A stretch of 37,559 nucleotides of DNA, taken from assembly GCF_009789225.1 (NCBI RefSeq), contig NZ_WSTA01000031.1, positions 1-37,559 of the forward strand, read 5' to 3'. Position 1 is the first letter of the stretch. Each line of letters opens with the position of its first letter. This stretch comes from Agromyces seonyuensis (GTDB taxonomy: Bacteria; Actinomycetota; Actinomycetes; Actinomycetales; Microbacteriaceae). A model generated the notes under the pieces. The model ran no database searches. It saw only the letters and a program-made list of their open reading frames with translations, and was not told the DNA's origin. This document shows, in pieces, positions 1 to 37,559 of the stretch. A program made the position numbers and the translations under genes.

Positions 1-197
1 AACAAAAGGCGGGTTGTGGGGCACCCGATGACTCGCGTCCACTAGGTAGTCCCCAGCAGACGAACAGCAACTGTTCGCCACTGGACGAACACCAACAACC
101 AAACAGTGACACCAACCCGCCACAACACCACGTGGCGGTTGGCAGTAACGATGAGCTTCCACCACCCCACACACGTGCGGGGTCCTGGTGGGCCAGA
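1..197 (+). other. 23S-5S rRNA internal spacer
   Basis: No open frame here looks coding. The stretch directly precedes the 5S rRNA and is taken to be the 23S-5S spacer, with 23S ending just left of the window. It contains several inverted repeats: GGCGGGTTG at 8-16 pairs with CAACCCGCC at 113-121; CGAACAG at 61-67 pairs with CTGTTCG at 71-77 around a 3-nt loop; CCACCACCCC at 159-168 pairs with GGGG at 179-182 and TGGTGG at 186-191. These stems are typical of pre-rRNA processing sites, but that role is inferred. Confidence 0.65.
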
Positions 198-314
198 GTT
201 ACGGCGGCCATAGCGCGAGGGAAACGCCCGGACACATTCCGAACCCGGAAGCTAAGACTCGCAGCGCCGATGGTACTGCAGGGGCGACCCTGTGGGAGAG
301 TAGGACACCGCCGG
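198..314 (+). rRNA. rrf: 5S ribosomal RNA
   Basis: The 5' end GTTACGGCGG and the 3' end CCGCCGG form the terminal helix I expected of 5S rRNA. The internal strings CATTCCGAACCCGGAAG, GATGGTACTGC and GGGAGAGTAGG are the conserved 5S loop sequences. The length of about 117 nt is normal for Actinobacteria. The exact 3' end is uncertain by two or three bases. A strong terminator follows within 15 nt, so this is the last gene of an rRNA operon read on the plus strand. Confidence 0.96.
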
Positions 315-326
315 ACACCCATTCAA

Positions 327-361
327 CGAACGCCCCCGAGCCACACGGCCGGGGGCGTTCG
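327..361 (+). terminator. rRNA operon terminator
   Basis: A perfect 12-bp inverted repeat: CGAACGCCCCCG at 327-338 pairs with CGGGGGCGTTCG at 350-361. The loop can add a further GCC/GGC stem. A short T-rich run (TGCTTT) follows. It sits 13 nt after the 5S rRNA and so terminates the rrn transcript. Confidence 0.9.
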
Positions 362-415
362 TGCTTTAACACGTCAGCCCGTGCGAGCGCACGTGGCGGC
401 CGCCGCCCGGGCACG

Positions 416-1156
416 TCATCGCTCGAGGGGAGTCGTCGTCCGGGCACGGGGCTCCGCCATCGCGAAGCGCGGGATCGTCCAGCCGCAGAGCGGTCCGACG
501 GCGAGCGCGAAGATCGCGGTGCCGACGCCGACGTTGCCGCCGAGCATCCACCCGATCGCGAGGACGGTGCCCTCGACGAGCGTGCGGGCGAGCCAGATCG
601 GCAGTCCGAGCCGGCGGTGCAGTCCCGTCATGAGGCCGTCCCGAGGGCCGGGGCCGAACTGGGGCGAGAGGTAGAGGCCCGTTGCCACGGCGAGCAGCAG
701 CAGTCCGCCGGTGAAGACGAGGATGCGCGCCCAGAGCGGCAGGTCGGCGGGAGTGAGCAGGAACCCGACGTCGGCGGCCGGACCGACGAGCAGCGAGTTC
801 GCGATCGTGCCGAACCTCGGGGCTTGGCGGAGCGGAATCCAGCAGAGCAGCACGAGGCCGCTGATGAGGACGGTGAGGGTGCCGAAGCTCAACCCGGTGA
901 CGCGCATGAGCCCCTGGCTCAGCACATCCCACGGCGCGGCGCCGACCGCACCCCGCACGATCGCGGCGATCGCGATGCCGTAGAGCACCAGTCCCACGAG
1001 CAGACGACCGAGGCGGCGCGCGAACCGTGCCGCGTCGACGGGGCCGGCCGGGACGACGAAGAACCAGCGGAGGGCGCGCCCCGTACGCGCGCCCGCGCCA
1101 CCGTCGGGCGGCTGAGTCGGTGAAGCGGACTGCAGAGGGATGGTACCGGTGTGCAT
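416..1156 (-). CDS. yczE: YczE-like integral membrane protein
   Basis: About 246 residues with five or so hydrophobic segments (for example LLVGLVLYGIAIAAIVRGAV, and GTLTVLISGLVLLCWIPL), matching the YczE/YitT-like membrane protein family by overall pattern. Recognisable family signatures are APWDVLSQG after the first helix and GPGPRDGLMTGL near the middle. Biochemical function is unknown for the family. It diverges from a MocR-type regulator gene, the arrangement known for YczR/YczE, so it is probably the regulator's target. The frame is open to a TTG at 1168; the ATG at 1156 is preferred because the TTG lies inside the presumed operator. No strong ribosome binding site is visible for either start. 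Confidence 0.82.
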   Translation of the reverse strand: MHTGTIPLQSASPTQPPDGGAGARTGRALRWFFVVPAGPVDAARFARRLGRLLVGLVLYGIAIAAIVRGAVGAAPWDVLSQGLMRVTGLSFGTLTVLISGLVLLCWIPLRQAPRFGTIANSLLVGPAADVGFLLTPADLPLWARILVFTGGLLLLAVATGLYLSPQFGPGPRDGLMTGLHRRLGLPIWLARTLVEGTVLAIGWMLGGNVGVGTAIFALAVGPLCGWTIPRFAMAEPRARTTTPLER

Positions 1157-1162
1157 TGCAGC

Positions 1163-1211
1163 ATCCAATCCCGCGAGTGGACTGCTCGTACAGGTCCAAT
1201 CTGGCTAGAGT
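1163..1211. promoter_or_regulatory. YczR operator and divergent promoter region
   Basis: Two direct copies of a TCCAATC-containing element, ATCCAATC at 1163-1170 and GTCCAATC at 1194-1201, lie 31 bp apart, about three helical turns. An inverted pair TGGAC (1178-1182) and GTCCA (1194-1198) overlaps them. MocR-family regulators are known to bind direct repeats plus an inverted element in divergent promoters, so autoregulation and control of yczE are inferred. TAGAGT at 1206-1211 is a -10-like hexamer eight bases before the yczR ATG, consistent with a leaderless or nearly leaderless yczR transcript. Confidence 0.55.
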
Positions 1212-1219
1212 GGATTTCC

Positions 1220-2659
1220 ATGTCGACTCCGGTGCTCTCCGCCCGCTCGCTCGCCACGCTGCTCGGCGACTGGCGCTCCGCAGCGCCCGCGAACGAGGCG
1301 CTCGCCGACCGCGTCCGGCTGCTCGTGCTCGACGGGCGCATCCCCGCCGGCACCCGGCTGCCCGCCGATCGCGAGCTCGCCGAGCGGCTGAGCGTCAGCC
1401 GCACGACCATCGCGGCGGCGTACGCGCGGCTGCGCGACCGTGAGCTCGTGCACTCGCTCCGCGGTTCCGGCAGCGTCGTCCGCCCGCACGGCGGCACCGG
1501 CATCGCACCGGCCGCGACGGGCGCGGGCGTCGTCGACTTCAGCAAGGCCGCTCCCCCGGCGCTCCCGTGGTTGCCCGAGATCGCGCGGGAGGCCGTCGAC
1601 GAACTGCCGGCGCACCTCGAAGGGCCAGGGTTCGACGGCATCGGGCTCCCGCGGCTGCGCACGGCGCTCGCTGACCGCTACACGGCCCGGGGCCTGCCGA
1701 CGAACGGCGACCAGATCATGGTGACGCTCGGGGCGCAGCACGCGATCGCGCTGCTCTCCCGCACGCTGCTCGCGCGCGGCGACCGCGCGCTCATCGAGGC
1801 GCCGACGTACCCGCACGCGTACGAGGCCCTCCGACTGGCCGGGGCGCGGCTCGCGACCGTGCCGACCGCGGCCGAGGACGACGACGGGTTCGGCCGGCTC
1901 GACGAGGGGCTCGCGCTCGAACAGGCCGTGCAGCAGTCCAATCCGGCGCTCGCCTACGTCATGCCCGACTTCCAGAACCCGACGGGCCGCACGCTCGACG
2001 AGGAAGCCCGGGCGCGGCTCACCGCGGCGGCGGCGCGCCAGGGGACCGTGCTCATCGCCGACGAGACCACGGCCGAGCTGAACATCGACCGCCCCGGCGG
2101 CGTCCCGGCGCCGCTCGCCGCATCCGGCCCCGCGGTGCTCGTCGGTTCGGTCGGCAAGACGGTCTGGGGCGGGGTGCGGGTCGGCTGGATCCGCGCCGAC
2201 GTCCCCCTCATCCGTCGGCTCGCGCAGGCGCGGCCGCCGGGCGACCTCGGCACGCCGATCCTCGAGCAGCTCATGGTCGCGCGGCTGCTCGAGCGCTACG
2301 ACGAGGTGCTCGAACTGCGGCGGGCGCAGCTGCGGGCATCCCGCGACCGGCTCGAGGCGGCCCTGGCGGCTGCGTTCCCCGAGTGGCGGGTGCCCCACGT
2401 GCACGGCGGCATCGCCACCTGGATCGACCTCGGCGCGGCGGTGAGCTCGCAGCTCGTGCTCGCGGCCCGCACGCGCGGGGTCGTCGTGGCTGCCGGGCCG
2501 CGGTTCGGGATCGACGGGGCGTTCGAGCGACGGCTCCGACTGCCGATCTCGGCGACGCCCGACGAGATCGATGCCGGAGTCCTCGCACTCCGCGATGCCT
2601 GGGAAGCGCTGCCCGGGCTGCCGGCCCTCGAACCGGAACTCCTCGGCTCGGTGGTCTGA
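1220..2659 (+). CDS. yczR: MocR-family transcription factor (YczR-like)
   Basis: Encodes 479 residues from ATG 1220. The frame extends upstream to 1151, but that would overlap yczE and the operator, and the -10 TAGAGT lies just before 1220. Residues about 15-80 form a GntR-type winged helix-turn-helix (LPADRELAERLSVSRTTIAA). The rest is a fold-type I aminotransferase-like domain: PDFQNPTG holds the conserved Asn, IADETT the conserved Asp, and GSVGKTVWGG the Lys that should bind pyridoxal 5'-phosphate. MocR proteins use this domain as an effector sensor rather than an enzyme. Divergent from yczE, it most likely activates or represses yczE and itself. Assignment to MocR is firm; the YczR subgroup rests on context. 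Confidence 0.9.
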   Translation: MSTPVLSARSLATLLGDWRSAAPANEALADRVRLLVLDGRIPAGTRLPADRELAERLSVSRTTIAAAYARLRDRELVHSLRGSGSVVRPHGGTGIAPAATGAGVVDFSKAAPPALPWLPEIAREAVDELPAHLEGPGFDGIGLPRLRTALADRYTARGLPTNGDQIMVTLGAQHAIALLSRTLLARGDRALIEAPTYPHAYEALRLAGARLATVPTAAEDDDGFGRLDEGLALEQAVQQSNPALAYVMPDFQNPTGRTLDEEARARLTAAAARQGTVLIADETTAELNIDRPGGVPAPLAASGPAVLVGSVGKTVWGGVRVGWIRADVPLIRRLAQARPPGDLGTPILEQLMVARLLERYDEVLELRRAQLRASRDRLEAALAAAFPEWRVPHVHGGIATWIDLGAAVSSQLVLAARTRGVVVAAGPRFGIDGAFERRLRLPISATPDEIDAGVLALRDAWEALPGLPALEPELLGSVV

Positions 2660-2745
2660 GCGCGCCGACAGGCTGACGCCGCGCGCGCGGTTCTCCACAG
2701 GGGGCTCACCGGGGCCATCTCAGCCGGGCACCATTGAGCGGTTGT

Positions 2746-2761
2746 CGAGGGACGTCCCTCG
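2746..2761. promoter_or_regulatory. 16-bp perfect palindrome upstream of surface protein gene
   Basis: CGAGGGAC at 2746-2753 is followed immediately by its reverse complement GTCCCTCG at 2754-2761. It sits 27 bp before the ATG at 2789 in a 129-bp intergenic space. With no spacer it suits a dimeric repressor better than a terminator. No regulator can be named. Confidence 0.35.
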
Positions 2762-2788
2762 CTGGACTGCTCCGAGGGAGACCGCACG

Positions 2789-5700
2789 ATGGCCGCGCAA
2801 AACCGATGGATGCTCCGTCGTCTGATGAGGCCGCTCGCGGCAATGCTGCTGGCCGCGATGCTGCTGACCGACGGCGGGCGCTCGGCGCAGACGTCCGTCG
2901 CGCCCACCGCGTCGGGGATCGCGGGTGCGCCGGTGACGACGAGCGAGCCGGTCGGGCGGGCCGGGGCTCTCGCGGCGGCACCCGTGGTCGTGTCGACGTT
3001 CGCTCCCGAGCCTCAGCCGTCGGTCGCAGCGGCGCCAGAGGCATCCATCTCGGACGCCGCCGTACAGTCGGGCGAGAGCTGGCGAATCTCCGGCATCGCC
3101 ACGACGCCCGACGGCCAGCCCGTGCGTACCGGTCGGGCGAAGCTCGCGCAGCTCGTCACCCCGACCGGTGGTGCGCCGTACTGGCTGTGGATCGACTCTC
3201 AGTACATCGAAGACGACACCGGGCAGTACACGTTCAGCGGCACCTCGCCCGGGACTTACTCGATCGGCGTCGATCCGTACGACTCCGAGTTCGCCGAGAC
3301 GTGGTGGCCCGGCGTCACGGAGCTCGGGCAGACCCAGGGGCTAGAAATCGTGCTGGGCGGAGACTACACGCGGGACCTCGTCGTGGCGGCCGGTGCGAGG
3401 ATCTCGGGCACCGTGCAGCGGGCCGACAGCAGCCCGCACCCGCTCTACTCGGGTGGGTGGGGCAGCTTCCCACTGCTCGATCTCCATGTGTACCGGCTCG
3501 CGCCGGACGGCAGGTTCGCCGAGCAGAACCGCATCGAGAAGTTCAGCCCCGGGGGCGGATTCACCGTCGGCGGCCTGCGCGCGGGCACCTACGTCCTCAA
3601 GATCGCGACGAACCCCTACGACGGCGATCACGAGCTCGAACAGTGGTGGGGCGGGACGTCGATCAACGACGCGACGCGCATCGTGCTCGCCGACGGCGAG
3701 CACCGCGACGACGTGCGGATCCGCATGGCCGAGAAGGGCAGTATCAGCGGGCAGGTCACCGCCAACGGTGCACCGCTCGCGGGCGTCCGGGTCACGCTGA
3801 CGGCCGACGTCGATCGCAACGGCACCTTCTTCACGCACAACGGGCAGACCTGGACGGACGACGACGGGCGGTACACGATCCGTGCGCTCGAGGCGGGCGA
3901 CTACCGCGTCAAGTTCCTCCCCCAAGATGAAGAACTGCTCGCCGAGTGGTGGCCCGCCGCCCCCGTCGAGCTCGAGGCGCGGGCCGTGCCGGTGGAACTG
4001 GGGGCGGTGAGCGCCGGCATCGACGCCGATCTGCACGGGGGCAGCACGGTCTCCGGGCGTGTGCTCCGCCCCGACGGCTCACCTTCGAAGACACGGGTCG
4101 AGCTCTATCGCCGGGTACTGGTCGACGGGGCGGGCACCTGGGCGTACGTCGGGATGACGTCGAACACCGGCCCGTACCTGACCGCGAACGTCGACGGGGG
4201 GTATCGTTCCAATCCTGTCTGGCCGGGCGAGTACACGGCGCGTTTCGTTTCGCTCGAAGACCTCGAAGATGTCTGGCTGGGCGGGAGCACCGAGCAGGCG
4301 GACGCAGCGACCTTCACCGTGCTGCCGGGCCAGGACACGACGGGGATCGACGCGCAGCCCCCCGCGAAGGCGTCGATCTCCGGGGTCGTCACGCGCGATG
4401 ACGGCTTCGGCCCGCAGGTCATGTCGGTCGATGTGTACCGGGAGATCGACGGCGAGTGGGCGTTTTCGGGGACGACGAAGCCCGACGCCCTCGGTGCGTA
4501 TCGCGTCGGCGGGCTCGATCCGGGCACCTACACGGTGAAATTCAATGCGGACAAGTACCGCGAACTGCTCACCGAGTGGTGGGGTGATCAGCCGACGCAG
4601 GCGACGGCCCGGCGCATCGACCTCGGCTGGCGGGAGGCTGTGATCGGTATCGACGCGCAGATCGCCGAAGCCGGCGAGATCACCGGCACCGTCACGATCG
4701 AAAACGGCGGGAACAAGGGCGGCGGCACGGTACGGGCCTACCGGCGCGTGCTCATCGACGGCATTCCGGAATGGCAGCTCGAGCGCGAGGCGAGCATCCT
4801 CGGCTACTACCAGTTGCTGAAGCTTCGGGCAGGTGCGTGCATCGTGCAGTACGAACCCGGCGGAGGGTACGCCACTGAATGGTCAGGGGATGCGCCGGAT
4901 GCGGCGAGTGCGCGCATCATCGAGGTCATCGGCGGGATGCCGGTCAGAACGGACATCGCGATCGCGTATCCGACCGCGCTCCAATCCGCTGCGCCCACGA
5001 TCTCGGGCAGCCCGGTCGTGGGTCGAACCCTCGCGGTGCAGACGGGTGACTGGCAGTCCGGCGCGGTGCTCGCGACGCAGTGGTTCGCCGACGGCGACGC
5101 GATCCCGAGCGCGACCGGCACCTCGCTGCTGTTGGGGCCGGAGAACGCCGGTCGCAGGATCTCGGTCGCCGTGACCGGCGTTCTGGCGGGCTACCCCGCG
5201 GTGACCCGGTCGAGCACGCCGGTGCAGGTCGACTCCGGCGGCACGGCGCCGCTGCCGGGCATCTCGGGGCAACCCGCGGTCGGCGGGACGCTGACGGCGC
5301 ACCCGGGCGACTGGCCGAGCGGCACGACGTTCGCGTACCAGTGGTACGCGGACCATACCCCGATCAGCGGTGCGACCGGCATCTCGTTCGTGCTCGGCGC
5401 CGCGCAGCAGGGCGCGCGAATCTTCGTCCGGGTCACCGGCACGAACGGCTCGAGCGTCGAGGTGCGCGCGAGCGAACCGACCCGACGAGCGATACTCGGT
5501 TCGTCGGTGGTCGTGCAGGGCTCGCCGGCGGTGGGGCAGTTCTTGCAGGCGGTCCCGACCGGGTGGCCGGCCGAGACCTCGTTCGACTACCAGTGGTACG
5601 CGGACGGCGTGCTCCTCCCGCTCGGGGGCGGTCCCGGGTACGTGCCGCCGCCCTCTCGGGTCGGTCAGATCATCACGGTCCGCATCACCGCGTGGGTGCC

Positions 5701-6013
5701 GGGATCGACCGAGCCCGTCGTCCGATCGAGCGTCTCGATGGAGCGGGTATCGGCGGCCGGGGTCCCGACGATCTCCGGCATGCCGAAGATCGGGGCGACC
5801 TTGACCGCCAGCCCCGGCGACTGGGCCGACGGCACGGCGCTCACCTACCAGTGGGCCGCGGACGGCATCGACATCCTCGGCGCCACTGCGTCGACATTCG
5901 TGCCGACGCTGGCGCAGCGCGACCTAGCCTTGACCGTGACCGTGCGAGGGGTCCGGCCCGGCTACGCGACCGCGGTCGCGACCTCGTCCCCGACCGCGGG
6001 CGTCGTGTCGTAG
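2789..6013 (+). CDS. Large secreted protein with CnaB-like and Ig-like repeats
   Basis: A 1074-residue exported protein. An Arg-containing n-region and a hydrophobic stretch (LMRPLAAMLLAAMLL) form a signal peptide. Residues about 90-725 hold six diverged carboxypeptidase-regulatory/CnaB-like beta-sandwich repeats, each starting with an ISG-V or ITGTV strand and most containing a GxYTV/GTYxxxF strand followed by EWW or WWPG. Residues about 735-1074 hold four Ig-like repeats with the pattern PxISGxPxVGxTL...GDW...YQWYADG...ITV.VTG. There is no LPXTG sorting motif or C-terminal membrane anchor, so it is probably released or bound non-covalently. No catalytic domain was recognised; an adhesive or structural surface role is inferred. 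GGGAGA eight bases upstream is a reasonable ribosome binding site. Confidence 0.85.
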   Translation: MAAQNRWMLRRLMRPLAAMLLAAMLLTDGGRSAQTSVAPTASGIAGAPVTTSEPVGRAGALAAAPVVVSTFAPEPQPSVAAAPEASISDAAVQSGESWRISGIATTPDGQPVRTGRAKLAQLVTPTGGAPYWLWIDSQYIEDDTGQYTFSGTSPGTYSIGVDPYDSEFAETWWPGVTELGQTQGLEIVLGGDYTRDLVVAAGARISGTVQRADSSPHPLYSGGWGSFPLLDLHVYRLAPDGRFAEQNRIEKFSPGGGFTVGGLRAGTYVLKIATNPYDGDHELEQWWGGTSINDATRIVLADGEHRDDVRIRMAEKGSISGQVTANGAPLAGVRVTLTADVDRNGTFFTHNGQTWTDDDGRYTIRALEAGDYRVKFLPQDEELLAEWWPAAPVELEARAVPVELGAVSAGIDADLHGGSTVSGRVLRPDGSPSKTRVELYRRVLVDGAGTWAYVGMTSNTGPYLTANVDGGYRSNPVWPGEYTARFVSLEDLEDVWLGGSTEQADAATFTVLPGQDTTGIDAQPPAKASISGVVTRDDGFGPQVMSVDVYREIDGEWAFSGTTKPDALGAYRVGGLDPGTYTVKFNADKYRELLTEWWGDQPTQATARRIDLGWREAVIGIDAQIAEAGEITGTVTIENGGNKGGGTVRAYRRVLIDGIPEWQLEREASILGYYQLLKLRAGACIVQYEPGGGYATEWSGDAPDAASARIIEVIGGMPVRTDIAIAYPTALQSAAPTISGSPVVGRTLAVQTGDWQSGAVLATQWFADGDAIPSATGTSLLLGPENAGRRISVAVTGVLAGYPAVTRSSTPVQVDSGGTAPLPGISGQPAVGGTLTAHPGDWPSGTTFAYQWYADHTPISGATGISFVLGAAQQGARIFVRVTGTNGSSVEVRASEPTRRAILGSSVVVQGSPAVGQFLQAVPTGWPAETSFDYQWYADGVLLPLGGGPGYVPPPSRVGQIITVRITAWVPGSTEPVVRSSVSMERVSAAGVPTISGMPKIGATLTASPGDWADGTALTYQWAADGIDILGATASTFVPTLAQRDLALTVTVRGVRPGYATAVATSSPTAGVVS

Positions 6014-6026
6014 GCGGCGGGACGCC

Positions 6027-6048
6027 GGCCGCGGCGGCCACCGCGGCC
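6027..6048 (+). terminator. Possible terminator after surface protein gene
   Basis: GGCCGCGG at 6027-6034 pairs with CCGCGGCC at 6041-6048 around a 6-nt loop, 14 nt after the stop codon. There is no T tract, so this is tentative. Confidence 0.35.
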
Positions 6049-6126
6049 ACGAAGCCCGGTAACCCGTCCGGGTAGAATCGACGAATCTGCCGATACCGGG
6101 GGAAATACCGCAGAAGCGAGGCATCC

Positions 6127-7563
6127 GTGAGCACGACGACCGGCCAGACGCGCACCCTGCCCGTCATCGCACTCGCGGCACTGGTCGTCGGGTCGATGGT
6201 GGGCGCGGGCGTCTTCTCGCTGCCCTCCACGTTCGGCGCGGCGACGGGCGTCATCGGCTCGCTCGTCGCGTGGGCGCTCGCCGGCTTCGGGATGCTGTGC
6301 TTCGCGCTGCTGCTCCAACGCCTCGCGGTGCGCAAGGCCGACCTCGACGCCGGCATCTTCGCCTACGCGAAGGCCGGGTTCGGCGAGTATCCGGGCTTCC
6401 TGTCGGCGTTCGGCTACTGGGCGAGCGCGTGCGCCGGCAACGTCACGTACTGGGTGCTCATCTGCTCGACCGTGGGCGCGGTCATCCCGGCGCTCGGCGA
6501 CGGTGCGACGCCGCTCGCGATCCTCGTGTCCTCGATCGGCACGTGGGCGTTCTTCTTCATGATCCGCCGGGGCATCCGCCAGGCGGCGATCGCGAACGTC
6601 GTCGTGACGGTCGCGAAGACCGTGCCGCTCCTGACGTTCCTGCTCATCGTCGTGTTCGTCGGCTTCGACCCGGCGATCTTCGCGGCGAACCTCTGGGGCG
6701 GCGACGGCACGCCGGACCTCGGCGCGATCGCCGGCCAGATCGGCTCGACCCTGCTGCTGACGGTCTTCGTCTTCCTCGGCATCGAGGGCGCGAGCGTCTA
6801 CTCGCGCCTCGCGCGGACGCGGCGCGACGTCGGCCGCGCCACGGTGATGGGCTTCCTCGGCGTGCTGCTGCTCTTCGTCGCCGTGACGTTCCTGCCGTAC
6901 GGCGTCATGACGCGCGAGGAGCTCGGCGCGCTGCGCGAACCCTCGGTCGGCGGCGTCCTCCAAGCCGTCGTCGGCGACTGGGGGGCGTGGCTCATCGGCA
7001 TCGGCCTCATCGTCTCGGTGCTCGGCGCGTACCTCGCGTGGACCCTGATGGCGGCGGAGGTGCTCTTCGCCGCCGCGCGCGACGGCGTCGTGCCGAAGTC
7101 GTTCACGCACCTCAACGGGTTCGGCGTCGCCGACCGGTCGCTGCTGTGGTCGACGCTGCTCGTGCAGGCGCTGCTCGTGCTCGTCGCCTTCAGCGAGGAT
7201 GCGTTCACGCTCGCCTACAGCCTCTGCTCGTCGCTGTGCCTCATCTCGTACTTCCTCAGCGCGGCCTACGGCTTCAAGCTCGAGACGAAGTGGGGCGACG
7301 ATCCGGGCGGCCGCAGCCGCGGCGGGCTCGCCCTCGGCATCCTCGCGACGGTCTACACGCTCTTCCTGCTCATAGCGGGCGGAGCGGAGTACCTGCTCGT
7401 CTCGTTCCTCATCCTCGTGCCGGGCACCGCTCTCTACGCGGCAGCCCGTCGGCAGCGCGGCCTCGCGGTGTTCCGTCGACGGGACCTCGTGGTCTTCGTG
7501 CTCCTCGCGGTCGCTGCCGTCGCCGCCCTCGTCGCCCTCCTGACCGGGTTCATCGTCATCTGA
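6127..7563 (+). CDS. APC-family basic amino acid antiporter
   Basis: A 478-residue protein with about 12 transmembrane segments. The N-terminal VVGSMVGAGVFSLPSTF is the TM1 signature of the amino acid-polyamine-organocation (APC) superfamily, in the form seen in arginine/ornithine and lysine exchangers (ArcD, LysI-like), and DAGIFAYAKAGFGEYPGF follows as in that subgroup. It should exchange a basic amino acid for a related amine or amino acid across the membrane; the exact substrate cannot be read from sequence. No arginine deiminase or decarboxylase genes are nearby. It starts at GTG 6127 with GCGAGG upstream. A TAGAAT hexamer at 6073-6078 is a likely -10, giving a leader of about 40 nt. Confidence 0.86.
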   Translation: MSTTTGQTRTLPVIALAALVVGSMVGAGVFSLPSTFGAATGVIGSLVAWALAGFGMLCFALLLQRLAVRKADLDAGIFAYAKAGFGEYPGFLSAFGYWASACAGNVTYWVLICSTVGAVIPALGDGATPLAILVSSIGTWAFFFMIRRGIRQAAIANVVVTVAKTVPLLTFLLIVVFVGFDPAIFAANLWGGDGTPDLGAIAGQIGSTLLLTVFVFLGIEGASVYSRLARTRRDVGRATVMGFLGVLLLFVAVTFLPYGVMTREELGALREPSVGGVLQAVVGDWGAWLIGIGLIVSVLGAYLAWTLMAAEVLFAAARDGVVPKSFTHLNGFGVADRSLLWSTLLVQALLVLVAFSEDAFTLAYSLCSSLCLISYFLSAAYGFKLETKWGDDPGGRSRGGLALGILATVYTLFLLIAGGAEYLLVSFLILVPGTALYAAARRQRGLAVFRRRDLVVFVLLAVAAVAALVALLTGFIVI

Positions 7564-7635
7564 ATCGGCGGTACGGCGCCGCTGCGGGGCATCCGGTTCC
7601 CAGCATCCCGTGACATTGCCGACGCGCCGCACTGA

Positions 7636-7641
7636 CAGAAT
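7636..7641 (+). promoter_or_regulatory. -10 element of a leaderless RND gene
   Basis: CAGAAT lies exactly six bases before the GTG at 7648, the distance from a -10 hexamer to a transcription start. No ribosome binding site precedes the GTG. The -35 region is weak. The same CAGAAT-N6-start arrangement occurs at 30399 and 32645. Confidence 0.55.
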
Positions 7642-7647
7642 CGACGA

Positions 7648-10600
7648 GTGCATCGCCTCGCTGAACTCAGCATGAAGAACCGCGCGCTCATCGCGCTCGT
7701 CACGATCGTCGCGATGGTGTTCGGAGGTATCGCCCTCACCGGTCTCAAGCAGGAGCTCGCGCCGTCGGTCGAGTTCCCGCAGCTCGCGGTCGTGACGACG
7801 TACCCGGGCGCCTCGCCGGACATCGTCAACGACGAGGTGTCCACCCCCATCGAAACCGCGCTGACCGGTATCACGGGCCTCGAGTCGACGTCGACGACGA
7901 GTTCGACCGGCCTCTCGCTCGTGAGCGCGACGTACACGTACGGCACCGACCTGGCCTTCGCCGAGCAGAAGATGCTCTCGGCCGTCAACCGCATCTCGAG
8001 CACGCTGCCCGACGATGTCGACCCGCAGGTGCTCGCGTTCAGCCTCGACGACTTCCCGGTCATCCAGCTCGCCGTCTCGGGCGCCGACGACGTCAGCGCC
8101 CTGTCCGACGAGCTCACCCGCACCGTGCTCGGCGAGATCGAGGACGTCGACGGCGTGCGCGAGGCGTCCCTCGTCGGCGACGTCGGCAACCGCGTCACCA
8201 TCACGCCCGACCAGGCCGCCCTCACCGCAGCCGGTCTCACGACGAGCTCGATCACCGACGCGCTGCAGCAGAACGGCGTGCTCATCCCGGCCGGCACGAT
8301 CACCGAGGGCGACCGCACGTTCGCCGTGCAGGCGGGCACCAAGCTCGAATCCCTCGACGAGCTCGAGAACCTCCCCCTCATCCCGGATGCCTCGGCGACG
8401 AGCGCCGCGGTCGCCGCCGGTCTCGCGCCGACCGTCACGACGCTCGGCGAGGTCGCCGACGTCACCCTCGATGAGAACGCCGCGACGAGCATCTCCCGCG
8501 TGAACGGCGAGGACGCGCTCTCGATCTCGATCACGAAGCTCCCCTCGGCCAACACGGTCGATGTGTCGAACGCGGTCAAGGACCTCCTGCCCGACCTGCA
8601 GGCCTCCCTCGACACGACCAACCCCGGCGCGGAGTTCACGGTCGTCTTCGACCAGGCGCCCTACATCCAGCAGTCGATCGAGTCGCTCGCGCAGGAGGGC
8701 CTGCTCGGCCTCGTCTTCGCGATCATCGTCATCCTGCTCTTCCTGTGGTCGGTGCGCGCGACGCTCGTCACCGCGATCTCCATCCCGACCTCGGTGCTCG
8801 TCACCTTCATCGGGCTGCAGGCGACCGGCTACACGCTCAACATCCTGACGCTCGGCGCCTTGACGATCGCGATCGGCCGCGTCGTCGACGACTCGATCGT
8901 CGTCATCGAGAACATCAAGCGGCACCTCGTGGCCGGCGTCGACAAGGCGTCGACGATCGTGCGCGCGGTCCGCGAGGTCGCGGGCGCCGTCACGGCCTCG
9001 ACGATCACGACCGTGGCGGTGTTCCTGCCCGTCGCGTTCGTCTCCGGCGTGACCGGCGAGCTGTTCCGGCCGTTCTCGCTGACCGTGACGATCGCGCTCG
9101 CCGCGTCGCTGCTCGTGTCGCTCACGATCGTGCCGGTGCTCGCGTACTGGTTCCTGAAGCCGGCGAAGGTCACGGCCGAGCAGGCCGAGGCCGCCGCCTT
9201 CGTCGAGGATGCCGCGGAGGACGCGGCCGCGGGCCAGGACGAGCTCGAGCACCCCTCGCGGCTGCAGCGCGGCTTCCTGCCGATCCTCAGGTGGACGCTC
9301 AAGCACTCGGTCGTCACGATCCTCATCGCGGTGCTCGTGCTCGCCGGTACGGTCGCGCTCACGCCGTTCCTCAAGACGAACTTCCTCGGTTCGAGCGGCC
9401 AGAACACGTTCCAGGTCACGCAGACCCTGCCCGTCGGCACGAGCCTCGCGGCACTCGACGAGGCGTCGACCGAGGTGGAGTCGCTCATCCGCGATACCGA
9501 GGGCGTCGATATCGTGCAGACCTCCATCGGCGGCGGCACGGGCCTCTCGGCCGCGCTCGGCGGCGGCGGCAACTCGGTCACCTACTCGGTGACGACCGAC
9601 GAGAGCGCCGATCAGGATGCCCTCCAGGCCGACCTCACGGCGGAGCTCGCCGACATCGAGGATGCCGGCGAGATCGTGCTGAGCGCCTCGAGCGGATTCG
9701 GCACGTCCAACGACATCGAGGTCGACATCGAGGCCTCCAACCAGGACGACCTCGAGTCCGCGACGACCGCCGTGCTCGCCGAGGTCGCCGACCTCGACTC
9801 GGTCGACCAGGCCGTCTCCAACCTCTCGGAGTCGCGTCCCTACATCGCCGTCGTCGTCGACCGCGACGCGGCGGCCGCTGCCGGGTACTCCGAGGTGGCG
9901 CTCTCGAGCGTCGTCTCCTCGGCCATGTCGCCGAGCACGGTCGGCTCGATCGTCATCGACGAGCAGACGCTGACCATCTACCTGGCGTCCGCGGAGGCCG
10001 CTCCCGCCTCCATCGAGGAGCTCTCGGCCCTCGAGATCCCGACGCTCACGGGACCCGTGCGGCTCGACTCGCTCGCCGAGGTCTCCGAGGTCGACGGTCC
10101 GGCGACGATCACGACGACGGGCGGCCTCCGCTCGGCGACCGTGACGGCGACGCCGAACAGCGACGACCTCGGCACGGCGAGCGCCGACGTGCAGGCCGCC
10201 GTCGACGCGGCCGACCTGCCTGCGGGCACGAGCGCGTCGCTCGGCGGCGTCACGGGCGACCAGACGGAGTCCTTCTCGCAGCTCGGCCTCGCGCTGCTCG
10301 CGGCGATCCTCATCGTCTACATCGTGATGGTCGCGACGTTCCGCTCGCTCCTGCAGCCGCTGCTGCTGCTCGTCTCGGTGCCGTTCGCGGCGACGGGCGC
10401 CCTGCTGCTGCAGCTCGCGACGGGCGTGCCGCTCGGCGTCGCCTCCCTCGTCGGCGTGCTCATGCTCGTCGGCATCGTCGTGACGAACGCGATCGTGCTC
10501 GTCGACCTCGTGAACCAATACCGCGATCGAGGGATGCACGTGACGGATGCGGTGCTGCACGGCGCCTCGCGCCGACTGCGGCCGATCCTCATGACGGCGC

Positions 10601-10851
10601 TCGCGACGATCTTCGCTCTCGTCCCGATGGCGCTCGGCATCACCGGCCACGGCGGCTTCATCTCGCAGCCGCTCGCGATCGTCGTCATCGGCGGACTCGT
10701 GTCGTCGACGGTGCTGACGCTGCTCGTACTCCCCTCGCTGTACCACCTGGTCGAGGGCGGCCGCGAACGCCGTCGGGAGCGCAAGGCCGCGAAGCCGTCG
10801 ACGCCCCCGACGCCCCCGGCCGAGACCCCGGAGCCCGCGACCGCGGAGTGA
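7648..10851 (+). CDS. RND-family efflux permease
   Basis: A 1067-residue inner-membrane pump of the resistance-nodulation-division superfamily, AcrB/SwrC-like. A single N-terminal helix (ALIALVTIVAMVFGGIAL) is followed by a large extracytoplasmic domain, a block of six helices, a second large domain and a second helix block: the usual duplicated layout and length. GRVVDDSIVVIENI in TM4 has the paired Asp residues of the proton relay. The loop after about residue 505 is Ala/Glu-rich. No membrane-fusion or outer-membrane partner is encoded next to it, as expected in a Gram-positive. Substrate unknown. GTG 7648 is chosen because the -10 sits six bases upstream; ATG 7672 is the alternative. The CsoR-like operator 14 nt after its stop belongs to the next gene. 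Confidence 0.92.
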   Translation: MHRLAELSMKNRALIALVTIVAMVFGGIALTGLKQELAPSVEFPQLAVVTTYPGASPDIVNDEVSTPIETALTGITGLESTSTTSSTGLSLVSATYTYGTDLAFAEQKMLSAVNRISSTLPDDVDPQVLAFSLDDFPVIQLAVSGADDVSALSDELTRTVLGEIEDVDGVREASLVGDVGNRVTITPDQAALTAAGLTTSSITDALQQNGVLIPAGTITEGDRTFAVQAGTKLESLDELENLPLIPDASATSAAVAAGLAPTVTTLGEVADVTLDENAATSISRVNGEDALSISITKLPSANTVDVSNAVKDLLPDLQASLDTTNPGAEFTVVFDQAPYIQQSIESLAQEGLLGLVFAIIVILLFLWSVRATLVTAISIPTSVLVTFIGLQATGYTLNILTLGALTIAIGRVVDDSIVVIENIKRHLVAGVDKASTIVRAVREVAGAVTASTITTVAVFLPVAFVSGVTGELFRPFSLTVTIALAASLLVSLTIVPVLAYWFLKPAKVTAEQAEAAAFVEDAAEDAAAGQDELEHPSRLQRGFLPILRWTLKHSVVTILIAVLVLAGTVALTPFLKTNFLGSSGQNTFQVTQTLPVGTSLAALDEASTEVESLIRDTEGVDIVQTSIGGGTGLSAALGGGGNSVTYSVTTDESADQDALQADLTAELADIEDAGEIVLSASSGFGTSNDIEVDIEASNQDDLESATTAVLAEVADLDSVDQAVSNLSESRPYIAVVVDRDAAAAAGYSEVALSSVVSSAMSPSTVGSIVIDEQTLTIYLASAEAAPASIEELSALEIPTLTGPVRLDSLAEVSEVDGPATITTTGGLRSATVTATPNSDDLGTASADVQAAVDAADLPAGTSASLGGVTGDQTESFSQLGLALLAAILIVYIVMVATFRSLLQPLLLLVSVPFAATGALLLQLATGVPLGVASLVGVLMLVGIVVTNAIVLVDLVNQYRDRGMHVTDAVLHGASRRLRPILMTALATIFALVPMALGITGHGGFISQPLAIVVIGGLVSSTVLTLLVLPSLYHLVEGGRERRRERKAAKPSTPPTPPAETPEPATAE

Positions 10852-10864
10852 CCGCTGCCCTCGG

Positions 10865-10883
10865 TACCCCTCTGGGGTATCCT
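10865..10883 (+). promoter_or_regulatory. CsoR-like copper operator and promoter
   Basis: TACCCC-TCT-GGGGTA at 10865-10879 is a perfect 6-3-6 palindrome of the TACCC/GGGTA type bound by CsoR-family Cu(I) repressors. The TATCCT at 10878-10883 overlapping its right arm looks like the -10 hexamer, so bound repressor would block transcription of the HMA gene at 10931. A second, related palindrome precedes the copper ATPase at 13621. Confidence 0.78.
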
Positions 10884-10930
10884 GGGGTGAGGATTCCGGC
10901 GCCGCGGCGCCGCAGACGGAAGGACCACGC

Positions 10931-11353
10931 ATGAGCATCGGACTCGACGGACGCTTCGACCTCGGCCTCACGGGTGCAGGATCGGGCGGCTCCGGCGGCG
11001 GGTGCTGCGGCGGTGACGCCGGCGCGTGCATGTGCGGCGGCGGTGGCCACGGGGCTGCGTCCGAGACCGTGTTCCGCGACGGCACCGGGTCGAGCGGCGC
11101 GCCGCGCGCCCGGGCCCGCGTGCTCGCCGAGCTGCCCGACGCCGTCGTCGCGGAGTACGACCTGACCGGCCTCACGTGCGACAACTGCGTGCGCCACGTC
11201 ACGGAGGAGTTCGTCTCGCTCGACGGCGTGCAGACCGTCGACGTGCGCCTCGTCGTCGGCGGCGTTTCGACCGTGCGCGTCAAGGCCGACGAGCTGCTCG
11301 ACCCGACCGCCGTCGCTGCGGCCGTCGACGAGGCCGGGTACGTCCTGGCCTGA
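10931..11353 (+). CDS. Heavy-metal-associated (HMA) domain protein, copper chaperone-like
   Basis: 140 residues in two parts. Residues 1-55 are Gly/Cys-rich, with GGCCGG, ACMCGGGGH and related Cys/His spacing that could bind metal. Residues about 74-140 form an HMA ferredoxin-like domain: YDLTGLTCDNCVRHV carries the CxxC site (GLTCxxC in place of the usual GMTCxxC) and the C-terminal VDEAGYVL is typical. A soluble Cu(I) carrier delivering metal to the P-type ATPase encoded convergently at 11414-13594 is inferred from shared operators. GGAAGGA provides a good ribosome binding site. The long Cys-rich extension is unusual for a CopZ-type chaperone, which is normally about 70 residues. Confidence 0.9.
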   Translation: MSIGLDGRFDLGLTGAGSGGSGGGCCGGDAGACMCGGGGHGAASETVFRDGTGSSGAPRARARVLAELPDAVVAEYDLTGLTCDNCVRHVTEEFVSLDGVQTVDVRLVVGGVSTVRVKADELLDPTAVAAAVDEAGYVLA

Positions 11354-11370
11354 GGCCGGAGCCTCCGCGA

Positions 11371-11406
11371 ACGGGCGGGCCGGGCGAGTACGCCCGGCCC
11401 GCCCGT
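11371..11406. terminator. Bidirectional terminator between copper genes
   Basis: ACGGGCGGGCCGGGCG at 11371-11386 pairs perfectly with CGCCCGGCCCGCCCGT at 11391-11406 around a 4-nt loop. It lies in the 60-bp gap between two convergent genes and can stop transcripts from both sides. Confidence 0.85.
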
Positions 11407-11413
11407 CTCCGTC

Positions 11414-13594
11414 TCAGCGCCGCGCGAGCGCTGCGCGGGCGGATGCCTCGGGCGAGAGGTCGAGCCGCCGGAGGAGCTGCGCGTTGAGCGCGACCACGAT
11501 CGTCGACAGGCTCATCAGGATCGCGCCGACCGACATCGGCAGCACGAAGCCGACGGGGGCGAGGACGCCCGCCGCGAGCGGCACCGAGATCAGGTTGTAC
11601 CCGGCGGCCCACCAGAGGTTCTGCCGCATCTTGCGGTACGCCGCCCGCGAGAGGTCGATCACCGAGAGCACCGAACGCGGATCGCTCGACGCGAGCACGA
11701 CGCCCGCCGCGGCGATCGCGACGTCCGTGCCCGCGCCGATCGCGATGCCGACGTCAGCCTGTGCGAGCGCCGGGGCGTCGTTGACGCCGTCGCCGACCAT
11801 CGCGACCGTGCGGCCCTCGAGCTGCAGCTCGCGCACCTTGGCGGCCTTGTCCTCGGGGCGGACGCCCGCGTAGACCCGGTCGATGCCGAGCTCCCGCGCG
11901 ACCGCGCGCGCCACCGGCTCGGCGTCGCCCGTGATCATCACGACGTGCACGTCGAGGGCGTGCAGCGCCTCGACCGCCTCGGCCGACTCCGGACGGACGG
12001 CGTCGGCCAGCGCGAGCGCCCCGGCCACGGCATCGTCCACGAGCACGTGCAGCACCGTCTGCCCGGCGGCCGACCAGCCGGCGGCCGGCACGAGCGGCTC
12101 GAGGCCCACCTCGGCGAGCAGGGCGGGCCCGCCGACGCGGACCGTGCGGCCCTCGACCTCGGCGCGGACACCGACGGCGGGGGAGGCCGTGAAGCCCGTG
12201 GCCGCGGGGACGGCCAGACGGCGGCGCGCGGCATCCTGCACGATCGCCTTCGCGAGCGGGTGCTCGGAGTCGGCCTCGGCGGCGGCCGCGAGCGCGACGA
12301 CCCGGTCGGGGTCGAACCCCGGTGCGGCGGCGGCGTCCGTGACGACGGGCGCGCCCGCGGTGAGCGTGCCGGTCTTGTCGAAGAGCACCGTGTCGACCGT
12401 GCGCATCGTCTCGAGCGCGAGCCGGTCGGTCACGAGCACGCCGCCCTTCGCGGCCCGCTCCGTCGCGATCGACACGACGAGGGGGATCGCGAGGCCGAGG
12501 GCGTGCGGGCAGGCGATCACGAGCACCGTGATCGTGCGCACGATCGCCTCGTCGGGCATGCCGAGCACGGTCCACGCGATCGCCGTCAGGATGCCCGCGC
12601 CGAGCGCGAACCAGAACAGCCAGCCCGCCGCGCGGTCCGCGAGGCGCTGGGCGCGCGAACTGGACTGCTGCGCCTGGGCGACGAGGCGGCGGATGCCCGC
12701 GAGCGCGGTGTCGTCGCCCACGGCGTCGATGCGGACGCGGATCGCGGTGTCGGTCGCGACCGTGCCCGCGACCACGCGGTCGCCGGGGCCGCGCGGGACC
12801 GCGAGGGACTCGCCCGTGATCATCGACTCGTCGACGGCCGCGGTGCCGTCCACGACGACGCCGTCTGCCGGGACGCGCCCGCCGGGCCGCACGATGACGA
12901 CGTCGCCGACCGCGAGGTCGGACGGCGCGACCGGTTCGACCGCGCCGTCCGCGCCGAGGCGCTCCGCCTCGTCGGGCAGCAGGGCCGCGAGCGCGTCGAG
13001 GGCGCTGGAGGCCTGCATGATCGAACGCATCTCGATCCAGTGGCCGAGCAGCATGATCACGATGAGGAGCGCGAGCTCCCACCAGAAATCGAGCTGATGG
13101 TCGAGCAGGCCGAGGCTCGCGCCCCACGACGCGACGAACGCGACCGTGATCGCGAGCCCGATGAGGAGCATCATGCCGGGGGTGCGGGCGCGCAGTTCCG
13201 ACCAGGCGCCCGTCAGGAACGGACGGCCGCCCCAGAGGAACATGACCGTGCCGAGGAGCGGCGAGATCCAGGGGACCAGCTCGCCGTCCGGCAGCGGGTA
13301 GCCGAGCAGGGCGGCGAACATCGGGCTGAACGCCACCGTCGGGATCGCCAGGACGAGCATGATCCAGAAGAGCCGCCGGAACGCCCCGGCGTGGTCGTGG
13401 TGGCCGGCGTGGTCGTGGGCGTGGGCGTGGTCGTCGCTCGCGTGGTCCTGTCCAGCGTGCTCGTGTCCTGCGTGATCGTGCGCCGCGTGATCGTGACCGG
13501 CGGGTGCCGTCCCGTGGTGTTCCGCATGCTCGGCTCCGGCCGGTTCGTGCGGCCGGTGCGCGTCGGTTCCCGAAGCCTCGTGCATCCTCGTCAT
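11414..13594 (-). CDS. CPH-type heavy-metal P1B ATPase (copper exporter, CopB-like)
   Basis: A 726-residue P-type ATPase exporting metal at the cost of ATP. The first 70 residues are His/Asp/Ala-rich (HDHAAHDHAGHEHAG and similar) and replace the usual N-terminal HMA domains. Eight helices follow. VIACPHALGLAIPL carries the intramembrane CPH motif that marks the P1B-3/CopB subgroup, known for Cu or Ag transport. VLFDKTGTLT holds the phosphorylated Asp, ITGDAEPVARAVA and MVGDGVNDAPALAQADVGIA are the TGD and hinge motifs, and MSVGAILMSLSTIVVALNA is the conserved last-helix signature. GGAGGG precedes the ATG by seven bases. The CsoR-like palindrome 27 bp upstream indicates copper induction. No csoR gene is in the window. 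Confidence 0.95.
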   Translation of the reverse strand: MTRMHEASGTDAHRPHEPAGAEHAEHHGTAPAGHDHAAHDHAGHEHAGQDHASDDHAHAHDHAGHHDHAGAFRRLFWIMLVLAIPTVAFSPMFAALLGYPLPDGELVPWISPLLGTVMFLWGGRPFLTGAWSELRARTPGMMLLIGLAITVAFVASWGASLGLLDHQLDFWWELALLIVIMLLGHWIEMRSIMQASSALDALAALLPDEAERLGADGAVEPVAPSDLAVGDVVIVRPGGRVPADGVVVDGTAAVDESMITGESLAVPRGPGDRVVAGTVATDTAIRVRIDAVGDDTALAGIRRLVAQAQQSSSRAQRLADRAAGWLFWFALGAGILTAIAWTVLGMPDEAIVRTITVLVIACPHALGLAIPLVVSIATERAAKGGVLVTDRLALETMRTVDTVLFDKTGTLTAGAPVVTDAAAAPGFDPDRVVALAAAAEADSEHPLAKAIVQDAARRRLAVPAATGFTASPAVGVRAEVEGRTVRVGGPALLAEVGLEPLVPAAGWSAAGQTVLHVLVDDAVAGALALADAVRPESAEAVEALHALDVHVVMITGDAEPVARAVARELGIDRVYAGVRPEDKAAKVRELQLEGRTVAMVGDGVNDAPALAQADVGIAIGAGTDVAIAAAGVVLASSDPRSVLSVIDLSRAAYRKMRQNLWWAAGYNLISVPLAAGVLAPVGFVLPMSVGAILMSLSTIVVALNAQLLRRLDLSPEASARAALARR

Positions 13595-13620
13595 CGTGTT
13601 CCCTCCGTGTCGATTCGCCT

Positions 13621-13637
13621 ATACCCCCAGGGGGTAT
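13621..13637 (-). promoter_or_regulatory. CsoR-like operator of the copper ATPase
   Basis: ATACCCCCAGGGGGTAT is an 8-1-8 perfect palindrome of the CsoR type, 27 bp upstream of the ATPase start and in the position expected for the promoter core. It resembles the palindrome at 10865 in having TACCCC/GGGGTA arms, so both copper genes are probably under one repressor. Confidence 0.82.
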
Positions 13638-13685
13638 GTCGGACGGAACGGGATCGCCGCCGCCGCTATTCCCGCGCGGCCCGAA

Positions 13686-13691
13686 TAGTCT
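13686..13691 (+). promoter_or_regulatory. -10 element of leaderless Nudix gene
   Basis: TAGTCT fits the TANNNT -10 pattern and ends six bases before the ATG at 13698, so the transcript would begin at or next to the start codon. A GGAG inside the six-base gap is too close to serve as a normal ribosome binding site. Confidence 0.55.
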
Positions 13692-13697
13692 CGGAGC

Positions 13698-14174
13698 ATG
13701 CCGACTCCCGACTTCATCCTCGAGTTGCGCCGACACCTCGGCACCTCGCCGCTCTGGCTCAGCGGCGTCACCGCGGTGGTCGTGCGCGGCGACGAAGTGC
13801 TCCTCCAGCGGCGCGCGGACAACGGCGCGGTGACGCCCTTCACCGGGATCATCGATCCGGGCGAGGAGCCCGCCGTCGCCGCCGAGCGCGAGGTGCTCGA
13901 GGAGACGGGCGTCGTGGCCCGTGCCACCCGGCTGGCCTGGGTGCACGCCCTGCCCGAGATCACGTACGACAACGGCGACCGGTCGAGCTATCTCGACCTC
14001 GTGTTCCGCTGCGAGTGGGTGTCGGGCGAGCCCTACCCGGCCGACGGCGAAGCCGCCGAGGTGTGGTGGCAGCCGATCGCCGAGCTCGAGCGCGCCGGCA
14101 TGGAGCGCTCGACGCACCTCGAACGCGTGCGGTCCGCGCTCGCCGACGAGCGCGAGGCGCGCTTCGAGCGCTGA
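13698..14174 (+). CDS. Nudix hydrolase
   Basis: 158 residues with a complete Nudix box in the middle: G-x5-E-x7-REVLEETGV, which supplies the metal-binding Glu residues that cleave nucleoside diphosphates linked to another group. Upstream LSGVTAVVVRGDEVLLQRRADNGAVTPFTG is the usual opening strand and substrate-facing loop, and DLVFRCEW plus EVWWQPIAEL match the later strands of ADP-ribose pyrophosphatase-like members. The substrate cannot be fixed. It stands alone between the divergent copper ATPase and a convergent peptidase gene, with its own leaderless-type promoter. Confidence 0.92.
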   Translation: MPTPDFILELRRHLGTSPLWLSGVTAVVVRGDEVLLQRRADNGAVTPFTGIIDPGEEPAVAAEREVLEETGVVARATRLAWVHALPEITYDNGDRSSYLDLVFRCEWVSGEPYPADGEAAEVWWQPIAELERAGMERSTHLERVRSALADEREARFER

Positions 14175-14191
14175 GCCCCGAGGCGCCCGCG

Positions 14192-15625
14192 TCAGCCGAT
14201 CCGGATACCGCGCAGCGCCATAAACGGCTCGGCGTCCACCGCGGCCCCGTCGACGCGGACCTCGAAGTGGAGGTGGCATCCCGTCGACGCGCCGGTCGAA
14301 CCGGCAGCCGCGATGGGTTGGCCCGCCGTCACCTCGTCGCCCGGCTGCACGAGGGTCGTACCCGTGGCCAGGTGCGCGTAGCCGGTCTCGACGCCGGCGC
14401 CGTGGGCGATGAGCACCCAGTTGCCGTAACTGCCGTTGGCGCCGGCCTCGAGGACGACGCCGGCCGTCGCCGCGCGCACAGTCGAGCCGCAGGCCGTGGC
14501 GAGGTCGGTGCCGCGGTGAAACTCGCTGACGCCCGGAATCGGGGCATCGGGACGCGCGCCGTAGTGGTCGCTGATGCGGCCGACGACGGGGCTTTCCCAC
14601 GGCTGCTCGTTCAGAGCGCCGCTGTCGGCAGGGAGGTCGACGAGTTCGGCGTACCCGCCGGCCGCGACCGCGGCGCTGAGCTCGGCGAACATCTCGTCGG
14701 CATCGGCGACCGCGTTCTCCGCGTCGGCGAGGTCGTCGCGCAGTGCGTCGACGTCCAGCTCGTCGGCTTCGCCTCGATGGGCGTCGGCACGCTCGGCGCG
14801 CCGTTCGGCGCGATCGCTCGCGTTCGCCGCGGTACCGAGCACGTCGGCCGCCTTGGCATCCAGGCGCTGCACGCGCTCGACGGAGCCGAGCCCGGCGAGC
14901 AGGTCGCCGCCGCCGAGGATGGCGTCGAGTGCGCTGAGGCTCGCAGCCGGCCCGCGCGCGGCCCGCACGGCCGCAGCGACGGCGGCCGCGGAGTCCTCGG
15001 CGGCCTCATCGGCGTCATGCTCGGCGACCTCGGCGGCCTCCGCCGCAGCTTCGGCCGTCGCGATCGCGTCGGCGAGTGCGGCCTGCAGTTCGGCGAGCTC
15101 AGCCGCGGCTTCGTCGAGTTCGGTGCGGGCGGCGAGGAAGTCGACGACCTCGTCGTAGTACGGGGTGCGGACGCGGACCACCGGGGCATCCGCCGTGAGC
15201 AGCACCTCGGACTCGACCGGGGTCTCCTCGGACGGCGGAGCGGCTTCGGGGGTGGGCGTCGGGGTCGGGGTCGGGGTCGGCGTGGGCGACGGCGTGGGCG
15301 TCGGGGTGGGGGTCGGCGTCGGCGTGGGGGTGGGCGTGGGCGTCGGCTCCACGGTCGGCTCGGGCGTGGGCGTGGGCGTGGGCGTGGGCGTGGGCGTGGG
15401 CGTGGGCGTCGGCGTCGGAGTTTCCGTGGGCGCCGGCGTCTCGGTCGGGGTCGGTGTCGGCTCGACCTCCTCGCCGAAGGCGGCGGAGGGAGCGATGAAG
15501 GCGAGGACCGAGAGCATCCCGACGGCGAGCAGGCTGCGAGTACGGCGCCGTCGGGCGGCATCCGTGTGCTTCGGCAGGGATCGGTCGGTCATGCGCTTCC
15601 AGGTCGGCGGTTCGGCAGCCGACAT
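14192..15625 (-). CDS. Secreted M23 (LytM) metallopeptidase with Pro-Thr linker and coiled coil
   Basis: 477 residues from ATG 15625. A long basic n-region is followed by a signal helix ([20 protein letters not shown]). Next is a low-complexity (Thr-Pro)n region of about 90 residues, then an Ala/Glu/Asp-rich coiled coil of about 170 residues, then a C-terminal LytM domain. EFHRGTDL and HLHFEV supply the zinc ligands His, Asp and His, so the domain should be an active peptidoglycan endopeptidase. The build resembles cell-division or wall-remodelling amidase activators and hydrolases. ATG 15625 is preferred because CAGACT lies seven bases upstream (leaderless type); ATG 15592 is an alternative with a short-spaced GGAAG. 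The linker is encoded by hexanucleotide repeats. Confidence 0.9.
15362..15409 (-). repeat. Hexanucleotide tandem repeat (GGGCGT)x8
   Basis: Eight perfect copies of GGGCGT (plus strand) run without interruption, flanked on both sides (about 15247-15425) by diverged copies. On the coding strand each unit encodes Thr-Pro in the linker of the M23 peptidase. Copy-number change would lengthen or shorten the linker without shifting frame. Confidence 0.95.
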
Positions 15626-15785
15626 CGGATTCAGTCTGGCAGCGCCCCGAGAGCGGCACAAGCGAACGCCCGGCGAGCGGCACGTGGCCGCGGCCTCGCG
15701 CGGCACGTGCCGTGCACGGGTGCGTCATCTGCTGTTCAGATCGAGGTCCGTCCACGTTCACCGCTTCTCGGAAGAGTCGATGACA

Positions 15786-15814
15786 CGGTGCCGCAGACGG
15801 GGGTCGCGGCACCG
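15786..15814 (+). promoter_or_regulatory. Leader hairpin before unrecognised gene
   Basis: CGGTGCCGC at 15786-15794 pairs with GCGGCACCG at 15806-15814 around an 11-nt loop, 38 nt before the GTG at 15853. There is no T tract. The 227-bp gap 15626-15852 also holds two direct copies of GCGGCACGTG. A leader structure is possible; no known riboswitch was recognised. Confidence 0.3.
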
Positions 15815-15852
15815 GTCCACCGCAGTGAGGAGGAGGAGGGCTGGCCGGGCAA

Positions 15853-16458
15853 GTGCGCATCGTGATCGAGTCGTTCGTGGACGATCGCGACCCGATGCTG
15901 TCCGCCTGGTTCCGCTTCCGCGACGCGGTGGTCGCCGCAGCGCCGGTCGGGACGACGCCAGGGGGAACTCGTCCCGACCGGGCCGCTGCGGCCGAGTCGA
16001 GGCCCTTCCCGGCGCAGGAGGCCGCAGCGGTCAGCGGTGCCGTCGCCGCGACGGCGGTCCAACGCCCGGGTCGGGGCGCGCGCAGCCGGGAGGCGGACGA
16101 CGCCGACCCGCTGCCGACCGTGTGGCGGCTGCTGGCGCCGAACAACCGCGAACTCGCGCGCAGCGTCGACTGCGCCCCGACGCCAGGTGCCGCACGCGCC
16201 GCACTCGCCGACGTGCGGGCACGCGTCGGCGAACTCGAACTCGCCGTCGTCGTAGGGCTTCGCGGCGATCGCAACGGGTGGCTGCTCGTGCTCGACAGCG
16301 CCCCGATGCTGTGCTGCAGCCGCTGGTACGGTGCCGGCTCGTCGAACCTCGACGCCGCGACCGCGGCGCGCGCGGCCCTCGAGGTCGCCGTCGTCGAGCC
16401 GCGCGTCCACGTGCTCTCCGACTCCCGCCGACGGGTCGGTGCGGCGCCGCGGCGCTGA
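15853..16458 (+). CDS. Unrecognised protein, possibly with YegP/DUF1508-like repeats
   Basis: 201 residues, cytoplasmic by composition (no signal peptide or helix for membrane insertion). The N-terminus MRIVIESFVDD is followed by a poorly conserved Ala/Arg-rich stretch (about residues 30-85). Two later segments, WRLLAPNNRELARS...AALADVRARV and WLLVLDSAPMLCCSRWYG...AARAALEVAV, resemble each other and loosely recall the strand-turn-helix unit of DUF1508/YegP proteins. That resemblance is by eye and weak. GTG 15853 is the start; GGAGGAGGAGGG ends about 12 bases upstream. Codon use and GC pattern fit its neighbours. Function unknown. Confidence 0.65.
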   Translation: MRIVIESFVDDRDPMLSAWFRFRDAVVAAAPVGTTPGGTRPDRAAAAESRPFPAQEAAAVSGAVAATAVQRPGRGARSREADDADPLPTVWRLLAPNNRELARSVDCAPTPGAARAALADVRARVGELELAVVVGLRGDRNGWLLVLDSAPMLCCSRWYGAGSSNLDAATAARAALEVAVVEPRVHVLSDSRRRVGAAPRR

Positions 16459-16497
16459 ACCGGCGGCCCCGGGGAGCCGCGGCGTTCTGTGCTGAGG

Positions 16498-17517
16498 TCA
16501 GGCGAGGGCGGCGCGCAGGAACGCGGCCACGAGCTCGCGCTGCGCGCCGTCGAGGAGGCCGATCGAGTGCTCCGTGCTCGGCAGCACCTCGAGCTCGGCG
16601 TCGACGCCGGCGGCGGCGAGCTCGTCGACGAAGCGCTGCGACTGGGAGAGCGGGATGAGCTCGGCGTCGCCGTGCAGCACGAGCACGGGCGGGTCGCTCG
16701 GGTCGGCTTGGGCGGCCGGGGTGGCCGCGGCGCGGCGCTCGAGGCATCCGTCGTCATCGACCTCGTCGGAGCCGGGCGCCGGGCAGTCGAGGTAGGCGGC
16801 GACGATGCCCTGCAGCCAGGTGCTCGCGCCGTCGGCCGCGAGGTCGGCGCTCGTCAGCCCGACCGGGCCGGAGAGTTCGACGACCGCGGCGACGCGGGCA
16901 TCCGCATCGAGCGGGCCCGACCCGCTCAGGCCGGCGAGTGCGGCGAGCTGCCCGCCGGCCGAACCGCCCAGGATGCCGATGCGAGCGGGGTCGACTCCCT
17001 GGAGCGCGGCCTGCTCGGGGTCGCGGAGCCAGCGGATGGCCGCCTGCACGTCGTCGAGCTGGGAGGGGAAGACGGCGTCGGGCACGAGCCGGTAGTCGAT
17101 CGAGACGGCGACGAACCCCTCGCTCGCGAGCCACTGGCACACGCGCCGCCAGTCGGAGTTGTCTTTGGCGCCGCGCTGCCAACTGCCGCCGTGCACGCTG
17201 ATGACGGCGGGCAGCGCGTCGACGGTGCTGACGGCCGGACGGCACACATCGAGCTCGAGCAGCGTGCCGTCGTCGGTCGTGGCGTACTCGACGCCCGCAT
17301 CGACGAGGACGTCGTCGGGAGCGTCGAAGGTGCGGATGCCGATGATCTCGCCGCCCTCGACCTCGCCGCTCGCGCCGCCGCCCGGCGGGTCGACGCGTTC
17401 GAGCGGCAGGTGGAAGCCGGAGAGTGCGGCGATGCCGACGAGCGCCACGGCGGTGGCGAGGGCGGCGGCGGCCCAGCGGCGTGCTCGGCGTCGGCCCGTC
17501 GATCGGTTCGGGTTCAC
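16498..17517 (-). CDS. Membrane-anchored or secreted alpha/beta-hydrolase (esterase)
   Basis: 339 residues. An Arg-rich start and one helix (AAAALATAVALVGIAAL) give a signal anchor or uncleaved signal. The hydrolase fold follows: VISVHGGSWQRG (about residue 107) is the oxyanion-hole HGG motif of the hormone-sensitive-lipase/BD-FAE group; ILGGSAGGQLAAL (about 180) holds the nucleophilic Ser; HGDAELIPL (about 280) the acidic residue; PSTEHSIG (about 315) the catalytic His. All three catalytic residues are present, so activity on an ester substrate outside the membrane is likely, but the substrate is unknown. The start is GTG 17517 with CGGAG six bases upstream. It is convergent with the unrecognised gene before it. 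Confidence 0.9.
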   Translation of the reverse strand: MNPNRSTGRRRARRWAAAALATAVALVGIAALSGFHLPLERVDPPGGGASGEVEGGEIIGIRTFDAPDDVLVDAGVEYATTDDGTLLELDVCRPAVSTVDALPAVISVHGGSWQRGAKDNSDWRRVCQWLASEGFVAVSIDYRLVPDAVFPSQLDDVQAAIRWLRDPEQAALQGVDPARIGILGGSAGGQLAALAGLSGSGPLDADARVAAVVELSGPVGLTSADLAADGASTWLQGIVAAYLDCPAPGSDEVDDDGCLERRAAATPAAQADPSDPPVLVLHGDAELIPLSQSQRFVDELAAAGVDAELEVLPSTEHSIGLLDGAQRELVAAFLRAALA

Positions 17518-17875
17518 GGGCGCTCCGAGGTCAGGTGGAAGGATGCTACGCCCCGCGCCCGCCCCGGCGAAATCGAAGCCGAGATTTGCTCAGTCGAGCA
17601 GTGCGAGCCCGGGATCCCCGGATTCACAGGGGAGGCGGAGGGGACTCCGCTAGGCTTGTGCGGTCGGTCTGGGACACCGTGCGCGAGCGCGGATGGGTTT
17701 GTGAGTCCCGAGGGCCGGTTCCACCGCGATCCGCGGCGGATAGTCACACGACGTATGTGCAACGGCCCCGGTTGATTCCACACCCGGGTTCACGACGCCG
17801 CGCTTGCGCGCGGGGTCGCCACATGCACGGGCGCGCCACGAGCGCGGCCCGCGAGCAGAACCCAGAAAGCACACC
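17518..17875 (+). promoter_or_regulatory. Long leader region of the DEAD-box helicase gene
   Basis: A 358-bp region with no convincing coding frame between a divergent esterase gene and the helicase. GACGCCGCGC at 17794-17803 pairs with GCGCGGGGTC at 17808-17817 (one G-G mismatch) around a TTGC loop, 58 nt before the ATG. A smaller CCGCG/CGCGG hairpin lies near 17728-17741. DEAD-box helicase genes often have long regulated 5' leaders, so a structured leader is plausible; promoter positions are not clear. Confidence 0.4.
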
Positions 17876-20098
17876 ATGCCGAAGAACAAGAAGCCCGCCG
17901 GCGGTCGCCCCGCCCGCAACTTCGACCCGAACTTCGCCGCAGCCAAGAAGGCCGCGAAGAAGCAGGCCGGCTCGCGCAGCCCCGGGCACCGCGGCTACCG
18001 CGCCCCCGAGGAGGCCCCCGCGGGCAAGGACCGCTGGAGCCGCGACGAGCGCGTCGCCGCCGGCCGCTCCACGCACCGCTCCACCCGTGAGGGCCGCGAA
18101 GAGCGCGCCCCGCGCGACGACCGCGCTCCCCGCCAGTACCGCGAGGACCGCCCCCAGCGCCGCTCCGACGACGACCGTCCGCGTCGGTACGACCGCGACG
18201 ACCGTGCGCCGCGCCGCGACGACCGTGGCGAGCGTCCGCAGCGCCGTTTCGAGGATGACCGTCCGCGTCGGTACGACCGCGACGACCGTGCGCCCCGTCG
18301 TGACGACCGCGATGACCGCGGCCCGCGTCGTGACGACCGCGGCGACCGCGGCCCGCGTCGCGATGACCGTGGCGAGCGTCCGCAGCGTCGTTTCGAGGAT
18401 GACCGTCCGCGTCGGTACGACCGTGACGAGCGTGCCCCGCGTCGTGACGACCGTGCCCCGCGTCGTGATGACCGCGATGACCGTGCGCCCCGTCGTGACG
18501 ACCGCGGCGACCGTGCCCCGCGTCGTGACGACCGCGGCGAGCGTCCGCAGCGCCGCTTCGATGACGCGCGCCCCCAGCGCCAGTTCCGCGAGGACCGCCC
18601 GCAGCGCGGTGCCGACCGCGGCGACCGCGGCCCCCGCCGCGACGACCGTCGCGAGTTCGACCGCCCCGGCTTCCAGGCCTCCGAGCGTCGGGCATCCTCG
18701 TTCTACCCGTCGCGCGAGGACCGTGCGCCCCGCACCGACCACGACGACGTCGTGCTCGAGCGCCTCGAGGCCGAGGCCATCCAGGCCGAGACCGTCGAGG
18801 GCGTGACCTTCGGCGACCTCGGCCTCGGTGGCAACATCGTCACGGCGCTCGCGGGCCTCGGCGCCGAGCACCCGTTCCCGATCCAGGCGGCGACCATCCC
18901 CGTCGTGCTCGAGGGCCGCGACGTCCTCGGACGCGGCAAGACCGGTTCCGGCAAGACCATCGCGTTCGGCGCGCCGACCGTCGAGCGTCTCGCGAACCTC
19001 TGGGCCGCCTCCGGCAAGGCCGGCGGCAAGCGCCAGATGGGCCGCGCCCCGCGCGCGATCATCCTCGCCCCGACGCGCGAGCTCGCCCTGCAGATCGACC
19101 GCACCGTGCAGCCCATCGCCCAGTCGATCGGCCTGTTCACGACCCAGGTCTACGGCGGCGTCCCCCAGGCCCGCCAGGTCGGCGCGCTCCGCCGCGGCGT
19201 CGACATCGTCATCGGCACCCCCGGCCGCATCGAGGACCTGCACCGGCAGGGCCACCTCGACCTCTCGGGCATCCAGATCACGGTGCTCGACGAGGCCGAC
19301 CACATGTGCGACCTCGGCTTCCTCGAGCCGGTGCAGCGCATCCTGCGCGAGACCCCCGCGGGCAGCCAGCGGCTGCTCTTCTCGGCCACGCTCGACACGG
19401 GCGTCGCCGCGCTCGTCGACGAGTTCCTCACGGACCCCGCCGTCCACGAGGTCGCCGGCGAAGAGGCATCCTCGTCGACCATCGAGCACCGCGTGCTCGT
19501 CATCGACAACCGCGACAAGCGCGACTTCGTCGCCCGCCTCGCCGACCGCAACGGCAAGACGCTCGTCTTCAGCCGCACCCGGGCGTTCGCCGAGGACCTC
19601 GTGCAGCACCTCGAGGACGCCGGCGTCTACGCCGTCGCCCTGCACGGCGACCTCAACCAGGCCAAGCGCACGCGCAACCTCGCGCAGCTCACGAGCGGCC
19701 GCGTCGACGTGCTCGTCGCGACCGACGTCGCCGCGCGCGGCATCCACGTCGACGACATCGATCTGGTCATCCAGGCCGACGCCCCCGACGAGTACAAGAC
19801 GTACCTGCACCGCGCCGGCCGCACCGGCCGCGCCGGCAAGGCGGGCCGCGTCGTGACCCTCATCCCGCGCAACCGTCAGCGCCGCATGGAGGACCTCCTC
19901 TCGCGCGCCGAGATCGCCGTGGACTTCGAGTTCGCCGAGCTCGGCGACGACGTGGTGCTCGAGATCGCCAACGGCGAGGTCGAGCTGCCCTCCGTCGCCG
20001 CGGGCACCCACGAGGGCGACCAGGATGACGAGGGCGTCGAGTTCCTCGTGATCGACGACGAGTTCGACGACATCGAGGTCGAGGCCGCGGCGAAGTAA
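17876..20098 (+). CDS. DEAD-box ATP-dependent RNA helicase with Arg/Asp-rich N-terminal tail
   Basis: 740 residues from ATG 17876. The frame stays open upstream to 17804, but MPKNKKPAGG is the natural family start. Residues about 1-55 are Lys/Arg-rich; about 60-280 consist of RRDDR, DRAPRR and RRFEDDRPRRYDR repeats, a disordered RNA-binding-type tail. The helicase core follows: Q motif near 310, GRGKTGSGKT (Walker A, about 353), PTRELALQ, TPGR, VLDEADHMCDLGF (about 468), LFSATL, LVFSRTR, DVAARGIHVDD and HRAGRTGRAG (about 645). All motifs are intact. It should unwind RNA, for example in ribosome assembly or mRNA decay, as RhlE/CsdA-type helicases do. Placing the long tail before the core is unusual relative to CsdA/RhlE, which carry it at the C-terminus. 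Confidence 0.95.
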   Translation: MPKNKKPAGGRPARNFDPNFAAAKKAAKKQAGSRSPGHRGYRAPEEAPAGKDRWSRDERVAAGRSTHRSTREGREERAPRDDRAPRQYREDRPQRRSDDDRPRRYDRDDRAPRRDDRGERPQRRFEDDRPRRYDRDDRAPRRDDRDDRGPRRDDRGDRGPRRDDRGERPQRRFEDDRPRRYDRDERAPRRDDRAPRRDDRDDRAPRRDDRGDRAPRRDDRGERPQRRFDDARPQRQFREDRPQRGADRGDRGPRRDDRREFDRPGFQASERRASSFYPSREDRAPRTDHDDVVLERLEAEAIQAETVEGVTFGDLGLGGNIVTALAGLGAEHPFPIQAATIPVVLEGRDVLGRGKTGSGKTIAFGAPTVERLANLWAASGKAGGKRQMGRAPRAIILAPTRELALQIDRTVQPIAQSIGLFTTQVYGGVPQARQVGALRRGVDIVIGTPGRIEDLHRQGHLDLSGIQITVLDEADHMCDLGFLEPVQRILRETPAGSQRLLFSATLDTGVAALVDEFLTDPAVHEVAGEEASSSTIEHRVLVIDNRDKRDFVARLADRNGKTLVFSRTRAFAEDLVQHLEDAGVYAVALHGDLNQAKRTRNLAQLTSGRVDVLVATDVAARGIHVDDIDLVIQADAPDEYKTYLHRAGRTGRAGKAGRVVTLIPRNRQRRMEDLLSRAEIAVDFEFAELGDDVVLEIANGEVELPSVAAGTHEGDQDDEGVEFLVIDDEFDDIEVEAAAK
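18165..18660 (+). repeat. In-frame repeats encoding RRDDR/DRAPRR tail
   Basis: Short units such as CGTCGTGACGACCG recur throughout. A segment of about 60 bp at 18221-18280 reappears at 18365-18424 with only one or two changes, a period of 144 bp or 48 codons. All units keep frame, so the tail probably grew by slippage or unequal recombination. Confidence 0.9.
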
Positions 20099-20113
20099 CC
20101 CCGGCACTGCCCC

Positions 20114-20152
20114 CGATGGGCGGGTCCGCGCATGGCGCGGGCCCGCCCATCG
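20114..20152 (+). terminator. Terminator after DEAD-box helicase gene
   Basis: CGATGGGCGGGTCCGCGC at 20114-20131 pairs with GCGCGGGCCCGCCCATCG at 20135-20152 with a single G-U pair and a 3-nt loop. It begins 16 nt after the stop codon. No strong T tract follows. Confidence 0.8.
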
Positions 20153-20166
20153 TCGCATCGTCTGGC

Positions 20167-20228
20167 CGCGAGTGGGTAGCGCGTGCGGGTGCGCAGGGCG
20201 CGGCACCCGCGCTGCCTACCCACTCGCG
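20167..20228. repeat. Long imperfect hairpin, REP-like intergenic element
   Basis: CGCGAGTGGGTAG at 20167-20179 pairs perfectly with CTACCCACTCGCG at 20216-20228. Inside, GCGGGTGC at 20185-20192 pairs with GCACCCGC at 20203-20210, with a 5+5-nt internal loop and a 10-nt apical loop. It follows directly on the helicase terminator, in the gap between two convergent genes. The size and two-stem form resemble extragenic palindromes, but only one copy is present here. Confidence 0.55.
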
Positions 20229-20294
20229 GATGGTGCGAGCGGAAGCGCTCGCCTGCAGCGCGAGTCGCGGCTCAGCCGCGGAGCGCGACGCCGG

Positions 20295-22406
20295 TCAGCC
20301 GCGGAGCGCGAGTGCGAAGGGCAGCACCGAGCCCGCTCCGGCGCGGCGCAGTTCGCGGGCCGCGACGGTGAGGGTCCAGCGGCTGTCGGCGAGGTCGTCG
20401 ACGAGGAGGACCGGGCCAGGCGGGAGGTCGAGCCCGGAGGCATCCAGACGGTTCCAGAGGCCGGCGAGCCGGAACGCGCTGTTGCCGCCGGGGCCGCCCG
20501 TCGGGCCGCCGTCGACGAGCGAGAGCGCCCCGAGGTAGGGGAGCCGCCCGATGCCGGCGAGGCCGCGGGCCAGGGAATCGACGAGCTCGGGGCGCGAGCG
20601 CGACGGCATCGCCACGACGGCGGCGGGGCGCTCGGCCCAGCCCCACTCGGCGAGCACCCGCACGCACGCGTCGAGCAGGGCCGGCGGCACCGGGGCGTCC
20701 GCGGCACCGGCGGCGAACAACTCGCGGAGCGGGCCGCCCCAGCCCAGGTCGGTGAGCCGCGCGAGTGCCCGGCCCTCCTCGGCGCGCTCGCCCGGCGCGA
20801 TGCGGCCCCTCGCGTCGATGCCGAGGCGGTCGGCGCCGGTCGGCCACTGGCCGCGCGGTTCGATCGGCACGCCGACGCGGTCGAGCGCCCCCTTGGCGGT
20901 GGTCGCCGCCTCGTCGTCGAGGCCGGTCGGGAACCAGGCGCCCGCGCAGTTGTCGCAGCGCCCGCACGGCACCGCCGTGTCGTCGTCGAGGGAGCGCTGC
21001 AAGTACTCCATGCGGCACCCGCGCGTCTGCTCGTACTCGATCATGTGCGCCTGCTCGGCGATGCGTTCGGCGGCGATGCGCTCGTAACGCGCGGCGTCGT
21101 AGACCCAGGGCTCGCCCGTGGCGACCCAGCCGCCGGAGACCCGGTGCACGGCGCCGTCGACGTCGAGCACCTTGAGCAGCAGTTCGAGCGGGGTGCGGCG
21201 CACGTCGACACGGGCCTCGAGCGCGGGCGTCGACGTCGGACGCTCCGGGTCGAGCGCGGCGAGGACGCGCTCGGCGCGGTCGCGGTCGGGCATGGACGCC
21301 GTCGCGAAGTAGTGCCAGATGTCGGGATCCTCGGCGCCCGGCAGCAGCAGCACGTCGGCGTTGTCGGTCGCGCGGCCGGCGCGGCCGACCTGCTGGTAGT
21401 ACGCGACGGGCGACGAGGGCGCGCCGAGGTGCAGCACGAAGCCGAGGTCGGGTTTGTCGAACCCCATGCCGAGGGCGCTCGTCGCGACGAGCGCCTTGAC
21501 CTCGTTGCGCTTCAGCATCCCCTCGGACTCGGCGCGCTCGTCGGGGTCGGTCTGGCCGGTGTACGCGCGCACCGCGTGACCGCGCTCCCGCAGCACGCGG
21601 GCGATGTCGACCGCCGCCGCGACCGTGAGCGTGTAGATGATGCCCGAACCCGGCAGCTCGTCGAGGTGGCTGATGAGCCACGCGAGGCGGCCAGTCGAAT
21701 CGGGCAGGCGCAGCACGCCGAGCCGCAGGGAGGCGCGGGCGAGCGGGCCGCGGATCGTCAGCACGTCGCCGGCCGCGCCCCCGAGCTGCTCCGCGACGTC
21801 GGCCACCACCCGGCTGTTGGCCGTCGCCGTCGTGGCGAGCACCGGCACCCCGGCCGGCAGCGCCGCGATGAGCTCGCGCAATCGCCGGTAGTCGGGCCGG
21901 AAGTCGTGGCCCCAGTCGCTGATGCAGTGCGCCTCGTCGACGACGAGGAGCCCCATCCGGCGCACCAGTGCCGGCAGTTGCTCGTCGCGGAAGCGCGGGT
22001 TGTTCAACCGCTCGGGGGAGACGAGCAGCACATCGACCTCGTCGGCGTCGAGCCGTGCGAGCACGTCGTCCCACTCGTGGGCGTTCGCCGAGTTGATCGC
22101 GACCGCCCGCACACCGGCGCGCTCGGCCGCGGCCACCTGGTCGCGCATGAGCGCGAGGAGCGGGGAGACGAGCACGGTCGGACCGGCGCCCGCCCGGCGC
22201 AGCAGGAGCGTCGCGACGAAGTACACGGCGGACTTGCCCCAGCCGGTGCGCTGCACGACGAGGGCGCGTCGCCGTCCGCCGACGAGGGCCTCGATCGCCT
22301 CGTACTGCCCGTCGTGGAACTCGGCGTCGTCGCGGCCGACGAGGTCGCGGAGCGCGGCGAGCGCGGCGGCGCGGCCCGCATCGGGGGAGTCGGGCGAAGC
22401 GGTCAT
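20295..22406 (-). CDS. RecQ-family DNA helicase with C-terminal phosphoribosyltransferase-like domain
   Basis: 703 residues from ATG 22406 (the frame is open to 22676, but that extension has no coding character and would overlap the next gene). VVQRTGWGKSAVYF (about residue 55) is Walker A, LVVDEAHCISDWGHDFRPDY the DEAH motif with RecQ aromatic loop, and YYQQVGRAGRA motif VI. A Cys4 zinc site follows: one Cys in RGCRMEYLQ and three in PCGRCDNC. The last 200 residues lack an HRDC domain and end in PGPVLLVDDLADSRWTLTVAA, which resembles the PRPP-binding loop of ComF-like phosphoribosyltransferases with the TG-T part degenerate. The helicase should unwind DNA 3' to 5' in repair; the role of the fused domain is unknown. 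No clear ribosome binding site. Confidence 0.93.
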   Translation of the reverse strand: MTASPDSPDAGRAAALAALRDLVGRDDAEFHDGQYEAIEALVGGRRRALVVQRTGWGKSAVYFVATLLLRRAGAGPTVLVSPLLALMRDQVAAAERAGVRAVAINSANAHEWDDVLARLDADEVDVLLVSPERLNNPRFRDEQLPALVRRMGLLVVDEAHCISDWGHDFRPDYRRLRELIAALPAGVPVLATTATANSRVVADVAEQLGGAAGDVLTIRGPLARASLRLGVLRLPDSTGRLAWLISHLDELPGSGIIYTLTVAAAVDIARVLRERGHAVRAYTGQTDPDERAESEGMLKRNEVKALVATSALGMGFDKPDLGFVLHLGAPSSPVAYYQQVGRAGRATDNADVLLLPGAEDPDIWHYFATASMPDRDRAERVLAALDPERPTSTPALEARVDVRRTPLELLLKVLDVDGAVHRVSGGWVATGEPWVYDAARYERIAAERIAEQAHMIEYEQTRGCRMEYLQRSLDDDTAVPCGRCDNCAGAWFPTGLDDEAATTAKGALDRVGVPIEPRGQWPTGADRLGIDARGRIAPGERAEEGRALARLTDLGWGGPLRELFAAGAADAPVPPALLDACVRVLAEWGWAERPAAVVAMPSRSRPELVDSLARGLAGIGRLPYLGALSLVDGGPTGGPGGNSAFRLAGLWNRLDASGLDLPPGPVLLVDDLADSRWTLTVAARELRRAGAGSVLPFALALRG

Positions 22407-22489
22407 CCCACCAGCATCCCCGATCCCTCCGACAACCGGGGACGGCGGGGCATCCTCGGCTTCGCGGGCACAGGCGGCACGCTGTGCGC

Positions 22490-22867
22490 ATGACGAACGC
22501 CGATGCGGAGCCGCGCGCCGCCGCCTACTGGATCTGCTGGCTCGTGGTGCTGCTCGCCGCCGGACTCTCCCTCGTGCTCTCGATCGTGCAGGTCGTGAAC
22601 GACGGCATCGGCAACGAGGATGCCCTCTACGCGGCGTCGCGCAGCACGGCGCTCCTCGTCGTGGCGGCGATCGCACCGCTCTTCCGCGCGGACGAGGCGC
22701 TGCTCGCGATCGCCGTCGCGCTGACGATCGTGCACGGCCTCGACGCCTACGTCGGCACCACGCAGGGCAGCGTCCTGCTGACCGTGCTGCCCATCGGGCT
22801 CTGCCTCGCCACCCTCATCTCGGCGACGTTCCTCGCCCGCAGCGACCGGGTGCGCGGGCGGCTCTGA
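22490..22867 (+). CDS. Small membrane protein, four predicted helices
   Basis: 125 residues from ATG 22490. Four hydrophobic segments can be read (YWICWLVVLLAAGLSLVLSI; STALLVVAAIAPLF; LLAIAVALTIVHGL; VLLTVLPIGLCLATLISATF). No family was recognised. No Shine-Dalgarno sequence is present; a weak CACGCT six bases before the ATG could be a -10 of leaderless type. A GTG two codons upstream (22484) is an alternative. The gene diverges from recQ with about 83 bp between them and is followed 47 bp later by a lipoprotein gene in the same direction. Confidence 0.7.
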   Translation: MTNADAEPRAAAYWICWLVVLLAAGLSLVLSIVQVVNDGIGNEDALYAASRSTALLVVAAIAPLFRADEALLAIAVALTIVHGLDAYVGTTQGSVLLTVLPIGLCLATLISATFLARSDRVRGRL

Positions 22868-22914
22868 GCCTGTTCTCGCACCGACGTCGCGTTTCCGATC
22901 CCCTGGAGCCGCAC

Positions 22915-23775
22915 ATGCGCGCGCGATCCCGCACGGCGCTCGTCACCTCCCTGAGCGCTGCCCTGAGTACCCTCGCGCTCGCGCTCGGCCTCGTCGGGTG
23001 CGCCGAACCCACGGTCGCCGAACCCACGGTCGCCGCAGCACCGCCGCCCGCCCGGATGGCCGCGATCGGCACCTCGCTCTCGGTCGCGTACGACAGCTGC
23101 GGGTTCGGCGACTGCCCGCAGTACAGCTGGTCGACCGGCACCAACGCCGTACTCGACTCCCACGCGACCCGCCTCGAGTCCGTCAACCCGGAGCTCGAGA
23201 GGGCGAACTACGCCGTCGCCGGGACGACGGCCGCGGGCCTCGACGCCCAGGCGGCCCAGGCCGTCGCGTTCGGGGCGGAGTACGTGACCGTCGACATCGG
23301 GGCCAATGACGCGTGCACCCCCACGACCGACGGGATGACCGAGACGGCGACGTTCACGACGCAGGTGCAGACCGCGCTCGACCGGATCGCGGCGGGCAAC
23401 GGCGGGCGGACGCGGATCTTCGTGTCGAGCATCCCGAACGTCGAACGCATCTGGGAGGTCGGCAAGGAGCGCGCCGCGGCACGCCTGATCTGGGAGACCA
23501 GCGGCATCTGCCAGTCCATGCTCGCCCGGCCGACGTCGACCGCGCACGCCGACGTGGAGCGCCGCGACGCCGTGCAGTCGCGCGTCGACGAGTACAACGC
23601 GGCGTTGCAGCAGGTCTGCGCGGCGACCCCGAACTGCACGTGGGACGGCGGGACCGTCGCCGACTACCGCTTCGTGCTGGCCGACATGTCGACGCTGGAC
23701 TACTTCCACCCGAGCATCGCGGGGCAGCGGAAGCTCGCGGCACTCACGTGGCCGAAGACGCCCTTCGGGAGCTGA
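22915..23775 (+). CDS. SGNH/GDSL-type hydrolase lipoprotein
   Basis: 286 residues from ATG 22915 with CTGGAG upstream. The signal sequence ends in the lipobox LVGC (Cys acylated), so it is tethered to the outer face of the membrane. The SGNH hydrolase blocks follow: AAIGTSLSVAYDS is block I with the nucleophile Ser, YAVAGTTA has the block II Gly, VDIGANDAC block III with the Asn, and DYFHPSIAG block V with the Asp-x-x-His pair. An esterase, lipase or cell-wall deacetylase role is possible; substrate unknown. Two EPTVA units right after the lipobox come from a 15-bp tandem duplication. Confidence 0.9.
   Translation: MRARSRTALVTSLSAALSTLALALGLVGCAEPTVAEPTVAAAPPPARMAAIGTSLSVAYDSCGFGDCPQYSWSTGTNAVLDSHATRLESVNPELERANYAVAGTTAAGLDAQAAQAVAFGAEYVTVDIGANDACTPTTDGMTETATFTTQVQTALDRIAAGNGGRTRIFVSSIPNVERIWEVGKERAAARLIWETSGICQSMLARPTSTAHADVERRDAVQSRVDEYNAALQQVCAATPNCTWDGGTVADYRFVLADMSTLDYFHPSIAGQRKLAALTWPKTPFGS
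23002..23031 (+). repeat. 15-bp perfect tandem duplication
   Basis: GCCGAACCCACGGTC occurs twice head to tail, giving two EPTVA units just after the lipid-modified Cys of the SGNH lipoprotein. It lengthens the flexible tether without changing frame. Confidence 0.95.
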
Positions 23776-23799
23776 CGGCACCGCTCGGGACGGCCGGCA

Positions 23800-24153
23800 T
23801 CAGCGCCCCCGCACGTCGAACTCGTCGATGTCGGCCGCGAGGTCGTCGCGGATGAGCAGGTCGCGGCGCACGTGGTCGCTGCGATAGGCGGCGCGGCCGA
23901 GCATATGGGCCGTCACCGGTTGGGTGAGCAGCTGGAACGTCATGACGATGACCGCCGTGGTCAGGTTGGCCCACGACGGCGAGGCGACGAGCACCGCGAC
24001 GAGCACGCTCGCGAGGCCGAGCACCTGCGGCTTCGTGCCCGCGTGGAGGCGCGTGAGGACGTCGGGGAAGCGGAGGATGCCGATGCCGGCCGCCATCGAC
24101 AGGAACGCCGAGAGCAGCACGAGCAGCGCGATGACGATCTCCCCGGCGCTCAC
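23800..24153 (-). CDS. mnhG: Mrp-type Na+/H+ antiporter subunit G
   Basis: 117 residues from GTG 24153. Three helices and the motif ILRFPDVLTRLHAGTKPQVLG are diagnostic of MnhG/MrpG. The C-terminal 40 residues are charged and cytoplasmic. The GTGA overlap with the mnhF stop indicates translational coupling. It is the last gene of the six-gene Mrp operon. The frame continues upstream to 24531, but that part is a shadow of mnhF. Confidence 0.95.
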   Translation of the reverse strand: MSAGEIVIALLVLLSAFLSMAAGIGILRFPDVLTRLHAGTKPQVLGLASVLVAVLVASPSWANLTTAVIVMTFQLLTQPVTAHMLGRAAYRSDHVRRDLLIRDDLAADIDEFDVRGR

Positions 24154-24425
24154 GAGGCATCCTGCTTTCCCATGAATCTGGCGATGGCCACGGTGCCGGT
24201 GAAGGCGAACAGCGCGAGCACGAGCAGCACCGGCAGCAGGTCGATGTTGCCGGTGAGGGCCATCGATGCGCCCGCGGCGCACATCGAGATGGCGAGCAGC
24301 ACGTCGGTCGCGAGCACCCGGTCGAGGATGCTGGGGCCGCGCACGATCCGCACGATGGCCGCGACGGCGCCGGCGGCGAACATGAGTCCGGCGACGATCG
24401 ACACGATCACGAGGAAGGGGCTCAT
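24150..24425 (-). CDS. mnhF: Mrp-type Na+/H+ antiporter subunit F
   Basis: 91 residues, three helices. IVRGPSILDRVLATDVLL is the MnhF/MrpF signature with its conserved Asp residues. The ATG sits in the ATGA overlap with the end of mnhE, and its own stop overlaps mnhG, so both junctions are four bases. A small integral subunit required for assembly of the Mrp complex. Confidence 0.95.
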   Translation of the reverse strand: MSPFLVIVSIVAGLMFAAGAVAAIVRIVRGPSILDRVLATDVLLAISMCAAGASMALTGNIDLLPVLLVLALFAFTGTVAIARFMGKQDAS

Positions 24426-25081
24426 CCCTCGTCCTCCTTCCGGTGCCGTCCGGCACCCGGGGGCAGCGGCGTGCCCATCGAGTCGGGCGAGGCGGACTCC
24501 CCGGCCGAGCGTCGGGCGCGGCGCTCGGCACGGATGCGCTCGGCCTCCTCGTGAGTGCCGACGGCGAGCACGATGCGCTCCTCGGTGCCGATGACGCCGT
24601 GCCGCACGTGCTCGACGTCCGCCTCCGTGCGGGTGCCGATCGCGTGGAGGTAGAGCACGCCGCGCTCGCGGTCGATGTCGACGACGACCGTGCCGGGGAC
24701 GACGGAGATCGCCTCGGCGGTGAGCGTCATGACGACGTCGGAGCGGGTGTGCAGCTGCACGGCGATGATCGCGTTCGAGGGCTGCCAGCGCGGGTCGATC
24801 GCGAACCAGGCGATCTGCACGGAGGCGCGCGAGACGTCCACGATCATGCGCGCGCCGAGGACGAGCGCGCGCCACAGGTTGAGCCGGCCGGAGAAGAGGA
24901 CGGGCGGCAGGTAGAGCACGCGCTGCACGACGACGGCGATGAGGATGCCCGTGACGATGGTCATCACGGTGACCGAGTCCCACAGGAACAACCACAGTGC
25001 GACGAGCGCGAGGAAGATCGGCAGCTGCCGCCAGGCGACCTGGTACCAGCGGAGGGAGCGGCGCGGCGTCTCGATCGTCAC
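24422..25081 (-). CDS. mnhE: Mrp-type Na+/H+ antiporter subunit E
   Basis: 219 residues from GTG 25081. Two or three N-terminal helices (FLALVALWLFLWDSVTVMTI; TGILIAVVVQRVLYL) lead into the conserved cytoplasmic domain with TLTAEAISVVPGTVVVDID and LYLHAIG, which identify MnhE/MrpE. The last 50 residues are a charged tail (EEAERIRAERRARRS and on) longer than in Bacillus MrpE, which is about 160 residues. Coupled by 4-nt overlaps to mnhD before and mnhF after. MrpE is needed for complex stability rather than ion binding. Confidence 0.95.
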   Translation of the reverse strand: MTIETPRRSLRWYQVAWRQLPIFLALVALWLFLWDSVTVMTIVTGILIAVVVQRVLYLPPVLFSGRLNLWRALVLGARMIVDVSRASVQIAWFAIDPRWQPSNAIIAVQLHTRSDVVMTLTAEAISVVPGTVVVDIDRERGVLYLHAIGTRTEADVEHVRHGVIGTEERIVLAVGTHEEAERIRAERRARRSAGESASPDSMGTPLPPGAGRHRKEDEG

Positions 25082-26691
25082 TGCACGCCTCCCGGGAACA
25101 CGACGCCGATGTAGATCGACGGGTCGAGGAGGCCGGCCGCGGCGCGGGCGGAGAGGTCGAAGAGCGGTCCGGCGAACACGGTGAGCGCGAGCGAGAGGGC
25201 GATGAGCCCCGTCGTCGCGATGACCATCGACGGCGGCACGGTGCGGGTGGCGACGAGGGTCGCGCCTGCGGGCGCCTCCTGCAGCGACTGCGTGAGCCGC
25301 GAGCTGAAGCCCTCGACCTCGCCGCGGCCGCGCCAGAACGCCATGTTCCAGAACCGGGTGACGGCGTAGAGGGTCATGAGCGAGGTCGCGGCACCCACGG
25401 CCATGACGACCCAGACGACCCACGCGGCATCCGCGGTCTGCGAGGCGGCGAAGGCGCCGCCGACGTTGCCCTCGTCGACGGCTTCGGCGCCCGCGAGGAA
25501 CAGGCCGAGCTTGCCGAGGAAGCCGGAGAGCGGCGGGATGCCGCCGAGGTTCATCGCGGGGATGAAGTAGAGGATCGCGAGCCACGGCGCGACCTTCATG
25601 AGCCCGCCGAGCCGGCTGATGGAGGTCGCCCCGCCGACGCGTTCGATGAGCCCCGCGACGAGGAAGAGCGCCGTCTGCACGGTGATGTGGTGCACGACGT
25701 AGTAGACGGTCGCCGTCATCGAGCTCAGCGTGCCGATCGCGATGCCGAAGACGAGATAGCCGATGTGGCTGACGAGCGTGAAGCTCAGCAATCGTTTCAG
25801 GTCGGCTTGGGCGAGGGCGCCGAGGATGCCCACGAGCATCGTGAACGCCGCGATGACGAGCAGCACGATCGTCAGGTCGTTGTCGGCGAAGAGCAGCGTC
25901 TCGGTGCGGATGAGCGCGTAGACGCCGACCTTCGTGAGCAGGCCCGCGAACACCGCCGTGACGGGGGCGGGCGCCGTCGGGTAGGAGTCGGGCAGCCAGA
26001 ACGAGAGCGGGAAGACCGCGGCCTTGATGCCGAAGGCCAGCAGCAGCATGAGGTGCAGCACGAGCTGGGTCTCTTCGGGCAGCCCGCCGAGACGAACCGA
26101 GAGCTGCGCCATGTTCACCGTGCCCGTGGCGCCGTAGATGAGGGCGATCGCCGAGAGGAAGAACAGCGAGGAGACCAGGCTCACGATGATGTACGTGACG
26201 CCGGCGCGGATGCGCTCGCCCGTGCCGCCGAGCGTGAGCAGCACGTAGCTCGCCGAGAGCAGGATCTCGAAGCCGACGTACAGGTTGAACAGGTCGCCCG
26301 CGATGAACGCGTCGAAGACGCCGGCCGAGAGGATCAGGTAGGCCGGGTGGAAGATCGAGATCGGCGTCTCGCGATGGTTGTCGGCGATGCCCTGGCCGAC
26401 GGCGTACACGAGGACGCCGAGCAGCATGAGCGCCGACACGAGCAGCATGATCGCCGAGAGCCGGTCGACGACGAGCGCGATGCCCCACGGGGCCTCCCAC
26501 CCGCCGAGGTGCACGGCGATCGGGCCGTTGCGGTCGACTTCGATGAGGAGCAGCGTCGCGATCGTCGCGACCGCGAACAGCGTCGCCGTGGAGACCGCGA
26601 CCTGCGCGCGCGGGTGGCGGCCGAGGATGAGGGCGAGCGCCGCGCCGAGCAGCGGCACGAGCACGACGAGGGGCACGAGCGCGTCGGTCAT
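25078..26691 (-). CDS. mnhD: Mrp-type Na+/H+ antiporter subunit D
   Basis: 537 residues with about 14 helices, homologous to the NuoL/M/N proton-pumping subunits of complex I. LYVGFEILLSASYVLL holds the conserved membrane Glu of TM5, and FGIKAAVFPLSFWLPDSYPTAPAPVTAVFAGLLTKVGVYAL the Lys and Pro-rich proton-pathway segment. Family length is normal (about 490-540). It forms, with MnhA, the ion-translocating part of the hetero-oligomer. The ATG overlaps the mnhC stop (ATGA), with GGGAGCC as ribosome binding site inside mnhC. Confidence 0.96.
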   Translation of the reverse strand: MTDALVPLVVLVPLLGAALALILGRHPRAQVAVSTATLFAVATIATLLLIEVDRNGPIAVHLGGWEAPWGIALVVDRLSAIMLLVSALMLLGVLVYAVGQGIADNHRETPISIFHPAYLILSAGVFDAFIAGDLFNLYVGFEILLSASYVLLTLGGTGERIRAGVTYIIVSLVSSLFFLSAIALIYGATGTVNMAQLSVRLGGLPEETQLVLHLMLLLAFGIKAAVFPLSFWLPDSYPTAPAPVTAVFAGLLTKVGVYALIRTETLLFADNDLTIVLLVIAAFTMLVGILGALAQADLKRLLSFTLVSHIGYLVFGIAIGTLSSMTATVYYVVHHITVQTALFLVAGLIERVGGATSISRLGGLMKVAPWLAILYFIPAMNLGGIPPLSGFLGKLGLFLAGAEAVDEGNVGGAFAASQTADAAWVVWVVMAVGAATSLMTLYAVTRFWNMAFWRGRGEVEGFSSRLTQSLQEAPAGATLVATRTVPPSMVIATTGLIALSLALTVFAGPLFDLSARAAAGLLDPSIYIGVVFPGGVQ

Positions 26692-27278
26692 GCGCGGCTC
26701 CCTTCGTCATCGTCGGTCGAGTAGCCGCTTGCGGCGTATCGAGACCCGGGACGGCCCGTTGCGGGGTCGTCGGGCGGGTTCGGGCGGGTGAACCCGTCGG
26801 GTTCGTCGAGGTCGAGGTGCGCGAACTCGTCGTCGGGTTCCTCGTCGGACTCCTCGATGATGCGCTGGATGGCCTCGTCGTCCTCGTGGCTGGAGCGCTG
26901 CAGGTCGGCGTGCTCCGACATGTCCTCGTCGAGGTCCGCCTCGTCGCCGATCTGGTCGCCCTTCGCGCCGAGCTGCGCGAGCCACCAGGAGCGGTAGATG
27001 AGGGCGAGCATGAACGCCGTGATGCCGAGGTTGATGACGATCGCGGTGAGGATGAAGGCCTGCGGCAGCGGGTCGCTGATCGAGGCCGGGTCGACGCCGT
27101 CGCCGAGGATCGGCGCGAGACCGGGCGCCCCGGCCATGACGAACATCAGGATGTTCACCGCGTTGCCCGCGAGGAGGAACCCGATGAGCACGCGCGTCAG
27201 CGAGCGCTCGAGCATGACGTAGACGCCTGCGCCGAACAGCACGGCGGCGAGGACGACGAGGGTGAGGCTCGCGCTCAT
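26688..27278 (-). CDS. mnhC: Mrp-type Na+/H+ antiporter subunit C with long acidic tail
   Basis: 196 residues. Residues 1-105 are the normal MnhC, homologous to NuoK: three helices, with ERSLTRVLIGFLLAGNAVN and PLPQAFILTAIVINLGITAF as the family signatures. Most MnhC proteins end soon after this (about 110-125 residues). Here a further 90 residues follow, dominated by Asp and Glu (EESDEEPDDEFAHLDLDEPD), and the last 25 residues are read from a REP-like repeat at 26715-26746, giving SRYAASGYST. The tail should face the cytoplasm. Overlaps with mnhA and mnhD are four bases each. Confidence 0.93.
   Translation of the reverse strand: MSASLTLVVLAAVLFGAGVYVMLERSLTRVLIGFLLAGNAVNILMFVMAGAPGLAPILGDGVDPASISDPLPQAFILTAIVINLGITAFMLALIYRSWWLAQLGAKGDQIGDEADLDEDMSEHADLQRSSHEDDEAIQRIIEESDEEPDDEFAHLDLDEPDGFTRPNPPDDPATGRPGSRYAASGYSTDDDEGSRA
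26715..26746 (-). repeat. REP-like repeat, locus A (inside mnhC)
   Basis: Reading the minus strand, the element has the two conserved ends GGTCTCGATACG and GCTACTCGACC separated by a short CCGCAAGCG centre. The same ends recur at 31684-31717 and 36391-36417, and inverted copies at 31619-31653 and 36339-36371. Here it lies fully inside the mnhC frame, close to its stop codon. Confidence 0.85.
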
Positions 27279-30200
27279 GGCGTCACCTCCGCCGACGTGG
27301 GGTCGCGCAGGGCGGATGCCGTGGCCTCGTTGCGCGGCTCGGCCGGGCCGGCACCGCCGGCGGCCTCGTTCTCGGCCGTCTCCTGCACCTCGCGCTGGTG
27401 GTCGACCTCGGCGCCGAGGGCGCGCAGGATGTCGAGCACGAGGCCGACGACGACGAGGTACACGCCGATGTCGAAGAGCGTCGACGTGCCGATCGAGATC
27501 GTGCCGAGGAAGCCGGCATCGGCCTCGAACCACGTCGAAACGAAGGCCGTCTCGCCGAAGAAGATCGGTGCGGCGGCTGTGCCCGCGGCGAGCAGCAGGC
27601 CGGTGCCGAGCAGCGTGCCCGCCTGCACCGGCGCCGCTTCGCCGAGCTCGTAGCGGCCTCCGGCGAGGTAGCGCGCGACGAGCGCGAGGCCCGCGACGAG
27701 CCCGCCCGCGAACCCGCCGCCGGGGGCGTTGTGGCCGACGAAGAGGAAGAAGACCGACACGACGATCGCCGGGTGGAAGAGCAGGCGCACGAGCACCTCG
27801 AGCAGGATCGACCGGTTCGTCGGCGTCAGGGTGCGCCCGGCGAGGAGCCAGGTCTGCCGCGTCTCCGCGGCATCCGCGAGCTCGTCGTGCTCGTCGGCGA
27901 CGTCGGCCAGGCGCGGGCGCGCCCCGCGGATCGACCAGGCGGGCTCCGGCACCGGCTTGCGGCTGCGGCGGTCGACGGCGAGGTCGAGCCGGGGTGCGCC
28001 GCCCGTGCGGCCCGTCACGAAGACGAGTGAGGCGACGCCCGTGGCGACGGCGATGAGCACGGAGATCTCGCCGAGGGTGTCCCACGCGCGGATGTCGACG
28101 AGCATGACGTTGACGATGTTCTTGCCGTGCGCTTCGATCGCGAGGGCAGGCAGGCCCTCGGCGATGGTCGGCTCGATGCGCGCGCCGAGGGCGATGAGCC
28201 CCACGATGCCCATCGTCGCACCGGCGAGGACCGCGATGAGTAGACGCCACCGGCGCTTCGCCGGCGGGTTGCGCGTGCCGAGGTCGCGCGGCAGCCGGCG
28301 CAGCACGAGTACGAACACCACGAGGGTGAGCGTCTCGACGAGCGCCTGGGTGAGCGCGAGATCGGGTGCGCCGTTCAGGCCGAACATGAGGACGAGGCCG
28401 TACCCGGTCACGCCCACGAGCAGCACCGCGGCGACGCGCTGCTGCACGACGGCGGCGGCGACGCCCGCGATGATCATGACGGCCGCGAGCACGGGCTGGA
28501 CGCCGGAGTCCCAGAGGCGCAGCTCCTCGGGCCAGGCGCCGCTCGCGAGGGCCGCACCGCCGACGCCGCCGACGAGCACGACCAGGAACACCGCGAGGTA
28601 GCCCGGCAGGCCGCGCTGCTGGATCTTCACGGTCAGCCAGGCGGCGAAGCGGTCGATCGCGCCGACGATGGAGAGGTAGCCGCGACTCGAGTCGACGAGC
28701 GGCGGGACGGCGGCCTGGAGCCGGGAGACCTCGCGTTTCGCGACGACGAGGAACGCGCCGACCGCGAAGACCGCGAGCGAGAGGAAGAGGGCCGGCTCGA
28801 GTCCGTGCCAGAGCGCCAGGTGGTACGGCTTCCCGCTGGAGGGGAACTCGTGGGCGTAAGCCGCGAGGAGCGGCTCGACGAGTCCGGGCGCGAGCGCGAA
28901 CACGAGGCTGAGGGCCGCCAGCAGCAGCGGGACGATCGAGATCGTCGGCCCCGGCAGGTGCAGCTTCGTCTCGGCGACGCCGTTCTTGCGCCAGAAGGCG
29001 CCCCACACGAAGCGCACCGCGTACGCGACCGTCAGCATCGAGCCGATGACCGCGCCGACGAGGGCGACCCACGCCCACGGCTCGCCGTGCGTCGCCGCCT
29101 CGAGCAGGCTCGTGAAGACGGCCTCCTTCGCGACGAAGCCGAACAGCGGCGGCACACCCGCCATCGAGGCGGCCGCGACGATGCCCGCGGTCGCGACGAG
29201 CGGCATCCGCCGGCCGAGCCCGGAGAGCTTGCGCCAGTCGCGCGTGTGCGCGGCGTGGTCGACGATGCCGACGACGAGGAAGAGCGCCGCCTTGAACAGC
29301 GCGTGCGCGAGCAGCAGCGCGACCGCGGCGAGCGCCGCATCCTGCGTGCCGATGCCGGAGACGAGCATGAGGAAGCCGAGCTGGCTCACCGTGCCGTAGG
29401 CGAGCACGAGCTTCAGGTCGTACTGCCGGAGCGCGCGCCAGCCGCCGACGAGCATGGTGAACGTGCCGAGGCCGATCACGATCGGCGCCCAGATCGCGAG
29501 GTCGGCGTAGCCGGGGGCGAGCCGCGCCACGAGGTAGACGCCCGCCTTCACCATCGCGGCGGCGTGCAGGTACGCCGAGACCGGCGTGGGCGCCGCCATG
29601 GCGGCCGGGAGCCAGAAGTGGAACGGCACGAGGGCGCTCTTGGAGATCGCCCCGAGCAGGATGAGTCCGATCGCCCACTCGCCCGCCGCCCCCGTGACCG
29701 GGTTCGCGACGAGCTCGGCCAGGCTCGTGGTGCCGCCCGCGACGGCGAGGATCGCGAGCCCGACGAGCATGGCGAGCCCGCCGAACGTCGTGACCGTGAG
29801 GGCCTGCAGGGCGGCGCCTCGGCTCGCCTTGTTGCCCGTGTAGTGGCCGATGAGCAGGTAGGACAGGACGCTCGTGAGCTCCCAGAACGTGAACATCACG
29901 AAGACGTCGTCGGCGGTGACGAGGCCGAGCATGACGCCGGCGAAGGCGAGCAGCAGCGCCGCGAAGCGGCCGAGTCCGGGCTCGTCGTCGTCGAAGTACC
30001 GGGCGCAGTAGGCGAGCACGCCCGCCCCGATGCCCGTGACGATGAGGGCGAGCAGCAGCGAGAGCGCGTCGAGGCGGAAGTCGAGGGCGATGCCGAACTG
30101 CGGGATCCATTCGACGCGTTCGGTCGGGATGCCGCCGTCGAGGACGGCGGGCAGCAGCGTGGCGAGCCAGACGAAGACGGCCGCGGGCAGCAGGGCGATG

Positions 30201-30286
30201 ACGAGGAAGACGCGGGCGTGCAGGACGCGTGCGAGGAACGGCGTGGCCACCGCCAGGGCGGCGAACAGCGCGAGGCTCGGGATCAT
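27275..30286 (-). CDS. mnhA: Mrp-type Na+/H+ antiporter subunit A fused to subunit B
   Basis: 1003 residues. The N-terminal 500 residues are NuoL-like: TFWELTSVLSYLLIGHYTG carries the key Glu and PTPVSAYLHAAAMVKAGVYL the Lys of the proton path. The middle has the MrpA-specific helices (LLVGVTGYGLVLMFGLNGAPDLALTQALVE). From about residue 830, FHPAIVVSVFFLFVGHNAPGGGFAGGLVAG and the following helices are an MnhB domain, so MnhB is fused to the C-terminus; no separate mnhB exists. The operon is therefore complete. A strong AGGAGG precedes the ATG. TAGACT at 30322-30327 (minus strand) is a likely -10. The complex exports Na+ in exchange for protons, giving salt and alkali tolerance. Confidence 0.97.
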   Translation of the reverse strand: MIPSLALFAALAVATPFLARVLHARVFLVIALLPAAVFVWLATLLPAVLDGGIPTERVEWIPQFGIALDFRLDALSLLLALIVTGIGAGVLAYCARYFDDDEPGLGRFAALLLAFAGVMLGLVTADDVFVMFTFWELTSVLSYLLIGHYTGNKASRGAALQALTVTTFGGLAMLVGLAILAVAGGTTSLAELVANPVTGAAGEWAIGLILLGAISKSALVPFHFWLPAAMAAPTPVSAYLHAAAMVKAGVYLVARLAPGYADLAIWAPIVIGLGTFTMLVGGWRALRQYDLKLVLAYGTVSQLGFLMLVSGIGTQDAALAAVALLLAHALFKAALFLVVGIVDHAAHTRDWRKLSGLGRRMPLVATAGIVAAASMAGVPPLFGFVAKEAVFTSLLEAATHGEPWAWVALVGAVIGSMLTVAYAVRFVWGAFWRKNGVAETKLHLPGPTISIVPLLLAALSLVFALAPGLVEPLLAAYAHEFPSSGKPYHLALWHGLEPALFLSLAVFAVGAFLVVAKREVSRLQAAVPPLVDSSRGYLSIVGAIDRFAAWLTVKIQQRGLPGYLAVFLVVLVGGVGGAALASGAWPEELRLWDSGVQPVLAAVMIIAGVAAAVVQQRVAAVLLVGVTGYGLVLMFGLNGAPDLALTQALVETLTLVVFVLVLRRLPRDLGTRNPPAKRRWRLLIAVLAGATMGIVGLIALGARIEPTIAEGLPALAIEAHGKNIVNVMLVDIRAWDTLGEISVLIAVATGVASLVFVTGRTGGAPRLDLAVDRRSRKPVPEPAWSIRGARPRLADVADEHDELADAAETRQTWLLAGRTLTPTNRSILLEVLVRLLFHPAIVVSVFFLFVGHNAPGGGFAGGLVAGLALVARYLAGGRYELGEAAPVQAGTLLGTGLLLAAGTAAAPIFFGETAFVSTWFEADAGFLGTISIGTSTLFDIGVYLVVVGLVLDILRALGAEVDHQREVQETAENEAAGGAGPAEPRNEATASALRDPTSAEVTP

Positions 30287-30363
30287 CCCACCTCCTCTGC
30301 GCGACCGTCTCGGGTTCGGTCAGTCTACCGGCCGTCTTGGGAGTCTTACCCAGGTTTATCTGC

Positions 30364-30392
30364 TTGCGGTAAATCGAGTTCAGGTTCAGAAT
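30364..30392 (+). promoter_or_regulatory. Promoter of leaderless ATPase gene
   Basis: TTGCGG at 30364-30369 (-35) and CAGAAT at 30387-30392 (-10) are separated by exactly 17 bp, and the GTG start follows after six bases. Transcription should therefore begin at the start codon. The -35 lies in the 112-bp gap shared with the divergent mnhA promoter. Confidence 0.72.
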
Positions 30393-30398
30393 CCTCGC

Positions 30399-31628
30399 GT
30401 GGATGCGGTCACGAACCCCTATACGCCCAATGCCGGTGCGACGCCCGAGGCGCTCATCGGCCGCGACGAGCTGCTGGACTCGTTCGACATCCTGCTGCGC
30501 CGCCTCGAGCGGGGGCGCGCCGAGCAGTCCATGATCCTCACCGGCCTGCGCGGCGTCGGCAAGACCGTGCTGCTCGGCGAGTTCGCCCGGCTCGCGCTCG
30601 CCGCGAAGTGGGAGGTCGTCGAGCTCGAGGCGATGAAGCACGACGACAAGCGCTTCCGCCAGGTGCTGTTCTCGCAACTGCGCTCCGCGCTCCTGCGCAT
30701 CTCGCCCCGCGCCCGCTGGAACGATCGCGCGCGTCGCGCGGCCGGCGTCCTCTCCTCCTTCGGGCTCACGGCATCGACCGACGGGTCCGTCGCCGTGACG
30801 TGGGACATCGAACCGCTCGAAGGGGCCGGCGACCACGGCGAGCTCGCGCTCGACCTCACCGACGTGCTCGTCTCCCTCGGCGAGCTCGCCGCCGACCACG
30901 GCCACGGGTTCGTGCTGCTGGTCGACGAGGTGCAGTTCCTCGGCGAGCGGCAGCTCGAGGCCGTCATCCAGGCCATCCACCGCACGGTGCAGCTGCGCCT
31001 GCCGATCACGTTCGTCGGCGCGGGCCTGCCGCAGATCGCCGAGCTCGCCGGCGACGCCAAGTCCTACGCCGAACGACTCTTCCGCTTCCCCGAGGTGGGT
31101 TCCCTCGAACGGAGCGAGGCCGACCTCGCGTTCTCGTCGCCCGCGCTCGCCGAGGGCGTCGGCTGGGAGGCCGACGCACTCGACGCCGCCTACGCGCTCA
31201 CGCAGGGCTACCCGTACTTCATCCAGGAACTCGGCTACCAGGTGTGGTCGGTCGCCCAGGCCTCCCCGATCACGGCGGCCGACGTCGCCGTCGCCCGCGA
31301 GGCCTACGAGTCCAAGCTCGACGGCTCGTTCTTCCGCGTGCGCCTCGACCGCACCACACCGCTGCAGACGGCCTACCTGCGCGCCATGGCCGAACTCGGC
31401 CCCGAGCCGCAGAAGGCGTCGGAGGTCGCGAAGCTCATGGGCCGCGAGTCCACCCAGCTCGGCCCCACCCGCGCCGAGCTCATCGACATGGGACTGCTCT
31501 TCACGCCCGTCCACGGCTACGCGGCGTTCACGGTGCCCGACTTCGACCGTTTCATGCTGCGGGCCGTGCCCGAGCTCGTCGTGCCGCCGCCCCGACACCG
31601 GAAGAAGGACTCCCCGTCGGACGAGTAG
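30399..31628 (+). CDS. AAA-type ATP-binding protein with C-terminal winged helix
   Basis: 409 residues from GTG 30399. The frame is open further upstream, but that part overlaps mnhA and the promoter fixes the start. PEALIGRDELLDSFDILLRRL opens a STAND/archaeal-type ATPase module; MILTGLRGVGKTVLL is Walker A and FVLLVDEVQFL Walker B, with ITFVGAGLPQIAEL as the sensor strand. After the ATPase lid, residues about 310-385 (TAYLRAMAELGPEPQKASEVAKLMGR) look like a winged helix for DNA or protein contact. No partner gene is adjacent. Function is unknown; such proteins occur both in housekeeping roles and in mobile or defence loci. The stop TAG lies in a REP-like repeat. Confidence 0.88.
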   Translation: MDAVTNPYTPNAGATPEALIGRDELLDSFDILLRRLERGRAEQSMILTGLRGVGKTVLLGEFARLALAAKWEVVELEAMKHDDKRFRQVLFSQLRSALLRISPRARWNDRARRAAGVLSSFGLTASTDGSVAVTWDIEPLEGAGDHGELALDLTDVLVSLGELAADHGHGFVLLVDEVQFLGERQLEAVIQAIHRTVQLRLPITFVGAGLPQIAELAGDAKSYAERLFRFPEVGSLERSEADLAFSSPALAEGVGWEADALDAAYALTQGYPYFIQELGYQVWSVAQASPITAADVAVAREAYESKLDGSFFRVRLDRTTPLQTAYLRAMAELGPEPQKASEVAKLMGRESTQLGPTRAELIDMGLLFTPVHGYAAFTVPDFDRFMLRAVPELVVPPPRHRKKDSPSDE

Positions 31629-31761
31629 GGAGCGCAGCGACCGGATCGAGACCCGGGTGACCCGACCTCGCGGGCGTCGAGCGGGGTCTCGATACGGCGC
31701 TTCGCACCTACTCGACCGGCGGGGGCCTACTCGACCAGTGGTGGGCTACTCGACCGGCGGG
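31619..31761. repeat. REP-like repeat cluster, locus B
   Basis: Between two convergent genes lie four copies or part copies: an inverted one at 31619-31653 (GACGAGTAG ... ATCGAGACCC), a direct one at 31684-31717 (GGTCTCGATACG ... CTACTCGACC), and two 3' halves, CTACTCGACCAG at about 31727-31738 and CTACTCGACCGG at 31746-31757. ATCGAGACCC at 31645-31654 pairs with GGGTCTCGAT at 31684-31693, and CGAGTAGG at 31622-31629 with CCTACTCG at 31707-31714, so the cluster can fold into one large hairpin. The stop codons of both flanking genes lie inside it. Confidence 0.85.
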
Positions 31762-32645
31762 ACCGTCCCGACGCCCGCGAGCATCGACAGGTCGACCGAG
31801 TCGACGCCCTCCCGTGCGATCGCCGCGGTGAAGGCCTCCTGCACGGCCGGCAGGTCCTCGCCGTCGACGCCGTCGAGCAGGTGCACGAGCTCGGTGCCGA
31901 CGACGATCGACCACGCCAGGTCGGGATCGACCGGTTCCGTGCGGGGCAGTTCGTCGGCGTGGATGCCCGTGAGCCCGAGGTCCGCGAGCCGCGCCGCGAA
32001 CGACCCCGGCTCGCCGACGTGCCGCACCGACGGCCCGAGGTCGGCCGGGTCGGCCGCGCCGAGCCGCTCGTCGAAGGGACCGGCCGCTTCGACGACGGCC
32101 GGGATCAGTTCGGCGAACGCCCGCCCCGCCCACACCAGGAACCCGATGCGGCCGCCGGGCCGCACCCGCGAGACGAGGTCGGCGGCGGTGCGCTCCACCT
32201 CGTCGTCGCCGACGACGTCGAGCGCGAGCGCCAACTGCACGACGTCGTACGAGCCGAACCCCCAGTCGGCGAGCCCCAGCCGGTGCAGCGCGAGCTGCGG
32301 CAGCGCCTCGCCGGCATCCGCCCGCGCGCGGAGCGCGAGCGCCTGATCGCGCAGCACGGCGTCGACCCGGCCGCCCGGGCCGACGAGCGCCGCCGAGGGC
32401 ACCGAGGCGGCCCCGGTGCCGACGTCGAGCACGATCTCGTCGAATTGCGGTCTCGTGCGCACGAGCAGCGCATCGGCCGCCCGCTGCCAGATCAGCTCCG
32501 TCAGCGCGGCCGTCGCCTCGACATCCCGCGGCCGCCGAGGCGGAGCGGTGCCAGCGGTGTCATCCGTCGCCGAATCGTCGTTCCTCGTATCCGGTGCGAT
32601 CTCGACCTCATCGTCGACCTCGGTACCGGGATCCCCCATCCCCAT
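31746..32645 (-). CDS. Class I SAM-dependent methyltransferase-like protein
   Basis: 299 residues from ATG 32645, which follows CAGAAT by six bases on the minus strand (leaderless type). The first 40 residues are acidic and disordered. EIVLDVGTGAASVPSAAL is motif I of a Rossmann-fold methyltransferase, YDVVQLALALDVVGDDE the motif with the acidic residue before the substrate loop, and RVRPGGRIGFLVWAGRAF motif III, as in ubiquinone/menaquinone-type or UbiE-like enzymes. The acidic ribose-binding residue after motif I appears to be Asp in RVDAVLRD. Substrate unknown. The last codons, PPVE-stop, come from the REP-like repeat at locus B. Convergent with the ATPase gene. Confidence 0.86.
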   Translation of the reverse strand: MGMGDPGTEVDDEVEIAPDTRNDDSATDDTAGTAPPRRPRDVEATAALTELIWQRAADALLVRTRPQFDEIVLDVGTGAASVPSAALVGPGGRVDAVLRDQALALRARADAGEALPQLALHRLGLADWGFGSYDVVQLALALDVVGDDEVERTAADLVSRVRPGGRIGFLVWAGRAFAELIPAVVEAAGPFDERLGAADPADLGPSVRHVGEPGSFAARLADLGLTGIHADELPRTEPVDPDLAWSIVVGTELVHLLDGVDGEDLPAVQEAFTAAIAREGVDSVDLSMLAGVGTVPPVE

Positions 32646-32651
32646 CCGCCC

Positions 32652-32681
32652 ATTCTGCCCCCGACCGGGGCCCCGCCGCAG
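32652..32681 (-). promoter_or_regulatory. Promoter of leaderless methyltransferase gene
   Basis: On the minus strand CTGCGG (32676-32681) and CAGAAT (32652-32657) are 18 bp apart, and the ATG follows CAGAAT after six bases. Both hexamers closely match those at 30364-30392, so the two convergent genes share a promoter type. Confidence 0.62.
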
Positions 32682-32819
32682 CGCCCGGCGGGGGATGTCG
32701 TGACCGGACGGTGATCGCCGTCACAGCGGATCGATCGGAGGAAGTGCGAGACTGGGTGTCGTATCCGCGCGGGCGCCCCGGGCCCCGACGCCCCGAATCG
32801 TCGAAACGAGACCTCCCTC

Positions 32820-33791
32820 ATGAACCGTGCCCTGCGCCGCGGCGCGCCCGTCGCGCTCGCCCTCGCCTCCGCGCTCGTGCTCGTGGGCTGCTCCGGCAGC
32901 TCCGAGCCGAGCGAGACGACCGACGCCGCCGCCGCCGAGTGCCTCGACGTGCCCTCGGGCGACGCGAGCGACTCCGTGACGGTCGACGGTGAGATCGGCG
33001 GCGAGGTGACGGTCGAACTCGACGGCGCGCTCGCCGTCGAGGAGACCGAGCGCACCGTCGTCCAGGACGGCGACGGCGACGTGCCCACCGCCGACGCGTC
33101 GGCGATCGCGGTACTGAGCCTGTTCAACGGCGCCGACGGCTCGCCGCTCGCCGCCGGTCAGCAGCTCCCCGTGCCCTCCGAAGAGACGCAGCCCTACATC
33201 GAGGGCATCGAGAAGGCCGTGAACTGCCTGCCCGTCGGCACGCGTGCCGTGACGGTCGCGGCTCCGGCGGACCTCTGGGGCGACACCGGTAACGAGGCGA
33301 TCGGCGTCGAGGCCGGCGCCACGATCGTCATCGTCGCCGACGTCATCGAGGCGCCCGAGCCCGAGGCGCTGCCCGAGCCGGGCGAGTGGACCGAGAACAC
33401 GCCCACGATCGAGTTCCACGACCAGGCCACCGCGCCGACCCTCACCCTCAACGGCGAGCCGCAGGCCGACTTCCTCCGCTACGTCGTGACCGAGGGCGAC
33501 GGCGAAGAGGTCGTCCAGGGCGACACCGTGAGCGTCATGTACTACGGCGTCGACGCCGCGACCGGCGAGATGTTCGACAACAACTACGGCTCCGACCCGA
33601 TCTCGTTCGGCACGGGCGACGTGGTGCAGGGCTTCGGCGGCGGCCTCGTCGGCATGAAGGTCGGCTCGCAGTTCGTCGTCACGATGCCGCCGTCGCTCGG
33701 CTACGGCGAGGCGGGCGAGTCCTCGAGCGACCTCGCGGGCAAGACGCTCGTGTTCGCGATCGAGATCGTCGACACCACGCACGCGGAGTAG
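32820..33791 (+). CDS. FKBP-type peptidyl-prolyl isomerase lipoprotein, two FKBP-like domains
   Basis: 323 residues. Signal sequence with lipobox LVGC, so anchored on the outer membrane face. The C-terminal half (about 215-320) is a standard FKBP domain: SVMYYGVDAATGEMFDNNYG, GFGGGLVGMKVGSQ and MPPSLGYGE are the strand, helix and loop that form the proline pocket. The first half (about 50-185) looks like a second, degenerate FKBP domain: SLFNGADGSPLAAG and GIEKAVNCLPVGTRAVTVAAPADLWG align by eye, but pocket residues are missing. It should help fold exported proteins. No Shine-Dalgarno sequence is obvious. A strong terminator follows. Confidence 0.93.
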   Translation: MNRALRRGAPVALALASALVLVGCSGSSEPSETTDAAAAECLDVPSGDASDSVTVDGEIGGEVTVELDGALAVEETERTVVQDGDGDVPTADASAIAVLSLFNGADGSPLAAGQQLPVPSEETQPYIEGIEKAVNCLPVGTRAVTVAAPADLWGDTGNEAIGVEAGATIVIVADVIEAPEPEALPEPGEWTENTPTIEFHDQATAPTLTLNGEPQADFLRYVVTEGDGEEVVQGDTVSVMYYGVDAATGEMFDNNYGSDPISFGTGDVVQGFGGGLVGMKVGSQFVVTMPPSLGYGEAGESSSDLAGKTLVFAIEIVDTTHAE

Positions 33792-33802
33792 TCCCGCAGA
33801 CG

Positions 33803-33834
33803 GAACGGCCGGCCCCCTCGGGGGCCGGCCGTTC
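33803..33834. terminator. Bidirectional terminator
   Basis: GAACGGCCGGCCCCC at 33803-33817 pairs with GGGGGCCGGCCGTTC at 33820-33834; the innermost pairs must open for a loop. TGCGTT follows on the plus strand. It lies between convergent genes and serves both the FKBP lipoprotein and the ECF transporter operon. Confidence 0.9.
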
Positions 33835-33852
33835 TGCGTTCGCGGAGATCGG

Positions 33853-34485
33853 TCAGGATGCCTCGGGCGCGGCGTCCGGGTCGACGGCCGCGGTGCCCGT
33901 GGCGGGCGCGGGCGACTTGGGCGCGCGGACGACGCGGCCGTTCTCGACGGGCGCCGCGAGGCCGCGCACCACGCCGGTGCGCTCGACGCGCTTCGCGAGC
34001 GAGAGGCCGGCCCAGGTCGCGAGCACCTCGGAGAGGAGCAGCACGGCGAAGAAGGTGATCTGCAGGCCGAGGCCGTAGTTCGGCAGGTCGATGCTCGCGA
34101 CGGCGTACGGCGCGTAGAGCGCCCCGAAGACGAGCGCGGCGACGTAGAAGAGCCACGGCTTCCAGTAGCGGTAGAGCGCGAGCGCGAAGACGATCTCGAT
34201 GAAGACCGCGATCATGAGGTTCGTCACGATCGCGCTCGCCCCGTAGGGCTGGAAGGGCGTTTCGACGAGGCCGGCGATGAGGGCGACGAGGATGCCGACA
34301 CCGGGACGGCGCAGCAGCGCCATGGCGACGACGATCGGCAGCAGCCAGATGCCGGCGACCGCGGCGAACCCGGGCGGGAAGACGCCGAAGATCGCGGCGG
34401 AGAAGTGGTTGACGGGGATGAGCAGCACGCCGGCGGCGGCGCCGATGGCGGCGCACGTCAGCAGCAGACGGGTGGGGAACTTCAT
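33853..34485 (-). CDS. ECF transporter S component, YkoE-like
   Basis: 210 residues with about six helices from ATG 34485 (GAGGAG upstream). The helix-loop pattern GIWLLPIVVAMALLRRPGVGIL...GLVETPFQPYGASAIVTNL, with the conserved Trp, Pro-Gly and Glu, matches the YkoE family of substrate-binding S components, which in Bacillus serve hydroxymethylpyrimidine/thiamine uptake. The last 40 residues are a Pro/Ala-rich cytoplasmic tail. It follows the T component by 98 bp, so the three genes should be one operon. Because the operon seems to be iron-regulated and has no TPP riboswitch, another substrate such as haem or an iron chelate must be considered. Family assignment is firmer than substrate. Confidence 0.85.
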   Translation of the reverse strand: MKFPTRLLLTCAAIGAAAGVLLIPVNHFSAAIFGVFPPGFAAVAGIWLLPIVVAMALLRRPGVGILVALIAGLVETPFQPYGASAIVTNLMIAVFIEIVFALALYRYWKPWLFYVAALVFGALYAPYAVASIDLPNYGLGLQITFFAVLLLSEVLATWAGLSLAKRVERTGVVRGLAAPVENGRVVRAPKSPAPATGTAAVDPDAAPEAS

Positions 34486-34532
34486 GCGGGGCTCCTCGGC
34501 GGAGGTGGGACGTGGGAGTGGGGAGGTGGAAC

Positions 34533-34568
34533 GGGCGGTGCGAGTGGTGCGGGCGGTGCGAGTGCTGC
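34533..34568 (-). repeat. 18-bp tandem duplication in intergenic space
   Basis: GGGCGGTGCGAGTGGTGC at 34533-34550 is followed by a copy with one change at 34551-34568 (plus-strand reading). It fills part of the 98-bp gap between the T and S component genes. No further structure was seen in that gap. Confidence 0.9.
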
Positions 34569-34583
34569 GGGCGCCGGGGCGGC

Positions 34584-35447
34584 TCAGCCGCCGCCGGTGC
34601 GGGAATCGCTGAGCGAGCCGAGGCCCGCCTGGATGACCCACCAGTAGAGCAGGACGGAGACCGCCCAGAACCCGACGACGAACACCCAGTCGCGGACCCG
34701 CCAGGGCACGAGGTGCCGCTCGGTGCGGGTCGGGTGGGCGCCGAAGGCGCGGGCATCCATCGCGAGGGCGACGCGCTCGGCGTGCCGGATCGCGCTCGCG
34801 AGCAGCGGCACGGCGTAGCCGAGGATGCGCTTCGTCGCCGCGATCGGGCCGCGGCCGCGCTCGGTGCCGCGGACGCGGTGGGCGGCGCGGATGACCTCGA
34901 GCTCGTGGCCGAACCGCGGCACGAACCGGTAGGCGGCGAGCGCCGTGTAGCCGACGCGGTAGGGCACCTTGAGGTTCTGCACCATGGCGCGCGCGAGGTC
35001 GGGCCCGGTCGAGGTGAGGCCCGCGATGAGGGAGAGCAGCAGCAGGCTCGCGAGGCGCATGGCGGTCGCGAGCCCCGTGAGGTAGGCGCTCAGCTCGAAC
35101 GTCCAACCGCCGATCGTGACGAGCGGGATGCCCGCGCCGAGGGCGTCGGCCGGCAGCCGCGACGGGTCGACCCAGATGCCGAAGCTCACGCCGAGGACCG
35201 CGATGGCGATCGGCAGCCCGACGAGCAGCAGGGCGAGCATCCGGCCGGACAGTCGCGCGCCGGTCAGCAGCAGCACGAGGGTCAGCGCGACGAACGCCGC
35301 CGGGATCGCGACGCCGCGCGAGAACAGCAGGAGCAGCATGATCGGCAGCGGGCCGAAGAGCTTCGCGAGCGGGTTCAGGTGGTGGAGGTAGCGCCACTCC
35401 GGCGCCGGGGCGGCTTCGCGGTACGGGTCGATGGCGAGGGCGCTCAT
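34584..35447 (-). CDS. ECF transporter T component (transmembrane coupling protein)
   Basis: 287 residues from ATG 35447, overlapping the ATPase stop by four bases (ATGA). Several N-terminal helices (LFGPLPIMLLLLFSRGVAI; LLLVGLPIAIAVLGVSF) lead to the EcfT coupling region with two Arg-containing coupling motifs, AAHRVRGTERG and ALAMDARAFGAHP, that dock on the two ATPase domains. This identifies EcfT/CbiQ-type protein. It links the ATPases to the YkoE-like S component. The frame extends to 35558 but only as a shadow of the ATPase gene. Confidence 0.94.
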   Translation of the reverse strand: MSALAIDPYREAAPAPEWRYLHHLNPLAKLFGPLPIMLLLLFSRGVAIPAAFVALTLVLLLTGARLSGRMLALLLVGLPIAIAVLGVSFGIWVDPSRLPADALGAGIPLVTIGGWTFELSAYLTGLATAMRLASLLLLSLIAGLTSTGPDLARAMVQNLKVPYRVGYTALAAYRFVPRFGHELEVIRAAHRVRGTERGRGPIAATKRILGYAVPLLASAIRHAERVALAMDARAFGAHPTRTERHLVPWRVRDWVFVVGFWAVSVLLYWWVIQAGLGSLSDSRTGGG

Positions 35448-37321
35448 GCGAGGCGCTCCGCGGCGGTCGCCTCGGCGAGGTCGGCGGGGAACTCGGCCGG
35501 CGGGTGCGGCTCGTCGACGCGGCCGGGCAGCTGGGCGAGGCGCGTGACGGTGTGCCACTCCGGGTGCCGTCCGAGCGCGGCCGTCGCGCGTGCCAGCGGC
35601 GGGCGCCGGAGCCCGGCCTCCTCGATGAGCGCACCCGCGAGCACGTCTTCCGTCGGACCGACCCCGAGCAGGCGACCGCCGCCCATGACGGCGACATGGG
35701 TCGCGTAGTCGGCGACGAGCTGCAGGTCGTGCGTGACGACGAGCACGGTCGTGCCGCCGCGGTTGAGCGCCGTGAGGAGGTCGAGCAGTGCGGTCGCGCG
35801 CTCCCGGTCCTGGCCGAACGTCGGCTCGTCGAGCGCGAGCACCGGGGCGCCCGCGATGAGCGCCGTGCCGACGGAGAGCCGTCGCTTCTGCCCGCCCGAG
35901 AGCAGGAACGGATGCTGCTCGCGGTGCGCTTCGAGGCCGAAACGCGCGAGCATCGCATCGACGCGCGCACCGCGCTCGTCGTCGGGCACGCCCTGGATGC
36001 GGAGCCCGTGGTCGAGCTCCTCGGCCGCCGTGTGGGTGATGAACTGATGTTCGGGGTTCTGGAAGACGAAGCCGACGTGGCGGGCGAGCGTGCGCGGGTC
36101 GGTCGTCGCCGGGTCGAGCCCGTCGATCAGGATGCGGCCCTTCGGCGCCGGGATGACGCCCGCGATCGCCTGCAGCAGGGTCGACTTGCCGGCCCCGTTG
36201 ACGCCGACGATCGCGAGGAAGTCGCCCGGCTCGACGTCGAGGTCGACGCCGTGGACGACGGTCGGGCCGCGCTTGCCGCCGCGCTTGACGTCGAGGCCGC
36301 GCACGCGGACGCCGCCTGACGGGTGCACCGCATCCGCCGGTCGAGTCGGCGCGCCAGCGCCGTATCGAGACTCCGCAGGGTCGCTCACCGGGTCTCGATA
36401 CGCTTCGCTACTCGACCGACGGGGCGTCGCTGCTCGGCCGGCGGGGGCGGGCAGCGCAGGCAGCGAGTCCAGCGCGTCGAGGGCCGCGGTCAGCTCGGCC
36501 GGCGTGAGCGGCAGCTCGGGGATCGGCGCGCCGGCCTCGCGCAGCCGCATCGCGGCGAGTGTCGACACCGGCAGCCACACGCCGAGGTCGAGGAGGTCGT
36601 GGGCGAGCCCCCCGAGGATCTCGCGCACCGGGCCGTCGAGGACGAGCCGGCCCGAGGCATCCAGCACGACCACCCGGTCGACGAGGCCGACGGCCTGGTC
36701 GAGGTTGTGCTCGACGAGCACAATGGCGTGGTCGCCGTCGGTCGCGAGCTCGCCGAGCACGGCGTACACCTCGTCGATGCCGGCCGGGTCGAGGTTCGCG
36801 GTGGGCTCGTCGAGCACGAGCAGCGGGGTGCGCATCGCGAGCGCGCACGCGATGGCGAGGCGCTGGCGGCCGCCGCCGGAGAGCGTGTCGGGGTTGTCGA
36901 AACGGCGCTCCCAGAGCCCGACGCGCGTGAGCGACTCCTGCGCGCGGGCGAGCACCTCGTCGAGAGGCAGGAGCTGGTTCTCGGTCGCGAAGCACACCTC
37001 GTCGAGCAGGGTGCCGGTCACGATCTGGGCGTCGGGGTCCTGGAAGACCATCGCGGCGTGCTCGGAGAGCGCGCCGACGGGCGTGGTGCGGGTGTCGAGG
37101 CCGGCGAGCGTCACCGTGCCCTCGAGGGTCGCGGGCACATCGTGGGGGATGAGCCCGTCGAGCGCGAGGGCGAGCGTCGACTTGCCCGAACCGCTCGGGC
37201 CGAGCAGGAGCACGACCTCCCCCGGCGCCACGTCGAACGAGACGCCGTCGGGCGTCGCGCGATCGGCGCCGTCGTGGCGGATGCGGACGCCGTCGAGGCG
37301 GAGGAGGGGTGCTGGGGTCAC
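35444..37321 (-). CDS. ECF transporter double ATPase (YkoD-like fusion)
   Basis: 625 residues from GTG 37321 (GGAAG upstream). The frame is open to ATG 37378, but that start has no ribosome binding site and would place a hairpin in the coding region. Two ABC ATPase domains are fused. Domain 1: LLLGPSGSGKSTLAL, Q-loop VFQDPDAQ, signature LSGGGRQRLAI, Walker B LLVLDEPTANLDP, H-loop VEHN. Domain 2: IVGVNGAGKSTLLQ, VFQNPEHQ, LSGGQKRRLSV, PVLALDEPTFGQD, VTHD. All catalytic residues are present in both. This is the A-A' pair of an ECF importer, as in YkoD. The linker (about residues 300-330) is encoded by REP-like repeat copies. First gene of the operon, behind an iron-box-like operator. Confidence 0.95.
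   Translation of the reverse strand: MTPAPLLRLDGVRIRHDGADRATPDGVSFDVAPGEVVLLLGPSGSGKSTLALALDGLIPHDVPATLEGTVTLAGLDTRTTPVGALSEHAAMVFQDPDAQIVTGTLLDEVCFATENQLLPLDEVLARAQESLTRVGLWERRFDNPDTLSGGGRQRLAIACALAMRTPLLVLDEPTANLDPAGIDEVYAVLGELATDGDHAIVLVEHNLDQAVGLVDRVVVLDASGRLVLDGPVREILGGLAHDLLDLGVWLPVSTLAAMRLREAGAPIPELPLTPAELTAALDALDSLPALPAPAGRAATPRRSSSEAYRDPVSDPAESRYGAGAPTRPADAVHPSGGVRVRGLDVKRGGKRGPTVVHGVDLDVEPGDFLAIVGVNGAGKSTLLQAIAGVIPAPKGRILIDGLDPATTDPRTLARHVGFVFQNPEHQFITHTAAEELDHGLRIQGVPDDERGARVDAMLARFGLEAHREQHPFLLSGGQKRRLSVGTALIAGAPVLALDEPTFGQDRERATALLDLLTALNRGGTTVLVVTHDLQLVADYATHVAVMGGGRLLGVGPTEDVLAGALIEEAGLRRPPLARATAALGRHPEWHTVTRLAQLPGRVDEPHPPAEFPADLAEATAAERLA
36339..36417 (-). repeat. REP-like inverted repeat pair, locus C (inside ATPase gene)
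   Basis: An inverted copy at 36339-36371 (GGTCGAGTCGG ... CGTATCGAGAC) and a direct copy at 36391-36417 (GGTCTCGATACG ... GCTACTCGACC) are separated by 19 bp. The pair lies wholly within the ATPase gene and reads through in frame as the linker, including SEAYRD and AESRYGAGAPTRPAD. In another frame the copy would give a TAG stop, which the actual frame avoids. Confidence 0.88.
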
Positions 37322-37340
37322 GGGGCTTCCGAATGCGTGA

Positions 37341-37380
37341 GGATGCCGATGCCCCGCGGATCCCGTGCGGGACGGCATCC
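37341..37380 (-). promoter_or_regulatory. Leader hairpin before the ECF ATPase gene
   Basis: GGATGCCG at 37341-37348 pairs with CGGCATCC at 37373-37380, and inside it CCCGC at 37353-37357 pairs with GCGGG at 37367-37371. It lies between the iron box and the GTG start. It has no T tract and matches no riboswitch that I recognise. It overlaps the alternative ATG at 37378. Confidence 0.45.
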
Positions 37381-37393
37381 GCGGTGCGAGGAG

Positions 37394-37412
37394 TTAGGCC
37401 AGCCTAAGCGAA
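37394..37412 (-). promoter_or_regulatory. DtxR/IdeR-like iron box upstream of ECF operon
   Basis: TTAGGCCAGCCTAA at 37394-37407 is a perfect 6-2-6 palindrome. The 19-bp window matches the DtxR consensus (TTAGGTTAGCCTAACCTAA) at 15 of 19 positions. It lies in the 75-bp gap between the upstream gene and the ATPase gene's longest frame, 73 bp before the GTG, where a promoter must be. Binding of an iron-loaded DtxR/IdeR repressor is inferred. Confidence 0.72.
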
Positions 37413-37453
37413 CTGCGCTCCCCGTGCATCCGTGCGCTCGGCGGCCCGCCCGC

Positions 37454-37559
37454 TCAGGCCAGCCGCGCCCGGAAGCGCACCTGCGCGCGCGTGCGCGGCG
37501 TCGAGTGCAGCGGCGTCGGCGGGAGGCCCGTGGCCGCCGCCTCGAGCTCGGCGGCGATC
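37454..37559 (-). CDS. C-terminal end of an unrecognised protein (partial)
   Basis: The minus strand is open from the window edge to a TGA at 37454-37456. The last 35 residues include AAELEAAATGLPPTPLHS and end RAQVRFRARLA. Composition and codon-position GC look coding. The family could not be recognised. It reads in the same direction as the ECF operon, 75 bp before that operon's longest frame; with an apparent promoter in the gap, it is probably a separate unit. Confidence 0.6.
   Translation of the reverse strand, partial: IAAELEAAATGLPPTPLHSTPRTRAQVRFRARLA

Follow-up and report, generated by a model that had tools for sequence, protein, structure and literature searches.

A probable REP/REPIN variant of Agromyces and other actinobacteria that has no recognisable RAYT, and its candidate HNH partner in Rathayibacter

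The short palindromic repeat found in the window (the whole stretch of DNA analysed from the soil bacterium Agromyces seonyuensis, 37,559 nucleotides) is probably a REP/REPIN-type hairpin, mobile but non-autonomous, that resides mainly 3' of genes and whose mover in actinobacteria is no RAYT recognisable by the two HMMs applied. We regard it as a REP/REPIN variant without a RAYT, for which an HNH nuclease is a candidate partner. A preliminary description had reported copies at three loci, singly or as inverted pairs, that contribute to four proteins (the MnhC tail, the ECF linker and two gene ends); all of these copies were present, and each contribution was verified in the sequence (Table 1). 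The search of the whole genome for the two ends gave far more than three loci. The pattern GGTCTCGATACG-N(2-32)-CTACTCGACC had 283 exact matches (144 + 139), a figure that slightly overstates the number of copies because a few matches share an end (e.g. C48:3358-3411 and 3379-3411), and the pattern read backwards as a control had 0 matches in the same genome, so the element is not a product of chance. The idea of a REP-like palindromic family was thus supported by copy number and, as described below, by hairpin form.

Table 1. Copies of the hairpin in the window and the genes that they enter
Feature	Position	Strand	Remarks
Element, exact ends	26715-26746	-	Read in frame as the MnhC C-terminal tail, which reads SRYAASGYST through the copy
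mnhC-like gene (Oxidored_q2)	26688-27278	-	Variable tail contains the element
AAA_16 ATPase gene	30030-31628	+	Terminates within the element at 31619-31653; gene end ...GGACGAGTAG, TAG stop at 31626-31628
Decayed element	31619-31653	-	2 mismatches in the ends
Element, exact ends	31685-31717	+	Between two convergent genes
Solo right end CTACTCGACC	31727-31736	+	
Solo right end	31746-31755	+	Its minus strand gives the stop of the next gene
Gene without assigned function	31746-32645	-	Terminates in the element end; gene end ...GGTCGAGTAG; no Pfam match, single NCBIfam match far under its cut-off
Two-domain ECF-type ABC ATPase gene	35444-37321	-	Residues 301-327 of the linker between the two ABC domains encoded by the inverted pair at 36339-36417
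Inverted pair, left member	36339-36372	-	2 mismatches; read in frame within the linker of the ECF ATPase
Inverted pair, right member	36391-36417	+	Exact 27-mer; 18 bp separate it from the left member

Hairpin structure, copy number and spread

The element is a hairpin whose internal loop is asymmetric and conserved, with TCGATACG in one arm and CTACTC in the other. Its outer helix is short, with the variants GGTC/GACC, GGTT/AACC and GATC/GATC, and its inner helix is an arbitrary but complementary sequence that ends in a tiny loop. GTAG borders the inner helix (in exact copies the search pattern forces this), lies inside a larger conserved frame that includes the outer helix, and is partly paired in the modelled fold. 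RNCR is conserved after the 3' foot, with C at +3 in 97% of 200. Because most loci were gathered through their exact ends, the search itself accounts for part of the conservation of the ends. Stable DNA hairpins are formed by GNA loops, and repeats resembling CCTTCGACAAGCTCAGG and GGTCTCGACAAGCTCGACC are widespread.

The two helices show compensatory variation. Inner stems were Watson-Crick paired from end to end in 67%, versus 30% when shuffled. When all 42 distinct 33-mers were scored by script and without filtering, 92.9% of cells paired and 40 changed on both sides; 500 shuffles of the same 33-mers gave 84.1% pairing and 13.8 double changes, and none reached either observed value. A hand-picked set of 25 33-mers gave 96% pairing and 27 double changes versus 8.1, with slid controls at most 45% paired; of the 42, this set had lost 5 to an outer-pairing filter and 12 to removal by hand as near-duplicates, so that its outer-stem figures are biased by the filter and by the hand-picking among the 37 sequences that passed it. 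The wobble counts (GT+TG 17, AC+CA 27) do not show the folding strand. As DNA, the 27-mer had a folding energy no better than that of shuffles, and among the four strands folded only the 33-mers beat shuffles.

It had been guessed that similar strings occur in other Microbacteriaceae, and matches were indeed obtained in 71 of the 299 genomes surveyed and in 32 of 85 genera, with 0 for the reversed control in every row. Copy number is very uneven within a genus, ranging from 283 to 0 in Agromyces and from 614 to 0 in Rathayibacter. Among the matches listed, the ends also occurred in Actinomycetota, Chloroflexota and some viral contigs, at least 22 viral stretches carrying copies; the phyla of the named carrier genera follow their usual classification, two of them having been looked up. 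One Anaerolineales locus (L146) was tallied among actinobacteria in the outer-stem, apex and spacer counts, and each of these shifts by one locus. Neither of the two 12-mers was found as a string in the literature text searched, and the family may be described elsewhere in the literature. A few Chloroflexota and viral copies looked strikingly as if inserted at the apex of another palindrome, but this idea was dropped after a control with re-paired flanks: 3 of 52 Chloroflexota copies against a mean of 1.9 were not significant, 4 of 25 viral copies against a mean of 0.9 and a maximum of 4 were marginal, and the effect was absent in the remaining sets (8 of 175 against 9.0, 5 of 85 against 9.3).

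The comparison of orthologous loci showed that copies differ between relatives at mnhC and at the ECF linker. Of 30 Agromyces mnhC loci including that of the window, the window's is the only one with an exact copy, and one other has a copy with 3 mismatches. Among 14 relatives, 13 were without the element in the ECF linker; the relative G079 carries a copy of its own there, with one mismatch, which is read as a different peptide. The empty sites could instead be deletions. One further Agromyces MnhC tail looks like a remnant, as judged by eye.

Inverted -+ pairs are the commonest arrangement of close neighbours in the window's genome (42 of 79), where single copies are also common and pair spacers vary. 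Rathayibacter has a paired unit of ~130 bp with dozens of matches at about 87-95% identity, and this repeated pair suggests that the pair may be the replicating unit.

Residence relative to genes

Among 128 copies in 422 kb of the window's genome, 106 are found outside genes, 12 give a gene its stop codon and 10 fall fully within genes (5 of 48 when counted by cluster), although coding sequence makes up 91% of the bases. Downstream of a gene, the first copy favours one orientation by 54:6, and in this prevailing orientation the mRNA reads GGUCGAGUAG-hairpin-CGUAUCGAGACC. By gene-pair setting, copies numbered 68 convergent, 47 tandem, 1 divergent and 2 at an edge, and the background gene pairs numbered 65 convergent, 212 tandem and 65 divergent. 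One frame of the gene-sense strand runs straight into TAG, which gives a clean stop when a copy lands at a gene end; the 27-mer is open in its other frames, and the rare copies in linkers or tails thus become protein. When the ORFs of 140 loci were clustered, the nine non-viral clusters listed were mostly common-looking families together with a DUF222 cluster (names such as ABC and response regulators were assigned by eye).

The preliminary description had set these copies apart from classical REPs as not confined between genes, which the count of 106 outside genes does not support. It had further proposed that a spreading repeat tolerated in coding DNA would be a notable class. The tolerance stands, but it is not what makes the class notable, since classical REPs likewise give stops and sit inside genes; stop-codon donation and intragenic REPs were described for them in 2013, in parts of PMC3733652. 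In annotating actinobacterial proteins, one can recognise tails and linkers like 'AYRDP' as element sequence and not as conserved protein.

In the mobile-hairpin reading that we favour, the internal loop and feet would be read as structure by some mover, and the element would be copied to other sites singly or as an inverted pair. Copies would survive mainly just downstream of genes, where a copy may act as a 3'-end hairpin or may simply be least harmful. The best candidate mover in Rathayibacter is a DUF222-HNH nuclease, which is associated with the copies and putatively acts on them.

Candidate movers and rival explanations

Multicopy DUF222-HNH genes of Rathayibacter are flanked, and often bounded, by inverted copies. 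In Rathayibacter G045, a copy lay no more than 300 bp from the 3' end in all 12 DUF222 genes fetched (12 of 12), and copies lay on both sides in 9 of these; the corresponding figures for other genes were 25 and 1 of 157. The homology to the L101 unit had one or both of its ends within 8 bp of the outer end of a copy in 9 of 12 paralogues (both ends in 2). Left - and right + copies stand at or near the ends in L288, L290, L292, L293, L295 and L101 itself; L287, L291, L294 and L296-L298 have no clean -/+ arrangement. Four solo pairs from Rathayibacter shared 42-55 bp (91-100%) with the right end of the L101 unit, including the stop triplet of the DUF222 gene in two of the four, and about 40 bp (88-93%) with the left end. 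Both ends in common with a gene-carrying unit, as in a MITE, were found in Rathayibacter only.

These results argue for the DUF222-HNH (13E12-type) nuclease as a general mobiliser, the REPs being its putative terminal inverted repeats and the solo pairs MITE-like. Such a role would also suit the copies near 7 of 10 DUF222 loci examined in Aeromicrobium and near 3 of 11 in Nocardioides G366, and the finding of DUF222 in 59 of the 71 family genomes that bear copies and in 125 of the other 228 (ancestry not corrected). In a separate DUF222 count about 7 candidates were scored per genome, so that its figures stand for presence, not copy number. For the DUF222 loci of further genera, the presence of copies was used and not their side, the picked frame being sometimes antisense, and the copies of L330 were taken from a separate locus examination. 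As a general explanation, however, this is rather unlikely. None of the 9 Chloroflexota carriers tested has DUF222, and neither have G142 and G276, with 24 and 67 copies. The single DUF222 gene of the window's genome is unflanked (0/1), no flanking was seen in Nocardioides terrae (0/11), Agromyces bracchium (0/6) or Gordonia (0/5 examined of 16), and any copy was present in just 2 of 20 DUF222 loci of other Microbacteriaceae. The initial Rathayibacter loci came from a similarity search whose query itself contained copies, the HMM-found Rathayibacter DUF222 gene L310 has no copy nearby, and several paralogues are untidy. A universal DUF222-HNH mover is unsupported beyond Rathayibacter and, partly, Aeromicrobium and one Nocardioides, and was kept as a candidate. 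The portion of the literature covered by our search held no paper on a link between inverted hairpins and DUF222-HNH genes.

It is possible, if doubtful, that the hairpins form an HUH-free REP/REPIN system, in which they would be the inverted ends of a DUF222-HNH nuclease and be spread by it. This would be an HNH counterpart of the REPtron, and the hairpins of the window's Agromyces and of Chloroflexota would then be moved by a related or lost enzyme; two phyla could be reached because only the internal loop, and not the helices, would be read.

The absence of a transposase near the copies, noticed at the outset, held for Y1/RAYT genes across the whole draft genome. The Y1_Tnp model (PF01797) matched 0 of 71 copy-bearing family genomes, and the RAYT-specific model NF047646 matched 0 of 33 actinobacteria, including one with 614 copies. 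A RAYT was rejected as the mover in actinobacteria, none having been found by either model, and as far as these two HMMs go the actinobacterial mover is not a recognisable RAYT. Since Y1 genes are nearly absent from the family (3 of 299 genomes), either another enzyme class would run the REP system or the REPs would long outlive their enzyme.

That the copies were moved by a Y1 transposase since lost, or supplied transiently by phages or plasmids, is unlikely. The strand GGTCGA-GTAG-hairpin does have a GTAG tag beside the hairpin, a hallmark of RAYT REPs, and gene loss that leaves REPs behind is mentioned in parts of PMC3733652 and PMC6006769 that treat them. The Chloroflexota carriers have both Y1 and RAYT matches (NF047646 in 5 of 5, 4 above the curated cut-off), and the viral stretches with copies also speak for this origin. 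However, 17 Chloroflexota stretches around weak Y1 matches (15 also matching the RAYT model) held no full GGTC-foot element, one of them having a shorter GGTCTCGACAGGCTCGACC; when four of them were searched for repeats, three RAYT genes had other palindromes on both sides; and the 96 bp pair of the window had zero matches among 50,697 phage and 72,556 plasmid records. Single copies were seen near three short IS200-type genes (L208, L209, L216) and another Y1 gene (L223).

Very unlikely is an immobile host RNA hairpin that selection has produced again and again as a terminator or a stabiliser of 3' ends. Such a hairpin would account for the fixed orientation at gene 3' ends, the strong convergent bias and an RNA fold of the mRNA-sense strand that beat shuffles (z -2.5, one 33-mer tested), but sister species differ (0 versus hundreds of matches), the ~130 bp Rathayibacter unit is repeated dozens of times, copies were found within unrelated proteins, no T run >3 occurred in the 12 nt downstream of the 128 copies, and Rfam gave nothing at gathering score for window positions 26000-37559 plus 8 loci (a mir-607 match overlapping 31615-31721, E 3.6, is at chance level).

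Comparison with known systems

As a short palindrome in high copy that is mainly intergenic, the element is a REP in the broad sense. It resembles the GTAG REPs with RAYT (Escherichia/Pseudomonas REPs, BIMEs), which parts of PMC3733652 describe as 20-50 bp palindromes in hundreds of copies, with compensatory stems, short loops and GTAG at the hairpin foot, that lie downstream of genes, supply TAG stops and are sometimes intragenic. Unlike the tag of those REPs, GTAG here would be internal, set within a conserved 12+10 bp frame that forms an outer helix of its own, and the actinobacterial carriers tested have no Y1/RAYT match. Actinobacteria are not among the phyla that PMC3733652 names for GTAG REPs, and the stem 'actinobacter' is absent from its main text. 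The CGTC REPs, including the rickettsial RPE, are likewise REP-like, with intragenic cases and no dedicated transposase known according to parts of the same paper; the present element differs in stem and internal loop and has neither the CGTC tag nor the CCA tail, its feet being GGTC..GACC with RNCR.

Two REPs in inverted orientation make a REPIN, and the inverted pairs of the window's genome and the repeated Rathayibacter pair are like the REP doublets described in parts of PMC3116915. Unlike REPINs, they have no tie to a RAYT, and in some cases a nuclease gene lies between the two members. A RAYT generally accompanies REPs, the CGTC REPs being the exception known so far; the present family is large, with up to 614 exact matches per genome. 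Its defined internal loop and free helices allow a direct test of binding and cleavage.

The enclosed genes belong to the same family (PF02720 + HNH) as the REP13E12 / DUF222-HNH multicopy genes of actinobacteria, of which there are many per genome; REP13E12/HNH/DUF222 is named as a repeat class in M. tuberculosis in part of PMC10589994. The difference is that here these genes are flanked by inverted short hairpins common to hundreds of solo copies, and such REP-flanked DUF222-HNH genes may give a first hint at the role of some multicopy actinobacterial 13E12-type genes.

Copy number and hairpin structure

The element belongs to a real and widespread REP/REPIN-like family. Exact matches to GGTCTCGATACG-N(2-32)-CTACTCGACC numbered 144 forward and 139 reverse in the window's draft genome (3.92 Mb in 169 contigs, the window being contig 95), a few of them sharing an end, and the pattern read backwards gave none; the element is not confined to three loci. 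Among 299 genomes of the host family, exact matches occurred in 71, spanning 32 of 85 genera; the reversed control stayed at zero throughout. Sister species differed wildly in element number, with 283, 79, 27, 24, 10 and 0 matches per genome in Agromyces and 614, 358, 169, 0 and 0 in Rathayibacter. A scan of named genomes returned at least 118 stretches with copies; by title, 86 of the stretches listed were from Actinomycetota (Microbacteriaceae, Nocardioides, Aeromicrobium, Gordonia, Flexivirga and others) and 32 from Chloroflexota, 20 of the latter with Anaerolineae, -ales or -aceae in the title; further phyla may also carry the element. A relaxed pattern matched 20 to 76 times in each of nine Chloroflexota genomes versus 0 to 5 in the control. 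Copies were also present in 22 stretches of IMG/VR viral contigs; a search of phage and plasmid collections with the window's 96 bp pair gave no match. Viral contigs L187, L190, L192, L194, L195, L197, L200, L204 and L205 have several genes in common and carry one or two copies each.

The interior between the conserved ends varied by copy, yet was self-complementary (67% of mirrored positions paired in 178 distinct interiors versus 30% when shuffled). The outer four bases covaried (GGTC/GACC, GGTT/AACC, GATC/GATC, GATT/AATC) among loci mostly selected by the GGTC form. Under a 13-pair model, 92.9% of cells paired in all 42 distinct 33-mers versus 84.1% in 500 shuffles, and 40 cells were changed on both sides versus 13.8; no shuffle was as high on either measure. 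For 25 of these, hand-picked following an outer-pairing filter, 96% were paired with 27 double changes versus 8.1 (reached by 0 of 500 shuffles) and slid controls paired at 45% or less; related sequences may beat such shuffles without structure, but slid controls do not. The invariant part was an asymmetric internal loop whose two arms read TCGATACG and CTACTC. The 3' foot was followed by a fixed RNCR (97% of 200 had C at +3), end conservation being partly a consequence of the collection method. Folding energies were modest: as DNA, both 27-mer strands were no better than shuffles and both 33-mer strands somewhat better, and in RNA folding the mRNA-sense strand was favoured.

Placement of copies relative to genes

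Placement was assessed over 421,591 bp, made up of the window and 20 other stretches of its genome chosen for their listed copies; our own gene caller scored 91.0% of this sequence as coding. Of 128 copies with at most 3 mismatches, 106 lay outside genes, 10 lay wholly within them and 12 shared exactly 10 bp with a gene end; counted as clusters, 5 of 48 were inside. The 118 copies not inside genes had convergent neighbours in 68 cases, tandem in 47, divergent in 1 and an edge in 2, compared with 65 convergent, 212 tandem and 65 divergent background pairs. The first copy past a gene end was in a single orientation in 54 of 60 cases, and the stop codon at the 12 overlapping copies was TAG in 11 and TAA in 1. 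On this placement and orientation, the family behaves like classical REPs, and the contrast drawn in the preliminary description, that these copies do not stay between genes, is for the most part not supported. Close neighbours formed inverted pairs in 42 of 79 cases, the commonest spacer lengths being 18 and 9 bp; 25 spacers varied, some having a common GTCGAC-like middle. No run of more than three T followed copies in the mRNA sense.

The window copies were found where first described, together with further pieces (Table). As proposed, they contribute to four genes: they are part of the MnhC tail and of the linker in the ECF ATPase, and they provide the stop codons of two further genes, one of them for an AAA ATPase. 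In-frame copies occurred in L-aspartate oxidase, CarA, MnhC, the ECF ATPase, and a cytochrome-biogenesis-like membrane protein and a NUDIX-like protein, the last two named from sequence. All four coding copies placed against relatives or structures lay in linkers or tails. The CarA copy begins at about residue 382 and alignment to the best solved relatives reaches residue 380; in L-aspartate oxidase, copies span residues 391-448, alignments to four solved L-aspartate oxidase sequences stop at 380-384, and some fumarate reductase alignments continue to 422.

Copies were not conserved at the same sites in all relatives. Of the 30 Agromyces mnhC loci compared, the window's alone had the exact copy, one other had a 3-mismatch copy and another a likely remnant in the other orientation; the element was absent from the ECF ATPase linker in 13 of 14 relatives. 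Genome G079 had its own one-mismatch copy in that linker, read as a different peptide, GRVAPARSDDPHRDP, so that a single permissive site has apparently been used twice independently. In genome G321, also an Agromyces (locus L039), the mnhC tail reads STGSGQ, apparently a palindromic repeat of another kind in this permissive tail. The copies within genes that prompted the suggestion of a notable class of element are real; such coding copies are a known side effect.

Table. Coordinates of element copies and associated features.
Locus	Positions	Feature
Window	26715-26746	Copy, as first described
Window	31619-31761	Copies, as first described
Window	36339-36417	Copies, as first described
Window	31619-31653	Decayed partner
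Window	36339-36372	Decayed partner
Window	31727	Solo right end
Window	31746	Solo right end
Window	31746-32645	Gene with stop codon from an element end
L372 (G079)	2012-2054	Copy in ECF ATPase linker
L101 (Rathayibacter)	7325-7491	Segment of about 160 bp that includes a copy
L304 (Rathayibacter)	10182-10725	Five copies
L144 (Aeromicrobium)	4171-4899	Array upstream of DUF222 gene
L336 (Aeromicrobium)	580-1308	Array upstream of DUF222 gene
L259 (Chloroflexota)	3004-3549	RAYT gene
L258 (Chloroflexota)	3466-4023	RAYT gene
L261 (Chloroflexota)	3313-3855	RAYT gene

Rathayibacter units and the DUF222-HNH gene

Three relatives with flanks ~88-92% identical had 23-26 bp in place of the L101 segment, and in genome G383 both flanks of the L304 segment adjoin, overlapping by 2 bp. 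These are presence/absence differences, which either gain or loss of copies could explain. The unit that recurs in Rathayibacter is a pair of inverted copies spanning ~130 bp, with CATGCTGGTCGAGTAG at one boundary and its complement at the other; dozens of matches were among those listed (~87-95% identity).

A multicopy gene adjoining Rathayibacter copies encodes DUF222 and HNH domains, HNH scoring slightly under the Pfam cut-off. In genome G045, the 12 DUF222 genes retrieved with a query that itself contained copies all had one no more than 300 bp from the 3' end, and 9 had copies on both sides, versus 25 and 1 of 157 other genes. An HMM search for DUF222 there gave 16 hits; one (L310) had no copy and another (L400) had copies on both sides. 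In 9 of 12 paralogues, homology to the L101 unit, which carries such a gene, broke off no more than 8 bp from the outer end of a copy, on one side or both (both in 2). The left -, right + arrangement was present in five paralogues and L101; others differed. Four solo pairs had 42-55 bp in common with the L101 unit on the right (91-100%; in two pairs this stretch takes in the stop triplet of the gene) and ~40 bp on the left (88-93%). Such shared ends suggest that some Rathayibacter units are pairs enclosing the nuclease gene, or that the solo pairs are deleted units. The Rathayibacter units make the question of the element's mover testable, the DUF222-HNH nuclease being a candidate.

Copies lay near 7 of 10 DUF222 loci in Aeromicrobium and 3 of 11 in Nocardioides G366, and near none in Nocardioides terrae (0/11), Agromyces bracchium (0/6), the window's genome (0/1) or Gordonia (0/5 examined, of 16); for other Microbacteriaceae the count was 2 of 20 in an unrepresentative sample of top Pfam scorers. 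DUF222 was absent from nine Chloroflexota carriers and from genomes G142 and G276. Across the host family it was present in 59 of 71 copy-bearing genomes versus 125 of 228 others, an association that ignores ancestry. The Aeromicrobium arrays have alternating element orientations and long interiors (25 nt or more).

RAYT genes and comparison with known REPs

The actinobacterial hosts are without a recognisable RAYT, the Y1 transposase that the preliminary description proposed to look for. PF01797 (Y1) matched 3 of 299 genomes of the host family, and all 71 copy-bearing genomes were without a match; in a second set it matched 0 of 29 actinobacterial genomes versus 9 of 9 from Chloroflexota (G045 and G362 are probably one genome). 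Because this profile covers RAYTs only partly, as noted in PMC6006769, the RAYT model NF047646, selected by way of three Chloroflexota proteins, was also used, and matched 0 of 33 actinobacteria and 5 of 5 Chloroflexota (4 above the curated cut-off). Draft assemblies break at repeats, and a RAYT gene could therefore be missed in any single genome.

The 17 Chloroflexota stretches surrounding weak Y1 matches, of which 15 also matched the RAYT model, contained no full GGTC-foot element (outer helix GGTC/GACC). The three Chloroflexota RAYT genes read in detail were surrounded by palindromes of their own, unlike the studied family (for example GGAGTCGAGGCTTCAGCC in L259). A few single element copies lay near IS200-type genes. 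Chloroflexota copies at L069, L131 and L155 lie inside another palindrome, GATTGCTTCG...CGCAATGAC, which may resemble CGTC REPs.

According to Di Nocera et al. 2013 (PMC3733652), CGTC REPs have no transposase; the word stem 'actinobacter' is absent from the main text of that paper. It also reports that REPs reside downstream of genes, that REP ends give TAG stops and that intragenic REPs occur; in these respects the element described here behaves like classical REPs.
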